Assembly (NCBI RefSeq): GCF_019175385.1
Contig: NC_083342.1
Location: forward strand, 115,444,376-115,508,375
DNA: 64,000 bases
Direction of reading: 5' to 3'
From: Lycium barbarum
Lineage: Eukaryota; Streptophyta; Magnoliopsida; Solanales; Solanaceae
The notes beneath the pieces were generated by a model. That model did not search any database. It was not told where the DNA came from and saw only the letters and a list, made by a program, of their open reading frames with translations. Positions 1 through 64,000 of this stretch are shown in pieces. A program made the position numbers and the translations under genes. The first letter of the stretch is position 1. Each line of letters begins with the position of its first letter.

Positions 1-1553
1 ATGATGTCGAGAATTTATACTACATGACTATATGTTATCATCTCGACGATTAATACAAATCTCAATCTAAAAGACCTAGCTATTAGCCTATGACAGGACA
101 AGGGGGCAAAAAATCTATCAGCTTGGACCTTGTGACTAGAGTAAGACAATGTATCTGCATTATTACACCAAAATACATGAGGAAGCTGTTGAAATTTAAT
201 AAGAAAATTGAGAAACTTTGTGATCATTGATTAGACAAACAAACAAAAGTGGCAAAAAAAAAGGAAATTTCTATGGATAAAATGGTGTTATGTTTCTCCT
301 ATGTGAAAAAAAAGGTTGGTTACCATAGTGAGAACTAGCGAATTAATTATAACCACCCATAATTCTGAAATCTGAATAACAAACACTCTTTAGTAATTGC
401 TTATACTTTTAATTTGTTAATGATGACCCAAAACTGGAAAAATATAAACTTCTTATTTTTTTTATTCTGTGGTTTACTTTAATATAATTCTTCGTCTATG
501 CTAAGAAATGTCTCCAAATAATTAAAGACATAGGAGTACTAGTTAAGTTCAACAGTATTGGCCATGTCTCAAGGAATGACTGACGGAGTGGATGCAACTA
601 AATTTATTTAAGGAATAAGAGATAAACAAAAGTGATCGAGATATTTCATAATTAGCAATAACAAGAACAACCAATAATAAAGCAAGAAAGTCATAAAATT
701 AAATTAAGCAACGTAAGGAATTGCCCTGAAATATACCATGTCAAACAATAATAGTAATTTGGTTCATTTGCTTATACTCCAACTAGGAGTCAAAATAGGG
801 ATACAGATTTTAGCCTAAACTAGAACACAAAACTAACAAGGAAACAAAATAAAAGATCACAAGCAAAAAACCAATTAAGAATACTAATATTCTATGTACA
901 AAGAATGAAAATAAATATAAGATCCTATGTAAAAAGAGATAAATCAAGGTCTTATATGGGTGTAAATCAATTCAATTTACACCCATATATAGCTCAGGCC
1001 AACATCAACCAATGCGATTTACTTGTAAACCATACATCTTTTAGTGTCTTAATTTTGCCATGACTTCTTGGACTATAACATGAATATAGAGCATTCTCAC
1101 CATTAATTGTTAGCCATCTTATCCAAGGGAAATTCATCATCTAAAACCGCTCAATGGTGTATTATCGATTAAATTGGCAAATAAACTGAAGAATTTTCAA
1201 GATAATATTTACGCTAAATGTAATCGAAATTCAAACAACTAGATATTGTCATGTGCAAAGGTTATCAATTAATAGCGATACCACCACACACGTACAGGGA
1301 GTAACTAAAAGAAAGCATTATAGATCTATAACTAATATTGAATGTAATAAGTATTCCAAAAAAAAAAAGTACAACAAACAAAAAGGGAAGGATCAACAAA
1401 ATTACAAATAGGGTAAAATTAAAAGGATTTCCATGACTTTGCCTAAGTATTTTTGATTAATTAAAATTGAAACCCTCATTTTTTTTAAATGAATCTCATG
1501 AGTACACCCCTATTTAACATGTTATAGGTCAGTACTTCTCAAACTGTCTCTCA
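1..1553. other. 3' flank of LBD18/30-like gene, no gene seen
   Basis: This AT-rich stretch lies downstream of the minus-strand LBD gene. I see no reading frame with recognisable protein similarity and no LTR or TIR boundaries. The only structure I can support is the short hairpin at 953-989. The end of the LBD transcript must lie in its right-hand part, but I cannot place a poly(A) site reliably. Confidence 0.6.
953..989. repeat. perfect 15-bp inverted repeat (hairpin)
   Basis: The arms TATATGGGTGTAAAT (953-967) and its exact reverse complement (975-989) flank a 7-base loop. It is too short for a typical plant miRNA precursor. A remnant of a MITE end or a chance palindrome are both possible. 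Confidence 0.6.
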
Positions 1554-4500
1554 TCACTTGGTCTGTGGTGGCAAAGTTGAGGGTTCTGTGCATGGAAGTG
1601 TTGGAGATCCATGTCTATGCAAAAGTTCACGTGCCAATTCTTGTAAATCCCCGTTGCCGCCTCCGGTTGACGGTGACATATCCACCGGAGCTCTAGTGCC
1701 GCCATAGTGGCGTGGGTCTATAGGCGGCTGGGGCGGCCGCGGTTGCTGCATTGCCCATGAGGGTTGAACCATTGGGTCAAAAAGTGAGGATAAATCATAG
1801 GCTGCTGGCAACATTGATGTTCCTGCTGTTGGCAAGTCTGATATGGAGAGTGCTGGCTGTTGGAGCATAGTCTGAGGTTGTTGTAGCGGTGGCGGTGGCG
1901 GTGGCGGCGGTGTTGGAAGCTCCAGGGTTGCTAGGTGGGCTTGTAAGTATGAGAGTTCCGCTTGTAAATTCACTACCTGAGTTTACAATGCGTGAAAAAC
2001 TGTATACTGTTAGTGCACAGAAATTAAGTCGTACTCTTTAGTCTTTACTACTTCTTTGTCTAAGTTTATGTAAGTTGTGACGGTTTTTGATCGACATGAA
2101 TTTTAAGATTTTTTTTTTTTTTTTTTAAAAAAAACTTATAATCTAAAATAAGTTATAGCCTATGTGGCTATAAGGCATCTACTCATTAAAAGGTAATCGC
2201 CAGTTTAAACATTAAAGTTAAAATTATTTCTAATTAAGAAAGTGTGACATTCATTTTGGAACATACTAAGAAAGAAGTAACACATAAAATAGGATAGACT
2301 AATAGAGGGAGTATATATACTTCTATTTCTTTTTTACTTGTCACTTATACTAAAAATATGTTTTACTTCTTTATACATTTTAGCAAATCAAGATAGATGT
2401 ATTATTTCTTTCAATATTACCCTTCTCGTTAAATAACTACATAAAGTACTACTACTAGTAATCAAATTTAGATTTTTAAAGCATAATCAATAAGGGTAAT
2501 TTAGTAAAATGACTCTTAATAAATACTTTCTGAAGGGGAGTGTCAAATCAACATGGGCCAAGTAAAAAAGAACTCAGGGAGTAACATACCATATTTGAAA
2601 AATGAACAGTTTCATGGAGCACAATTGTGGTTAAATTAATTATGCTTTGAATCTTTTAAGCTAAAACGCCACCTAATTTAGAAGGAAGGTTAGAAAGACT
2701 CTTACCTGTAATTCTTACATGATGGGTGAAACTCTCAAAAGAGTCGGGATGTGATTACATGAAAATTGACATTTGCTTTAGCCAAATCTAAAGAAAAGGT
2801 ATTGCATGCTATATAGTCTAAGTAACCATTTTGTAATCATGGAGATGATCTGAAATGCCTTCATTTTTGTCTTTCGATTACAAGGAAAGAAGAAATGCAA
2901 TTTTAATTTGGTAAATGCATACTGAGTCATCTATTTGGCTACGTTCTGATGGAAGATTAGTGAAATAGAAAGGTGATCAGATATTGGTATTGAGAGAGTT
3001 TCTAATTCAAAAGTTTTTATAGCATAGTTTTCAATAACATTTTAAATTTTTAAGTGTGTAAAGTTATCAAAGTATTCATATTAAAATACACGTTAAAAAG
3101 AAAAAATCAAACACAATATAGCACAAGAAATTACATAAAATATACAGAAGCTAAAACCTGAATCCGCATAAACTATTTCACTAAAATGCACACAAAGTGA
3201 GCTGGGGGATAACTTTTTTCCATAAGAATGACAAAATCATCAAAAGGCTGGGTTCTAAAGGTCCCCTTTTTACTTCATATTTTTCATACTTATGCCATTT
3301 CTGTAAAACACCATTAGTTATACACTTCAATTTTGTTATACTACTAATATATTCTTACAGGATTTTACGTAATTCAAAGCAAGGACTTTAGGATCGCCGC
3401 ATTACACAAATTCAAGGGAATAAAAATTGTTTTAGGTTCTATCTGGAAGCATAAAAGTCATCTAAGCAATTCCCTATTCTCCATACTCCAAATGACTAAA
3501 TAAAACGAGAGAAATGATCCAAATGTAAGCAGCAAATAACCTTAAAAGTCAACCCGCAGACACGGAGACAATTGTCTAATTAAATCTCTAGTGCAAGTGA
3601 ATTATTGAAGTAGAACTTTAATTAAAAATCGTTTAATCCATTCAATGGATCAAAATCGGCCTTATTCTGAGAGCAACTGAAATGTAGTAAACACAAACAT
3701 ATGACACTGTTAATTAACGTTAAATATGGTATAAAAAGGACAGGTATATCAACAAACAGACATAATTCACTATACTAATGGAAGAGCAAAACTTAAGTCA
3801 AGCTGCTAACAAGGATTAATGAAAAAGAAAAGGTATTTGTTACTACTACTAGAAAAAGCTTCTATTAATTTTTATTATTATTATTCTAGTTGAGGAGTAT
3901 CGGTTTCAACATGCTTTATAGAGAAACAACAAAAGAGTGGTCACTGTCCCTTGTGCCACAAATAACCAAAATATATTCTTTAAAGGGAGAAAACTAAATT
4001 CTATTTGTTTAGGAGAAGAATATTTCAATGAATTTTGAATAAGGAGAAGAAGATGGAATGGATATTTTAGGCCTATGCCGACCATTTCCTTAATAACAGC
4101 AAAATTCAGAGAGGTATGGAAGTGAAAAGTAGAGGCGCTGTTGCCCACATCATCATAATTAAGTTAATCAATCAAACAACTTCTTGATTTCAGCAAAGTA
4201 TAAAACTGTTCCCTAAATGCAACACATCATGGTCCATTTCCCCTTGTACAAGAAAATCTTGTTCTAGATCTCTATTAAAAGTAGTGAGTATTATTTTCAC
4301 TCATATATATACAGGACTTTAATTAATTTACTAATTTCGCACAAAAATGTGAGACAAATTTACATATGCCAACTCAAAATCTTAAAACATACTCATCGCA
4401 ACCTTAAGAAGAAGCTACTTTTGACAACCAATGCCAGATCCAAGACCATGTTCCTCAATTAATACGAAGCTAAGCTTTATCTTCTATATAACACTAATGC

Positions 4501-5516
4501 GTAAAAGCTGTCTTTTTTCACTTGAAAATTTTAGTCTTGTCAATGAAAATATTAAATTTGTATTTCGTTTTCAAGATCATCATAATCTTAACTCTCATTG
4601 ACTTATTTTGGACAAATCTTAGCTAGAGTATTCTTATAACCGCAAGAGGTCAGTTTCAGAGTTTCATATTGTAACGCATGGAGAAAAAATGGTTAAAAAA
4701 TAATATAGATTCTTGAATACGCAAATGGTTTTGTGCCTTGTATTTATCCACAAATTGATAAATCAGTTGTTGGAAAAGTTCTAAAAGAAGAAGCAAAACG
4801 ATTTGTAACGGAAGAAGAGAAGGGTGTCTTTAGTTTACCAACTTTAATGATAAGACAGACTTCGAATGAGATAAATAATTTTTTTTAAAAAAAATAAAAT
4901 CCACGAGTTAAAACTATTCTTGTGAGGATAAATGAGTCTTTTTCAAGAAACAAAAGTTTCATATGATGAGTGTTAAGTTAGCCTAATAGTAATAGTAATG
5001 GAAGGAAACACTATTGATCCTGATGAAGTTTTCAGTTGTATGAATCAATCATTCGATTTTATATAGAGACCGAAGGTTTTTACGAATTTAAATTATATAC
5101 GCTGACAGTTTAATACTAACCTGTTGTTGAAGAGCGAAGATATGAGCTACGCAGCCATAGACGGGGTCTCGGAGTCTTGCTTGAGCTTCATAACAAATAG
5201 TGACAACTGCATCAAGGCGTTTGTGGACAGGAATATGAAGGAGAAGTTTCGAAACATTGCTAGCACCAAACACTTTGTGGACAGCTGCAAAATGGGCAGC
5301 ACCTTGTTCTGAATCAAAATAAGGTGCAAAAATGCAACCAGCAACACACTTTCTTCTCAAGAATTTACAAGCACCGCATGGTCCTCCTCCTCCTGCTCCC
5401 CCTCCACCACCACCTCCGCCTCCTCCGCTGCTACTACTGCCACTGGTCCCACCACCAAGTCCACCACCCGTGGCGGTGACCCCACCGGTGCTACTACTAG
5501 GATTGTTTGAGCTCAT
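1554..5516 (-). CDS. LBD18/LBD30-like: LOB-domain transcription factor, LBD18/LBD30 (ASL20/ASL19) type
   Basis: Two exons, 5516-5121 and 1976-1554, are joined in phase 0 across a 3.1-kb GT-AG intron and give 272 residues. The N-terminus is Ser/Gly-rich with a run of ten glycines (about residues 31-40). The class I LOB domain follows: the C-block zinc finger ([11 protein letters not shown]...C, from about residue 47), the GAS block ([15 protein letters not shown]) and the leucine-zipper-like end ([24 protein letters not shown]) spanning the splice site. The C-terminal half is Pro/Gln-rich and ends in a [16 protein letters not shown] segment, which I recall from LBD18/LBD30. The family are nuclear DNA-binding factors in lateral-root, xylem and boundary development. 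The start is the first ATG, in the context of a Ser-rich leader. Subfamily assignment is from memory of conserved motifs. The intron is long and holds MITEs. Confidence 0.93.
2320..2581. mobile_element. Stowaway-like MITE in the LBD18/30-like intron
   Basis: The left end reads TA-CTTCTATTTCTTTTTTACTT and the right end reads AAGTAAAAAAGAACTCAGGGAG-TA. They form imperfect terminal inverted repeats with TA dinucleotides outside, as in Tc1/mariner-derived Stowaway elements. Just to the left (about 2304-2313) is another GAGGGAGTA end, so a second, partial copy probably abuts it. There is no coding capacity. Confidence 0.6.
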
Positions 5517-5720
5517 TTTCTTAGAAAATTCACCTCTTTTGGAACATAATTTGAAGGGGTTTGTAGAGAAGAAAAAAGGGTATTCCCTAGGGTTTGGTTG
5601 GTGGTATTTGTTGGTATTAATGTTTTTATTTAATTTATGTTATGTTGTAGTAGTAGTAGTAGTAGAATATATTTAGTGGAGGAAGGAATGGGGTGTTTTA
5701 AACACTAAATGAAGTCTTTA
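5517..5720 (-). promoter_or_regulatory. 5' leader and proximal promoter of the LBD18/30-like gene
   Basis: The sequence directly upstream of the start codon contains a trinucleotide (TAG/CTA) tract of six units at 5648-5665 that would lie in the 5' UTR or core promoter. A short AT-rich, TATA-like block (AATATATT) adjoins it at about 5667-5673. Placement is by position only. No transcription start can be read from the sequence. Confidence 0.35.
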
Positions 5721-7679
5721 AAGCCACGCGATGAAGCAAACCCCATTTAGTTGCTTGCGTGAAGCAAACATGCGATAAGCCAACTGCCTTTTTATTTATC
5801 TTCCTTCCTCTCGTGAGTTTTGGCCTTTGCTAACTAGCATTAGCATTTAGCAACACCCTTCATGTTTTCCTTTTTCTTTTCTTTTAGTAAGTAAACTATT
5901 TTTTTTTCTTTCAATACCACTTTTGATGTAATACAAGAAGAATACATCCAATCTTGCTTTATACTAGAAAAAAAAAAATTGCTATATGACACTAACTTAC
6001 AAACTAATACTTAAGAGAATAGTTTTTGTGGAGAGAGAGAAAAAGGGATGTTGAAACGTGTCAATGGGAGTGCCTATATTAGCCTTTCTCTGCGTGTTTC
6101 AAGCTGCGTAGAGGGCAAAAGACGCCAACTATATCTCTCCCTTTCGACGTTGAAAAGGAATTCATTCTACCTCATCTTTTTATTCTTTTACAAAGCTTTT
6201 ATTTTAATAAAAACTAAATAGAAACGGCTTTGTACTCTTTTTTTCTATACATAAAGAGTTTGTTGGAATGACATAATTACCTAGAAAGCTACTTGGTTTA
6301 TCATTTAGTTCTTATAAGTTTTGTGTAATTAGACGTGTTTTTCTTTCTTTTCTTTGTAATAGTAAGGAGAGTAAACATTTTAAGACTATGCATGCTAATG
6401 TTTATTTCATGTAATCCAGTGTATGTGACACACTTTTCTTTTTAATCTGTTCTAAAAAGAATGACGTACACTTCTAAATTTGGAAACAATAAATTTCATA
6501 CTTCTCATTTTATCCTTAATGAGAAATTTTAATAACCAACACAAATGTTATGATATGGGTAAGGTAACATATTTCAAAAGTTTTGTAGCTACAAAAATCT
6601 TATGCCACATTTAAAATTACAAGTTCCAAATTTTTTTTATTTCTTTCTTAAACTATGAGCCGGTGCAAAGTAGTTAACATAAATTGGAATAGATGAATTA
6701 AGTAATAATTTATATTGATAGAGATTTATTATATTAATGTTTACATGAAAGGTGTCAAGTTGTCGTGAAACTGAAAAGGAAAAGATGGGAAATGAAGCAG
6801 AGACGGAAGAAAGTAACAATTTTGTGTTTTAAATAACATTTGTAGCAAAATCATTATCATGGATTCTTGTCCATTGTCTAACCATATCTAGATTTGCTAA
6901 GTTGGTATTGCAAAACTTTTAAATTAACATGAAAATATGGATTGATATTGACAGCCATCATTTTATTTTAGTTTTAAAATTTTCTTATTCAAGCTACGAA
7001 ACTTGCCACTTATACATATTACCCCACTTGCAGTGAAGTCCCATCGATTTGTATTTTTCCCCTTGTAGAAAATTCTGAAGACTTAAGTACGTATGAAGAT
7101 TAACTATTAAAAAAAATTGTTCAGGGGAGGAACTTTATTTGTTTTTTTTATATATTTAGTCGAATAATCAATCATATCATGTCAACAAAAATAAACCAAA
7201 TATATGTTCTCGAAACAGACTATATTCACAGAATTACCACTTTGTATATATTCTTTCTATTTTTCTTCCATTTTGTTGCAGTTTCTCATTCAAATGCTCA
7301 AGATAAATTTCGTCTATATATATTATAAAAATCATGAAAAGATAAGGTTAGGTTAAGCTAGATGCGGCTCTTGACGTGCATGATTCGAAATATATGATTG
7401 TTCTAATGATGAGGAATGTGAATCGATACGCATATATATGGCTAATTAACTTTTAATTCTTAGACGTTCACTTGATTAATTTCATGATAACTCAATCATT
7501 CATGGCACAAAAGTTTGAATGTTTAACTATTTTGGATAGTTAAAAGTATATATACACGCTATGTATGGAGTTACTAAATGTCAGTTACATATAACTATAT
7601 TACTCTAAAAACTTTTATATTGTCAGTTTATATTGGATAAATCTAAAATTTATTATGTCATATATACCCCTATACTATT
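5721..7679. other. intergenic, no gene seen
   Basis: This is AT-rich upstream sequence of the LBD18/30-like gene. I see no protein-coding similarity and no clear repeat boundaries. It may contain distal regulatory sequence, but nothing specific can be supported. Confidence 0.5.
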
Positions 7680-8652
7680 GGAAAAGGGCTAAATATACCC
7701 CTATACTATTGGAAAAGGGCTAAATATACCATTCGCTATACTTTGGGTCTAAATATACCCCTATCGTTATAATATTGGTTCAAATATACCCTTCCACCGT
7801 TAAAGTTGTCCAAAGTGGACATTCAATCGTACATGGCACTAACAGTAGATGAGGTGGCATGCCACGAGGTGGATGTCACGTGGCATGCCACCTCACCACC
7901 CCTAACCCATTTTACCCCTCCTTTCTATTTGTTCTTCACCACTAAATTTCCTTCCCCTCCACCACCATTGCCATCATTGCCGCCACATGGAAGAAGGCAG
8001 ACCTCATCCAAAACGGATAAAATGTCCAGATATATCAAACTTCGAATGGTAATACAAGCGCAAATTAATTATTAATGACGAGCATTTTACACAACAAACT
8101 CAGTTTGTAAAATGGTTGCAAGTAGCTTTTTCACAACAATACCAAGACAGAATGGACAAAACTCAATCCTCACCTCTGTAATCTAGGTGGGACATTGGAT
8201 ATCGAAAGTTTATTAATGGTACTGAATGTTAGATCCTCAATCACTCAATGTGCTCTAATGATTTCCCAGTCCAATTGACAGACATTAAAACCCCAAAAGA
8301 AAGTGGTGCAATAGGAACGAAGATTTTCAAGCTGCATTGATATATCCACCTTCTGCCATACGACGGCAATGATGGCAATGGTGGTGGAGGGGAAGGAAAT
8401 TTAGTGGTGGACGAACAAATAGAAGGGAAGGGTAAAATGGGTTAGGGGTTGTGAGGTGGCATGCCACGCGGCATCCACCTCATCTATTGTTAGTGCCATG
8501 TAGGATTGGATGTCCACTTTGAACAACTTTAATGGTGAAAGGGTATATTTGTACCAATAGTATAACGGTAGGAATATATTTGGACCCAAAATATGACGAA
8601 AGGTATATTTAGCCCTTTTCCAATAGTACAGGGGTATATTTGGCCCTTTTCC
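7680..8652. mobile_element. foldback/TIR element with ~300-bp arms, non-coding
   Basis: The outer ends read GGAAAAGGGCTAAATATACC (left) and its near-perfect reverse complement (right). The arms run roughly 7680-7985 and 8361-8652 and mirror each other through recognisable blocks: a GTGGCATGCCAC palindrome, a CATTTTACCC block and the CACCACCATTGCC inner end. The roughly 375-bp centre has no significant reading frame. A partial extra copy of the outer end (CCCCTATACTATT) precedes the left arm. I could not find a convincing target-site duplication, so the family (Mutator-like foldback or other) is open. Confidence 0.75.
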
Positions 8653-8962
8653 GTTATTATTATATGTATAATGGAAGGGATATCTTTTGGTTTAACTCGT
8701 AAATCTGACAAAGTGGCAATTATATACTTTTACAACGATTACCACTTTTGTCCGCTCCTGCGTAAATGATAGACACGTCAGTACTTCTAAAAATTGAACA
8801 AAAAAATAGAAAAATAATTCAGGCCGTTAATTTCTGCACTAATCGGTTGTCCTTATATAAAAGCTTGTAAGACACAAATTAAAGGAGAGTTTGAATTATA
8901 TATACCGTCAAGTATTCATTATACTGATAATATATATAAAAAGTTATTAAAGGAAAAACAAT
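8653..8962. other. intergenic spacer, no gene seen
   Basis: Short AT-rich sequence between the foldback element and the LINE remnant. Nothing recognisable. Confidence 0.45.
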
Positions 8963-9241
8963 ATGAAATGGAGGCTTGCATTCGGGTCCTATGTGATATA
9001 TAAGAATGTGTCACCGAAATTTAAAGGTAAGTTCTATAGAATGGTTGTTAGACTGATTATGTTGTACAGGGTGAAGTGCTGGCCAGTCAAGAACTCGCAC
9101 ATTAAGAAGATGAAGGTAGCAACGATGAGGACGATGCTTAGATGGATGTGTTGGCATACTACGAGAGACAAGATTAGGAATGAAGATATACGGGGATTTG
9201 AACGAGAATGGTTGGATCAGGTGAAACTTTGCAGTCTCTAA
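8963..9241 (+). pseudogene. LINE (non-LTR retrotransposon) reverse-transcriptase C-terminal fragment
   Basis: An open frame of 92 codons reads through KGKFYRMVVRLIMLYRVKCW, then a KMKVATMRTMLRWMC block and RDKIRNEDIR. This resembles the region just C-terminal to the reverse transcriptase in plant L1-type LINEs, where the usual form is KGKFYR.VVRPA.LYG.ECW...KMKVAEMRMLRWMCG. The copy is 5'-truncated and ends in a stop, with no upstream polymerase motifs and no clear poly(A) tail. It is a dead fragment. Confidence 0.8.
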
Positions 9242-10062
9242 TTGAAAAGAATAGTAACATATCCTTATTCTTTTCAGACGAGGGAAAAATGCAATTTTAA
9301 ATCTTACTGGAAAATATGGTTGATATAACATATGATATGCTCCTTATACAGCAAAACACTAAACAAAAGTAAGAGTATCTTAATTTTTGAGTATGATGAG
9401 TTTTGGTCGGGTCGGGTTGCATCAATTCCTTTTAATTTAATTTGTATTTATTCGGGTTAAAAAGGAGTAAAAGGTTACTCATTGGATATAAGTTTTGGAT
9501 TGGGCCGGGTCGAATACTTTTAATTAATAAAAAAGTATTACCCACAGGAAATTGAATTTTTCGGCACATGTGATTTTTGTGTTAGTAAGGACAATGTTTT
9601 ATAATTTTTGTGTTTAAAAACATAATTAAGTAACTGGTGAAAAAAGTCACAGTTATGTGACCATCTGTATATGAAATTTACCCTCTGTTAGAAAAAAAAA
9701 AATACTATCATTGCTTTTCTATTTTCGTAATTTTATTCAACGTGCTTGTGATTCTCTAAAGTAGTTCGAATATGATAATTGCACTTCGACATCTTAATTT
9801 TCTTTTGAGCTTTAATTTTGTCAAATTATTCTGAAGTTTTCACAACATTACAGCAAGAAAGTTTTGTTTTAGATTTCTCACTTTATTTAATCGTTTTTTC
9901 TAATTAAATCAGTTCCAATAAGCATAATTTACCTAATCAATCAATTTTACATACATTTGACCCAACATAATGAACAAATTCGAAAAGATCAATTTTTCTT
10001 AATATTAAGCGGATGTCGTATGTGAGTGTTTACAAATAATACTTTCATTTTATTTTGAGATA
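9242..10062. other. intergenic, no gene seen
   Basis: AT-rich sequence without recognisable coding similarity. A TCGGGTCGGGTTGC block near 9407 and a TGGGCCGGGTCGAATA block near 9500 resemble each other, but no element boundary can be drawn. Confidence 0.45.
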
Positions 10063-11055
10063 ATGGTAAAAAAATACACTTGAATTATTACCTTTTCGTG
10101 AGTTTCCTATCTGAACTATTAGGGGTGTAAGTTTCCTATCTGAACTATCACCAACTATTTATCAAAACACACATCAATTATCAAATGTTCACTTTTTCTA
10201 CATGAACAATGGTGATAGTTCATGTAGGAAAACAGAACAACTAAGTAAGCGTTTGGTCATAGAAACCAAAAAACAAAATCATCTTTTTTGGAATTTTTAA
10301 AGTTGGAGTTAGAGTTGTGTTTGGCCATAGTTTTTGCAAATAATATTTGGTTGTTGAAATGTACTTTTCCTAAAAAACATGAAATATGATTTATACCCCT
10401 AATTTCTAAAAACTACCAAAACCACCCAAAGCAATTAATAAACATAACCAGTGCAAGAAATTTATCAATTATACTTGAGACCAGCTTATGGAGTGCTCAA
10501 AACTGATAGTTTTTTTCCATCAAAAGGCTGCAACTGGGAGACTTATTGGTGTACACAAAAAATATAGCATCTCTAAATATGATTTTGTTGCAAAATCCCC
10601 ACCAACGTTTTCTTTTAGAGGTTTTTAGCACATGATGTTCAATATTGTTGGAGTGGAGAGCAACTGAGAAACATAAGTTGTCTCTAACCAGTGAAAAAGT
10701 AGTGTGAACTTTTAGGGTAAAAAATGAGCAATATAAAAACTTTTGGGATAAAAATTGAAAACAAAAAAAAACAAAAGTAAAGGTCCAAAACAAAAAATGA
10801 AAAAAGTGAAAACAAGGTATTGGTTGTTTTTCAAATTCCAAATACAACTTTAAATTTTTATGGCCAAACACCATAAAGTGAAAAAAAATCCGGAAAAAAA
10901 GTGAATAATTCTCATGTTCAAACAGGTCCTAATAGTTGAGGTGTGCTTAGATAAATAGTTGGAGCATGATAGTTCAGTTAGGAAACTCACACATCTAATA
11001 TCTTAGGTAAGAAACTAACGAAAAAGTGATATAGTAGTTTTGACCATTAACTCCT
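10063..11055. mobile_element. MITE interrupted by a second MITE
   Basis: The outer inverted repeat pairs the left block at about 10063-10243 (GAATTATTACCTTTTCGTGAG, CTATCTGAACTATTAG) with the right block at about 10925-11055 (GATAGTTCAGTTAGGAAACTC, AAAAAGTGATATAGTAGT). Between them a different element carries its own ends: GTTTGGTCATAGAAACC near 10252 and TATGGCCAAACACC near 10860, followed by AAACAGGTCCTAAT. The same outer MITE family occurs uninterrupted at 11985-12180. A 125-codon minus-strand frame inside the insert is AT-biased low-complexity sequence. Confidence 0.55.
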
Positions 11056-11984
11056 TTATTTCAAAAGGGAAAAGAAATTCCATCCGATTGAGATGAAAGT
11101 TGAAGAAGGAAGTAAGTGTAATTAGATGAGAATGTAGGACTTGATCGTCACTTAACAAAATTTGAAAGCGAGTCCAAAAGTGAACTCAACTCCAAAATAA
11201 AAGAAAGAATAAAGTCAAAGGGACAGTTCGGCGTTCAAAGCAGACGCCACGTGGACTTCGTGATGCCAAACGTAACGGCCACAGTGTGGATGATCTCATC
11301 ATCACATTTAGGACCCACAGAAGTCCTCTAGCTATGCTGCATATATAGAACTAAAATAAAAAATGAGTTAGAGAAAACAGAGAGAATAAGCAGATGATTT
11401 GACAATATTTGGTTGATTTAAACAAAAACAAAAAAAAAAAGAGTATTTGCAGTTGAAGTAAAAAATTTACTGTATATGATTTTGCATATGAATTTCACGT
11501 GGGAAAAAAAATAATGTTTTGTAAGTAAATTCTTAGGAGTATTTTACTAGACATACTTCTCGAGCCAAATTTTTAGCTTTATATTCCTTATTTCAAGTTA
11601 AAGAAGCGGCAATTAACGAAATTGTACAACAAACATTCATTTGCAAATAGTATTTAAAGTTACAGTGAAACATAAGTTTAAGTGACGTGAGTTTAAGAAT
11701 CATGCCAGCCTAGATAAACTGTGAAAAAATGCGCTCATTAGTAAAGTATGGGAGACTCTAAAGAACGGATAAAGTATACTCCTGCGGTTTCAATGACAGG
11801 AGAAAATTGAGCGACCAACTAACTTCGAGTGAAGTGGGTTGATTAAATTTTAGGTGTATTCTGTATAAAAAAAATTGTCTCCTTTTTTTTTTTTTTTTTA
11901 AAACCAAGACTTTCTTCATTATTCTGATTTAATTGTTCAAACCCGCTAATTTTAAGGGATCTCAATCATCCATTGAAATTAATG
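11056..11984. other. intergenic, no gene seen
   Basis: No coding similarity was found. A locally GC-richer block around 11220-11345 contains a G-box-type GCCACGTGG and a TATA-like ATATATAGA. It could be a fossil promoter, but no gene follows on either strand that I can recognise. Confidence 0.4.
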
Positions 11985-12180
11985 GTCAAAAACATATCTG
12001 AATTATGATTTTTTCGTGAGTTTTCTATCGGAATAGTTGAGGTAGGAAAATAAACTACTAACTGATAAGTGAGATGTGTTTTGATAAATAGTTGGTGGTA
12101 TAAAATACTCAAATACCTAGTAGTTTAAATAGAAAACTCACAAAAAAATATAATTCAAATGTATTTTTTATCATTATCTC
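11985..12180. mobile_element. MITE, same family as 10063-11055
   Basis: The left end is TCTGAATTATGATTTTTTCG followed by TGAGTTTTCTAT. The right end is ATAGAAAACTCACAAAAAAA followed by TATAATTCAAATGTA. They are imperfect inverted repeats enclosing about 100 bp. The element is non-coding and no target duplication was resolved. Confidence 0.55.
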
Positions 12181-14424
12181 ATCCGCAAATAAAAAGAAAA
12201 TGTTAAATTGATAGTAGCAACTCCTACTCTCCTAGTATAATTAGGGAAAATATTGGTCAAAATAATAATTGGTGTACTGTAGTAGTAACTATTCAAGGTG
12301 TGATGAGAAATCAGTAACAGTTAGTAACGGCGGTATGTATGAGCGCGCCGTCCGATTCTTGTCTAAAGCGTGTGGTGTGTGAAGGAAGCAAAAGGACAGG
12401 AGGTCTTTTCTGGAACCAAAAATGACGTGCCACGTGTTACTGTGATATCCCTTAAATGACCGCTTGCTTATGTTAGAACACTCTGTTTTCACTAAACACA
12501 AGAAGCTCAAGGTATACTACTGAGTACTGACTCATCTCATTCAGTGACGTCACCTTTTTTATTATACTTGTCTTTTCTTTTTCTAATTCGAGATTAGTTT
12601 GTACTTTGTATAATGCAAAATTTACGACTTAAGCCATATTTATTTTTTATTACTAGATATCAGAACCCGTGGCAGCACAGACCCAACATGTATTTATAAT
12701 TTCATTTTTATGCAATTATAAAAAGAATTAATATACTCTACAATATTTCTTGAAAGTCACGGATGTAAAGATAGAAATTTTGGGAGCACGGGTTCAATAA
12801 TTTGTGCCATATTGTTATTTCTTTGTTTTAGTTTATGTTTACTTTATTTAAGAAAAAGGCTAATAGACACTTTTTAAATTACGCGTTAATCAAATTTGAA
12901 TCATAATTGCAAAACTTATTGAATTTTTAACTACTTCTAATACGGAAACGTCATTTGAATTATCATTCCCCTAGGCTAAAACGTGAAACTTTTATACATA
13001 TGGTATATTGTGTCATATAACATAGGCATAGATGCTGTATAAGATTTCTATCCTTTTTTTTTTTTTTACTTAAACTATCATAAGTATGTATTAATAAATT
13101 ATTTTGGTTATTATGGTGCTCCGTATTTAATTAGAAACTTAATACATTGGAAAATGTTTTTTGAGAATGTAATACCCATCTTAATTTCTTTTTAGGATAT
13201 TAAACAGTATTGCAATAAACATTCGAGTAATTTATTTTATCAGTTGTAACAATATTCAATTAATTTGATTATAGAATTACAGTTGGCGAGGTAAGATATT
13301 ACCCATGGAACTACAAAATGTAATCAGTTGTAATAGTAACTTTTAAAAAATGAAGCTTGATAATAATATATTCAAAACTACTTTTGAAAAAATTAATCCT
13401 TACCTGTACTCTCTCCGTCTATTGAATATTAGTACTATAGGAGTACTAAAAAAGCTATGGAGATTGGAGGGAGAGATAAGTAAGAAACTGCCACATTAAA
13501 GTTTAATGGGGGCCACTTTTTTTTTTACAGTCGATACTTTGAGAATTACATGGATATTGCTTGATTTTTAAATATGGGGTCCATGTTTTTTTTTTTTTGA
13601 TATTGCTTGATTTTTTAATATAGGGTCAATATATATATATATATATATATATTACCATGAGTTGGAGGTGGACGACAAAACCACCTCCAAACTCATGCTT
13701 CTAATATAGTAGAAATACTTTAAACTAGTTTAGTGAGGCCCGTGTTAAGCCCGGACACAAATTCATGATACAAAGTAGTAAATTTAATTAAAAAAATATA
13801 ACTTATGAACATTTTTCTATTGTATAATTTATTTAATCTAGTGACACGTTATTTGTTAGTAAGTCTTTATAACTATTAAAGTTAGTCACGTAATTGAATA
13901 ATTCTGAAAGAACAAATTATTTATCATGAAGGAAGTCTGGAAGGAGAATTAGCAAATATAAATGGATACAATATTCGACATGCACTAAAGAAGAAAAACT
14001 TTGGAGGTTTACATTTTCTAGAAAATGTTTTTCAACAAAAAATTTGGAAAAATATTTTTTGTACAAAAATAAGTTCTTTAAAAATGAGGAAAATGATTTC
14101 TCTAAAGGAAGCAGGAAAATCAGCAAGCTAGCGTCAAACAAGGTGCATTGTAATTGATGAGCACATATGGTAAGAATTCCATATAAAACAATAAGTAAAA
14201 GAATTCCATATAAAACAATAAGTAACCAAATGGAGTAAGTAAGCAAAAAACTTGATATGCTTGGGAACTTAAATTCAAGTTAAACATTCGAAGGCTTATT
14301 CAGTTTTGAGGTTGCTTTCAGCCTATCCAATGTTTTCTAGCAAATGTGCTAGAAGGATTTAGGAGTTTGTCTCATTAAGAATATCTTTAATTTTAAGGAT
14401 TATCAACCTTTGCTGCAGACAGGG
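12181..14424. other. intergenic with simple repeats, no gene seen
   Basis: No recognisable gene. A 73-codon minus-strand frame at 12289-12510 is unlike any family I know. Visible structure includes a tandem duplication of a GATATTGCTTGATTTTT unit around 13553-13620, an (AT)n tract at 13628-13653, a hairpin at 13656-13697, and a tandem duplication of an AGAATTCCATATAAAACAAT unit around 14175-14223. Confidence 0.45.
13656..13697. repeat. inverted repeat (hairpin) next to (AT)n tract
   Basis: CATGAGTTGGAGGTGG (13656-13671) and CCACCTCCAAACTCATG (13681-13697) are complementary apart from one extra base and enclose a 9-base loop. It directly follows the (AT)n microsatellite. Confidence 0.55.
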
Positions 14425-14905
14425 GCCGATTTAGAGGGTGGGGAGGATGTTCACCCAAAAATCCTCGGCAAAATATTACATACTTCCTCCGTTTCAATTT
14501 ATATGAACCCATTTGACTGGGCACGACATTTAAGAAAGAGGGAAGACTTTTGAAACTTGTGGTTCAAAATAAGCCTTGAAAATTTGTGTGGCTGTAAATC
14601 ATTCATAAAGTGAATTTGTTTCCAAATTAGGAAAGAAGTCATTCATTTTGGCACGGATTAAAAAGAAAATAGGTTCAAACAAATTGAAACAGAGGGAGTA
14701 CTATTTTTTGTGTTTATGTACATATATTAACTCTTGAATATCCCAAACAAATGTAAAAGGTTAGCTCAAGTGATTCAAAATGTTCAAAATTGTCTCTAGC
14801 GTCCTAGGTTTGATTCCAAGGAGCAACATTATTTTTTATATTTAACTTTTGTTATTTTTTTTCCAACCCCCTGAGTGAAAAATCCTGGATCAGCAACTGG
14901 TTGCG
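14425..14905. mobile_element. SINE-like or MITE-like repeat split by a Stowaway insertion
   Basis: The ends GGGGCCGATTTAGAGGGTGG on the left and AAAATCCTGGATCAGCAACT on the right match a non-coding repeat I recall as common in Solanaceae introns and intergenic DNA. It usually reads ...AGTGAAAATCCTGGCTCCGCC. Inside are a tRNA-like A-box candidate (TTAGCTCAAGTGATT, about 14760) and a B-box-like GGTTTGATTCC (about 14808). A pol III-derived origin is therefore possible. The Stowaway at 14483-14698 is inserted in its left part. Confidence 0.5.
14483..14698. mobile_element. Stowaway-type MITE
   Basis: The left end CTTCCTCCGTTTCAATTT and right end AAATTGAAACAGAGGGAG are terminal inverted repeats of the Stowaway consensus (CTCCCTCCGT). 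TA dinucleotides lie directly outside both ends (14481-14482 and 14699-14700). The length is 216 bp with no coding capacity. It is nested in an older repeat, so it is the younger insertion. Confidence 0.85.
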
Positions 14906-15589
14906 GGAGCAATGCAAAGCGCCCTCAAGATATACCAAAAAAAAAATATATATATATATATAATAAACACTGGCATATCCTCAACTTTCTCGATCTCACA
15001 TCACACGTTCACCGGAGAGGAAAAAATTATGATATACTATAATGCATTTATAGGATAACGAAAAAAAAATCTAATACACGTGTTTATTTATAATTAAGCT
15101 AATGGTGATGACATGCAATAATGTCAAGTAGAGGCTATCATTTACATAGCTTGTGGTACAAATCTTCACAACATGAGGTTGTCCTTTTAAGATAAGATCA
15201 ATAGGCACGGGAGAAAATTAAAGGTAAGCTTTGGGATAAATTTGGAATTTCACCTAAGAGGGCCCCAACCAAAGTTTGTGAGGACGAGAAAAAGGAGATG
15301 TTCTCCAAGTACTAATGTCTAAATTTATATACACTTCTCTGAATACAAGATGTGTATCAATCTTGATATTTGAATCTAAATATTAAGATTTTGATATTTG
15401 AATATTAAGATTTTGCTATCTGAATATTAAGATATTGTATTAAATTATGAATATTAAATAATTAAGAATGTCGCTTCAACATTTGAATATATAAAATTTA
15501 TCTTTATTTTAATATTATAAACAAAATTTTAAATTGATCTAACATCGTATAAATAAAATATTTTTAAAAATTACATAACGGTTGGTGGG
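14906..15589. other. intergenic, no gene seen
   Basis: AT-rich. Between about 15355 and 15480 a short unit (ATTTGAATATTAAGATTTTG) recurs imperfectly three to four times. Nothing else is recognisable. Confidence 0.4.
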
Positions 15590-15825
15590 GGTGATTACTG
15601 CCACTGGTGTTTGTCAATGCCGATTGTGGATAGTATCGGTTGATGGTGATAATTATGGATAGTAGCTAATGGTTATGGCGGCTAGCAGTAGCGCTCAATG
15701 TTGATGGTTGATGGCAGTAGTTGGTGGACACGACTACTATATAATTATGGTGGATGATAGTGATAGCTAATGGTTATGGTGGCTCGCAATAGCGCTTAAC
15801 GTTGATGGTTGATGGCAGTAGTTGG
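15590..15825. repeat. GGT/GAT-rich minisatellite, left part
   Basis: A unit of roughly 100 bp (AGCTAATGGTTATGG ... CTTAACGTTGATGGTTGATG ... GCAGTAGTTGG) occurs twice. The copia-like element is inserted at its end. The remainder of the same repeat tract resumes at 22403, starting with the duplicated target GTTGG. Confidence 0.7.
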
Positions 15826-16388
15826 TGTTGGAAAAATATTAGAGATGATCATATTAAGAAGAACAAATAAGAGACAAATAAAATATAATAATTACAATAA
15901 AGATAAGACCGAGTTGAAATTGAAAAACCCGGTTCAAGGCACGCTATGGATAGCGCTATCTTCAGAGTAGATTTCCGTTGCTACCTGGGTGCAATAGCAA
16001 AGTGACGTTCTACTTTCAAGATTTAATGAACCACTCAGGAATCTTCTAATGTGCACTCAAATAGAAGTTTCAGAGATCTCTTTTAATCTCTCGATTGCTT
16101 TAGTAGAAAGGAAGAGGCACGAATGTAGAATTTTATGTTGCAGGAATTTTTTCTAAGTCTGAAATGTTTTCTAAGTGCTGGAAATCTACATCATACCTAT
16201 TATTTATAAGGTGTAGAAAACAACTAACACACTTTTTCAAAGAAAGGGTGCAACCCTTAAGATTGGATGATATTTTTTCACAATGAATAGGTGTATCCTT
16301 TAAAGAATGGGTAATACCTCTTCATAATATATTGTGTCTTTTCAAAGGTGTGTTTAAATTTGAATCACATATAAAATAAATTCTAACA
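15826..16388 (-). repeat. LTR of copia-like element (left copy)
   Basis: 563 bp, starting TGTTGGAAAAATATTAGAG and ending AATTCTAACA on the plus strand. It corresponds block for block to 21711-22402 except for the tandem duplication present only in the right copy. Confidence 0.85.
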
Positions 16389-17149
16389 ATCGCCCACATG
16401 ATTGAAGAATTTAAAGAACACAAAAGCAGTCTTTTATAATGATGTCAGTGAAGGTGTCTTGTGGACTTGAACCTCACTTAGTATGATGAAATCCAACCGG
16501 AAGGACCTTAGTGAACTTAAGCGTCACGACCCATCTAGGGGCCGCGACGGGTACCCGGGGTTAGACACCGAGCACTACTCTTTCTACTACTCATCTTACT
16601 CATTTAATGCTCTTTTACCAATTTATACTCAAGACATAAGAAAATCATCTTTTCATTTGAGAACATAAAATACTTTTATACGCATAAGCCTCTCGGCCAT
16701 CAAAATAATATATATATATATATATATACATAGTAACAATCTCGTGAGATCATCTAACCCACACTGCGTATCTACGAGCCTCTACTGGAATGCTAACATG
16801 AAGACGGGACAAGACCCCGTCATGCTCAAAATACATATACATGAACATACACAAACGAATAATCAAGCACCTCCGGATCAAAGGAGTGCTTTCAATCGGC
16901 TGACAACTACTACGAATCTGGGTCAAGCTCACCTCCCTGTCTACCTGTGGGCATGAACACAGCGTCCAAAGAAAACGGACGTCAGTACGAACATTGTACT
17001 GAGTATGAGAGGCATAAACAATGAAATAAGACAATGACACAAAGGAAAATATCAATATGAAACATCTGTATCTGACTGTCAAATATAAAAGAAGTAATGC
17101 ATCCTGTCTTACTCATACTCATCGTCATCTCATAGATGCATAAATGTAT

Positions 17150-17365
17150 AAGCTGCCCGCCCATATAGGTACGGTGTGATAGTGTATAAACTGCCCGTCC
17201 ATATTGGATCGGTGTGATAATCATAACATTAGCCTGCGTCCAGGCCTCCCGCGTCCGGGGTATCATCTCATGCTGCCCACTAGTGGTGTCTGCCCATGCC
17301 ATCTGACCATGCTGTATACGCTGCCCGCCTTAGCGGTGACTGCCCGGCCATATAGGCACGGTGTT
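17150..17365. repeat. degenerate tandem blocks inside the solo LTR
   Basis: Blocks such as CTGCCCGCCCATATAGGTAC, ACTGCCCGTCCATATTGGAT and ACTGCCCGGCCATATAGGCA are followed by GGTGTGATA or GGTGTTATA and recur about four times at irregular spacing. They lie in what would be the LTR body. No protein is encoded. Confidence 0.55.
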
Positions 17366-18608
17366 ATATCATCATCATACATGCTCATCATAGTATGCTT
17401 ATCATAATATACTTATCATAATATGTTTGTCATAGTACATGCATAGGGCTCAAGAACAACTACACTTTATCGGGGTGACATAAGGTCGTGATCCCCCGAT
17501 TTCAGTATGGAACATTCTGCCTCACCTTGAAGGAACTAACGTATAAGGTGAGTGTGAGCAATAAATAACAACATCATTATTATAGGATCATCATATCATA
17601 CATTTTAGAATCTTTATGCTTTAACTCGTCACCATCATTATAGGGCTCATAACATGTCTCTTATCTTATATAGCTATTCATAGACATAGGCTTTTAGCTT
17701 TCTGGAATATAGGAACTCATGAAGGGGAAAGAAAGTCATGCTATAGCATTCATGCCATTAGAAAGAAAGGACTAGCCTCACATACCTTTGTTGTTTACTA
17801 ATCTATGGCTTGCTTGTTCTCCTTTAGTGCGTACGTTCTACCTTCAAGAGAATTTGTATCGACATTAGCTAGCGATTATAAAAACAGCTTACTAACGCTA
17901 GAGAAAATTGGACAACATTTCCTTTCGTTTATGCAACTCTTCCCCTATTCTATATCAACTCTCAAGCGTTCATAACAACATTCTCAATATGATAGACAAC
18001 ACTCATCATTCATTTACAATATCCGTATTTCACAATTTGTCTTCAATTTCTCCATAATCATGGCAATGGTTCATCGTTGCATTTTTCTCACCTAGGATAC
18101 TTATTCCATGTTCTAAATGTCATCCATAACATTTTCATAATCACAATTTACTAATGATCATGGCTCAATTCAAACCTTTACTCAACAGTGCTACTATTCA
18201 CACTTTCATGACCCATTTCTTACAGCCTTCTATAATCCAAGTGTTTCAACTCTTTCATATCCTAAATAACACGCAAATGCCATAAAACTTACCTTAGATG
18301 TTGTACGAATAAGCCTTGAGTGGTATTACTCTTCTTGCACCAAAACCCTAGTTTGCTTCTCTTGAAATTTCTTAACTTGGATGAACTTTGATGAGTTTCA
18401 TACACTTGATTCACTTGGATTCTTGATATTGATCTTTGATTTCCTTTGTTTTCTTGTAGATGAAGAGTGGAGAATATTCTAGAGGTTCCTAGAAAGAAGT
18501 ATCGTGGAAATGAAATGAATTAATGAGCTTGGGTCTCCTTTTTAATGACTTTAAAATCTGATCCGAAATGAACAGTAGTTGAAGTGCACAGTGGTCGAAA
18601 ACCCAGTT

Positions 18609-18845
18609 TACGGTCCGTATTCCAGTTTACGGCCCGTATTATGTGGACATATTAAAGCATAACAGAACCAGAAAGTCAGGCTGAGGACATGGTGGTTTAC
18701 GACTCAGTTTACGGGCCGTATTTCAGTTTACGGTCCGTATTTCAAGTCATATTTAACCATTCAAGCATTTGACAGAAAGTTGAAGTTTTGTAAGTTGAAA
18801 TACGACATGGTAGTTTACGGGCCGTATACCACTTTACGGTCCGTA
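18609..18845. repeat. three regularly spaced pairs of TACGGNCCGTA palindromes
   Basis: Copies start at 18609 and 18628, 18710 and 18729, and 18816 and 18835. Within each pair the start-to-start distance is 19 bp, and the pairs are about 100 bp apart. The central base varies (T, C or G) while both arms are kept. Weaker relatives (TTTACGACTC, TTTTACGATCG) lie between and after them. The block sits in the solo LTR, a plausible location for regulatory sites of the original element. Confidence 0.75.
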
Positions 18846-19070
18846 TTTCATTTTACGATCGACTGGACCAAAGTGCAAATCTACAACTTTCACGTCTTCA
18901 AAACCTATAATTAGTCATTGTGGAGCATAACCTATCTCTTGTTCCCAGTGCCTTTGAAATCTTACTTAGGGTCGTCAAGCGTCATTCCTTTCTGATTAAA
19001 ACATCGTATACTCGTATTCTTCGTTACTCTATTCATTGTACGTTCACGGGAAAATTTTCGAGGTGTAACA

Positions 19071-21314
19071 TTACGTCTTGAACTAGGACCTTGTAGCTCG
19101 ATCTACAATTCAACATACACACTATACGAGATTTTTATCGAGTTCATAAACGGGGTTGTGCATTAACAGCCTAGGCTCGTATCTTGATTCGCCGGTGCTC
19201 GAGAGAAAAGCCCAATCTCATAGGTTGCGGCCTCACAACCACACTCGAATAGGTGAATTCTTCAAGGATATGTGTAACGGAAGCATATCCAGCATCATTT
19301 GCTATGAATTCATTTAGAGTATGTACTCTTCCTACCCGTTACATCAAGTACCATGATGATTACTCATTCACGAAGGGACTAAGATAAAAAAGATAAGTTA
19401 TGGTACTTCTTCAATTATTGACAAGTTCTTGTTACCACGTTGAACCTTTGTCATTGGATCTCCAATCAATAAGGTTGGATTGCCACCGTCAATAATTATA
19501 AATTAAGGGCTCTAGTCCCATTCCTTTGAGAATTACAACTTCCTTTATGCAAGTTCTTGTCAATCCACAATATGTCTTGACGAAGTGCACTTCCCAATAC
19601 GATTAGTCGGTTACTCTGATTTTAAGTCACTCATAATTGCTTTCTGCCTCAAGCTTGGATGTCTCTTCCACTTTGAATTTTGCAATAGCAATTCGATAAT
19701 TACAAAGAAAAGCAAACAATTAGAATAGGCTTTTCAATAATGGTAATATCGTTTAAATTTCAAACCATTCTACAAGTCATACCATCACATAGAGGGCTAT
19801 CATATATATAAAAAATTGTAAAGTATATCAAGAAATACATGCTTCTTGAAATATTTTCAGTTGGAAGGAAGTTTTCTGCCTTAATGATATCTGATCTCTC
19901 ACATCTAATTTGCTTTGATTTCAACTAAGGTAATCCTGTAATAAGTCCTCGCGTTGCAAAGTTTTAATTTCTTATATTTAAATTATTTGAGCATACACAT
20001 CAATCTCAAATACATATATAACAATTATTCGTATACTAACCCCCACATTTTGTATGTCAAAAAAAGGGACTTCAATATTCATATTATTATGCATGTAGAA
20101 GTAATATCACAAACTAACACGACCATGCATAATCTCTTATGTGAAGTCGATATACCTTGATCACATGCATAGTTAAGCATGCAATAGATTCATCTAGGAA
20201 AAAGAACATTTATCATACTTTAATAGGTGTCAACATGGAATGAAACACTCAACTTGAAAAATAAACTTCACATATGATCTTTACACAAGAATAACACATC
20301 ACAATGATCACATAAGAAAATATTATTCCTAAACTTAGCAAGCATTTGAAGATCATCATCAAAGTGAATCATCTACCCTAACATTATGAAAACAAGTATC
20401 AAAATGACTAGGGTAGGAATTTATAAATACATAACTAGTAAAGTTAGTTCTTCAATAATTATATGAAAAACTCATCAGAATATAGATGTTTGTGCGCACA
20501 AAACTCATATATATAAAAAAAAACAATAAATTATTTAAGCGTCAACGTTATCGTCATCCATATGTCTCTACTAAAAGAAACATATTAACTTTGGACATGT
20601 TTTCACCCGAATCATTTGTCCCATAATTGTCAGAAACATATTGCCACAAATTGATATATATCACTATTATTTGTAATATCAATACAATTTCTGTTTCATT
20701 AATTTAGAGAAAATTTTCTTTTCCTTAATTTTTTTTCCATTCACCAAAATGGACATATGTATATCTCTGTAGCGATTTAATAATATAAAATATCAATATG
20801 ATCTTAAGAAAATTTTCAAGTGTTGGAAATGACCTCTCTCATATTCCTATACATGTAAGTCAATCGGATGTCAATCAGTAATTTAATTTATTTGGCATAA
20901 AGAGTGACAAATATAAATTTTGACATGTGTTATCCCTAATAACAGCATGTATATTGTCACAATCATCACAATTAGATTATCTACTCTAATATTTATGAAA
21001 TCAAATATCACAAAAGTCATAGAGCATAGAAATTCATAAACAAATAATAAATAGAGTTAAGAAAGTAGAAACCGATTTATTGTTACTTTCTTCTTAATTT
21101 GTTGCTGGCCACGTTCGCCAAAATCAAAGTAACTGCGGCCTTAGACAATCTTCTTGTGATGATCTTGCTGCACCTTTTAAAGACTTTAGAACAATCTGGG
21201 AAACCAATAAATTCAACAATGGTTTCTCATTTTTTTTCTTTTGGTCACTCGAGTAACTTTTTTTTTTCAACGTCCCTTGACTAATTGGCATATCAAGATT
21301 TTGTCCTTTTGTTG

Positions 21315-21354
<40 letters not shown>

Positions 21355-21710
21355 TTAAAGATATTCTCAATCATCTCACAAGGCTTCAATTAGGACTGAA
21401 ACTTTTCATAGAGGAACAGTATGCTAGTGACAATACGGCTATTAAGGCTTCTATCTGCGACTAACAATCTCTGCTAATCAACATGAACGTCTTAGTACTA
21501 TATTTCATCTTTTTTTTTTTTTCTCCCAAGAACCAATTAACAAATGTGCACAACTTCATTTTCTCAAGAAAACCAAAATTCCCAAAACCACACTTTTTCA
21601 CGTCGAAGAAAATTATAGAAGAAAGGAGGATAATAACCCGTATCCCTCAAGTTATGTTCTTCTCAATATTCATCTTTTCCTAACGAAAAGACAGGAGTCT
21701 ACTCTGAAAT
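19071..21710. other. internal non-coding part of the copia-like element
   Basis: There are no gag, protease, integrase or reverse-transcriptase motifs in any frame. It includes an (AT)n tract at about 21316-21350. Together with 16389-16516 this is the whole internal domain left after removing the nested solo LTR. Confidence 0.55.
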
Positions 21711-22402
21711 TGTTGGAAAAATATTAGAGATGATCACATGAAGAAGAACAACTAAGAGACAAATAAAATATAATAATCACAATAAAGATAAGACAGAGTT
21801 GAAATTAGAAAAGCCGATTCAAGACACGCTATGGATGGCGCTGTCTTTAGAGTAGATTTCCGTCGCTACCTGGGTGCAAATAGCAAAGTGACATTCGACT
21901 ACCAAGATACAATGAACCACTTAGGAATCTTCTAATGTGCACTCAAATAGAAATTCCGGAGATCTCTTTTAATCTCTCGACTGCTTTAGTAGAAAGGAAG
22001 AGGCATGAATGTAGAATTTTATGTTGCAGGAATTTTTTCTAAGTCTGAAATATTTTCTAAGTGCTGGAAATCTACATCATATACCTATTATTTATAAGGT
22101 GTAGAAAACAACTAACACACCTTCTTAAGAAAGGGTGCAACCCTTAAGATTGGATGATTTTTTTCTAAGTCTGAAATATTTTCTAAGTGCTGGAAATCTA
22201 CAGCATATACCTATTATTTATAAGGTGTAGAAAACAACTAACACACCTTTTTAAGAAAGGGTGCAACCCTTAAGATTGGATGATACCTTTTCACAATGAA
22301 TAGGTGTATCCTTTAAAGAATGGGTAACACCTCTTCATAATATATTGTGTCTTTTCAAAGGTGTGTTTAAATTTTGAATCACATCTAAAATAAATTCTAA
22401 CA
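21711..22402 (-). repeat. LTR of copia-like element (right copy), with internal tandem duplication
   Basis: 692 bp. It is longer than the left LTR because a ~127-bp segment is present twice in tandem. The segment starts TTTTTTCTAAGTCTGAAA (first copy about 22033, second about 22159) and ends AAGATTGGATGA. The duplication arose after insertion or during the last reverse transcription, because only one LTR carries it. Confidence 0.8.
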
Positions 22403-22807
22403 GTTGGTGGAGACGACTACTATATAATTATGGTGGATGATAGTGATAGCTAATGGTGACAGTGAAGGAAGACCGTGGTAGGCGGTATATAATGACGGCT
22501 GATGATGGTGATTATCGGTAGATTGGTGATTGTTATGGTAATAGTACACTACAAAAAATACAGGAATTAACTATGAATTTCGTCGCCGGCCAATCCATTG
22601 CTAAATAGGATTAGCGACAACTTTTGTTGTTTAGCTACATAATTTATCTGTTGCTTATTTTGGGTTTTTAATAGTGATTGTTGGCGGTGATGACCGTAAA
22701 TGGTGGCTAATGGTGTAATTGATGACTAACTGTAGTTATTGGTGGTCATAGGTGTGGACGGATGATAGTTAATAATGGTGGGGGAGCAACGGTCAGCAAT
22801 GAAAATA
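22403..22807. repeat. GGT/GAT-rich minisatellite, right part
   Basis: It continues the tract interrupted by the copia-like insertion. The sequence after the duplicated GTTGG matches that after the earlier GTTGG at about 15720 (GACTACTATATAATTATGG, GGATGATAGTGATAGCTAAT). It is further interrupted by a CACTA-like MITE at 22547-22676. Confidence 0.65.
22547..22676. mobile_element. small CACTA-like MITE
   Basis: It starts CACTACAAAAAATAC and ends GGGTTTTTAATAGTG, the CACTA/TAGTG ends typical of En/Spm-type elements. It is 130 bp long with no coding capacity. A 3-bp target duplication is not evident, and one end may have mutated. Confidence 0.55.
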
Positions 22808-25800
22808 TATAGATTGAGTAGAAATTGAATTTGGTATTAATCCCACCTTGATGACTTGACCTATGTCTCTTACTAATTCACTTTTTGTAAATGTAATATT
22901 CTCAATACTCATATGTAACATTCTCAATACTCATATATCGATGTCGGTTAATTATCTTATTTTATTCATATATCACTGAAGCAGGTATATCCAGTTTTCA
23001 CCAAACAATCCAAAATTGATCCTTGAACATCTGACCACTAAAATAAAAAAGAAAACGATAAAAAGCTTATTTTATTTAATAGTATAAGATTTGGAGAATG
23101 GACAAAATAATTTCATCGAGAAGAAAAATGGCATGACCTTAACAACTCTGAATCTAGAAATTAACAATTTCAGAGATATGGTGCATCCCTTGTCGATATG
23201 TTAATTTGCAACTAAGCAGATTGCCTTAACGTCCTTTCTAAGCAAAGAAAATGACGTTATTTGATGGTTTGAAACTTTGATTTTGTTTTTGTCGGACAGG
23301 TGCTACCTTCTTTTATGTATTTGAATTTTTATTTAACTTTTTTTGGATTACCCTTCATAATACAAGCACCAAGAAAGCAGTTACTTAATTTGCTTGTTTT
23401 CATTTTTAGGTAGTGGCAGAGGCACTCTTAATTAAAGGGGTCATCCAACAACGTTACGGTAAGAAAATTGCTTTATAGTATGTGTAAATGGAATACTTAC
23501 TACGCTGAGACTACTTAAAAATAGTAGAAGTAAATATTAATTTGAGAAAGGAAATAAATTCTTAAAACTATCAGTCTTAAACTCAAACTACTTAAAACTT
23601 GAAATCTTGTGTACACTACGGCTTTAGGGTCATTCAAGTAATTACATTGGTTAACCCTTCATGCAAGTTATAGGGTCCATATTTTTCTTAGTAAAAGTTT
23701 AATTTCTAATCCAAACACGGTTCTTTTATTTGTTTTTCTCTTTCTTTTGTGGTCAAAAAAGCAAGACGAATACTATTATCATATTAAACCTCTTAGTTAG
23801 ATCATAGATGATTATATTAGGATGACGCTATATGGTTGTGACCCTACAAGCTAAGTTTTCTTCTTTTTATCTAGTGGCTAAATATATATTTATATTCGCA
23901 CTCGTGTGGTCAAAATCTAGGAAATATAAACCAAGGACTTTATACCATAAAATTTAATGTACTTTAATTTAAGGTATTTTTGGTTTCATTTAGAATAATA
24001 AATATAACAAATTTACCAAATTTCTGGAAAGAAATTGTATTTTAAATGACAGGATGTCGCCCCGACATGCGGCATGGTAGCTGTTGATTGTAAAATCAGT
24101 TTGCTGAGGTAGCTTTAAGAAAAAACCTAAGGATCCCTATTATTTAGTGTAAAAAAATATTTAATTATTAGTATTAAATTAATAAAAGAGTACTGAATCA
24201 TTAAAGGAGTCAAAGTAGTAGTAACAGGAGTACTTGAAAGTTTGAAAGTAATGCTAATCATGATTTTTTAGAACGACTTTATGACATTAAAAGTAGATTT
24301 GGTCAAGTGATCAGTTCCTTCATCTGAAGAGCTTTTTCTATAAGGGAATATTTGACCCCAAGTGATCGAGAAGGTACATGCTGTAATCTCATAATTTTTA
24401 AATAAAAGAAATGCACGCATTAATAGAATATGTATACATCTTTTTATAGAAGTGGCGGATCTAACAATGTTCAACAGAACTTGTTGATTTAATCGAACCT
24501 TACTCTCCGTTCAGATTGTACAGTGGCTGAATTCTGAATCCGTCATGGAGGAAAAGGGAATTGAAGTGTGACAAAGAAAAATAGAAATGAAAAAAGTGAA
24601 CATTTTCTCACTTTATTCTGAAGCTGGGTTGAACTTACTTTGAAGGTTATGACTCTAATAGTTCCTTGGAAGAACAATACAGTGATTTGCTTAAATCCTG
24701 TTAAATAATGTATTCTTTTCACCATGGCACTACAAATTCAAAATTGGTAACTGATCCCCTAATTTTGCTTTGGAGTCGATGTTTTCAGAAACAAGGTTCG
24801 ATTTAAATTCTAGAAATGTAGTTTAATAAATCAATATTTATAACACAATTTCTTAATTTTTCAAACATCTTTCAGACACGAAATTAAAGTTTACTACAAA
24901 TAAAAAAAGACATCTTTCAGAGACAATATTAAAGTTTACTACAAGTAGAAAGTAACACCATTGAAGTATCTCTTCTAATAATAAAAAAAAGAAAAAGGGA
25001 ACAAATAGTTGACCGTATTCACCGTTTACTTTTCCTAAATGATATTCATAGATTATATACCGATTATATACTGTTATGCACATATTATACCTGAATTGTA
25101 CACATATTAAACAAATGTCGGCTCTTTTTAGTTTAAGGTTCCATTGATAATGTTAATGGTTATAATTTAAGAATTTAATACCAAGGATTTTAGTTTAAGG
25201 TGCCATTTACAATGTTAACGGGCATGAAACTTTGATGGGCTTGGTCTAAAGTGCAATTGACAAATTTCCCTTCAAATGAGATAGTCTTTAATTTTTGTCC
25301 CTCAAAATCAAGCTTATGCCTAACGGGGAACAACTTGTGAAATATTATGATGCGAAAGTATAAACGTATGCCCCGCGAAAAGTTGTTTGCATCGTGCAAA
25401 AATTAAAGACCATCACAAAATAGAGACAAAAGTGCAAATTACCCCAAACTTACTCGGCTTAAAATTTTTATGGGCTTAACTTTCATAGTCGATAAGGCCA
25501 TTTCTCCGGAATTAATCTAAGAGCCCACTGGACTTACGCAGCAGAAGCCCAAGGATGACCCTTGATTTTGTAAACTTGGTATAAAGTTGGAAAAAATTAC
25601 CATGTTTAGAAAAGTTTCAAGTGAAATATGAAAATTCCCATAAACAGTTTCCAATGGTAGGAGGAAAATCTTCAAGTATATCAGTTGTCAAGCATTAGAG
25701 ATTCTATTGCTAATTTCATACTGTTTTGTATAAGGGAATGACTCTACCAACATCTTTCAAGTTGTATTAGAGAATTGATGTGTGTGTGTCTCTATTAATT

Positions 25801-26561
25801 AATTTCTTTGATGATAGTGAGTGAAGTGTCTCAATCTTTTAGTGGAATGTCATAATCAGTTGCCGCCTTTTGACGACTCATTATTACTAACTTTAGGTAT
25901 TATAATTAATTAAAATCTGTTGAGTATGATCAGTTAGGTGGCATTGAACTCGTTGTAGTTTTCTCTAATTAATACACCTGCATCTATAAGCTCGTTCTCA
26001 CTCAGAATTCGACAACTATTCTGGCTGAAGTAATGCTAATGTGTATTCGTTAAATAAGAAATAATATTAATTGCACTAAATTTTTGGCACATGATGGTAA
26101 ATTTCTAATTTCTAGTTTAAAGGTGTTCTCCTTTTCGCAGGTCGAAATTCAAACATGCCGTGTGGAATGTGCATTTGCCACTACTCTTCCTAGAAAGAAG
26201 ATTTTCCAATGAAGTCAATTTTCGACATATATGTTCATAATAAAAGGATAACCCAAAAAAAAAAAAAAAAAAACTCTACCGAATCACTAGGAACATCAAA
26301 AAGAATTGGTCAATGTAAAACTAAGATGCATGTATTCACAACCAAAATCCACTTTTCGTGTTACAAGCACAAAATTGTCCGAACTTTAGGGCCGGACATA
26401 TATTTGTCACAGCGCCGTTATGACATAGCAAAAATATACAACTTTCCATAGTTGAAATTACCTTGTTAATATTCTTGGTTACATACAAACAACTCACAAT
26501 TCATAACTCTTCCCTTTACCTAAATATTCCCAATTAAGCTTTTGATCTTAATTTCATAAGC
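22808..26561. other. intergenic upstream of the carboxylesterase, no gene seen
   Basis: No recognisable coding region in about 3.7 kb. A tandem duplication of a CATCTTTCAGA...AAAGTTTACTACAA unit lies at about 24865-24945. A GTTTAAGGTNCCATT block occurs at 25131 and again near 25192. The proximal promoter of the carboxylesterase must lie at the right end, but no TATA box can be assigned with confidence. Confidence 0.5.
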
Positions 26562-28179
26562 ATGTCAAAATTTGATCCTTACGACCACCTCAGTGTGGTG
26601 CTCAACAAAAATGGAAGTTTAACTCGTCTCCTTGCTTTTCCTACAACCCAAGCTACTGGTGATCAAGAACATCTCCCTGGCCAAGCTGTTGTTAGCAAAG
26701 ATATCACTTTAAATGCAGACAAGAAAACTTGGATCAGACTTTATCGTCCGAGTAAATTGCCCTCCAATGACAAATCTATCGCAAAACTTCCCATCATAGT
26801 TTACTTCCATGCAGGTTAGAGACAGATTCACGGTTTTAATTTAATGGGGTCAATATTTAGATTCTTGATTACCACTGAATCCATTACATTTTTGATATTA
26901 TGGGTTCGTAATCTATCACTCTCTCTATCCAAATTTACATGACATGGTTCGGATTTCGAGAGACAAACAAGAAAATCGTTGACTATGATTTATTTGTATG
27001 CCCTTTAAATATTTGAAATTGTTAATTATATACTTATAATACTTTTTATGTAATTTCTAAATGTGTAAATTGTTTTCCAAAAAGATTAAAGATTGTATAT
27101 CCGAATTCACGGTCAAAATTAAAAAGTTTCACTCTTCAAATCCGAACTATATATGACATATAAGTTGGGATGAAGGGAGTATATACTATAAATTTCATAT
27201 ATAATCTCATGTTCTGTCTCGAACCCAGTGCTTATATTCTTCATCCTCCATTGATGCAGGTGATACTGGATTCTAGTTACGTTAGTACTTTTATTTTAGG
27301 TCTAATTAATGTTCTCTAGGAGCTTTTCTGTCATGTTAGATATGTTAGATATTTATATGATAGTAAAAAATATAAAACACTTCTAGTATAAGTACAGTTT
27401 ATTTTAATTTATTTTAATAATATTTAACTGGGATGAGTTTAAATGGAGCGATATTATATTTCCGTGCAGGAGGATGGATTCATTTCAGCATAGCAAATAC
27501 CATGATCCATGAAGGTTGCAACCATCTCTCTAGTGAAGTCCCTGCCATAGTTGTCGCCGTGGAATATCGTCTCGCACCGGAAAACAAGCTCCCTGCACAG
27601 TACTACGATGCGATCGACGCGATTCTTTGGATCAAGAACCAAGCATTGGATAGTGTTAATGGTGAAAAATGGCTAAGGGAATATGGAGATTTCTCTAGGT
27701 GTTACCTCTATGGAGTGAGCTGTGGAGGGAACATTGCTTTCAATTCAGCACTTAAACTTCTCGATCGACAAATAGAGCCGTTACGTATCAATGGGATCAT
27801 AATGAACCAACCCCTTTTTGGTGGAAAAACGAGGACAAAATCTGAAATGAGGCTAGCCACAGATACATTTTTTCCCTTGCCAGTAATTGATGTGTTATGG
27901 GATTTGGCATTGCCACAAGGGACTGATAGGGATCATAGGTTTTGTAATCCAATGGTGGATGGGCCATATAGGGACAAGATCAAGAACCTTGGGAGGTGTT
28001 TGGTGATTGGATTTGGTGGGGACCCTTTGGTCGATAGGCAACAAGATTTTGTGCAAATGTTAGTGAAGGAAGGGATTATGGTGGAAGCTAGGTTTGATGA
28101 TGTTGGATTCCATGGAATTGATGTGGTTGATAGTCGAAGAGCTGCTGCTATTACTAATTTTATTAAGGAGTTCATTTGA
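26562..28179 (+). CDS. plant carboxylesterase (CXE, alpha/beta hydrolase-3 family)
   Basis: Exons 26562-26814 and 27470-28179 join (codon split after its first base) to 320 residues, the normal length of plant CXE proteins. The oxyanion-hole region is YFHAGGW at residues 81-87, where the family usually has HGGG. The nucleophile Ser168 lies in GVSCGG (usual GDSAGG). The acid is probably Asp269 in GGDPLVDRQ and the base His299 in GFHG. The VEYRLAPE block at about 115-122 is typical. These hydrolases cleave short acyl or phenolic esters, and relatives became gibberellin or strigolactone-related binders. The retained Ser-Asp-His triad argues for catalysis. The overall pattern (LPIIVYFHAGGWIHFS, LALPQGTDRDHRFCNP) is closest, from memory, to the carboxylesterase 1/120 group. 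The intron has correct GT-AG ends and contains a MITE. Substrate is unknown. Confidence 0.92.
26919..27179. mobile_element. Stowaway-like MITE in the carboxylesterase intron
   Basis: The left end CTCTCTATCCAAATTTACATGAC is mirrored by the right end ATGACATATAAGTTGGGATG followed by AAGGGAG-TA. It occupies about 40% of the 655-bp intron. The left boundary is uncertain by a few bases. Confidence 0.6.
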
Positions 28180-28534
28180 TGATCCTTCAATTTGGTGTAC
28201 GTGGAGATGTGTGCACTAAGCTCGTGATAGATGCAGGGTCTAAAAATGATCCAACCACATTAGTATGTTGTATGGTGCTTTCTTTGATAACTAGTATATG
28301 TAGTAATGTTAAATTAGGAAGTGATATTACTAGCAGTTACACGATTGATCTTGATCTTATTTATTTCTGCTTCTCGGTTGAATAATTCTAGGAAGTTTTT
28401 GACTTTATATTCATCTTTAATTTGAACTTATTTAATTTGGGGAAATGCATTCTTTTGAAGTTTGAGAGAATTTTAGTTCGTTGATTTATTAAGTAATGAT
28501 TTTCCGATGACAGCAACGATACAAATACTCATCA
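28180..28534. other. 3' flank of the carboxylesterase
   Basis: Contains the presumed 3' UTR. An open frame of 69 codons at 28176-28385 is not similar to anything I recognise and is probably untranslated trailer. Confidence 0.45.
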
Positions 28535-29773
28535 GTAACGTCCAATTCTACGTCTCAAATGAAACGTAGTACGGTTTTAGCAATAATAAACCTAATAAAA
28601 GATTGGGGTCGATCCCACGAGGAGTATGTGTGTGTTAAGACGTCAAAGCGTGAGAATTTAGAATTTCCTAAAGTATTCTCAAATAAGAGAGTTGTTTTGA
28701 GCAATTACTTCTAAAATTAGACTATTATGTTAAGCTAGGACTTTTATCAAACACTTAGAATGCAAAATATTTTGCTTGTTTTCAAATATTGAGAAGGACG
28801 GGGGTTGGGACCTCAATATGACATAATTAGTTCATGGACATTAGTATCTTGCTTAACTTTTTTGAATTAGCTATTATGATCCAATTTAATAACTACTCAT
28901 TAGAATTTTCCAATTCTAGGAAGCTTTTTCTCAAGACTTTTTCCAAACCCAAAGGAATATATTAAAACCCAATTGCATATGACCCAAGTAGAAATCTCCC
29001 TATACCTTGTTTGATTTCATTAATCAAGCTTCATTAATTCCTTAATAAGCTCAATTTCTTGCTACTTGTTCAGCACCCAAATCAATTTCTACCTTTCTAA
29101 GTAACAAATAGACATACAAGGCCTAATTTAGTGTTTTGCAGCCACCAAATTAACAAGAAGCTTAAAGACAAGTTGATAATCACAATTCAAGTACTAATAA
29201 GCAAGATAATTAACTACCCATTCACATTAATGTCATAAGAGTCACAACCCCAGCTATAGAGTTAAGCTACTCATAATAGAAATAGATAATACAAGATAGA
29301 AACAAAGTAAAGACATAATTAAAGAGTAACTAAGTAAGAAAAAGCAAACTCTATGTTGAAATCCTTCAAAAGCCTTCCAAAAGTAGCTATGGAGGCTTTA
29401 CTAAGTTCAAAGGTGTAAAGATGATATAAGAAAATGCCCTAAAAATCTATTTAAAGTCATTCACAATTGTGGCAAAAATGCCTTCTCGCCCTCAGCTGCG
29501 TGGGTGGCCACGTGGGCGAGGCCAGCTACGTGGGTGAGCCATGTGGTCCACATAGATTTTTCCTTTTGCTTCTTTAGCCATTTTTCCTTCACATTTTGGC
29601 CTTCCTATCCAATTGTCTCAAGCATTTGAAGCTATTCCAATCGTTATGCTTCTCCAAGGCTCTCAAAACCTAAAAATGCATCATTCGAACCATTATTAGT
29701 CCATTAATCAAACCAATGGGGCATGAATTTAGCATTAAAAAGTAGCATAAGTTGGCAAAATCCCAACTTATCA
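28535..29773 (-). mobile_element. putative solo LTR or non-autonomous retroelement flanked by CTCATCA
   Basis: The block is bounded by the identical 7-mer CTCATCA at 28528-28534 and 29774-29780. On the minus strand it begins TGATAAGTTGGGATTTTGCC, an LTR-like TG start. Its other end contains GATTGGGGTCGATCCCACGA, a motif I have seen in plant retrotransposon ends. If the duplication is only 5 bp (CTCAT), the element would end ...TTACTG, not CA, so the terminus is atypical. There is no coding capacity. Confidence 0.5.
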
Positions 29774-29780
29774 CTCATCA

Positions 29781-30839
29781 ACCAAAACTCAAGTCATGAT
29801 TCTCACAGAAATATTATTCCTTTTTTTTTTTTTGAAAACATAAAAAGTTTTTATTCGTAGACCATACAGGTTGCCATTTTCATGTAATTACTTTTTTATT
29901 ATGTACTCCCTTTGTCTCAATTTATGTGACAGGATTTCAAGAGTCAAACTTTTTTAATTTTGACCGTGCATTTAGAGCTAGAATCATTAATTTTTTTGAA
30001 ATAAAATTTACATATTTTGATATTGTGTAAAAAGTACTACAAATATAATTAAGACACAATAGTTGACAATTAAAAATATGTATAAGGCATATGAAAAAAG
30101 CGATCAAAAGAAAAATTGTTTGACTCTCGAAATGTGAAAGGTGCCACATAAATTGTGGCGAAGGGAATAGTAAACTACTCTAAACGTTCCCATAATACAA
30201 GAATAATTTATAACTTGCATCATCTTAGGGAGTTAATATTTTTGGTATTGAATTTTGAGATTAAAAAGGGTCTGTAAATAAGTAAACTAAAATTAAGGAA
30301 AAGGGATAATAACATTTTTAGTTCCTCAATTATTAATAAATTCGTTTTGATCCTTAATTATAACATTTGATTAAATATATTTTAACTTTAATCTATTCAG
30401 ATGTGTTTTAGTCCTTGATGTTGGACTGATCAATATCCGTTCTTTTATTCACATATCACAATTTAAGTACTGCTACAACCGTATAACATGTGATCAACAT
30501 CCCCACAAGTAATCGACAAAAGTCTCACTTCATGCACTGTTACATGCATGAAATTGATGGACCTAAGGGAAAAACACTCCTAGTTTTCTTTTCATTCCTT
30601 TCTGTCGTATTTTTTCTTGTCAACTAACTGTAGTAATAGGGGTGAAGACTGAATGTGATTGTGATTGAAATGACTAGAGAAAAATTGAGGTGTTGGGCCG
30701 AAGGATTGAGTAAGAGACAATTGGATGGGATGTCTGTACTCTGCTAGTTGATTGAATAAGATTTTTGTGAACATTTTTTTCTTAATTTGTCTTCAATATA
30801 ATGATAATAGTATACATAATGGTACTACCAAAAGTCGTG
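29781..30839. other. intergenic, no gene seen apart from one MITE
   Basis: No recognisable gene. Contains the Stowaway element at 29906-30170. The rest is AT-rich sequence without boundaries I can support. Confidence 0.45.
29906..30170. mobile_element. Stowaway-type MITE
   Basis: The left end TA-CTCCCTTTGTCTCAATTTAT and the right end CATAAATTGTGGCGAAGGGAATAG-TA are imperfect inverted repeats with TA outside both. It is about 265 bp and non-coding. Confidence 0.7.
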
Positions 30840-31140
30840 ATGAGGTGACACCGGGCAGTACCTCTCTATCATCAATTAAAAAGTTCTGAATTTGAATCCT
30901 AGAAATAAAATTATTTTCAACAGAAAGCCTATATTTTATTTTCCAAAATGAGATTTCAAGCGCGAGTTCGAATTAATGGGGTCTCAAAGCACGTACCATA
31001 CATGTATCTCTCTATCATCAACCGAAGGTTTTGAGTTTGAGTCCTATATAAAAATAAAATCTTCTTTGCTAGAAAGTGCATTTTATTTTTCAAAATGAAA
31101 CTTCAAGCGCAAATTCAAATTAATGGGGTCTCAAAGCGGG
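30840..31140. repeat. two tandem SINE-like units
   Basis: A ~150-bp unit occurs twice. Each has ACCTCTCTATCATCAA or ATCTCTCTATCATCAA, then a B-box-like GAATTTGAATCCTA or GAGTTTGAGTCCTA, then ATTTTATTTTYCAAAATGA and a shared AATGGGGTCTCAAAGC end. A tRNA-derived SINE duplicated in tandem is the simplest reading, but I see no convincing A box. Confidence 0.5.
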
Positions 31141-31255
31141 TAATGGACACCATATGAAAAATAAACAATATAAAGAACTAGTCTTTAAAAAAATAGAAAG
31201 GAGATAATCTCTTTTAGATGGAAATGGTGTCAAAAAAATGGGAAAAAAATAATAC

Positions 31256-31983
31256 TGTATACGGTAAAAGCCGGATGTGAGCCAAATCGGTGGAACAGGA
31301 ACCGGAGGAAGGAACAATGATGCGCCCGAGGCTACTCTCCCTTGACCGAAACAGTGCCCGGGCCGAAGCCGAGCAAGGGCACTGACTGATCTGCCCTCTG
31401 CATCGTTGAAACGGCCAAGCCCGAGGACTAGGGCTTTCATGGCCGTTGGTCCGCATGACCGTTAGCCCGAGTGACCGTTTGTCCGTGTGGCCGTTGCAGA
31501 CGGGTCACGCGCCAGTAACGTCCAGTCATGGTCAACTACCTACCATGCGTGTGTCAGACGGCGCCGTCAGTCTAATCCCACAAAATCCATGCAGAGCAGT
31601 CCTTTTTATTATTATTTTATTAACTCATATTGTATGAGAACCATGGGGGTGCCACTATAAATAGGGCATGTCCCCTTCCTTTAAAGGGGTTGGTCACTTT
31701 TATTTTCCAAGAACACTTGTAGTAGAAGAATTCATATATACAAATCTCTCTCATTGTTTGATTCGGCCAAGGCCATCAGTTATTATTATTATTATTGCAT
31801 TCCATCCATCTAATATCATACTTTGTTCACTAACACTCGTATCACTAGCAAACTATCGTCACTAGCCGTTTCACTAAGGAGCTCCCAAATACTTGTTTTT
31901 CCCCCTTAACACACATCAAGAACAAAGCACATATCCTATACCCATTCACAAATTTAATTGATTATCCGAATCCGGGGTAAACA
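31256..31983 (+). repeat. 5' LTR of the Tat-like element
   Basis: 728 bp, TGTATACGGTAAAAGCC...CGGGGTAAACA. It contains a clear TATA box (CACTATAAATAGGGC, about 31651-31665). The GC-rich upstream half carries repeated GACCGTT/GGCCGTT blocks, presumably U3 regulatory sequence. Confidence 0.95.
31651..31665 (+). promoter_or_regulatory. TATA box of the 5' LTR promoter
   Basis: CACTATAAATAGGGC, preceded by GC-rich U3 sequence and followed by an AT-rich leader. The same block is in the 3' LTR at about 42448-42462. Confidence 0.75.
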
Positions 31984-31986
31984 GTT

Positions 31987-32004
31987 TGGCGCCCACCGTG
32001 GGGT
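31987..32004 (+). promoter_or_regulatory. primer-binding site of the Tat-like element
   Basis: TGGCGCCCACCGTGGGG starts four bases after the LTR end and begins with TGG, complementary to a tRNA 3' CCA. I do not assign the tRNA. Confidence 0.8.
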
Positions 32005-32091
32005 TAGGATAATAATGGTATTTGGCCTTGATTTCTACCATATTCATCAAAACCAAAAGCGTCCCTACCCATCTCTGTGAAAACGGTCCAA

Positions 32092-33570
32092 ATGGCTGAC
32101 GTTGAACAATCCGGTCATGTCAATAATACCGAGATCGTGGCGGAAAACGAAGGGAGCGGACTGCGGGCATTGCCGAACCCCGCTGACCCGAACCCCGTTG
32201 ATTCAAGGGAGGGACTCAACCGATAAAATACTGTGGATCAAGAGAATGCCGCCCTACCGGCCACCGATCCTCTAAATACTCACCATTCCGTTACGTTGTC
32301 CCGGGATCGGGGCCAGAGAGAACCGGACGCACCAAACGATGGTGTTAACTTACGTTTAATTTTTGAAATGTTGTAGGAACAAAGAGCGGCAATCGCCGAG
32401 CAAAGAATAGCAATAGCGCAGCTGCAGAGCGGGAAGGGTGAAACAGGGGCGGTAAAGGCAAAGGGTATAGCCGAAACCGAAAGAAACGAAGCACGAATGG
32501 CTGAGAGCGACGGCTCCGGAGCCGGATCCTCAACCGAGGTCCTAAAGATGCTCGAAACCTTGGCGAAACAGGTGGATTCGACCGAAAAGAGGGTCGAGAC
32601 ATACAATTCTCGGGTGGACCAGATACCGGGGGCTTCGCCTTTACTGAAGGGGCCAGATTCGAAAAGGTACATCCAAAGGCCTTTTCCACCGAGTGCGGCC
32701 CCGAAACTGATCCCTAAGAGGTTCAAAATGCCCGACATACAGAAGTATGACGGCACCACGGACCCGCACGAGCACGTGACCTCGTATACTTGTGCCATAA
32801 AAGGCAATGATATGGAAGAAGATGAGATCGAGTCGGTGTTGCTGAAGAAATTTGGGGAAACTCTGTCGAAGGGAGCATTGACGTGGTATGACCATCTACC
32901 CGAGCACTCGATCACTTCTTTCGAAATGCTCGCTGATGACTTCGTAAAAGCACATGCCGGTGCCATAAAGGTGCAGGCCCGTAAGGTCGATATCTTCCGG
33001 ATAACTTAAAGGGACGATGAGCTACTACGGGAGTTCGTCACCCGGTTCCAGAGGGAACAAATGGAACTCCCCCCGGTACCAGAAGAATGGGCCGCACAAG
33101 CTTTCACAAAGGGGCTCAACATGCTAAGTTCAGTTGCCTCGGCCAAGTTGAAAGAAAATTTGCTGGAATACGAGGCCGTGACATGGGCCGATGTCCACAA
33201 TCGGTATGAATCGAAGATTCGGGTAGAGGATGATCAGTTCGAGCTCTCTCCGGTAAAGTTAAAAGTGGATAGAGGATTCGAGAAGTCGAGGAAAGGTTAT
33301 GAAATGAAGTCTGAATCATCAAAAAAAAGGTTTCGGCCATAATCCCACTCGGAGAGACCAATTTTCAGGTCAGAAAGGTCGAGGCAAAGCCCAAACCACC
33401 TCTCCGGTCGAGGTAGCAAGCGGATCGAGCGCCCGTCAAACAGTCGGGAACTCTCTTTCGGAAGCGACGCCGGAAGTTCCGTCAACAATAAGGGTCCACC
33501 GAAGATTTCGGAGTACAACTTCAACGTCAATACCTCGGGCCTTGTATCGGCCATCGGCCGCGTCCCGGAT
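32092..33570 (+). pseudogene. gag: gag of the Tat-like element, interrupted
   Basis: The ATG at 32092 opens a frame that stays in register to 34438 apart from in-frame stops at 32224, 32374, 33007 and 33340. A retrotransposon gag core is visible (about 32740-33240: FKMPDIQKYDGTTDPHEH, GALTWYDHLPEHSI, then EEWAAQAFTKGLN). The capsid-like protein would package element RNA. Stops sit where CAA, CAG or CGA is expected (for example before RDDELLREF), which suggests C-to-T change. No frameshift is needed in this part. Confidence 0.85.
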
Positions 33571-34440
33571 GTGCGATGGCCAAAACCACTAAGGTCAGAC
33601 CCAGGACAGCGGGATCCGAGCGTGGTGTGTGAATATCACGGAACCCATGGTCACAAAATGGAGGATTGCCGCCAGTTGAGAGAAGAGGTAGCCCGATTAT
33701 TAAAGAACGGCCACCTCCGAGATCTATTGAGCGAGCGAGCAAAAAATCACTACAAAGAAAGGGAAGCTCACCGAAGGGTCGAACCGGTTGAACACCAGCA
33801 TACAATCAACATGATAGTTGGGGGAATTGACGTCCCTCGGGGACCGGTAATGAAACGGACCAAGGTCTCAATTGTTCGTGAAAAACGCATCCGAGACCAT
33901 TCGACCAGGGGCTCTATTTTCTTCGATGACAAAGACGCGGAAGGCATCGTTCAACCGCACAATGATGCACTGGTAATTTCTGTACTTGTCTTTAAAACTA
34001 AAGTTAAACGTATTTTGGTTGACCCAGGTAGCTCGGCCAACATCATCCGATGGAGAGTGGTCGAACAGCTAGGGTTGCTCGATGGGATTGTACCGGTGGC
34101 TCGGGTACTCAGCGGGTTCAATATGGCCAGTGAAACCACGAAGGGGGAGATCTCGTTGCCCGTGAACGTGGATGGCACCATTCAGCAAACAATGTTCTAT
34201 GTGATCGAAGGGGACATGAAATATAATGCGTTATTGGGCAGACCTTGGATACATAGCATGAAGGCAGTTCCCTCAACACTGCATCAGTTGCTAAAATTCC
34301 CCACTCCGGAGGGGGTGAAAACTATCCGAGGCGAGCAGCCCGCAGCAAAGGAAATGTTCGCTGTAGAAGAGGCAATTCACCGGCCGGAGGAACCGGCTCA
34401 GGAAGAGAGGGGAACAACCGGGGGGGAGGTCCCCCAATAG
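33571..34440 (+). pseudogene. nucleocapsid zinc knuckle and aspartic protease of the Tat-like element
   Basis: This is in the same frame as gag. A zinc-knuckle-like CEYHGTHGHKMEDC segment lies near 33630. The retropepsin active-site motif appears as LVDPGSSANII at about 34015-34050, the DPGSS form usual in Tat elements, with LLGRPWIHSM later as the flap-side GR motif. The frame ends at a TAG (34438) followed directly by the reverse-transcriptase region in the same frame. The fusion polyprotein would have been continuous. Confidence 0.85.
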
Positions 34441-34467
34441 CAACTAAAGTATACTGGATCGGATCCA

Positions 34468-35689
34468 GTGCATGAAGAGGATGACTTCGGGATGCCCAGA
34501 TACTTTGTCATGCCGGATGACTCGGACGCGACTAAGTCAACTGTGGAGGAGCTGGAGCAGATCATCTTGTTCGAGTTCTTACCGGACAGAAAGGTATACC
34601 TGGGCACAGGGCTTACCCCGGAGCTCAGGCGTAAATTAATTGAGTTTCTTCAAGCTAACGCCGATTGCTTTGCATGGTCGCATATAGACATGACAGGTAT
34701 ATCACCGGAAATAGCGTCACACAAACTCAGCTTGGACGGAAAATTTCCCCCGGTGAAGCAAAAAAGAAGGCCCATGGCAGAGCCAAAACACGCTTTCGTG
34801 AAAGACGAGGTAACAAAGCTTTTGAATATAGGTTCCATCCGGGAGGTGAAATACGGATTGGCTCGCTAACGTGGTGGTGGTGCCCAAGAAAGGTAATAAA
34901 TTTTGAATGTGTGTCGATTATAAGGATTTAAACAAGGCATGCCCGAAGGATTCATTTCCATTGCCTCACATCGACAGAATGATCGATGCGACGGCCGGAC
35001 ATAAAATGTTAAGTTTCCTCGATGCTTACTCCGGGTACAACCAAATCTGGATGCACCCGGAGGATCAAGAGAAAACGTCCTTCATCACCCGCTATGGGAC
35101 TTACTGTTATAACGTCATGCCTTTCGGGTTAAAAAATGCCGGTGCAACTTACCAACGCCTAGTTAATGGGATGTTCGAAGAACAAATAGGGAAAACAATG
35201 GAAGTTTATGTTGACGACATGGTTGTTAAGTCCCTGGAAACAGAGGACCATTTAAAACATTTGCAGGAAACCTTCGATGTGCTCCGTAGATACAACATGA
35301 AGCTCAACCCGAAAAAATGTGCTTTCGGGGTGAGGTCCGGTAAATTTCTGGGTTTCATGGTGTCGAACCGGGGAATTAAGATCAACCCGGACAAGATCAA
35401 GGCCATCAAGGATATCGAGGTCGTGAACAACAAAAAGGGGGTACAGAAGCTCACCGGGAGGATAGCGGCGCTGAGCCGTTTCATATCGAGATCCTCGGAC
35501 AAGATTCACTGGTTCTTCTCTTTGCTCAGAAAGAAGAACGACTTCGTTTGGACACCAGAGTGCCAAGAAGCCCTAAGGGAGTTGAAGAAGTATTTGTCCA
35601 GCCCCCCGTTGCTGCACACACCGAAGACCGATGAGCCACTTTTCCTCTACCTAGCAGTCTCCGAAATGGCGGTAAGCGGAGTTTTGGTC
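34468..35689 (+). pseudogene. pol: reverse transcriptase of the Tat-like element
   Basis: RT motifs appear in order: LLNIGSIREVKY, VVVPKKGNK, CVDYKDLNKACPKD, FLDAYSGYNQI (first Asp), MPFGLKNAGATYQR and YVDDMVVKS (catalytic Asp pair, about 35206-35230). A frameshift of about two missing bases lies near 34855. A TGA follows at 34904. From 34907 the frame is open to a TGA at 35690. Nothing in the catalytic core itself is missing. Confidence 0.9.
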
Positions 35690-36514
35690 TGAGAAGAATC
35701 AGGTACGCAATTCCCTATCTATTATGTAAGTAGAACTTTGGGGGATGCGGAGACCCGTTATCCCCATTTGGAGAAGCTGGCATTAGCACTGGTAAGCGCT
35801 TCCAGAAAGCTCAAACCCTATTTTCAATGCCACCCCATATGTGTAGTAACCACTTACCCTTTAAAAAACATCATGCATAAACCAGAGTTATCCGGTAGAT
35901 TAACAAAATGGGCTGTAGAAATTAGCGGTTACGACATCGAGTACAAGCCTCGGACGGCCATCAAATCCTAAATCTTGGCCGATTTTGTGGCAGACTTTAC
36001 CCCGGCCATGGTCCCCGAGGTCGAGAAGGAACTTTTGCTGACCTCGGGAAAGACCACGGGCATTTGGTCTTTACACACGGACGGGGCCTCGAATCTTAGA
36101 GGTTCCAGACTAGGGATCGTCCTTAGGACCCCGGCCGGGGATGTCATCCGACAGTCCGTTAGAACTGCTAGATTGACTAACAATGAAGCCGAGTATGAGG
36201 CTATGATTGCAGGTTTGGAGTTGGCTCGAAGCATGGGGGCCGAAACGATCGAGGCAAAGTGCGACTCGCTTTTGGTCGTGAACCAGGTGAGTGACATATT
36301 CGAGGTAAAGGATGAACGGATGCAGCGGTACCTCGAAAAAACCCAAGTGGTACTTCATCAATTTAAAGGATGGACCATGCAGCACATACCGAGGGAACAG
36401 AACAGCGAAGCCGATGCACTAGCAAACTTGGGATCCTCGGTCGAGGGGGAGGAAATCATCCTCGGGGCAACGGTGCACTTATCAAACACGGCCATAGAAA
36501 CCGGGCACGCCTAA
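35690..36514 (+). pseudogene. dual RNase H domains of the Tat-like element
   Basis: The first domain (to about 35968, RTLGDAETRYPHLEKLALAL ... SGRLTKWAVEISGYDIEYKP) is the usual Ty3/gypsy RNase H and looks catalytically degenerate. After a TAA at 35969 the second domain begins: LHTDGASNLRGS (first Asp), NNEAEYEAMIAGLELA (Glu), CDSLLVVNQV (Asp) and EADALANLGS (last Asp). Two RNase H domains in series are characteristic of Tat elements. The frame ends at a TAA (36512). Confidence 0.85.
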
Positions 36515-36523
36515 ATATACACA

Positions 36524-37777
36524 ATGGGCTTGACCTGGGATTGGCGCAACAAGTACATCGACTACTTGCGTGATGGTAAGCTCCCAAATGACCCGAAGGA
36601 GTCACGATCATTATGGACCAAGGCTGCTCGCTTTTGCTTGGTGGACGGTCAACTGTATCGACGATCTTTCCTCGGTCCTCTGGCTAAGTGTTTGGGCCCC
36701 GGTGAAACGGAATACGTGATAAGAGAGGTACACGAGGGAACCTGCGGCAACCAATCCGGTGCGGAAGCTTTGGTTCGAAAAATTAACAGGGCCGGTTATT
36801 ACTGGAATCACATGGACGAAGACGCGAAAAGTTTTGTCTGAAGATGCGACGGGTGTCAGAAGCACGCTCCGATGATTCACCAGCCCGGGGAGTTGCTGCA
36901 TTCGGTGACCTCACCTTGGCCTTTCATGAAGTGGGGAATAGACATTGTGGGTCTGTTGCCTCAAGCACCAGGTAAGGCCCGTTTCATTTTGTTTATGACT
37001 GACTATTTTTCTAAATGGGTTGAAGCGCAGGCTTTCGAAAAGATAAGAGAGAAGGAAGTCATCGACTTCATATGGGATCACATCATCTGCCGTTTTGGCA
37101 TCCCCTCCGAGATAACCTGTGATAATGGCCCCCAGTTTGTGGGTGGAAAGGTCAACAGTTTCCTCGAGGGGTTGAAGATCAAGAAAATCGTGTCGACCCC
37201 ATATCACCCGTGTGCGAACGGACAGGCAGAATCAACGAACAAAACAATAATCCAAAATCTGAGGAAGAGACTTGAAGCATCGAAGCATCATTGGAGGGAG
37301 ATACTCCCGGAGGTATTATGGGCTTACAGAACCACATCCAAGTCGAGCACGGGGGAAACCCCGTTCTCGTTGGTTTACGGAGCCGAAGCCCTCATCCCCG
37401 TGGAAGTTGGCGAACCGACCCTCCGTTTCAGGTATACCACCGAAGATTCAAACGGGGAGTTCATGGCCGTGAAGCTCGACCTTTGCGGATGAACTGCGCG
37501 AAAGAGCGGCGGTCCGCATAGCGGCCCAGAAACAGAGGATAGAAAGATATTATAACCGAAGAGCCAACTTCCGGCACTTCCAAGTTGGGGATTTAGTACT
37601 TCGAAAAGTTACCTTGCACACCAAGAACCCCAACGAGGGAAAGCTGGGTCCGAACTGGAAGGCCCGTACAAGATAACCGGTATAACGGGTAAAGGGTAGT
37701 ATCAGTTGGAGTCCATGGACGAGCAACGTCTGCGTAATAACTGGAATGTGGCCCACCTAAAGAGATACTACTGCTAA
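36524..37777 (+). pseudogene. integrase of the Tat-like element
   Basis: The zinc-binding part is visible as REVHEGTCGNQSG ... CDGCQKH. The usual second His (GNHSG) is Gln here, and a TGA (36839) lies between the His and Cys halves. The DDE core follows: GIDIVGLLP, TDYFSKWVEA, CDNGPQFVG and NGQAESTNKT. A frameshift near 37480 separates it from the C-terminal part (YYNRRANFRHFQVGDLVL, then LRNNWNVAHLKRYYC and stop at 37775-37777). The enzyme would insert element cDNA, but this copy is dead. Confidence 0.88.
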
Positions 37778-38639
37778 GGTATGGACTCCCCGTATTCTCT
37801 TATCAACTTTTCTCCTTTTGCAGGAAGGCAAGTGAGGGACAAAATTAGAGCCCAGATCTGAAAACACGTGTTGCACTCTTTTCCTTAGTACGGTTTTGTC
37901 CCAAAATGGGTTTTCCGACAAGATTTTTAATGAGGCAACGAGTACAACGTGTTACTTGACGAATACGAAGGGCAAGTACCCGGTCACCCGGTGTCGCATC
38001 CTCCGATAGGGACATAATAGCACTCACCCGACCTTGGAGATCGGATAAGTGCTAGGGGAGTACCATGCCACACCAAAGATGACACCGGTTAAAACAAACG
38101 GAGAAGCTCAACATTAGCTACGGCAAAACTAAGGCCCGGCCACCGGCCATAGCCTCCGATGTAAGGACCAAACGATCATAATGAATCGTGTCCCATTTTA
38201 CATTTGCTACGGCTAAGGAAGCAGTTAAAATTCTCATATGTACAAACATTTTTGCAAACACAAGTTATCAAAACTTGGGATAACAACTCTATGATTAAAT
38301 ATACTTTGCCCAGTTGATAACCGTCGTATATCGGCATTGCCTCGTTCGCATACCCTACGCCGGGTACTTTGATCGGAATTCGGCAAGGGCAACGAGATCA
38401 CTATGATCCAAGCCAAAATTCGATAAGCCACCAGCCCCAAAATATCGGATAAGACCGGCGGGTATGAACTGGTCCTAGAACGGACCAACAACTATAGCAA
38501 AAGCAGCGAGCAAACATTCAAACGAAGAAGCAGAAAGATGCATTTTTCATTTATACAACGGATGTCTCTTACATCAAAATAAAAACAAAGTCCTACAAAG
38601 GCAAAAAACAAAAACAAAAAGCAAGGCATAAGCCTCATA
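37778..38639. other. non-coding spacer between pol and antisense ORF
   Basis: About 860 bp within the retrotransposon without a recognisable frame on either strand. It is a common arrangement in Tat elements, where pol and the antisense ORF converge. Confidence 0.6.
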
Positions 38640-39160
38640 TTATCCGGCATGACTGGAGGTGGATGAGTGCTCGGACACAGTTCGCTCGGATTCGTCTGAC
38701 TCGGACTCGAGGGCACGATTGGCTTCTTCTTCCATCCTCTTGGCCTCAAGTATCAGGGCTGGAAGATCCGAGAGACCGTGCTCGGCTTGCTCGAGGGTGA
38801 TCCGCCGAGACTTCCACTTCTCATACTCGGCAACAATAGCAGTATGAGCCTCGGCCGCCTCAACACTTCTCCATGTTTCATCCAAGTCGGCCTCAACCTT
38901 GGCCAGTTTTGCTTCCAAATCGGCCTGGTCCCCCTCAAGGACACTTATCCTACCAGTAGCTGCATCCAGCTCGGCCTTAAGGGCATTGTTGGAAATAGCC
39001 GCCTCCTCGAGCTCGGTTCTTAGGCCTTGGCATATCCGAGATCGCTCCTCGGTTTTCTCTTCGAACACCCTCCTGCGCTCATCGGACAAAGCAGCTTCGG
39101 ACTCGATCCGCCGGTTCCTCTCAACCAGGGTTGTTGCATCAGCATTCACCGAGTCCAGCT

Positions 39161-39180
39161 CCCCCCCCCCCCCCCCCCCC
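39161..39180. repeat. C20 homopolymer
   Basis: Twenty consecutive C on the plus strand, interrupting the coiled-coil part of the antisense ORF (poly-Gly if read). See the matching G20 tract at 39898-39917. Confidence 0.9.
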
Positions 39181-39897
39181 GGAGTCGGGAAACCGTGGTC
39201 TCCAGCTCATCTAGCCTCGAAGAAAACTGGGCTTTATCCCGGCTAAGGCCGATCTTTTCAGCCTCAAGGCTCCGGTTATAGTCGGTCATAGCGACCAGCT
39301 TACCCTTCAAACGACGATTTTCGTTCTTAGCCGCATCGAGCTCGGGACGAAGGTTGGCCAGCACGGCCACCCGATTCAACTCTTCCTCCTTCTCCTGAAA
39401 GAGATGCCAGTATTTCTCCGTTTCTCGACCTTGGGCATCCAGTTGGCCTCGGAGATCATCTATCTCATGTTGGGCACGGATGAAAGCTTCATTAACCAAC
39501 ACCACACTCTACAAGTAAAACAAGTCAGAAGACTTAGGCGAAATGAGGATAAAAATCCATTGATAAACTGTACAAGGATGACAGAAGAGCTTACCCAGTT
39601 GCTTGCATGCATACCCTCGTTAATGAGGCACTGCCAAGTGAGCCCGGTCATTTTGCGCTTGTTCGAGTCAGAAATAAGGGGCCGCAAATAGCTCGCTACG
39701 CCCACCGGGAACGACAGAAAGCTGCAGTCCTCGGGTACGGTGACTACGGCCGATCTGGTTCTCCTTGGCTCCACGCTCGGGGCCGGGAAGATGTTTACCA
39801 AGCTCTCCCTGGCCCCTGACTCGGAGATCCGGTTGGCCGGCCTCGTGGCCCGAGGAATAGGGAGATGACCAAAGCCCGCTGCTTCTCCGGTAGCGGC

Positions 39898-39917
39898 GGG
39901 GGGGGGGGGGGGGGGGG
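39898..39917. repeat. G20 homopolymer
   Basis: Twenty consecutive G on the plus strand (poly-Pro on the minus strand). The antisense coding frame to its left (39460-39900) differs from that to its right, so the tract length has changed. Confidence 0.9.
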
Positions 39918-41530
39918 TGGTGGGGAATGCTCGAGAACATATCATCAAAATCATCCACCCGCCTAGTCGGGGTAAATGAACTTGGAGCAGCCTCAATAAT
40001 TTCGACAAAGGTCGAGGGCTCCACAATTGCAGCAGGCTCGTGCTCGGGAGACGGGCGAGCGCCTGTGGGGGCTTCGCACTCCGGCACTGGGGCAGTCCTT
40101 ATATCGGCTTCAACAACAATCGCTCCCCCGGACCTTTTTCTTTAAAGGGGAGCATCTTCCGAAGAAGTTTCACCTGAAATGTCGACAAAGTCAATCGACC
40201 GAAGAGGAGCTGGTGAAAGTATATCTTCCGCACCTGAATGTGGAGCAGGAACCAAGAGGCCTTCGCCGACGGAAGGAAGGGGCGGAACGGAGACCGCCTC
40301 CTTCGGTATTGAAGCCACGGTGGGAACGGAGCCGACTCTCCGATTAATGATGTCGGGCTCTGTCTCTTCCCTCGAAGGACGAGCAACACTCCTTGCCTTC
40401 TTCCTTTTCGAAGTCTGCCCCTTTTCGAAGGGCCACTTTCTTTTTGCAGCATCGGAGAGGACACGGGAAGAACCCGTTGTGTCGAATTCGGGCGCCAGTG
40501 CCGGAGGGGCGGTCCCCGACTCCGATCTAGTTGCTACCGAGCCCTTAGGCAAACCTAAAAAGACAAAATGTTAGCAAAGGTCAAGGGATGAAACGAATAA
40601 AGGGGAATGCAGCAGAATAAAAATAGAAGGTTACCGTGATTTTGGGCAATCCATCGGCCACGAGACAGGTGAGCCCATGTCCGGTCGTCGTAGGGATGCT
40701 GGGCGAGGAGCACGGTGACCCAATCGTTCAGATTCCGGATGGCCGGAGGAACATACCCATTGGCTGGCAAAAGTAAGAAAGAAACGGTGAGAAAGCAGAA
40801 TCAAAATTTGACGAAGCAATACTAACGCAATTGTTAGAGACTTCGAGCTTACGCTTGTTATTCCACTTCTCCGGGAAGGGCATGTGCTCGGCTGGAATTA
40901 TGTCCTCGGTCTTCACCCGGACATATCGCTCCAACCATCCCCGGTCTCGATCTTCATCCATTTTCGAGAAGAATTGGTTCCGGCTCCGCTTGGCCAGTTT
41001 CATTACACCACCCCGGAACAGCCTCGGGGAGTAAAGGTGTATCAGATGGGCCAGTGTGAACTCCTCCTCGGCGTTGTTGGCCAACATCCGGAGGCACGCT
41101 ACGACCCTCCAAACGTTTGGGTCGATCTGAGCCAATGTAACGCCGCAAACCCGACACATGTCGAGAATGACCGGGTCCACCGGGGGTCAAGTTTGAGAGT
41201 GAAGGGGTATGTATAAACATACAAAAACCCTTCACGATGGTCGGTAACGGATTCATCTGGCCCGGGGGCGAAAACCCGAACCGGACGGGTGTCCCACCCG
41301 CAATCGGCCCGGACTATGTCGAGCCTCTCCTCGGTGATAGATGAGGGATACCGCATCACGTCAAATCCCCTGTCTGAAACGGAGGAAGGCTTCTCGACCT
41401 CAAGGTCCTTGTTAAAGTTGAATTTAGCTGGTATGATATCCGAGGCCGTGGGTTCGAATTTAACCGGGGTCGCAGGCTCGGCCTCTGGGGACGATACCGG
41501 TGGAGCATCATGAGAAGTGGATTCAGACAT

Positions 41531-42035
41531 CGTGATGACGAGAAAGAAGGAAGGCCCAAGAGAGGGATTTAAGAAAGATGAAGAGACTAGTAATAACTAA
41601 AAGCAAGGGGAGCAGAATTGGTTCTTTTTGCACGCTGTGCGAATCAATGAAACAGCAGCAGATCAAATGGGAAGATAATTGTGTGTGGTGAAGATGAAAA
41701 GGTGCAGAAAATGGAGTGGAGTTGAAGGAGAGCAAATGCGTGAAAATGGAAAAATGAGGAGGTGAAGGGTCTTTTATAGGCAAAGAAGATGAGCGGTTAC
41801 CGAGGACGGCCAATCAAGGGGCGCCACGTGTCCCGTCATTAATTCGAAGTGACTTGAAACGATGTGAAAAAGGCGGTTGACAGAGACGAGCCATCCGGAG
41901 CGGGACACGTGGCCGATAAAAGGGGACGTATTACACAACCGTTCCCGCCAAAATAAGAAGACAATGACGAGCTGCCGGAACCACCGGTTTTCGGGAATTA
42001 TCCACTTCCCGTTTCTCCGATAGATCGCAGATCCG
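41531..42035 (-). promoter_or_regulatory. upstream region of the antisense ORF
   Basis: About 500 bp between the antisense start codon and the 3' LTR polypurine region. A TATA-like TATAAAAG (minus strand, about 41771-41778, from CTTTTATAGG on the plus strand) is a plausible antisense core promoter. Confidence 0.4.
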
Positions 42036-42052
42036 GGAAGTGTGGGGCTATC
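42035..42052 (+). promoter_or_regulatory. polypurine-tract region before the 3' LTR
   Basis: The sequence GGGAAGTGTGGGGCTATC directly precedes the LTR start. It is purine-rich, as expected for plus-strand priming, though not a pure tract. Confidence 0.6.
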
Positions 42053-42777
42053 TGTATACGGTAAAAGCCGGATGTGAGCCAAACCGGTGGAACGGGAACC
42101 GGAGGAAGGAACAATGATGCGCCCGAGGCTACTCGCCCTTGACCGAAATAGTGCCCGGGCCGAAGCCGAGCAAGGGCACCGACTGATCTGCCCTCTGCAT
42201 CGTTGAAACGGCCAAGCCCGAGGACTCGGGCTTTCATGGTCGTTGGTCCGCATGACCGTTAGCCCGAATGACCGTTTGTCCGTGTGGCCGTTGCAGACGG
42301 GTCACGTGCCAGTAACGTCCAGTCATGGTCAACTACCTACCATGCGTGTGTCAGACGGCGCCGTCAGTCTAATCCTACCAAATCCGTGCAGAGCAGTCCT
42401 TTTTATTATTATTTTATTAACTCATATTGTATGAGAACCATGGGGGTGCCACTATAAATAGGGCATGTCCCCTTCCTTTAAAGGGGTTGGTCACTTTTAT
42501 TTTCCAAGAACACTTGTAGTAGAAGAATTCATATATACAAATCTCTCTCATTGTTTGATTCGGCTAAGGCCATCAGTTATTATTATTATTGCATTCCATC
42601 CATCTAATATCATACTTTGTTCACTAACACTCGTATCACTAGCAAACTATCGTCACTAGCCGTTTCACTAAGGAGCTCTCAAATACTTGTTTTTCCCCCT
42701 TAACACACATCAAGAACAAAGCACATATCCTATACCCATTCACAAATTTAATTGATTATCCGAATCCGGGGTAAACA
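42053..42777 (+). repeat. 3' LTR of the Tat-like element
   Basis: 725 bp, co-linear with 31256-31983. Most of the differences counted are C/T or G/A transitions, several at CpG, plus loss of one ATT unit (about 42587). The following AATAC completes the target duplication. Confidence 0.95.
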
Positions 42778-42782
42778 AATAC

Positions 42783-43807
42783 TAGTAAACTACCGGAAAG
42801 AGGAAGATTTCATTAAACCATAAGAATGATCATAACTATTGGAATTCAAACTAACCTATGTACTACTGTCTGATTTGTCATTTAATTATCATGCTTAGAA
42901 CATTAAAAAAAAAAAAACTCTTAGTCTCATGTATCCACTCAAACACATACTATATGTTTGCTTCACGCAAGCTGCAGCTTCTCTCCTCTTAGTGTTTGCT
43001 TCTCTCTTTTGCCTTGACTTAAAAGTTTTACACCAATATGCATTCCACTACCCAAAAGGCGTCCTTTCCCTCATTCAGAACCTTCTTTCTCTTTAAATGC
43101 ATAAAATATACTCCCAGGAGGGTTAAGTTGCTAACGTCATCCTGTCAACACACGAGATTTTTTATCATACTTGTATGTTGTATCTAATTAATGTATCCGC
43201 CAAGTTCGAGTGTACTTTAAATTAAAGTAGTCTAATTCTCATAGAACACCTTGTTAATCGTACAATTTAACCTTTATGTATTGTCGGTATAAGTCACACA
43301 CTCTATATGTATTGTCAGTATAAGTAATATTTACATCATCAGATTACCTGTTATAATAGGTTACTTGTCTTATTTTCTAGATGACAAAACACTTATTTTA
43401 CGAAATCTAAACACTTATTTTACGAAATCTTACTTGTAGACATTTTTTGGTGATCTGAAAATGTACAGAAATTCTTGTACCAACGATGAGATAACTTATA
43501 CTCTTTTGAAAAATCGTATGGTTGGAAGAAAGATAGCTGTCCATCAAGTGACCCACCACCAAAAGCTTCAACGTTTTCTCATCTAAAAAACTAATTAAAG
43601 CTGAACTGAACTACTTGTAGTAACAAACAGCAACAAGCAGTAGTCCTGCCTACCTACCTTGTATAATTAAATAAATACCTCTATCTCTCTTTCCAAATCT
43701 TTAACTCTCCTTCTCCTTGTTCCTCTTCATCATTCCCCATACCCCACAAAATTAGAACACTCTTCTGCAGAAACTGAAGAACACAATTACTTCGTAGAGA
43801 AATAATT
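42783..43807 (+). promoter_or_regulatory. upstream region of the LBD19/31-like gene
   Basis: This begins right after the retrotransposon's target duplication. A TATA-like TATAATTAAATAAATACC lies at about 43661-43678, roughly 130 bp before the ATG. A 22-bp unit (AAACACTTATTTTACGAAATC) is duplicated in tandem at about 43388-43431. The element is therefore inserted about 1.0 kb upstream of the start codon, inside the likely promoter. Confidence 0.5.
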
Positions 43808-46164
43808 ATGAGCAGTGGTGGTGGGCCTTGTGGTGCATGCAAGTTTCTTAGAAGGAAGTGTGTGAGGGATTGCATATTTGCACCTTATTTTGACTCAGAA
43901 CAAGGCATGTCACACTTTGCTGCTGTGCATAAGGTGTTTGGAGCTAGCAATGCCTCCAAACTATTGCTCACAATTCCACCAAACAAGCGCCTTGAAACTG
44001 TTATTACTCTCTGTTATGAGGCTCTCGCTAGAGTTAGAGACCCTGTCTATGGCTGTGTTGGCCACATCTTTTCCCTTCAGCAACAGGTAATTTTTTTTTC
44101 TGGATTAAGTTATATACACACATTGATCAGTGTAGTTTAATTTATTACTAGCAGTTACGTTAGTTATCGTTTTTATCAGGTTAGTACTAATTACTACATA
44201 TCACATATTTTGTTAAAAACTCGAGACATTTGAAATGGTCATGATGATGTGTGTTGCATGCGGACTTCAAAATTTAAGAAGCATGAAAGTGAATATAGAG
44301 TGTTCCCTGTAGTAAAGTTTGTTAGGATTTTTTCGAGAAGATGCACTCAGAAGGTTGAAAATATGTTCCGTAAATTTTATTAATCATAGGACTTTAAATA
44401 GCTGCGTCAACAAAGTAGTAGACTTGTTCTATAACTAAATTGTTAAGACTCTTACTATTACTAAAAAATGAATACTCTAGTAAATCAAGTGTTATTCTCT
44501 TACAACCAAGTGAGTAATTATTCCAGAAAAAAAAAAGTAACAGTTACAAATGCAACTTCCAACAAATTTTCCATTTGAATAGACCTTCTCTTTTTCATTA
44601 AACTCAAAAGTCTTTTCCTTTGGTCGTCAAAAGATGGTCTTTGACAAGAAACTCATTGATTGTTCAAATATAAAGTTAAGTTTCCAGATCAAATATGGTA
44701 CTAATACTAGTTAATGTTTGTTGGCTCTGTTTGTATGAGCTGATTATCATTAGTACGAAGATCTGCTCTTTAATTTGATGCTAACATTTAACAAAATATA
44801 GCAGCAGATTGAGGGGTTCGCTGAACTTAACATTTCCAATGTTTTCCAATGTATAGTAGTTTTCCCTCAAATTCTACTATATATGTAACAGTCACTGACT
44901 CAAAAATTGATGCAAAACTAAAGAAACAATTTTTTGTGAAAATTGGACTAATGTAATAGTTGATTGATGTGCATTTTTTAGTGTTTTCTTGCTTGCCGGG
45001 ACTAGCAAGTAACCTTAATCAGCTTTAGCAGCTCGAGCAATATACAATAAACCAATAATTTGACTTAGCTTGTTTCTTATTGACTTCTTGTCTTTCATGG
45101 AAGTCTACAAAATATTGTTAAAAGTACTGAGCGCAATAAAAAAAGAATTTTTCCTTATTCAATCGGATTAAAAAGAAACTCTGGGATTACTGAATCAGAG
45201 ACGAGTCTTAATTTGGCATATCAATTCAGATGCTAATAGGTGTATATATCTTATTAACTAAAAAAAAAAAGGTATATACATCTTTTTCTTATTATAGTAT
45301 TACACTAAGATGAAATAATGAAAAGACAACTAATTTTAACCAAAAAAAAAAAAAGACAACTAGTTATGTTAGATATAGCTCAGGATTTTTCTTTGAAGAT
45401 TACAGTGTTCTTTATGTCGAATAAAATAGTACACTGTTTGGAGTGTCCTATAAACGAGAAGGCAAGTAGGATAGCAATATACTACTTGCAACTTGCAAGT
45501 GATCTATCCAGCTTGGGAATATAAAAGAATGTTGACTTCCTAAGAACGAAATTAGACTTTTCTGACAGGTAGCTTCTATGCAATTCCACGAAGTGTCTTC
45601 ATCTTATCATTTAGCACATAATTAAGTCTTTAATATATGGAATATACCCATACTTTACATTGAACTAATTAATAATGTCACCATGCTAGAACAAGTTACG
45701 AAATTTATTTTAAGGTATTATATTTATGAACTAGCTGTATCCTTGTTAAAAAAACATATATTTAGTGGTTATCCATTGATGAACATATAGCGCCTTCTAA
45801 GTAAAAAGGTACAATCACAAGCAATCTTCTTTAAACTCGAATAATTTATTCATATACAAATCATAACTATTGTGAACCATAGGACAATTATCTAATTGTT
45901 TGGTTTAATATGTGCGTGTAGGCTGTGACATTGCAAGCAGAGTTAGCTTACGTTCAAGCCCGTATTTCCACCCTGCAGCACAGCCTCCCAATGGCACCAA
46001 CACCATCGCTGGCAGAAGTAGGAGCATGTTGTTCTAACATATCATCATCGGTGTGTACTATGGATCCTTTGATCGATGTAACAGGCTTATGTGATGTGTT
46101 GGATCAACAACTGGATAATTGTGACCTCCATACAGTTGCTGTAGACTTTGTCTCCAGGCATTAA
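43808..46164 (+). CDS. LBD19/LBD31-like: LOB-domain transcription factor, LBD19/LBD31 type
   Basis: Exons 43808-44086 and 45922-46164 join in phase 0 over an 1835-bp GT-AG intron and give 173 residues. The LOB domain starts almost at once: [13 protein letters not shown] (C block, residue 6 on), [17 protein letters not shown] (GAS block), [16 protein letters not shown], then [18 protein letters not shown], the leucine-zipper-like coil split by the intron as in most class I LBDs. The short C-terminus ends [10 protein letters not shown], like the FVSR ending of LBD19 as I remember it. It is predicted nuclear and DNA-binding. It is the paralogue of the 1554-5516 gene and divergent to it. Subfamily assignment rests on length and motif memory. 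Confidence 0.92.
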
Positions 46165-46347
46165 TCTAGACTTAGGTTCTGGTCTTCTATCGCCATGCAT
46201 CACAATGATACTTGACTTAGTTTTAACTCTATGAAGATTGTCATCTAACTCTCTTTTGTTTTATATGTAATTTAGTCCTTTCCTTCTCTGTTTTACTCTA
46301 ATCAATGCTAATTGTGCTTGTTTGATTCTTGTTAGGCGTTAAATTAA

Positions 46348-47716
46348 GGCAAAATATATCAAATGACACTTAAACTATACCCAAAAAATCGAGTTCACAC
46401 TCAAACTATGCAGACGACCTATTACACACCTGAACATTTAAAAAGTGAATTTAATACCACCCTAGAAGCTGATGTGGCACAAAAAAATTTATAATTAAAA
46501 AATAGGCGCATTTTGTTGATTTTTTTTTTTGGCTAAATATACACCCCCCCCCCCCCCCCCCTCTTCTTCATCATCCTCTTCTCCTCCACGCCCCCCCCCC
46601 CACACACACCCCCCACTGCAGCCCTCCACCTCCACGTCAACCCACTCCCTCTTCGCCTCCACCTTCACGCCACCCTCTTCATTTCAAATTCACAAACAAA
46701 AAATCTGAAATATAACCCACTTCTTCTTCTCCAAAAACCACCCAATTATTTCTCCAACCAACCAAAGCAACACCCACCACCACCCCACCGGAAAAACTAA
46801 ATTGAGGAACAAATAATTCAATTCCTCCTCAAATTCGTCCCATTTACACTCAAATTTGTCCAAGTTTAAGAAACAATACATAACTACAATGAAGAAATTG
46901 CACGAATTGCCCTTCAAATGGACTTTTAACAACAATGAAGAAATTACACGAACTGCCCTTCAAATGGACTTCCTCCATTTTCCTCTTCTTCTTCTTCCAT
47001 AGCCACCGTAGCACCACCATTTCTTTGCTAAACCTACTGTTGAACCACCACTAAACCACCATCATTCCCCTATTTTTCCACCGGTGATCTTAAGATTTGG
47101 ATTGTCCAATTTTTCCAACCCATTTCCCTATTCTTCTTTTATTTTTTGCAGATAGTTTTGTTTGTGGATTTGATATTAGTTTTGTCTTCTTCCAAACTTT
47201 TTCCTTTGTAATCATTTTTTTAATTGAATTTGAAAGATTATCATTGATTTGGGTTCGGTAGCTAGTAAAATTGATGGTGGTGATGTAATTAATAGTTGGG
47301 TTTGGGGTTGATGATAATGAGGTGGTGGATATGGTTGGTGGCGGGTTGGCGGCAATGGTGGTGGTTTAATAGTGGGATGGTTTAGTGATGAAGAAGAGAT
47401 AATTATTAGAGCATTTTAATAGTTAATTAGGGATTAATTATTAATTAGTGTAAATTTAATTAACAAAAGAAAAATCAAATGGATAAAGAAAAGGAAAAGA
47501 ATATAATTTTTTTTAGAAGATTTCCACGTGGCGCTGGCGTGGCGCTAACGCGGCGGCAAGTGTGGAACACCTCCCCTTATGCAATTGGTTATGTGCACAT
47601 CAGGTAGTATTAAATTCACTTTTTAGATGTTCAGGTGTGTAATAGGTCGTCTGCATAGTTTGAGTGTGAACTCGGCTTTTTAGGTATAATTTAAGTGTCA
47701 TTTGATGTATTTTGCT
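46348..47716. mobile_element. foldback (long-TIR) element with 10-bp target duplication, Mutator-like
   Basis: The arms (about 46348-46476 and 47592-47716) share GCAAAATAYATCAAATGACA, then ACTTAAACTATACC, GTTCACACTCAAACTATGCA, GACGACCTATTACACACCTG and AAAAAGTGAATTTAATACTA in inverted orientation. The flanking repeat GTTAAATTAA is identical at 46338-46347 and 47717-47726. A 9-11 bp duplication with long arms fits TIR-MULE/foldback elements. The inner part is C- and T-rich, with a C18 run at 46544-46561, and has no gene. It lies 184 bp after the LBD19-like stop codon, probably in or next to its 3' UTR. Confidence 0.85.
46544..46561. repeat. C18 homopolymer and C-rich stretch
   Basis: Eighteen C in a row, followed shortly by a second C-rich stretch with ACACAC near 46590-46615. 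It is in the centre of the foldback element. Confidence 0.85.
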
Positions 47717-47726
47717 GTTAAATTAA

Positions 47727-49117
47727 TGTAGATCGATGTCAACTTGTTTTTTCCTTAGCTTTTAGTCTCTTGCTTAAGAAATTGGGCTTTGCTTTATAAG
47801 CAAAAACTTGCTAACAACTTTCTTCTTGCTCACTGCTCTGACATAGCTAACTTCTATAACCCAACAGATGGTCTCTTTTGGTTATCTATTGGGCTGTTTG
47901 ACCCTATGGCTCCTTTTGGGCTTTTTTTTGCGCGGAGTGCCCTTCTTTTGGGCTGGTCTTTATATTTTGCTCCTCATTTATGCCTTCTTTAATTTTTGCC
48001 CCTGCCGTCTGTTTAATGAAAGTTTTTTGACGAAATTACCCTTACCCTATTAAAACCCTTTCTATTTCGTCATTTGCCCTTTTCTTTTCTTTTTTTGCTT
48101 CTTCGTTCCTCCTCTGTTTTGTGTCTGTCTTATCTGTTCTAAAATTTAGGTACGAATTTGGATCTTTTGCTCGTTTCAATATTTGTTTTTATGTTAAATT
48201 ATTGTTTGTTGAATTGACATCTTTGTCTTCGTCGTTTTTTATATTTAATTGATCCTTTTTTATTTAAAATTATAGTGTTTTGTTAAAGTGTCTGTATGAT
48301 TTTTTGAACTTTAGTTTCGTTCCCCATGTATATATTTTGGTTTTTTGAATGTCGTAATATGTTTTAGTTGATTTTGATATGCGTTTTGGTTTTCTCTTTG
48401 TTGAATCTTTGAAGTTTTGCCCGTGAACAGCTGTTTTATGTTGTTGCTGTTGTTTTTGTTTAATAATCTGGTTTTTGTGAAGAATGTGTTTGTGCGAGGC
48501 GGCATATGCCTGTTCCGGCAGAAATTTCGTTTTTTGAAACTGAATTTATGCCTATTCCGGCATAATTTTGTGATTTAAGTTAGTTTGTATGTGTTTTGAT
48601 TTTTTGGTGTTTTTTTTTTGTTAATAATGTTGGTTTTTATGAAAGTTTATATGTTTTCCTGATTATAAACTTTAGTTTAAGATTTTTGGTGTTTTTTTTG
48701 TTTAGTAACCTGTGTTTTCATAAAGACTGTGTTTGTCTGAGGCAACATATGCCGGGTCCGACAGAGTTCTTGGTTTTTGAAACTGAAGTTATGCCGGTTC
48801 CGACATAAAGTTATGCATGTTCCGGCATAACTTCATGAATTAAGTTAATTTATGTGTGTCTTGGTTTTTTGGTGTTGTCTTGTTAATAATTTTGGTTTTT
48901 ATGCAATCTTATGTGTTTTTGGTGTTGTTTTGTTAATAATGTTGGCTTTTTATGCAATCTTATGTGTTTTGGTTCTTTCTTCTATTATGCAGGTATTTGT
49001 GTACCAGTCTAGGGGCTGATTTTTTATTATGGTATATGTTAATTATTTTCATTCTCATTTTTGGTTTATTCTTATGTAAATTCTTGGTTTCTGTTGACAT
49101 TAATTTTTCTTTTATAG
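47727..49117 (+). other. presumed 5' region of the first DUF1985-type gene
   Basis: No protein similarity found. It is T-rich and intron-like, with CTTCTTCGTTCCTCC-type pyrimidine leader sequence near 48100 and five copies of the TGCC-N6-GGCA motif (48507-48827). An untranslated or short coding first exon may lie here. I could not identify the terminal inverted repeat that would mark the left end of the Mutator-like element. Confidence 0.4.
48507..48827 (+). repeat. TGCC-N6-GGCA motif cluster 1
   Basis: Copies start at 48507, 48549, 48750, 48792 and 48814 (one with TGCA, two with GACA). Distances within the two clear pairs are 42 and 42 bp. They lie upstream of the first coding exon of the DUF1985-type gene. 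Confidence 0.85.
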
Positions 49118-51686
49118 GAGGAACATCCCCTGGTTAAGTTTGAACACTGGGTTGAAGGAAGTGGCATGTGGAGTGGTGATTTTCATTTTCGGAGTTTGAT
49201 TTTGTCCTTTTTGAGTGTCTCTCAATTGGACTTGTTGAAAAAGGGTGTGTTTGGACAGTTTATGGATTTGGTTGATGTCCACTTGAGTGATAGTATTTTC
49301 CATTGCTTGATCTTATCGCAACTTTCACCTAGTAATGATAGTGCGTTAAAGTTTAAGATATTTGATCGCGTGTGTGTATTTGATTCCGAGTCTTTCCGTC
49401 TTATTACTGGTTTGGATTCTTGTGTTGGCGATTTTAGTGTTGTGTCTAGCAGACCAAATAGATTGTTGAGACTTTATTTTCCAAATCAGGATAGAATAAG
49501 ATTATGTGATCTCAAGAGTTTCTTACAGATCAAGTCAAGTAATCGTACTGGTGGTTTTTGGGAAAGATCTAGTGATCCTGTTAGACTTGCTGAGGTCTAT
49601 ATAATGGAGAGGGTTGTGTTGGGTCGTAACGAGAAATGTGTTGTTAAAGGTCATCTAATGAAGATAATTGATGATGATAGTCTTCAAGTGTCTTATCCTT
49701 GCGGTTCTCTTAGTTTTAATTGGTTGGTACGGTCGATTCGTGGTTGTGTGAAGACTTTCAAGAGCATGCCATCTACACGTTATATGATTAGTGGTTTCCC
49801 TTACGCTTTAAAAGTGTGGTTGTTGGAGGTTTTCCCTATCTTTCGAGGGTTTTCAAGTTTTCATGGTCTGAAGTCTCCTCGTATGTTGTCTTGGGGTCCT
49901 TCAAAGCAAGTTGATTATAAATTTATTACTGATAATTTCTTCCATGCTGAAAAAGTATGTGTTTCCCTTTTGTTGATGCTTCTTTTTCTTGGTTCTTTTT
50001 CCCTCTTGTTATTTTTTGTGTTTTTGTCTAATTGATGTGTTTATATTGTGTTATAGAGATTCAAGAAATTTATTGTCCATGCTGTTGTTGTTGGTACGGA
50101 ACAAGAGATGCTGAATTATCCAGTTGCACTTAAATTTTCTGATGATTCAGGCCCTTGTTCTTCCCGTGCGGTTTTGCAATCTCAAGTTACTTCTCAGATA
50201 GTTGATGTAAGTTGTACTTTGCCTTTTGTGTTTTTGGTTGTTTAACTGAATTCTGAGTTAGAGACCTTGTGGTAGAGTATTTTAGTAGGAGACATTTTTG
50301 TAGTCTTTTCTGTTTTGGTTATGGAAATTAAAGTTTATGCCCCTTGAGGCATACTTTTTGGTTTTGCAAACGTAGAATCTGCCCCTTCCGGCATACATTT
50401 CTCCTTTCATATTTCAGTTCTGCCCCTATCGGCATACTGTTCTCATTTTGAGACTAATTTTAGTAGGTAACACATTTTGCAGTCTTCTCTGTTTTGGTTT
50501 TGGAAATGAAAGTTTATGCCCCTTGAGGCATATTTTTTGGTTTTGCAAACTTAAAATCTGCCCCTTCCGGCATACATTTCTCCTTTCATATTTGAATTCT
50601 GCCCCTACCGGCAAACTGTTTTCATTTTCAGACTTCAGTTCTGCCGGGTCCGGCATACTTGTTCAACATTAATTTAATGACATCAAAAGTAATGTGTTGT
50701 TTTATTGATCTGTTATACAGGGTGTTTTGTCTAGTGTGAAGAAGCAACTTGATGATGAACGATCTACAATTGTCAATCAAGTAAAGGTATGGCTTTTTAT
50801 TTTTTTGTTTTTGAGTTTGTTAATATGATATGTATACTTTGCATGCTGCATTCGTTGTTTTTGTTTATTCTCATTTTCTTTTCTTCTTTGTTTAAATTAT
50901 TTTTTTCGTTGTTTTGTAGTCTTTGGATAGTTGTTTCGAAGAATTGGATAAAAAGTTTGTTGGTGCGATTAATGTTGTGGATAGCTTAGTTCGTGTACAT
51001 GATGAAACAAAGTCATGTGTAGCAGCTTCTGAAAGTGCTAAAAGAACTTGTTTAGAAAGTAGACTTGACAGTTTGGAAAGTAAATTTGATTATGTGATGC
51101 ATTGTGTTGAAAGTTTAGTTTAACTGCATAGCGAAAACAAATCTTGTAAAGCTTGTGCATCTGGTAAAAGACAACCTGATTTGGGTTATTCAGTGAATGA
51201 TGAGGTGAAGTTAGATGCACATCTTGGAAAAGATTTGCAGGAATGTATGGAGAATATGCTTTGTAAAGCAAGGTCTACAAAAAATGAGACGTCTCTCATG
51301 CTCGATATGCTCTGTGATGCTGTTGTTTCTTCATCAAGTCAACTGTCTGATAAAACTCAAACTCTTTCTCAGTTTGAAAAGGAATTTGTGAAAGAAAATG
51401 AAGACCGCGCAAAAAAAAAGAAGCACTTAAAGAAATTGCTGCAATTAATAATGCTTTTCAATGCGGAGATTATGTGTTTTCTTCTAATGAAGCATCACAA
51501 AATGTAAATGAGGCAGCAGCTGCTGTTAAAGATAGTAGAAAACGTCTGAGATGCGAAGATGGAAACAAAGAAGATGATGGTTATCCTAATTGGTATTTGC
51601 TTACACCAAGCAGTACTCCAGTTGAGAAACGGTTGAGTTTTGCTGTTGAAGATATATACTGTACTGCAGAAGAGTTAGGAAAGTGA
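49118..51686 (+). pseudogene. DUF1985-type gene A of a ULP-bearing Mutator-like element, lacking the peptidase
   Basis: Exons 49118-49954, 50057-50206, 50721-50786 and 50920-51686 all join in phase 0 with GT-AG ends. The first ATG seen is 49166. Frame is already open from 49118, so an upstream exon is possible. The N-terminal 280 residues (GVFGQFMDL ... CVFDSESFRLITGL ... LAEVYIMERVVLG ... YPCGSLSFNWLVRSIRG) correspond block for block to gene B and to the DUF1985 domain of transposon-borne ULP-like genes. The rest is helical and charged, ending YPNWYLLTPSSTPVEKR. There is no Ulp1 peptidase. A TAA at 51121 interrupts the frame, and an A9 run at 51411-51419 requires a one-base shift. A decayed transposon cargo gene is the best call. 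Confidence 0.75.
50338..50655 (+). repeat. TGCC-N6-GGCA motif cluster 2 (intron of gene A)
   Basis: Seven copies start at 50338, 50380, 50421, 50517, 50559, 50600 and 50642. Spacings are 42, 41, 96, 42, 41 and 42. The first three and the next three form a duplicated block of about 179 bp. The cluster fills most of the 514-bp intron between exons ending at 50206 and starting at 50721. Confidence 0.9.
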
Positions 51687-52872
51687 ATTGATTTTTTTGT
51701 TGTTATTTACGGAAAGTGTTATGTTATTGTGTTTCCCCCTTTTTCGAATGATGTATATGTAAATTGGTCTTTCATTTATGTACATATAATGAAGTTTCAC
51801 TTTTTCAAACTGTGCTCTATTGTAGTCTGCCTTAACCGGCATACTTTTGCCATTTTTGTGAATAGATGTTCTGCCCCTTCCGGTATACTTCTAAGATGGA
51901 AGTAACTGTTTTTCCTAAAAATAAAAAAATAATTAAAAAGTGACTCTTGTTCCAAAAGATCTCGAATAAGTGCGACAGTTACTTCTAATTAATGTATTAA
52001 TTGTTTTGTTTTTAAAAAAAATAAAAATTGAAAGAAAAACTGAAAAATTCTTTGTATTTTTGTCAATTTGCGACAGTTACTCCAATTTAAATTTGAGTAA
52101 CTGTTTTTTATTTAAAAAAAAAAAACTGCAAAACTTATTGTATCCTCATCCAATTGAAATCCAAAGAGCTTAATATGCAAAAGTTAAGCCAAACAATCTT
52201 GCCGCCTCCGGCATAAGTTTGCCCGTTGGGAACAGAAGTTCTGCCCCTTCCGGCATACTTCTAAATTCGTAGTAACAGTTTTTTTTCGCTAGAAATAAAA
52301 AAAGATAATGAAAAAGTGACTCTTATTCCCAATATCTCTAATAGGTATTGCTACATTTACTTCCAATTGAAAATGTATTAATTCTTTTTTTTTTTAAAAG
52401 AAAAAAGAAAAAACTGAAAAACTCTTTGTATTTTTGTCAATAATTGCAACAGTTACTTCAATTCAAATTTCACTAACTTTTTTGGTTTTTCTTTGTTCAA
52501 TATATATTTTCCCGCTCTTCCTATGATTTACTTTTTATTTTCGTTTGTTCACTTTAAAGCTGAAGAAGGCAGTTGCTTTGTCACGTTTCCTATATCATCT
52601 TTATCAGTTTTTTTGTTGATTTCTCTTAGTGGGGTTTCAATTTCATCTGTAAGTTATTAGTTACTATTTTATTACTTGTTGATAAGTTATTTCCTTAAAT
52701 TGTTTGTGTCTGTATTTTATTTGAATAGGGTTTTCTGTTTTTTTTTTTCTTTTACATTTTTCGTAATGCATTGTGGTAATGTATTTTTGTTGGTAATGTT
52801 TTTTATGTGTTTTTTTTTTCCTTTTTTTTCCTAATTGAATTTTATGTTTTGCTCATGTCAGTGTGCTAAATC
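51687..52872. other. spacer between the tandem DUF1985-type genes
   Basis: No protein similarity. Two blocks resemble each other: AAAAATAAAAAAATAATTAA followed by AAGTGACTCTTGTTCC near 51916, and AAATAAAAAAAGATAATGAA followed by AAGTGACTCTTATTCC near 52293. The spacer therefore contains a roughly 370-bp tandem duplication, each copy starting with a motif pair. The gene B promoter must lie at its right end. Confidence 0.6.
51828..52255 (+). repeat. TGCC-N6-GGCA motif cluster 3 (between genes A and B)
   Basis: Copies at 51828 and 51872 (44 bp apart, the second with GGTA) and at 52200 and 52242 (42 bp apart). Each pair heads one half of the tandem duplication in this spacer. Confidence 0.85.
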
Positions 52873-54923
52873 ATGAGTCGTCAATTTGGACAAGTTGCTG
52901 ACTATTATATTCCTCTGGAAGAGTGGACAGACACACGCATCAGTGCTGTATGGCGAGGGGATGAAAAGTTTGTTAAATTTGTTGAGAAATTTCTTACAAA
53001 AGAACAGTTGGTAATTTTGAAGAATCGTTCTTTTGGGAAATTTATGGAATTACATAATATAAAAATGTCGGGTATCTTGGTGAATTTTATGTTGTTGTCG
53101 GATGTTCAGTGTTCTGAAACAAATGAAATGCATTTTAATATACAAGATAAACTTGTGACATTTACAGACCAATCATTTAAGAGAGTCACTGGGTTATCAA
53201 TTACTGAACCTCCTAGATCTTTCTATGCTAAATATAACAAAACCAATGGCAATCGTCTTTTGAGAAGATATTATGGTGTTGAAGATGGTAAAAGGAATTT
53301 GGAAATAAGGGATTTGAAGAATGTGATGAGTGCTGAAAATGTAGATTTTGAAGATGACCTTGATGCGGTGATGCTAGCAGAGGTATACATTCTTGGTCGT
53401 GTTTTATTGGGCGATAGAATTGATAAGAAGGTATTGTGGCAGCATATTGTATACATAGAGGACAGTGAATTGTTTGAGCAGTTTAATTGGGGGTCTTTGT
53501 GTTTTGTTGAACTCCTGAGGTGTTTCAAATCAATATATAAGCAAGGGATAAACAGACATACCATTGATTATGGTGTTGTTGGTTTTGTTTATGGCTTTAG
53601 CGTTTGGGTTTGGTCTAGGTTCAATGACTATCGCAGACAATATGTTGAAATTATTGGCGATTATCGTGAACCTCTGATGTTGTCGTATGTCAGTAATAAA
53701 TCTCCACATTTCAATGATGTCAAGAAATTGCTTGTATCCGAAGAGTACACGAGAGGAAAGGTAATGGTGTTTATATTTACTTTTCGTGTCAACTTTTAAT
53801 GTGGTTTTCTTTTTTTGTTTTGATGTAATTATTATTTATTGTTGTATGGATTTTATTTCAATAGCGAGGCAAAGGGGTGGTTGATGAATCTCCGGACAAT
53901 TCAAGTGGTGATGGAAGTGAATCTGAAGATGCCAATATTGCTGGCAAATCCACGGAAAGCTCTTCTCTAGAGCGTCGCATTGAGGTATTTCTCATCGTTC
54001 CTGTCTGTTTTTCCTCTAAAAGTTTTTTTTTCTCTTGATTTTAACACTTTGTTGTATTTTTTTATTTTCACAGTTCCTGGAAAATTTTTGTGATGTTAAA
54101 TTGGATAGGATTTTGAATAATCAACAGCAGGAGAAGGTCCGGATGGATCAGCTGATTTCTGCTCTGCAAAAAGCATGATTAAATTTTGAATCCCAAACTG
54201 CTCCTGATGCTGAAAATGTTCGTCGACATGTTGATTCTCCTTGTCATGTTGAAAAGGGTATACGCAAGAGTACGAGATCTATTCGTAAAAGTGTTGCTGC
54301 TAAAAGGAAAACTAAACAAGCCAGGTCTCGTAAAAATGTTGAGCAATCTTCCATTGGCCAACGAAGAAGATCGGTGCAGTCTCATGTTGGTGAAGATATT
54401 GCTGATATTGAACAGGTATTTTGGGATGCTGAAACTGCCACCGGAGACGAGGGGGCAACTCGTTTGGTGTTGATTGTCTAATGTTGAGGCTGAAAGTAAT
54501 CAAGAAATTCAGATGGAAGATATGCAAGCCGTTTCTAGTGAAAGAACCTTTGATGACACAGAGTTGGGAGGTAAAATCCGAATTTACAAGAGAAGAAAAT
54601 TACACATGACAGTACAAGATGTAGATGCTTCTCCTAATCCATGGCTTCCGGATGGTCCTCAATCTACAAATGTGGCAGCTGATAGGGACAATGCATTTGA
54701 ACATATTTTTGGAGAAGGCCAAGCAAATGTGACATGTCCTATGGAGACAGATGTTGAACAAGTTCAATATCTAAATGCAACTGAAAACGTTGAGGCTGAA
54801 TTGCCTTCGGTAATTTTACATTTATACTTTGTTGTTTTCTAAACCTAAGTTGCCTGGCACACTTTTCTGGCAGTTAACACTTTGTGTGCTCTTTTTTTGT
54901 TTTGCTTATGCAAATGATAGTTT

Positions 54924-55300
54924 TGCCCCTCCTGGCATAATCCCCCCTTTTATTTCAAACTCATGTTCTGCCTACTCCAGCATACTACCTTTTTTGCAAA
55001 GTTACATTTCTACCTACACCGGCATAATTTTACTTTTTGAAACTTAGCTCTTTCCCCTTCCGGCATACTTTCACATTTTATTTTGCAAACTCATGTTCTG
55101 CCTCCTCCGGCATACTCATCTCTTTTAGAAAGTTATTTTCTGCCCACTCCGGCATAGCTTTACTTTTTTAAACTTAAATCTTGCCCCTTCCGACATACTT
55201 TTCCCTTTTTCAAGCATAAGGTTTGCCCCTTCCGGCATATTTTTCAAAACTTGTTGATAAATTTTCCTTTTTGTGAACCTAACTTTTGCCTGTTTTGACA
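54924..55300 (+). repeat. TGCC-N6-GGCA motif cluster 4 (intron of gene B)
   Basis: Nine recognisable copies at 54924, 54969, 55011, 55052, 55099, 55141, 55182, 55224 and 55287. Spacings are 45, 42, 41, 47, 42, 41, 42 and 63. They form a quasi-tandem array that fills the 594-bp intron 54810-55403. Between motifs lie T-rich 26-base spacers. Confidence 0.9.
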
Positions 55301-56187
55301 TAATTTTCAATCTTTTACCACTTGCAGAATTTGTTAATTTTTTATTTTAATATTTTTGCTTCGATGATGGATGTTGTGTTTCTTAATTTGTTACTTTATG
55401 TAGGTTGTTGTGGAGGAACAATTGGGCGGTGAACAGCTTCGTGACGCCAATCATGAAGAATCCAACATATCTCCACCAAAAGGAGATATGCCTCAAAATC
55501 TTGAGCAAACAACAGTTGAAAATCTTGAGCCTATAAGATGTGAAACACCTGAAGGTCAAGTTTCTAAAGAGGGTGATGAACGCGCTGTTATTCCTCATAT
55601 TGGTGCTATGCCCGAGCCTATTAAAAGGGTTGAGCCATTGAGGACCGAACCTGCCAATGCAGACGCGGTTCAAGTCACCACTCCAAGGGAGTCTGCTGTT
55701 GTTGATGGAAAGGGTGATAACTCTCAAGGAATGGAGGACAATTTTCAATATGTGTCCTTTGAAGATATTACAAATGTCGCTTGTTCCGCTGTCAAAGAGA
55801 GTACTGAAGAAGAACCTATTGTTTAAGTGGCGGAAGTGCTATCTTCCTTGAAGACAAGGCACCAGAGGAAAAGGAAAGCAGTGGGTGATACCCCGGTGCC
55901 CGGATGGATGCTATATTCTGCACGTAGTGATCTTCCTTTTGGGTCACGGAAGGACGAAAGTGACTGGAATGAAGAGTACAGAATGATGTGCCCATTCCAT
56001 TACATCAAAAGCAAAGTTGCTATGAACTTTTGGAATTTTTTTATCAATCCTCGAAATCTTCCACCAAGTAACTTTCGACCTACTAGGTAAGTTGTTAGTT
56101 ATGTGTGTGCTTTCTTGCATTTTTCTTCCTTCTTTTGGGTTTATGTTTTTTTATTTTTCTGTCTTTTAAGTACAATCTCTGTATTTT

Positions 56188-56243
56188 TGCCCCTTCCGGC
56201 ATACTTTTCCCTTTTTCAAGCATAAGGTTTGCCCCTTCCGGCA
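56188..56243 (+). repeat. TGCC-N6-GGCA motif cluster 5 (next intron of gene B)
   Basis: Copies at 56188 and 56230, 42 bp apart, in the 56087-56334 intron. About 110 bp around them (CCCTTTTTCAAGCATAAGG, then TTCAAAACTTGTT) is nearly identical to 55182-55290 in the previous intron. Confidence 0.9.
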
Positions 56244-56810
56244 TATTGTTCAAAACTTGTTCATAAATTTCCCTTTCTATGAACCAAACTTCTGCCTGTA
56301 TTTTTGTAATTTTTGTTCCCTTTTCTTTAATCAGGGCTGAAGACGAGGTAATGTATGCTGCAAAGTTGAACCAACTTAGTGGAGTTTATCAGTTGGGTGA
56401 TTTTAAGCCAAAATATAGGATGTTTTTTTTGGAGCTGTACCATGATGTCTATGCGCTTAATGATGAGGTTCGTGATTGTCTTTTACTTTTTATTTTCTTA
56501 TTTTTCTATTAGTTATTGCTTCTTGCTTCCTTTCTTTTTTGTTTATCGCTGAATCACTATTTTTTTCCCTTAACACAGCATATTGATGTGATGCTATATT
56601 ATTTAAGGAAGAAAATGATGTATCATCCTCCAGCTGCCAATGCTGTTAAGTACACAACCGTAGATATGATGTTTGATCAGCTTGTGCAATTTGACATCAA
56701 TAGATACTACGAAGACCCGGTTAATTACCACTGGTTTGCTGGCGGCAGTGATGATGCATTTTTGCTGAATAATATTGTGTATGGGCGAAGAGGAAAATGT
56801 GGTATATCAT

Positions 56811-57003
56811 TGTTGACACCCAATTTTGTCCCACCTTTCCTCCAAAATATCTATTTACGCTTCTAATATTTTTTGGCAATTTGAGAAATATATATTCATA
56901 TTTTTACTATAATTATTAGCTTTTATTAATACCAGCGTTTCATTATTCTATTGCAGTCACTAGCTGTTATTATTTTGTTACTTATCCTTATCATTATTAT
57001 TAC

Positions 57004-57046
<43 letters not shown>

Positions 57047-59570
57047 TTGTTATTATTATTACCAGTATTATCATAATTTGCATTATAATCGTTTCAGCAT
57101 TTTTACCGCATTACGCACACGCATCGCATTTATTTTCGCACAAATAAATAATAGCATTTATTTATTGTTGACTTTCAAAAAATAATTATTGCACGGCTAT
57201 TACAACGTCATATAGTTTTATTTTTACCCGAGCACTAATAAATATATACTTTTATATTAATTTCGACACCCGTTACTATATAATTAATTAAAATAGGTTT
57301 TTGTTTAAATTTAGAAGCCCAAATTATTTCTTTCATCCAGTCCATATTTTAATTCATCAGCCCAATCCGTATGAGACCAATTCATTACCCACCCACATTT
57401 TAATACCTAAATCGACCAGCCCATAAACATTTTCGGACCAATCCAGCCCACCATTCATTTAAACAAAACCACTCAGCCCACCTCTTCAACCGACCCAACC
57501 CACAAACCACATTCGACCCGACCCGCCCTCGTCATTTAACAAAAGAACCATTAGGGTTCTTTCTTCTTCATCCGCCCCCCCTTCTCCTCGCTCCTCTCTC
57601 CTCTTCCTCTCTCTCTTCGTCGATAAACATAGCAAAACGACAGAGGGCCCTTCGTTGGACACAGGCCATGCATGGCCGTTTAAGGAAAGAGAAATTAATA
57701 GTCGGTCCCTTTTCAACCGTTGACGAGTTTGAGTGTTTGTTTTCTTCCCCCCCGCTTTAAATCTGAAACCATTTTTAATGGGTTTTGTCGATTTGTGAAG
57801 GAGAAGTCGTTTTCTTATCAGTCCCTTTTTGATTTTTCGGGTACAAAAGTTTGAATAGTTTTTGTCTACTTCTTGATTTTTCTGATTCAAGGTCTGAAAT
57901 CTGAACGTTGAGCCTAAAAAATCCCGCCTAATTTTCAATTTTCCAACCCCAGCAAACCATAGCTAAACCCTATAAATAATCTCTAGTTGAATCGTTTAGG
58001 GGGGTTCTTTTGATCACCGAAATTCCCTAAAAAATATTAAAGTTTTCAGCCGCAAAATTCCCCCTACGCAAAGCATAAGTTTAGCCGCCTAGGAATACTC
58101 TGAAATATCAGTTCCTTTAGCCGTTATAATCTTGTTTTAATATTGAGTCAAAATATCAAGTCATTTTTGGTTTTGTTTGTCTTGGTATTGCTTCGAATCT
58201 GAGCATCGCAAGCTCGGATTTGGTAGTCTTCGAGGTAGATTGGAAACCCCCACACCTCAGATTCGCTGCACTCGAAGAAGCCCAACGAAATCTTCTCCGT
58301 GTCCAGCCCATACCCGCAGCGGAATAAAATATATTCTGGGCTAAGCCCATACAGCAGCAACAGGCCGCGGCCCTTCAATGAAATTACTGGGCCGAAGCCC
58401 AATAGTAGCATGATCATGGCAGTCTTGAAAATAGGCTAAGCCCATTTAACTTACTTGCTCCTCTATTTTATCTTTTTGCATTTAACTGGTATGACTAATA
58501 CTTTGTTTTGCTAATTTAGATGAACCTTAGCGACATTAGTGGGTTTTAGCTTTAATAACAGGTAGTTAATATAAGGAAAATTAACGATTAATTCCATAAG
58601 TTTCATCCTCTTCATGTCCTTTACTTATAGTATTTGTCTTCATTAGAATAGTTGATTTTCAAAATAACATGGCTACATACTTTGAGTTAAGGGAATCATG
58701 TTTTATTTTACTATCTTAAAAATGTTCAACGCGTCACTAATATGTAAATATTAATCCTAGTATCATTTTATAAACATTTTAGATTAATCCGATTTCACAT
58801 ATTTTAGCCGAATATAGTTAAATAAAAGTTAATAAAAGAGAAAGAAACTCACGCCCTTTTTATCATATAAAAATAAGTTTAGGCTTTTCTACATCGCAAT
58901 ATTCATATAATATAATTTTTTATCTAAAGTTCACGTTTGTTAGATCTTCTCTTAAAAAGCTATTATTCATAGGCAAATTATTCTATTTTCTACGAATCCT
59001 ATTTTGAATAGCATTACTATATTCTCTAAGGTCTTAGCAATATCTTTAAGTTCTATTTAGAATTTAAAATCTTCTCTTATGCAAATTATTATATTTTTCT
59101 ACAAGTCTTATTTTTAAATAGCATTACTATTTTATTCAAAGTTTTAACAGCATTTATAAATTTCATTTTTAAAAGCATTTTCTTTATGCAAATTAATATA
59201 TTTTTCTACAAGTTAGTTTAAATGGCATTATTATATTTCCTTTAAAACCTTAGTAATATGTACAAGCTATTTTATTAAATTAAGAATTATATTTCACTTT
59301 AATTAATTAACCTAAGTTTGGCCGGATAACCGTAGTTAACGGATCCTAGAGGATGCTTAACCCCTTCCCTTTAGGATAATTAGAACCCTTACCTAGAATC
59401 ACAAATTAAGTAGATCATTAACGGAGGTTTAGCTATTTTTACCTTAGTTAATAATTAGGTGCCCTAATTCACCTTAAAATCAATTAGGTGGCGACTCCTT
59501 AAAACAAAGCAATTTAGGAATCTCCAATATGTTGTACTCTACTTTAACCCGTTTTAAATGGGGTATAACA
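56811..59570 (+). mobile_element. solo LTR inserted in the Ulp1 domain exon of gene B
   Basis: 2760 bp, starting TGTTGACACCCAATTTTGTC and ending GGGGTATAACA. Flanking 5-mers are ATCAT (56806-56810) and GTCAT (59571-59575), one mismatch. Coding similarity resumes in the correct phase exactly after the second 5-mer, which fixes the boundaries independently. Inside are an ATT/TTA trinucleotide tract (56991-57047), a TATA-like CCTATAAATAATC near 57970, and AGGTGGCGACTCC near the right end, a motif I recall from gypsy LTR ends. No internal domain or second LTR is present. Confidence 0.85.
56991..57047. repeat. (ATT)n microsatellite
   Basis: A nearly pure ATT/TTA tract in the 5' part of the solo LTR. 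Confidence 0.9.
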
Positions 59571-60520
59571 GTCATGGGAGAATGTCGACAGGGTATTAAT
59601 TCCTATTCGCCCAGGATATGATGATCCTAAAGCAATTTCTCACTATGTACTTATTGTTTTCATGATTGATGAGCGTAAACTGGTAGTTTATAACTCACTC
59701 AATCATAATGATGATCATTTGGTTCGCATTGTCGAGGCCTACTGTGGTATGATCCCTAAGTTGTTGATGGTCAATGATTTTCAATTATTCAGGCCATCAT
59801 ACAATAACTTCAGTAATCTGACATATACCTGGGCTGCATGTCCAAAGCAAGGATCGTACATTTCATTCTTATATTTTTTTTAGCTTTTTCCGTTGTTTTT
59901 TGTGGATTTTTATTTTTTTTATTGTTTTTGCTTTTCTGTTGTTCTAAAACATCTCTCTTTTATGTCTTTCAGAGATTATAATTGTAGTCTTTTTTTGATC
60001 AAGTTTGCTGATATGATGATTAGCGGTCAAAATCCTGCTGATTGGGATGGTTCTGGTTTGATGCACTACATGAAAGAGTGGTCAATCAATTTGGTTTGTC
60101 ATGGGAAAGATAAGCTGAAAAAGGGTTATGACACGCCACCAGATACAGCTGGAAGTGATTATCATGAGCATAATGATATGGAGTGTGAGTATGACATGAA
60201 AAAGAGAGCAACATTTGTGAAGAAAGCAAAAAAATAGTTTGTTTTAGTTGAGCAAGATCTGTGAAGAAAGGAAAGAAATAGTTTGTCTTAGTTATTTTTG
60301 CACTATGTAATATTTTTTTTCGTGCGCCCTTGTGTTTTTTGTAAATGTTATAAGATTGTACAGTTTGTTTGTGTTATAAATTTCAACTTTAAGCCCCTTT
60401 GTAATTTGATGGTGTTCATTTTTAAGCTCAACTTCTTTGTTCATAAAAGCTGTTATTTTGTTGAAAATCCAAGTTATACCCTTTCCATCACAACTTCATG
60501 GTTGTTATGTAATAGAAGTT

Positions 60521-60785
60521 TGCCGGGGTCGGCATAGTTTCTCATTATGTAAATAGAAGTTCTGCCCATTCCGGCAGAATTTAAGTTCAGAAAACTTGTC
60601 ATAACCAGCAACAAAGGCAAACCCTTTGAAGTTATTGACCAGTCAAAATGCATTTATTGGGGATTATTTGTGACGGAATGCTGTTATTTTGTTGAAAACC
60701 AAATTTATGGTGGTTATTTAATAGGAGTTTGCCGGGGTCGACATAGTTTCTCATTTTATGAACAGAAGTTCCACCCTTTCCGGCA
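60521..60785 (+). repeat. TGCC-N6-GGCA motif cluster 6
   Basis: Pairs at 60521/60563 and 60730/60772, both exactly 42 bp apart, one pair in each half of a local duplication. Confidence 0.85.
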
Positions 60786-61101
60786 GAAATTAAGTTCAGA
60801 GAACTTGCTACAACCAGCAACAAAGACAAAACCTTTTAACTTTTTTGAACAGTCAGAACGCATTTTATTGGGATTAGTTGAGACACCATAATTGTTGTTT
60901 TAGTATGAATGAATTTTTATTTTTAGTTTATGTTTTTGTTATTTTTTTTTTTGTTTTTTTTTCTTCTCCAATATTTGTATGAATGAAATTTTGCTATGAA
61001 TGAATGAAATATTTTATTTAGTGTTAATTGTATTGTGCTGAATGTTTTATCCAATTTTCCAGCAATTTAAAATATTTTATAAACAACAAAGCACATAAGT
61101 A

Positions 61102-61299
61102 TGCCCCTAACGGCATACTTATTTATTTTGTAAGCGAAAGACCTGCCGGTTCCGGCATAAATGTAAAACATGAAAATAACAGAGAGAAACAATATTGTTA
61201 TGTCCCAAGGCATACATCTATTAAACTTACCAGGATGTAATCTTTGAGATACCAATTTTGTTTTCCCGGCAAAAACTGTTATACCTGCCACAGGAGGCA
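61102..61299 (+). repeat. TGCC-N6-GGCA motif cluster 7
   Basis: Pair at 61102/61144 (42 bp) and a further, more diverged copy at 61286, close to the 3' end of the transposase gene. Confidence 0.8.
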
Positions 61300-62160
61300 T
61301 AAATTATAAAACTGGATAATTAAAGTTGATGATTTTTTTTCCTTTTCCTCAATGTTTTATGATAGAGAATTGTAGATTTCATGTAGGGACATTTATCTCT
61401 TGCTATTATATAGTTTTTTATTATCAGCAACAAGAAGATAACAACTTAGTAAAAGAAAATAATAAAAGAAAGAATGGACAGAAGAATAAATGTGTGATAA
61501 GATGCTTGAAGTCTCAGTCTTAGTAATACCAAAATTTTGTCATTTCTTTCAGGTAGAGTGTGCATTATGCGTCAAAAATCACAAGATAAATTCATATAAA
61601 CCATGTATAAGAGTGTGATGTTAGGATGACAATTTCCTCTTCCTGTATCTTCTTGAACATGGATTGAGAGCTGGACTATGGTTATAGGTTGCCCTAGTGT
61701 GTCCAAAGAACTTGCATCTACCACATCTGTATATGTACTTTGTCGATTCTCTTCTTGGGCAATATCTTTTTGTTTGTTTTCTTCCAGGTCTTATTTTAAC
61801 ATCAGGCGGCGTTATTTTAATATCCATAATGTTTTGTGGAATAATCCATGAGTCTTGATTTCCAACTGATAGTATTTCACCTTTGTATGTCTCTTGGCAG
61901 GCTTGTTTCTTGAACCAGTCCGCACAGTATGTAGATTTTGGCAAGCTTCTTTTGTCTATAACTGCCATGGCATGTGTGCACGGTAACTCGTCAGTTTGGA
62001 ACTCCAAACACTCACAAGTCATATTCTTCAGGTCTACATTGTATTGATATCCTTCATCTTTCACAACAAATTTGACGGGAGTTATGTTTTCTACCTGTAG
62101 AAATTGACAATATAAATGAGTGATATTTTTTGTGGCAATTTTCAGATTATGTGAGAGTTA

Positions 62161-62432
62161 TGCCTTTTCCGGCATACTTCCTGTACAGTGAAAATAAGAG
62201 TCTGCCCCTTCCGACAGAACTAAGTATAAAATAGGGTCATAGTTGTTCCTTTGTCCAGCATAACTTTTGTGTTTGGTTAATTTTAAACTATACGTTGCTC
62301 ATAAAACTAAGATTGAAGTGTGTGTTGGTAAAATCTATTTACTTTCATTGTGAGCATAAAAACAGTGTCATAGTTATGCCCTTACCGGCATAATTCCATG
62401 CTAGTTAAAATAAGAGTTTGCCCCTTCCGGCA
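62161..62432 (+). repeat. TGCC-N6-GGCA motif cluster 8 (intron of the transposase)
   Basis: Pairs at 62161/62203 and 62377/62419, both 42 bp apart, in the 465-bp intron 62095-62559. The two pairs are halves of a 216-bp duplication. The motif keeps the plus-strand orientation seen in the other clusters although this gene runs on the minus strand. Confidence 0.9.
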
Positions 62433-63577
62433 GAACGAAGTATAAAAATAGGGTCATAGTTCTTCCTTTATCTAGCATAACTTTTGTGTTTGGTTAAAAT
62501 TAAACTATGCATTGCTCACCAAACTAATATTGAAGTGTGTGTTGGTAAAATGTACTTACTTTCATTGTGAAGCCTCTACTTATCTTTTCAAGCAGAATAT
62601 TTTCAGCCCAACATGTCAGGTCATGGGACGGTCCTGTTGCATCCAATTTTCTCTGGTAAAACCAATTTTGCAGCTTGTTTTGGATGTAATCAATATATGC
62701 CATTATTGGCAACTCCCTTGCTTTCCTCAATACAAAATTCATTGTCTCGACATTGTTTGTTGTGAGCATGTTGTAACGCCTGTTGGTGTGGAATGAACGT
62801 GCCCATCTTTCCGGTGGTTCTTCTTCTATGTATTCTGCAGCTTTTGGGTCGATTTGTTGTATCTGTGACATATAGGTACGAAACTCTGCCTGTTTGTTGG
62901 TACTTGCTGCATTGTAGAACAGTGATAGGATCGCTTCGGATGGGAAATATTTCTGCAAGTTCTTCTCTATGTGGTAGATGCATATGCCATGCTGGGTATC
63001 TGGATACAGTTCTTTGATTGCAGTTGCAATTAATGCGTGGTGATCGGAAAGAATTGATAGGTCTTTGCGCGTGCCAAACACCTTTTTCACGTGTCTGAAG
63101 AACCACATGTAGGATTCATTATTCTCAGAGTCTGCAATACCAAATGCGAGAGGAAATATGTTGTTGTTTCCATCTTTTGCTACTTCTATCATGAGCACAC
63201 CGCGGTATTTTGATTTCAAGAAGGTTGCATCCACCATCATTACTGGTCTGCAGTGTTTCCAACCCTCAATTGATGCTCCATAAGCGAAAAAAGCATACTT
63301 AAACTTATTGTCAGCGGTCCATTTGATGTTAGCAACTGTTCCAGGATTTCTTAATTTCATCATGTGAAGATATTGCGGTAGAAGTGTGTAGTTATTTTCT
63401 GGGCTTCCTCTTATGACATTATAAGCGTGTTGGAGGGAACACCATGCTTTGTGGTAACCAATGTGCAAGCCATATCTGCTTCTCATTTCTTCAATGACAA
63501 ATTTGGGTGTTATCTCTTGTAGTGTATGGCATACTAGGTCTGTAATGTATTCTGCTATGACTTTTGAAGTTGCATTC

Positions 63578-63643
63578 CTCATGTCAGAGGTTATGAAATT
63601 TATTGAACAACTATGTCTCATGTCAGAGGTTATGAAAAGTAGT
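63578..63643. repeat. templated 28-bp insertion in the transposase gene
   Basis: The 21-mer CTCATGTCAGAGGTTATGAAA at 63578-63598 recurs at 63617-63637, inside the 28-bp segment 63616-63643 that interrupts the reading frame. The remaining bases (AGTAGT) extend a local palindrome, AGTAGTTAAC...GTTAACTACT. Confidence 0.8.
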
Positions 63644-64000
63644 TAACTTTTCAAAGTTAACTACTTTGAAAAGTTCTGATCCTCTGAACCTTGAACTGTG
63701 GAAACGCCAAATGCAGGTTGGGTCAACACATCTGATGTAATACCGTTGCGTGCATGACTTTTCTACCTTGTACTGTCGATGACGAGTAATTGCAATGTTA
63801 TTCATGCATTTTTTCACGGTATCTTTGTCTTTGAATAAAATGCCAACTTCTATTTGATCAATCGATGCACTAGGTGTCAAAATTTGTGTATCATTTTGTA
63901 TCCTCTTCCTCTTTAGTGTCTTTCTTTTGTTGCATGGCTGTGTTTGTGTCTCTTCAACTGTCATGCTCGGAGTAAGTGATACAACATTCATTGAAGTTGG

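Follow-up and report, generated by a model that had tools for sequence, protein, structure and literature searches.

We propose that a repeat array in a 64-kb stretch of the Lycium barbarum genome (hereafter, the window) is probably the target array of a VANC-type, sequence-specific anti-silencing system encoded by the transposable element that carries it. Its coding sequence marks the host of the array as a Mutator-like element, now decayed, from a Solanaceae plant, and DBD_Tnp_Mut, MULE and SWIM domains were found where an earlier note on this DNA had placed such an element. Its genes specify a mudrA transposase and a pair of DUF1985 proteins, of which one has an Ulp1 (C48) domain. The sites, their non-coding placement, this gene set and the descent of the array from an old minisatellite are directly established, with the association of motif and gene set resting on one element copy, itself decayed.

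Scanning the window for exact TGCCN6GGCA gave 28 matches against 0.44 expected, and the highest count in 100 shuffles was two, ruling out a chance origin of the array. All but two of these matches (26 of 28) fall at 48507-62432; the others are at 32793 and 62698. A plus-strand weight-matrix scan yielded 37 sites of at least 12.3 bits, grouped in eight clusters, and a minus-strand site at 61286 (14.8 bits) raises the total to 38. Outside 48.4-62.5 kb, neither strand of the window held a match of 12.3 bits or more. These counts agree with the earlier description of about 38 copies of a dyad motif in eight clusters, none comparable elsewhere, and all 15 of the pairs reported as 42 bp apart were recovered. 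Omitted from the 37 are weak matches on the plus strand (55989, 58311, 60477 and 61634, 5.6-6.0 bits, of which 55989 and 61634 are exonic) and the minus strand (48491, 53372 and 54247, 7.0-8.9 bits), as well as a match at 58305 (13.2 bits) that lies within an LTR insert and belongs to no cluster.

The proposed recognition consensus is TNTGCC-YNTTCC-GGCATA. With positions numbered from the T of TGCC (position 0), the arms of the dyad are 84-97% complementary, and a further pair outside them, T at -2 and A at 15, is complementary in 89%. The pair between them (-1/14) is complementary in just 30% and the inner six bases in 11-22%, so the dyad symmetry described earlier applies to the arms and the -2/15 pair, while the centre is asymmetric. 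The core CpG is retained in 32 of 37 sites, and the observed/expected CpG ratio is 0.80 in the motifs, a value biased upward because sites were chosen through the core, versus 0.40 in the element's other non-coding DNA. Although genes of both strands and intergenic DNA host the sites, 34 of 38 share one DNA orientation.

The motif is a word absent from the literature searched and apparently differs from the Arabidopsis ones. None of four 14-base forms was found in a search of main text, and in the same text the 12-mer CCTTCCGGCATA appears in three papers, all on other subjects judging by title. The motif 16-mer occurs in nine stretches of viral contigs, with a single match in each, and in at least 120 stretches of prokaryote contigs, with a single match each among the matches listed; by rough arithmetic both counts are near chance for such collections, and they are uninformative on plants.

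Gene 1 (49118..51690, plus strand) is a decayed, VANC-like DUF1985 gene delineated from the DUF1985 profile, splice dinucleotides and translations, with exons at about 49118-49954, 50057-50206, 50721-50787 and 50920-51690, the last of which carries stops. Its DUF1985 match (E 8.5e-08, 32.7 bits) falls just under the Pfam cut-off of 35.1, and it shares 95% identity over 263 aa with L. barbarum LOC132638531 (P0004). By eye, the Lycium ferocissimum protein P0006 has an identical exon junction at the intron that houses cluster B; the P0004 model runs through that donor and terminates within 13 codons, short of cluster B. Gene 2 (52873..60237, plus strand), also decayed and drawn from domain profiles and exons, combines DUF1985 (E 1.9e-15, 57.5 bits, over the 35.1 cut-off) with a C-terminal Ulp1 domain. 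The latter, Peptidase_C48, was detected with the last two 3' exons joined (E 7.4e-05, 23.1 bits versus a cut-off of 20.7); the 3' exons searched one by one gave no Peptidase_C48 match, and the Ulp1 exons were assigned to the gene of the DUF1985 exon by the order of open exons. Gene 2 has in-frame stops and is broken by an unstranded solo-LTR-like insert (56811..59570, TGTTGACACC...TATAACA, flanks ATCAT / GTCAT), which contains none of the 37 sites. Pieces of the mudrA transposase, in three open frames with DBD_Tnp_Mut, MULE and SWIM domains, occupy 61621..63991 on the minus strand. The element extends beyond the window end, so its right end lies outside the window; the left end, near 47.9 kb, is a guess by eye. 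A terminal-repeat search of 47401-48500 against 59501-64000, confined to the window, returned just four matches of 11-16 bases. Structure prediction for the DUF1985 protein was unusable (mean pLDDT 38, pTM 0.29).

All 37 matrix sites lie outside coding exons, in introns, flanks or intergenic DNA. With a coding share of 5654 of 11679 bp, such placement has a p of 2e-11 if sites are independent and 0.005 if the eight clusters are the units, on exon limits that were drawn by eye and checked against splice sites and homologues. All clusters are given on the plus strand. Cluster A (48507..48829; sites 48507, 48549, 48750, 48792 and 48814) precedes gene 1's first coding exon, cluster B (50338..50657; seven sites) within gene 1 intron 50207-50720, and cluster C (51828..52257; sites 51828, 51872, 52200 and 52242) between genes 1 and 2. 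Gene 2 holds cluster D (54924..55302; nine sites) in intron 54810-55403 and cluster E (56188..56245; sites 56188 and 56230) in intron 56087-56333, and cluster F (60521..60787; sites 60521, 60563, 60730 and 60772) follows at its 3' side. Sites 60521 and 60730 of cluster F fit the consensus marginally better when reversed. Cluster G (61102..61299; sites 61102 and 61144, plus 61286, which fits better reversed) is intergenic between gene 2 and mudrA, and cluster H (62161..62434; sites 62161, 62203, 62377 and 62419) falls within an intron of the minus-strand mudrA gene at about 62099-62558, limits by eye. The suggestion that the array derives from a former 14-residue peptide repeat is excluded by this wholly non-coding placement, by the use of all three reading frames and by 41-bp steps that shift the frame. 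The open frame richest in sites (50376-50669, six sites), used as a query, gave three candidates, none with E ≤10.

Of the 36 distances between neighbouring sites, 15 equal 42 bp and four equal 41 bp; 22, 44, 45, 47 and 63 bp occur once each, and all others exceed 70 bp. Within the range of 35-50 bp lie 22 intervals, about 61% of which would have stayed at 42 bp had the array descended neutrally from a unit of that length, on an indel-to-substitution ratio from 5 indels and 113 substitutions; against this prediction no selection on the 42-bp spacing was detected (22 intervals, one element copy). The earlier idea that the spacing is kept while the spacer drifts is thereby weakened: 15 of 22 intervals are indeed 42 bp, but this constancy is no greater than the neutral prediction. 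The spacing is compatible with dyad sites lying on one DNA face, as the note had suggested, and equally with neutral descent. Spacers of separate clusters show 50% identity in register versus 29.5% when shuffled or cyclically shifted (0/2000 shuffles and 0/2000 cyclic shifts reach 50%); they are homologous, and the poor conservation noted earlier holds only in part. This homology points to a 42-bp minisatellite of old origin whose core has been kept better. Matrices built from spacers only, with the tested cluster excluded, gave 25 matches in cluster regions, of which 19 adjoin cores (16 in exact register, three within 1-2 bases) and six have no core. Since spacer-only matrices still locate cores, core retention does not come merely from picking sites by their core. 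Descent from a 42-bp minisatellite in which the core is conserved, one of the origins offered in the earlier note, is therefore supported. The note had named equal conservation of core and spacer, as in a plain young minisatellite, as refuting evidence: between clusters the two differ (core 72-83%, spacer 50%), but in six recent internal duplicate pairs the difference is not significant (mismatches 22/205 in core versus 91/655 in spacer, Fisher p 0.29).

These observations bear directly on a neutral account, in which slippage and unequal exchange duplicated a 42-bp unit with no binding role and scattered it through introns and flanks, while selection purged it from coding exons. We regard this as unlikely. 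Spacer homology between clusters, spacing as constant as descent predicts and the lack of a significant core excess in the recent duplicates all fit it, but the core excess between clusters goes against it, as does the recovery of cores beside spacer-matrix matches (exact, near and absent in 16, three and six of 25).

VANC specificity is reportedly set by motif sequence, density and helical periodicity, according to a 2022 abstract by Sasaki. The DUF1985 protein VANC of VANDAL and KIU elements binds short tandem-repeated motifs in the non-coding DNA of its own element and strips DNA methylation (PMC5735166, PMC13317346). For VANDAL21 (Hi), binding and methylation loss were established in Arabidopsis by ChIP-seq, EMSA and bisulfite sequencing (PMC5735166). 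The Lycium element resembles VANDAL21 in being a MULE that encodes a Mutator-type transposase and DUF1985 protein and bears short tandem motifs in introns and other non-coding DNA; the VANC21 motif, YAGTATTAY, is 9 bp and lacks TGCC/GGCA arms (PMC5735166), and the Lycium system is a prediction from sequence. Arabidopsis VANDAL6 likewise carries a motif of its own, tandemly repeated outside coding sequence; this motif, AGTTGTCC/AGTTGTAC, is the one on which VANC6 acts, and it differs in sequence from the Lycium motif (PMC5735166). Its distinctness shows that motifs diverge among families. KIU (Kaonashi) elements are eudicot VANDALs whose VANC carries a transduplicated C-terminal Ulp1/C48 domain, as gene 2 does here, and recognises its own motifs, and strong conservation of Ulp1 in eudicots has been reported (PMC13317346). 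Unlike KIU as described there, the Lycium DUF1985-Ulp1 gene neighbours a second DUF1985 gene, and the host belongs to Solanaceae (PMC13317346). MULE-Solanaceae_1 and MULE-Solanaceae_2 of the MULE classification are Solanaceae MULEs too, the entry for the former giving SWIM, an unknown ORF and antisense PMD (PMC6446971). Judging by titles and abstract openings, our literature search returned no report of a VANC-type anti-silencing system for Solanaceae.

By extension from Arabidopsis, we infer that a DUF1985 protein of the Lycium element would bind the consensus; whether this is the gene 1 product or the DUF1985-Ulp1 protein from gene 2 is a guess, as is binding by a dimer on the dyad. Within its own family the protein would load onto the clusters in introns and gene flanks and between genes, DNA methylation would then be lost at the clusters and across the element, and this loss is proposed to let the transposon genes be expressed. 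The sites would have multiplied as tandem 42-bp units and dispersed later, the core being retained while spacers drifted. We count the excess of motif matches over expectation, the core excess between clusters, the non-coding placement, the gene set, CpG retention and the VANC precedents in favour of this VANC-type reading. Against it we count the lack of a significant core excess in the six duplicates, the sub-cut-off DUF1985 of gene 1, the exons drawn by eye and the Arabidopsis VANC motifs, which, as far as described, are shorter and without the dyad form. A more specific version, on which we place rather little weight, is that TGCC-N6-GGCA, in arrays phased at four helical turns, is read by DUF1985 proteins as a dimer, possibly a heterodimer of the two that are encoded, while the Ulp1 protease targets silencing factors conjugated to SUMO on the array. 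If the VANC-type reading is true, this Solanaceae element would supply a further recognition code, with a longer, dyad motif unrelated to the Arabidopsis ones, and a handle on the DNA-reading part of DUF1985 proteins and on the contribution of the Ulp1 domain. Motif cores could serve as probes and possibly as tags for locus-specific epigenome editing.

The earlier note had proposed binding sites for the transposase or a host protein; a binding role is favoured here, but the likely binder would be the element's own VANC-like DUF1985 protein. It is very unlikely that the sites serve a MURA-like mudrA transposase and were dispersed over the element. The encoded transposase does have DBD_Tnp_Mut, and a weak match at 47997 (9.2 bits) lies close to the possible left end, but MURA binds terminal inverted repeats and all 37 sites are internal, the earliest at 48507 and many of them intronic. 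Sites for a host factor, such as a captured enhancer or insulator, are highly improbable: the dyad and phased spacing are compatible with a dimeric factor, but the 48 kb ahead of the first site hold one exact match (32793), a chance level. We know of no host factor for a TGCCN6GGCA site. Finally, it seems extremely unlikely that the array acts at the RNA level, with TGCC/GGCA arms pairing in intronic RNA, within or between copies, and affecting splicing or small-RNA production. Four of six segments out-fold their shuffles (z -2.4 to -4.6; -0.4 and -0.8 in the other two), but dyad repeats produce such pairing regardless, and the orientation common to 34 of 38 sites follows the DNA despite genes on both strands.

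We identified the element as Mutator-like from the DBD_Tnp_Mut, MULE and SWIM domains encoded on the minus strand at 61621-63991; its right end lies past the end of the window. Two genes on the plus strand encode DUF1985 proteins: gene 2 (52873-60237) with 57.5 bits against a cut-off of 35.1, and gene 1 (49118-51690) with 32.7 bits, slightly under it. The final two exons of gene 2, when joined, matched Peptidase_C48, the Ulp1 catalytic domain (23.1 bits, cut-off 20.7); searched one by one, they gave no domain match. Gene 2 is decayed, with in-frame stops and a 2.76-kb solo-LTR-like insert (56811-59570, TGTTGACACC...TATAACA; near-identical 5-bp flanks, ATCAT/GTCAT) that splits its Ulp1 part. 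Gene 1 has stop codons within its last exon and shares 95% identity over 263 aa with an annotated Lycium barbarum protein, with further named relatives in Lycium ferocissimum, Anisodus tanguticus and Anisodus acutangulus, which makes Lycium or a close relative in the Solanaceae the probable source of the window.

The motif array along this element is a real feature. The window contains 28 exact TGCCN6GGCA matches versus 0.44 expected (at most 2 in 100 shuffles), and 26 of them fall within 48507-62432. A matrix refined on the sites yielded 37 plus-strand sites of at least 12.3 bits in eight clusters, which, with a minus-strand site at 61286 (14.8 bits), agrees with the roughly 38 copies in eight clusters that the earlier note placed at 48.5-62.4 kb. 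Outside 48.4-62.5 kb, neither strand of the window held a match of at least 12.3 bits. The matrix loses its selectivity when the threshold is low, with about 10 matches of at least 8 bits expected in whole-window shuffles. We excluded five plus-strand matches, namely 58305 (13.2 bits, inside the LTR insert) and four weak ones of 5.6-6.0 bits (58311, 60477 and the exonic 55989 and 61634), as well as weak minus-strand matches at 48491, 53372 and 54247 (7.0-8.9 bits). Exactly 42 bp separates neighbours in 15 of 36 adjacent intervals, matching the at least 15 pairs first noticed, and 41 bp in four; among intervals of at most 70 bp, 21 of 24 deviate by no more than 1 bp from a multiple of 10.5. Near the possible left end of the element, the sequence TTTTTGCCCCTGCCGTCT at 47990-48030 looks like a degenerate copy of the motif (9.2 bits at 47997).

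The 37 sites share the consensus TNTGCC-YNTTCC-GGCATA. Numbering the T of TGCC as 0, the T at -2, both arms and the A at 15 are retained in 84-100% of sites. The dyad symmetry proposed over 14-16 bp holds for both arms and for the T/A pair outside them, but not for the intervening pair -1/14 (only 30%) or the inner six bases. By consensus match, the plus orientation is favoured in 34 of 38 sites and minus in three (60521, 60730 and 61286), with a tie at 51828, a bias that holds although the genes differ in strand, mudrA (the transposase gene) being on the minus and genes 1 and 2 on the plus strand. The CpG within the core is retained in 32/37 sites; for the 16-bp motifs, the ratio of observed to expected CpG is 0.80 versus 0.40 in the remaining non-coding DNA of the element, the former being inflated because sites were picked by their core.

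Exon limits set from splice sites and open reading frames place all 37 sites in non-coding DNA, and none lies within the LTR insert. Clusters B (50338-50657, gene 1), D and E (54924-55302 and 56188-56245, two gene 2 introns) and H (62161-62434, mudrA) are intronic, while A (48507-48829), C (51828-52257), F (60521-60787) and G (61102-61299) occupy gene flanks and intergenic spaces. Given a coding share of 5654/11679 bp, the chance of all-non-coding placement is 2e-11 for independent sites and 0.005 if only the eight clusters are counted. By eye, the exon junction spanning the cluster B intron is also present in the P0006 protein of Lycium ferocissimum; the model of the L. barbarum protein mentioned above (P0004, LOC132638531) runs beyond the donor and stops within 13 codons, ahead of cluster B.

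According to PMC5735166 and PMC10398659, Arabidopsis VANC proteins, which contain DUF1985, target short motifs, tandemly repeated in introns, intergenic and terminal non-coding DNA of their own VANDAL elements, causing DNA methylation loss and derepression of these elements, and the motifs differ among related VANCs. PMC13317346 describes some VANDALs (KIU) whose VANC carries an Ulp1 domain, which is reported to be strongly conserved in eudicots. The present element has a similar gene set and a repeat layout of the same kind. As a kind, the feature is already known; our searches of open-licence papers found neither the motif, nor its dyad form, nor its occurrence in a Solanaceae element. Helical periodicity of motifs reportedly matters to VANC specificity (Sasaki 2022). 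The repeats are best explained as a candidate target array of the VANC type with a motif of its own, which one of the two DUF1985 proteins would bind, possibly as a dimer. The array is probably functional in the element family, though the present copy is decayed.

Between clusters, the spacers of 42-bp pairs are 50% identical (96 comparisons), versus 29.5% when shuffled or cyclically shifted (0/2000 each), indicating that the arrays descend from a common 42-bp unit. Cores are better kept (72% for the first site of a pair, 83% for the second), in line with the suggested 42-bp minisatellite with a conserved core; the idea of poorly conserved spacers is only partly borne out, given their residual identity. 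As a control for core-based site choice, spacer matrices were trained without the cluster under test and then scanned. Among 25 matches in cluster regions, 16 had a core in exact register, three within one or two bases (two of these overlapping) and six none; cluster C gave no match. In three stretches outside the clusters (1-16200, 15801-31200 and 42800-48100), none of 11 matches lay beside a core. The core advantage seen between clusters was not significant in six pairs of recent internal duplicates (mismatches 22/205 in cores versus 91/655 outside, Fisher p 0.29), in favour of the main rival reading, a neutral minisatellite. Its constant spacing is also expected from descent: these duplicates differ by 5 indels and 113 substitutions, a ratio at which a spacer lineage so diverged should retain its length in about 61% of cases, and 15/22 (68%) did, so the steady 42 bp needs no selection. 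Selection on spacing may nevertheless act, being compatible with the data. The motif arms may instead pair in RNA; of six segments, four gave better folds than their shuffled versions, but two did not.

Larger tandem duplications (50279-50634, 54948-55201 and 62156-62570; 179, 130 and 217 bp) contain motifs in both copies of each, which suggests that the candidate target arrays grow by segment duplication. Elsewhere in the window, 22033-22284 comprises two copies of a 126-bp unit (98% matching), and 32280-42253 contains open frames, some of which, by eye, resemble a Gypsy-type retrotransposon (reverse transcriptase, RNase H and integrase).
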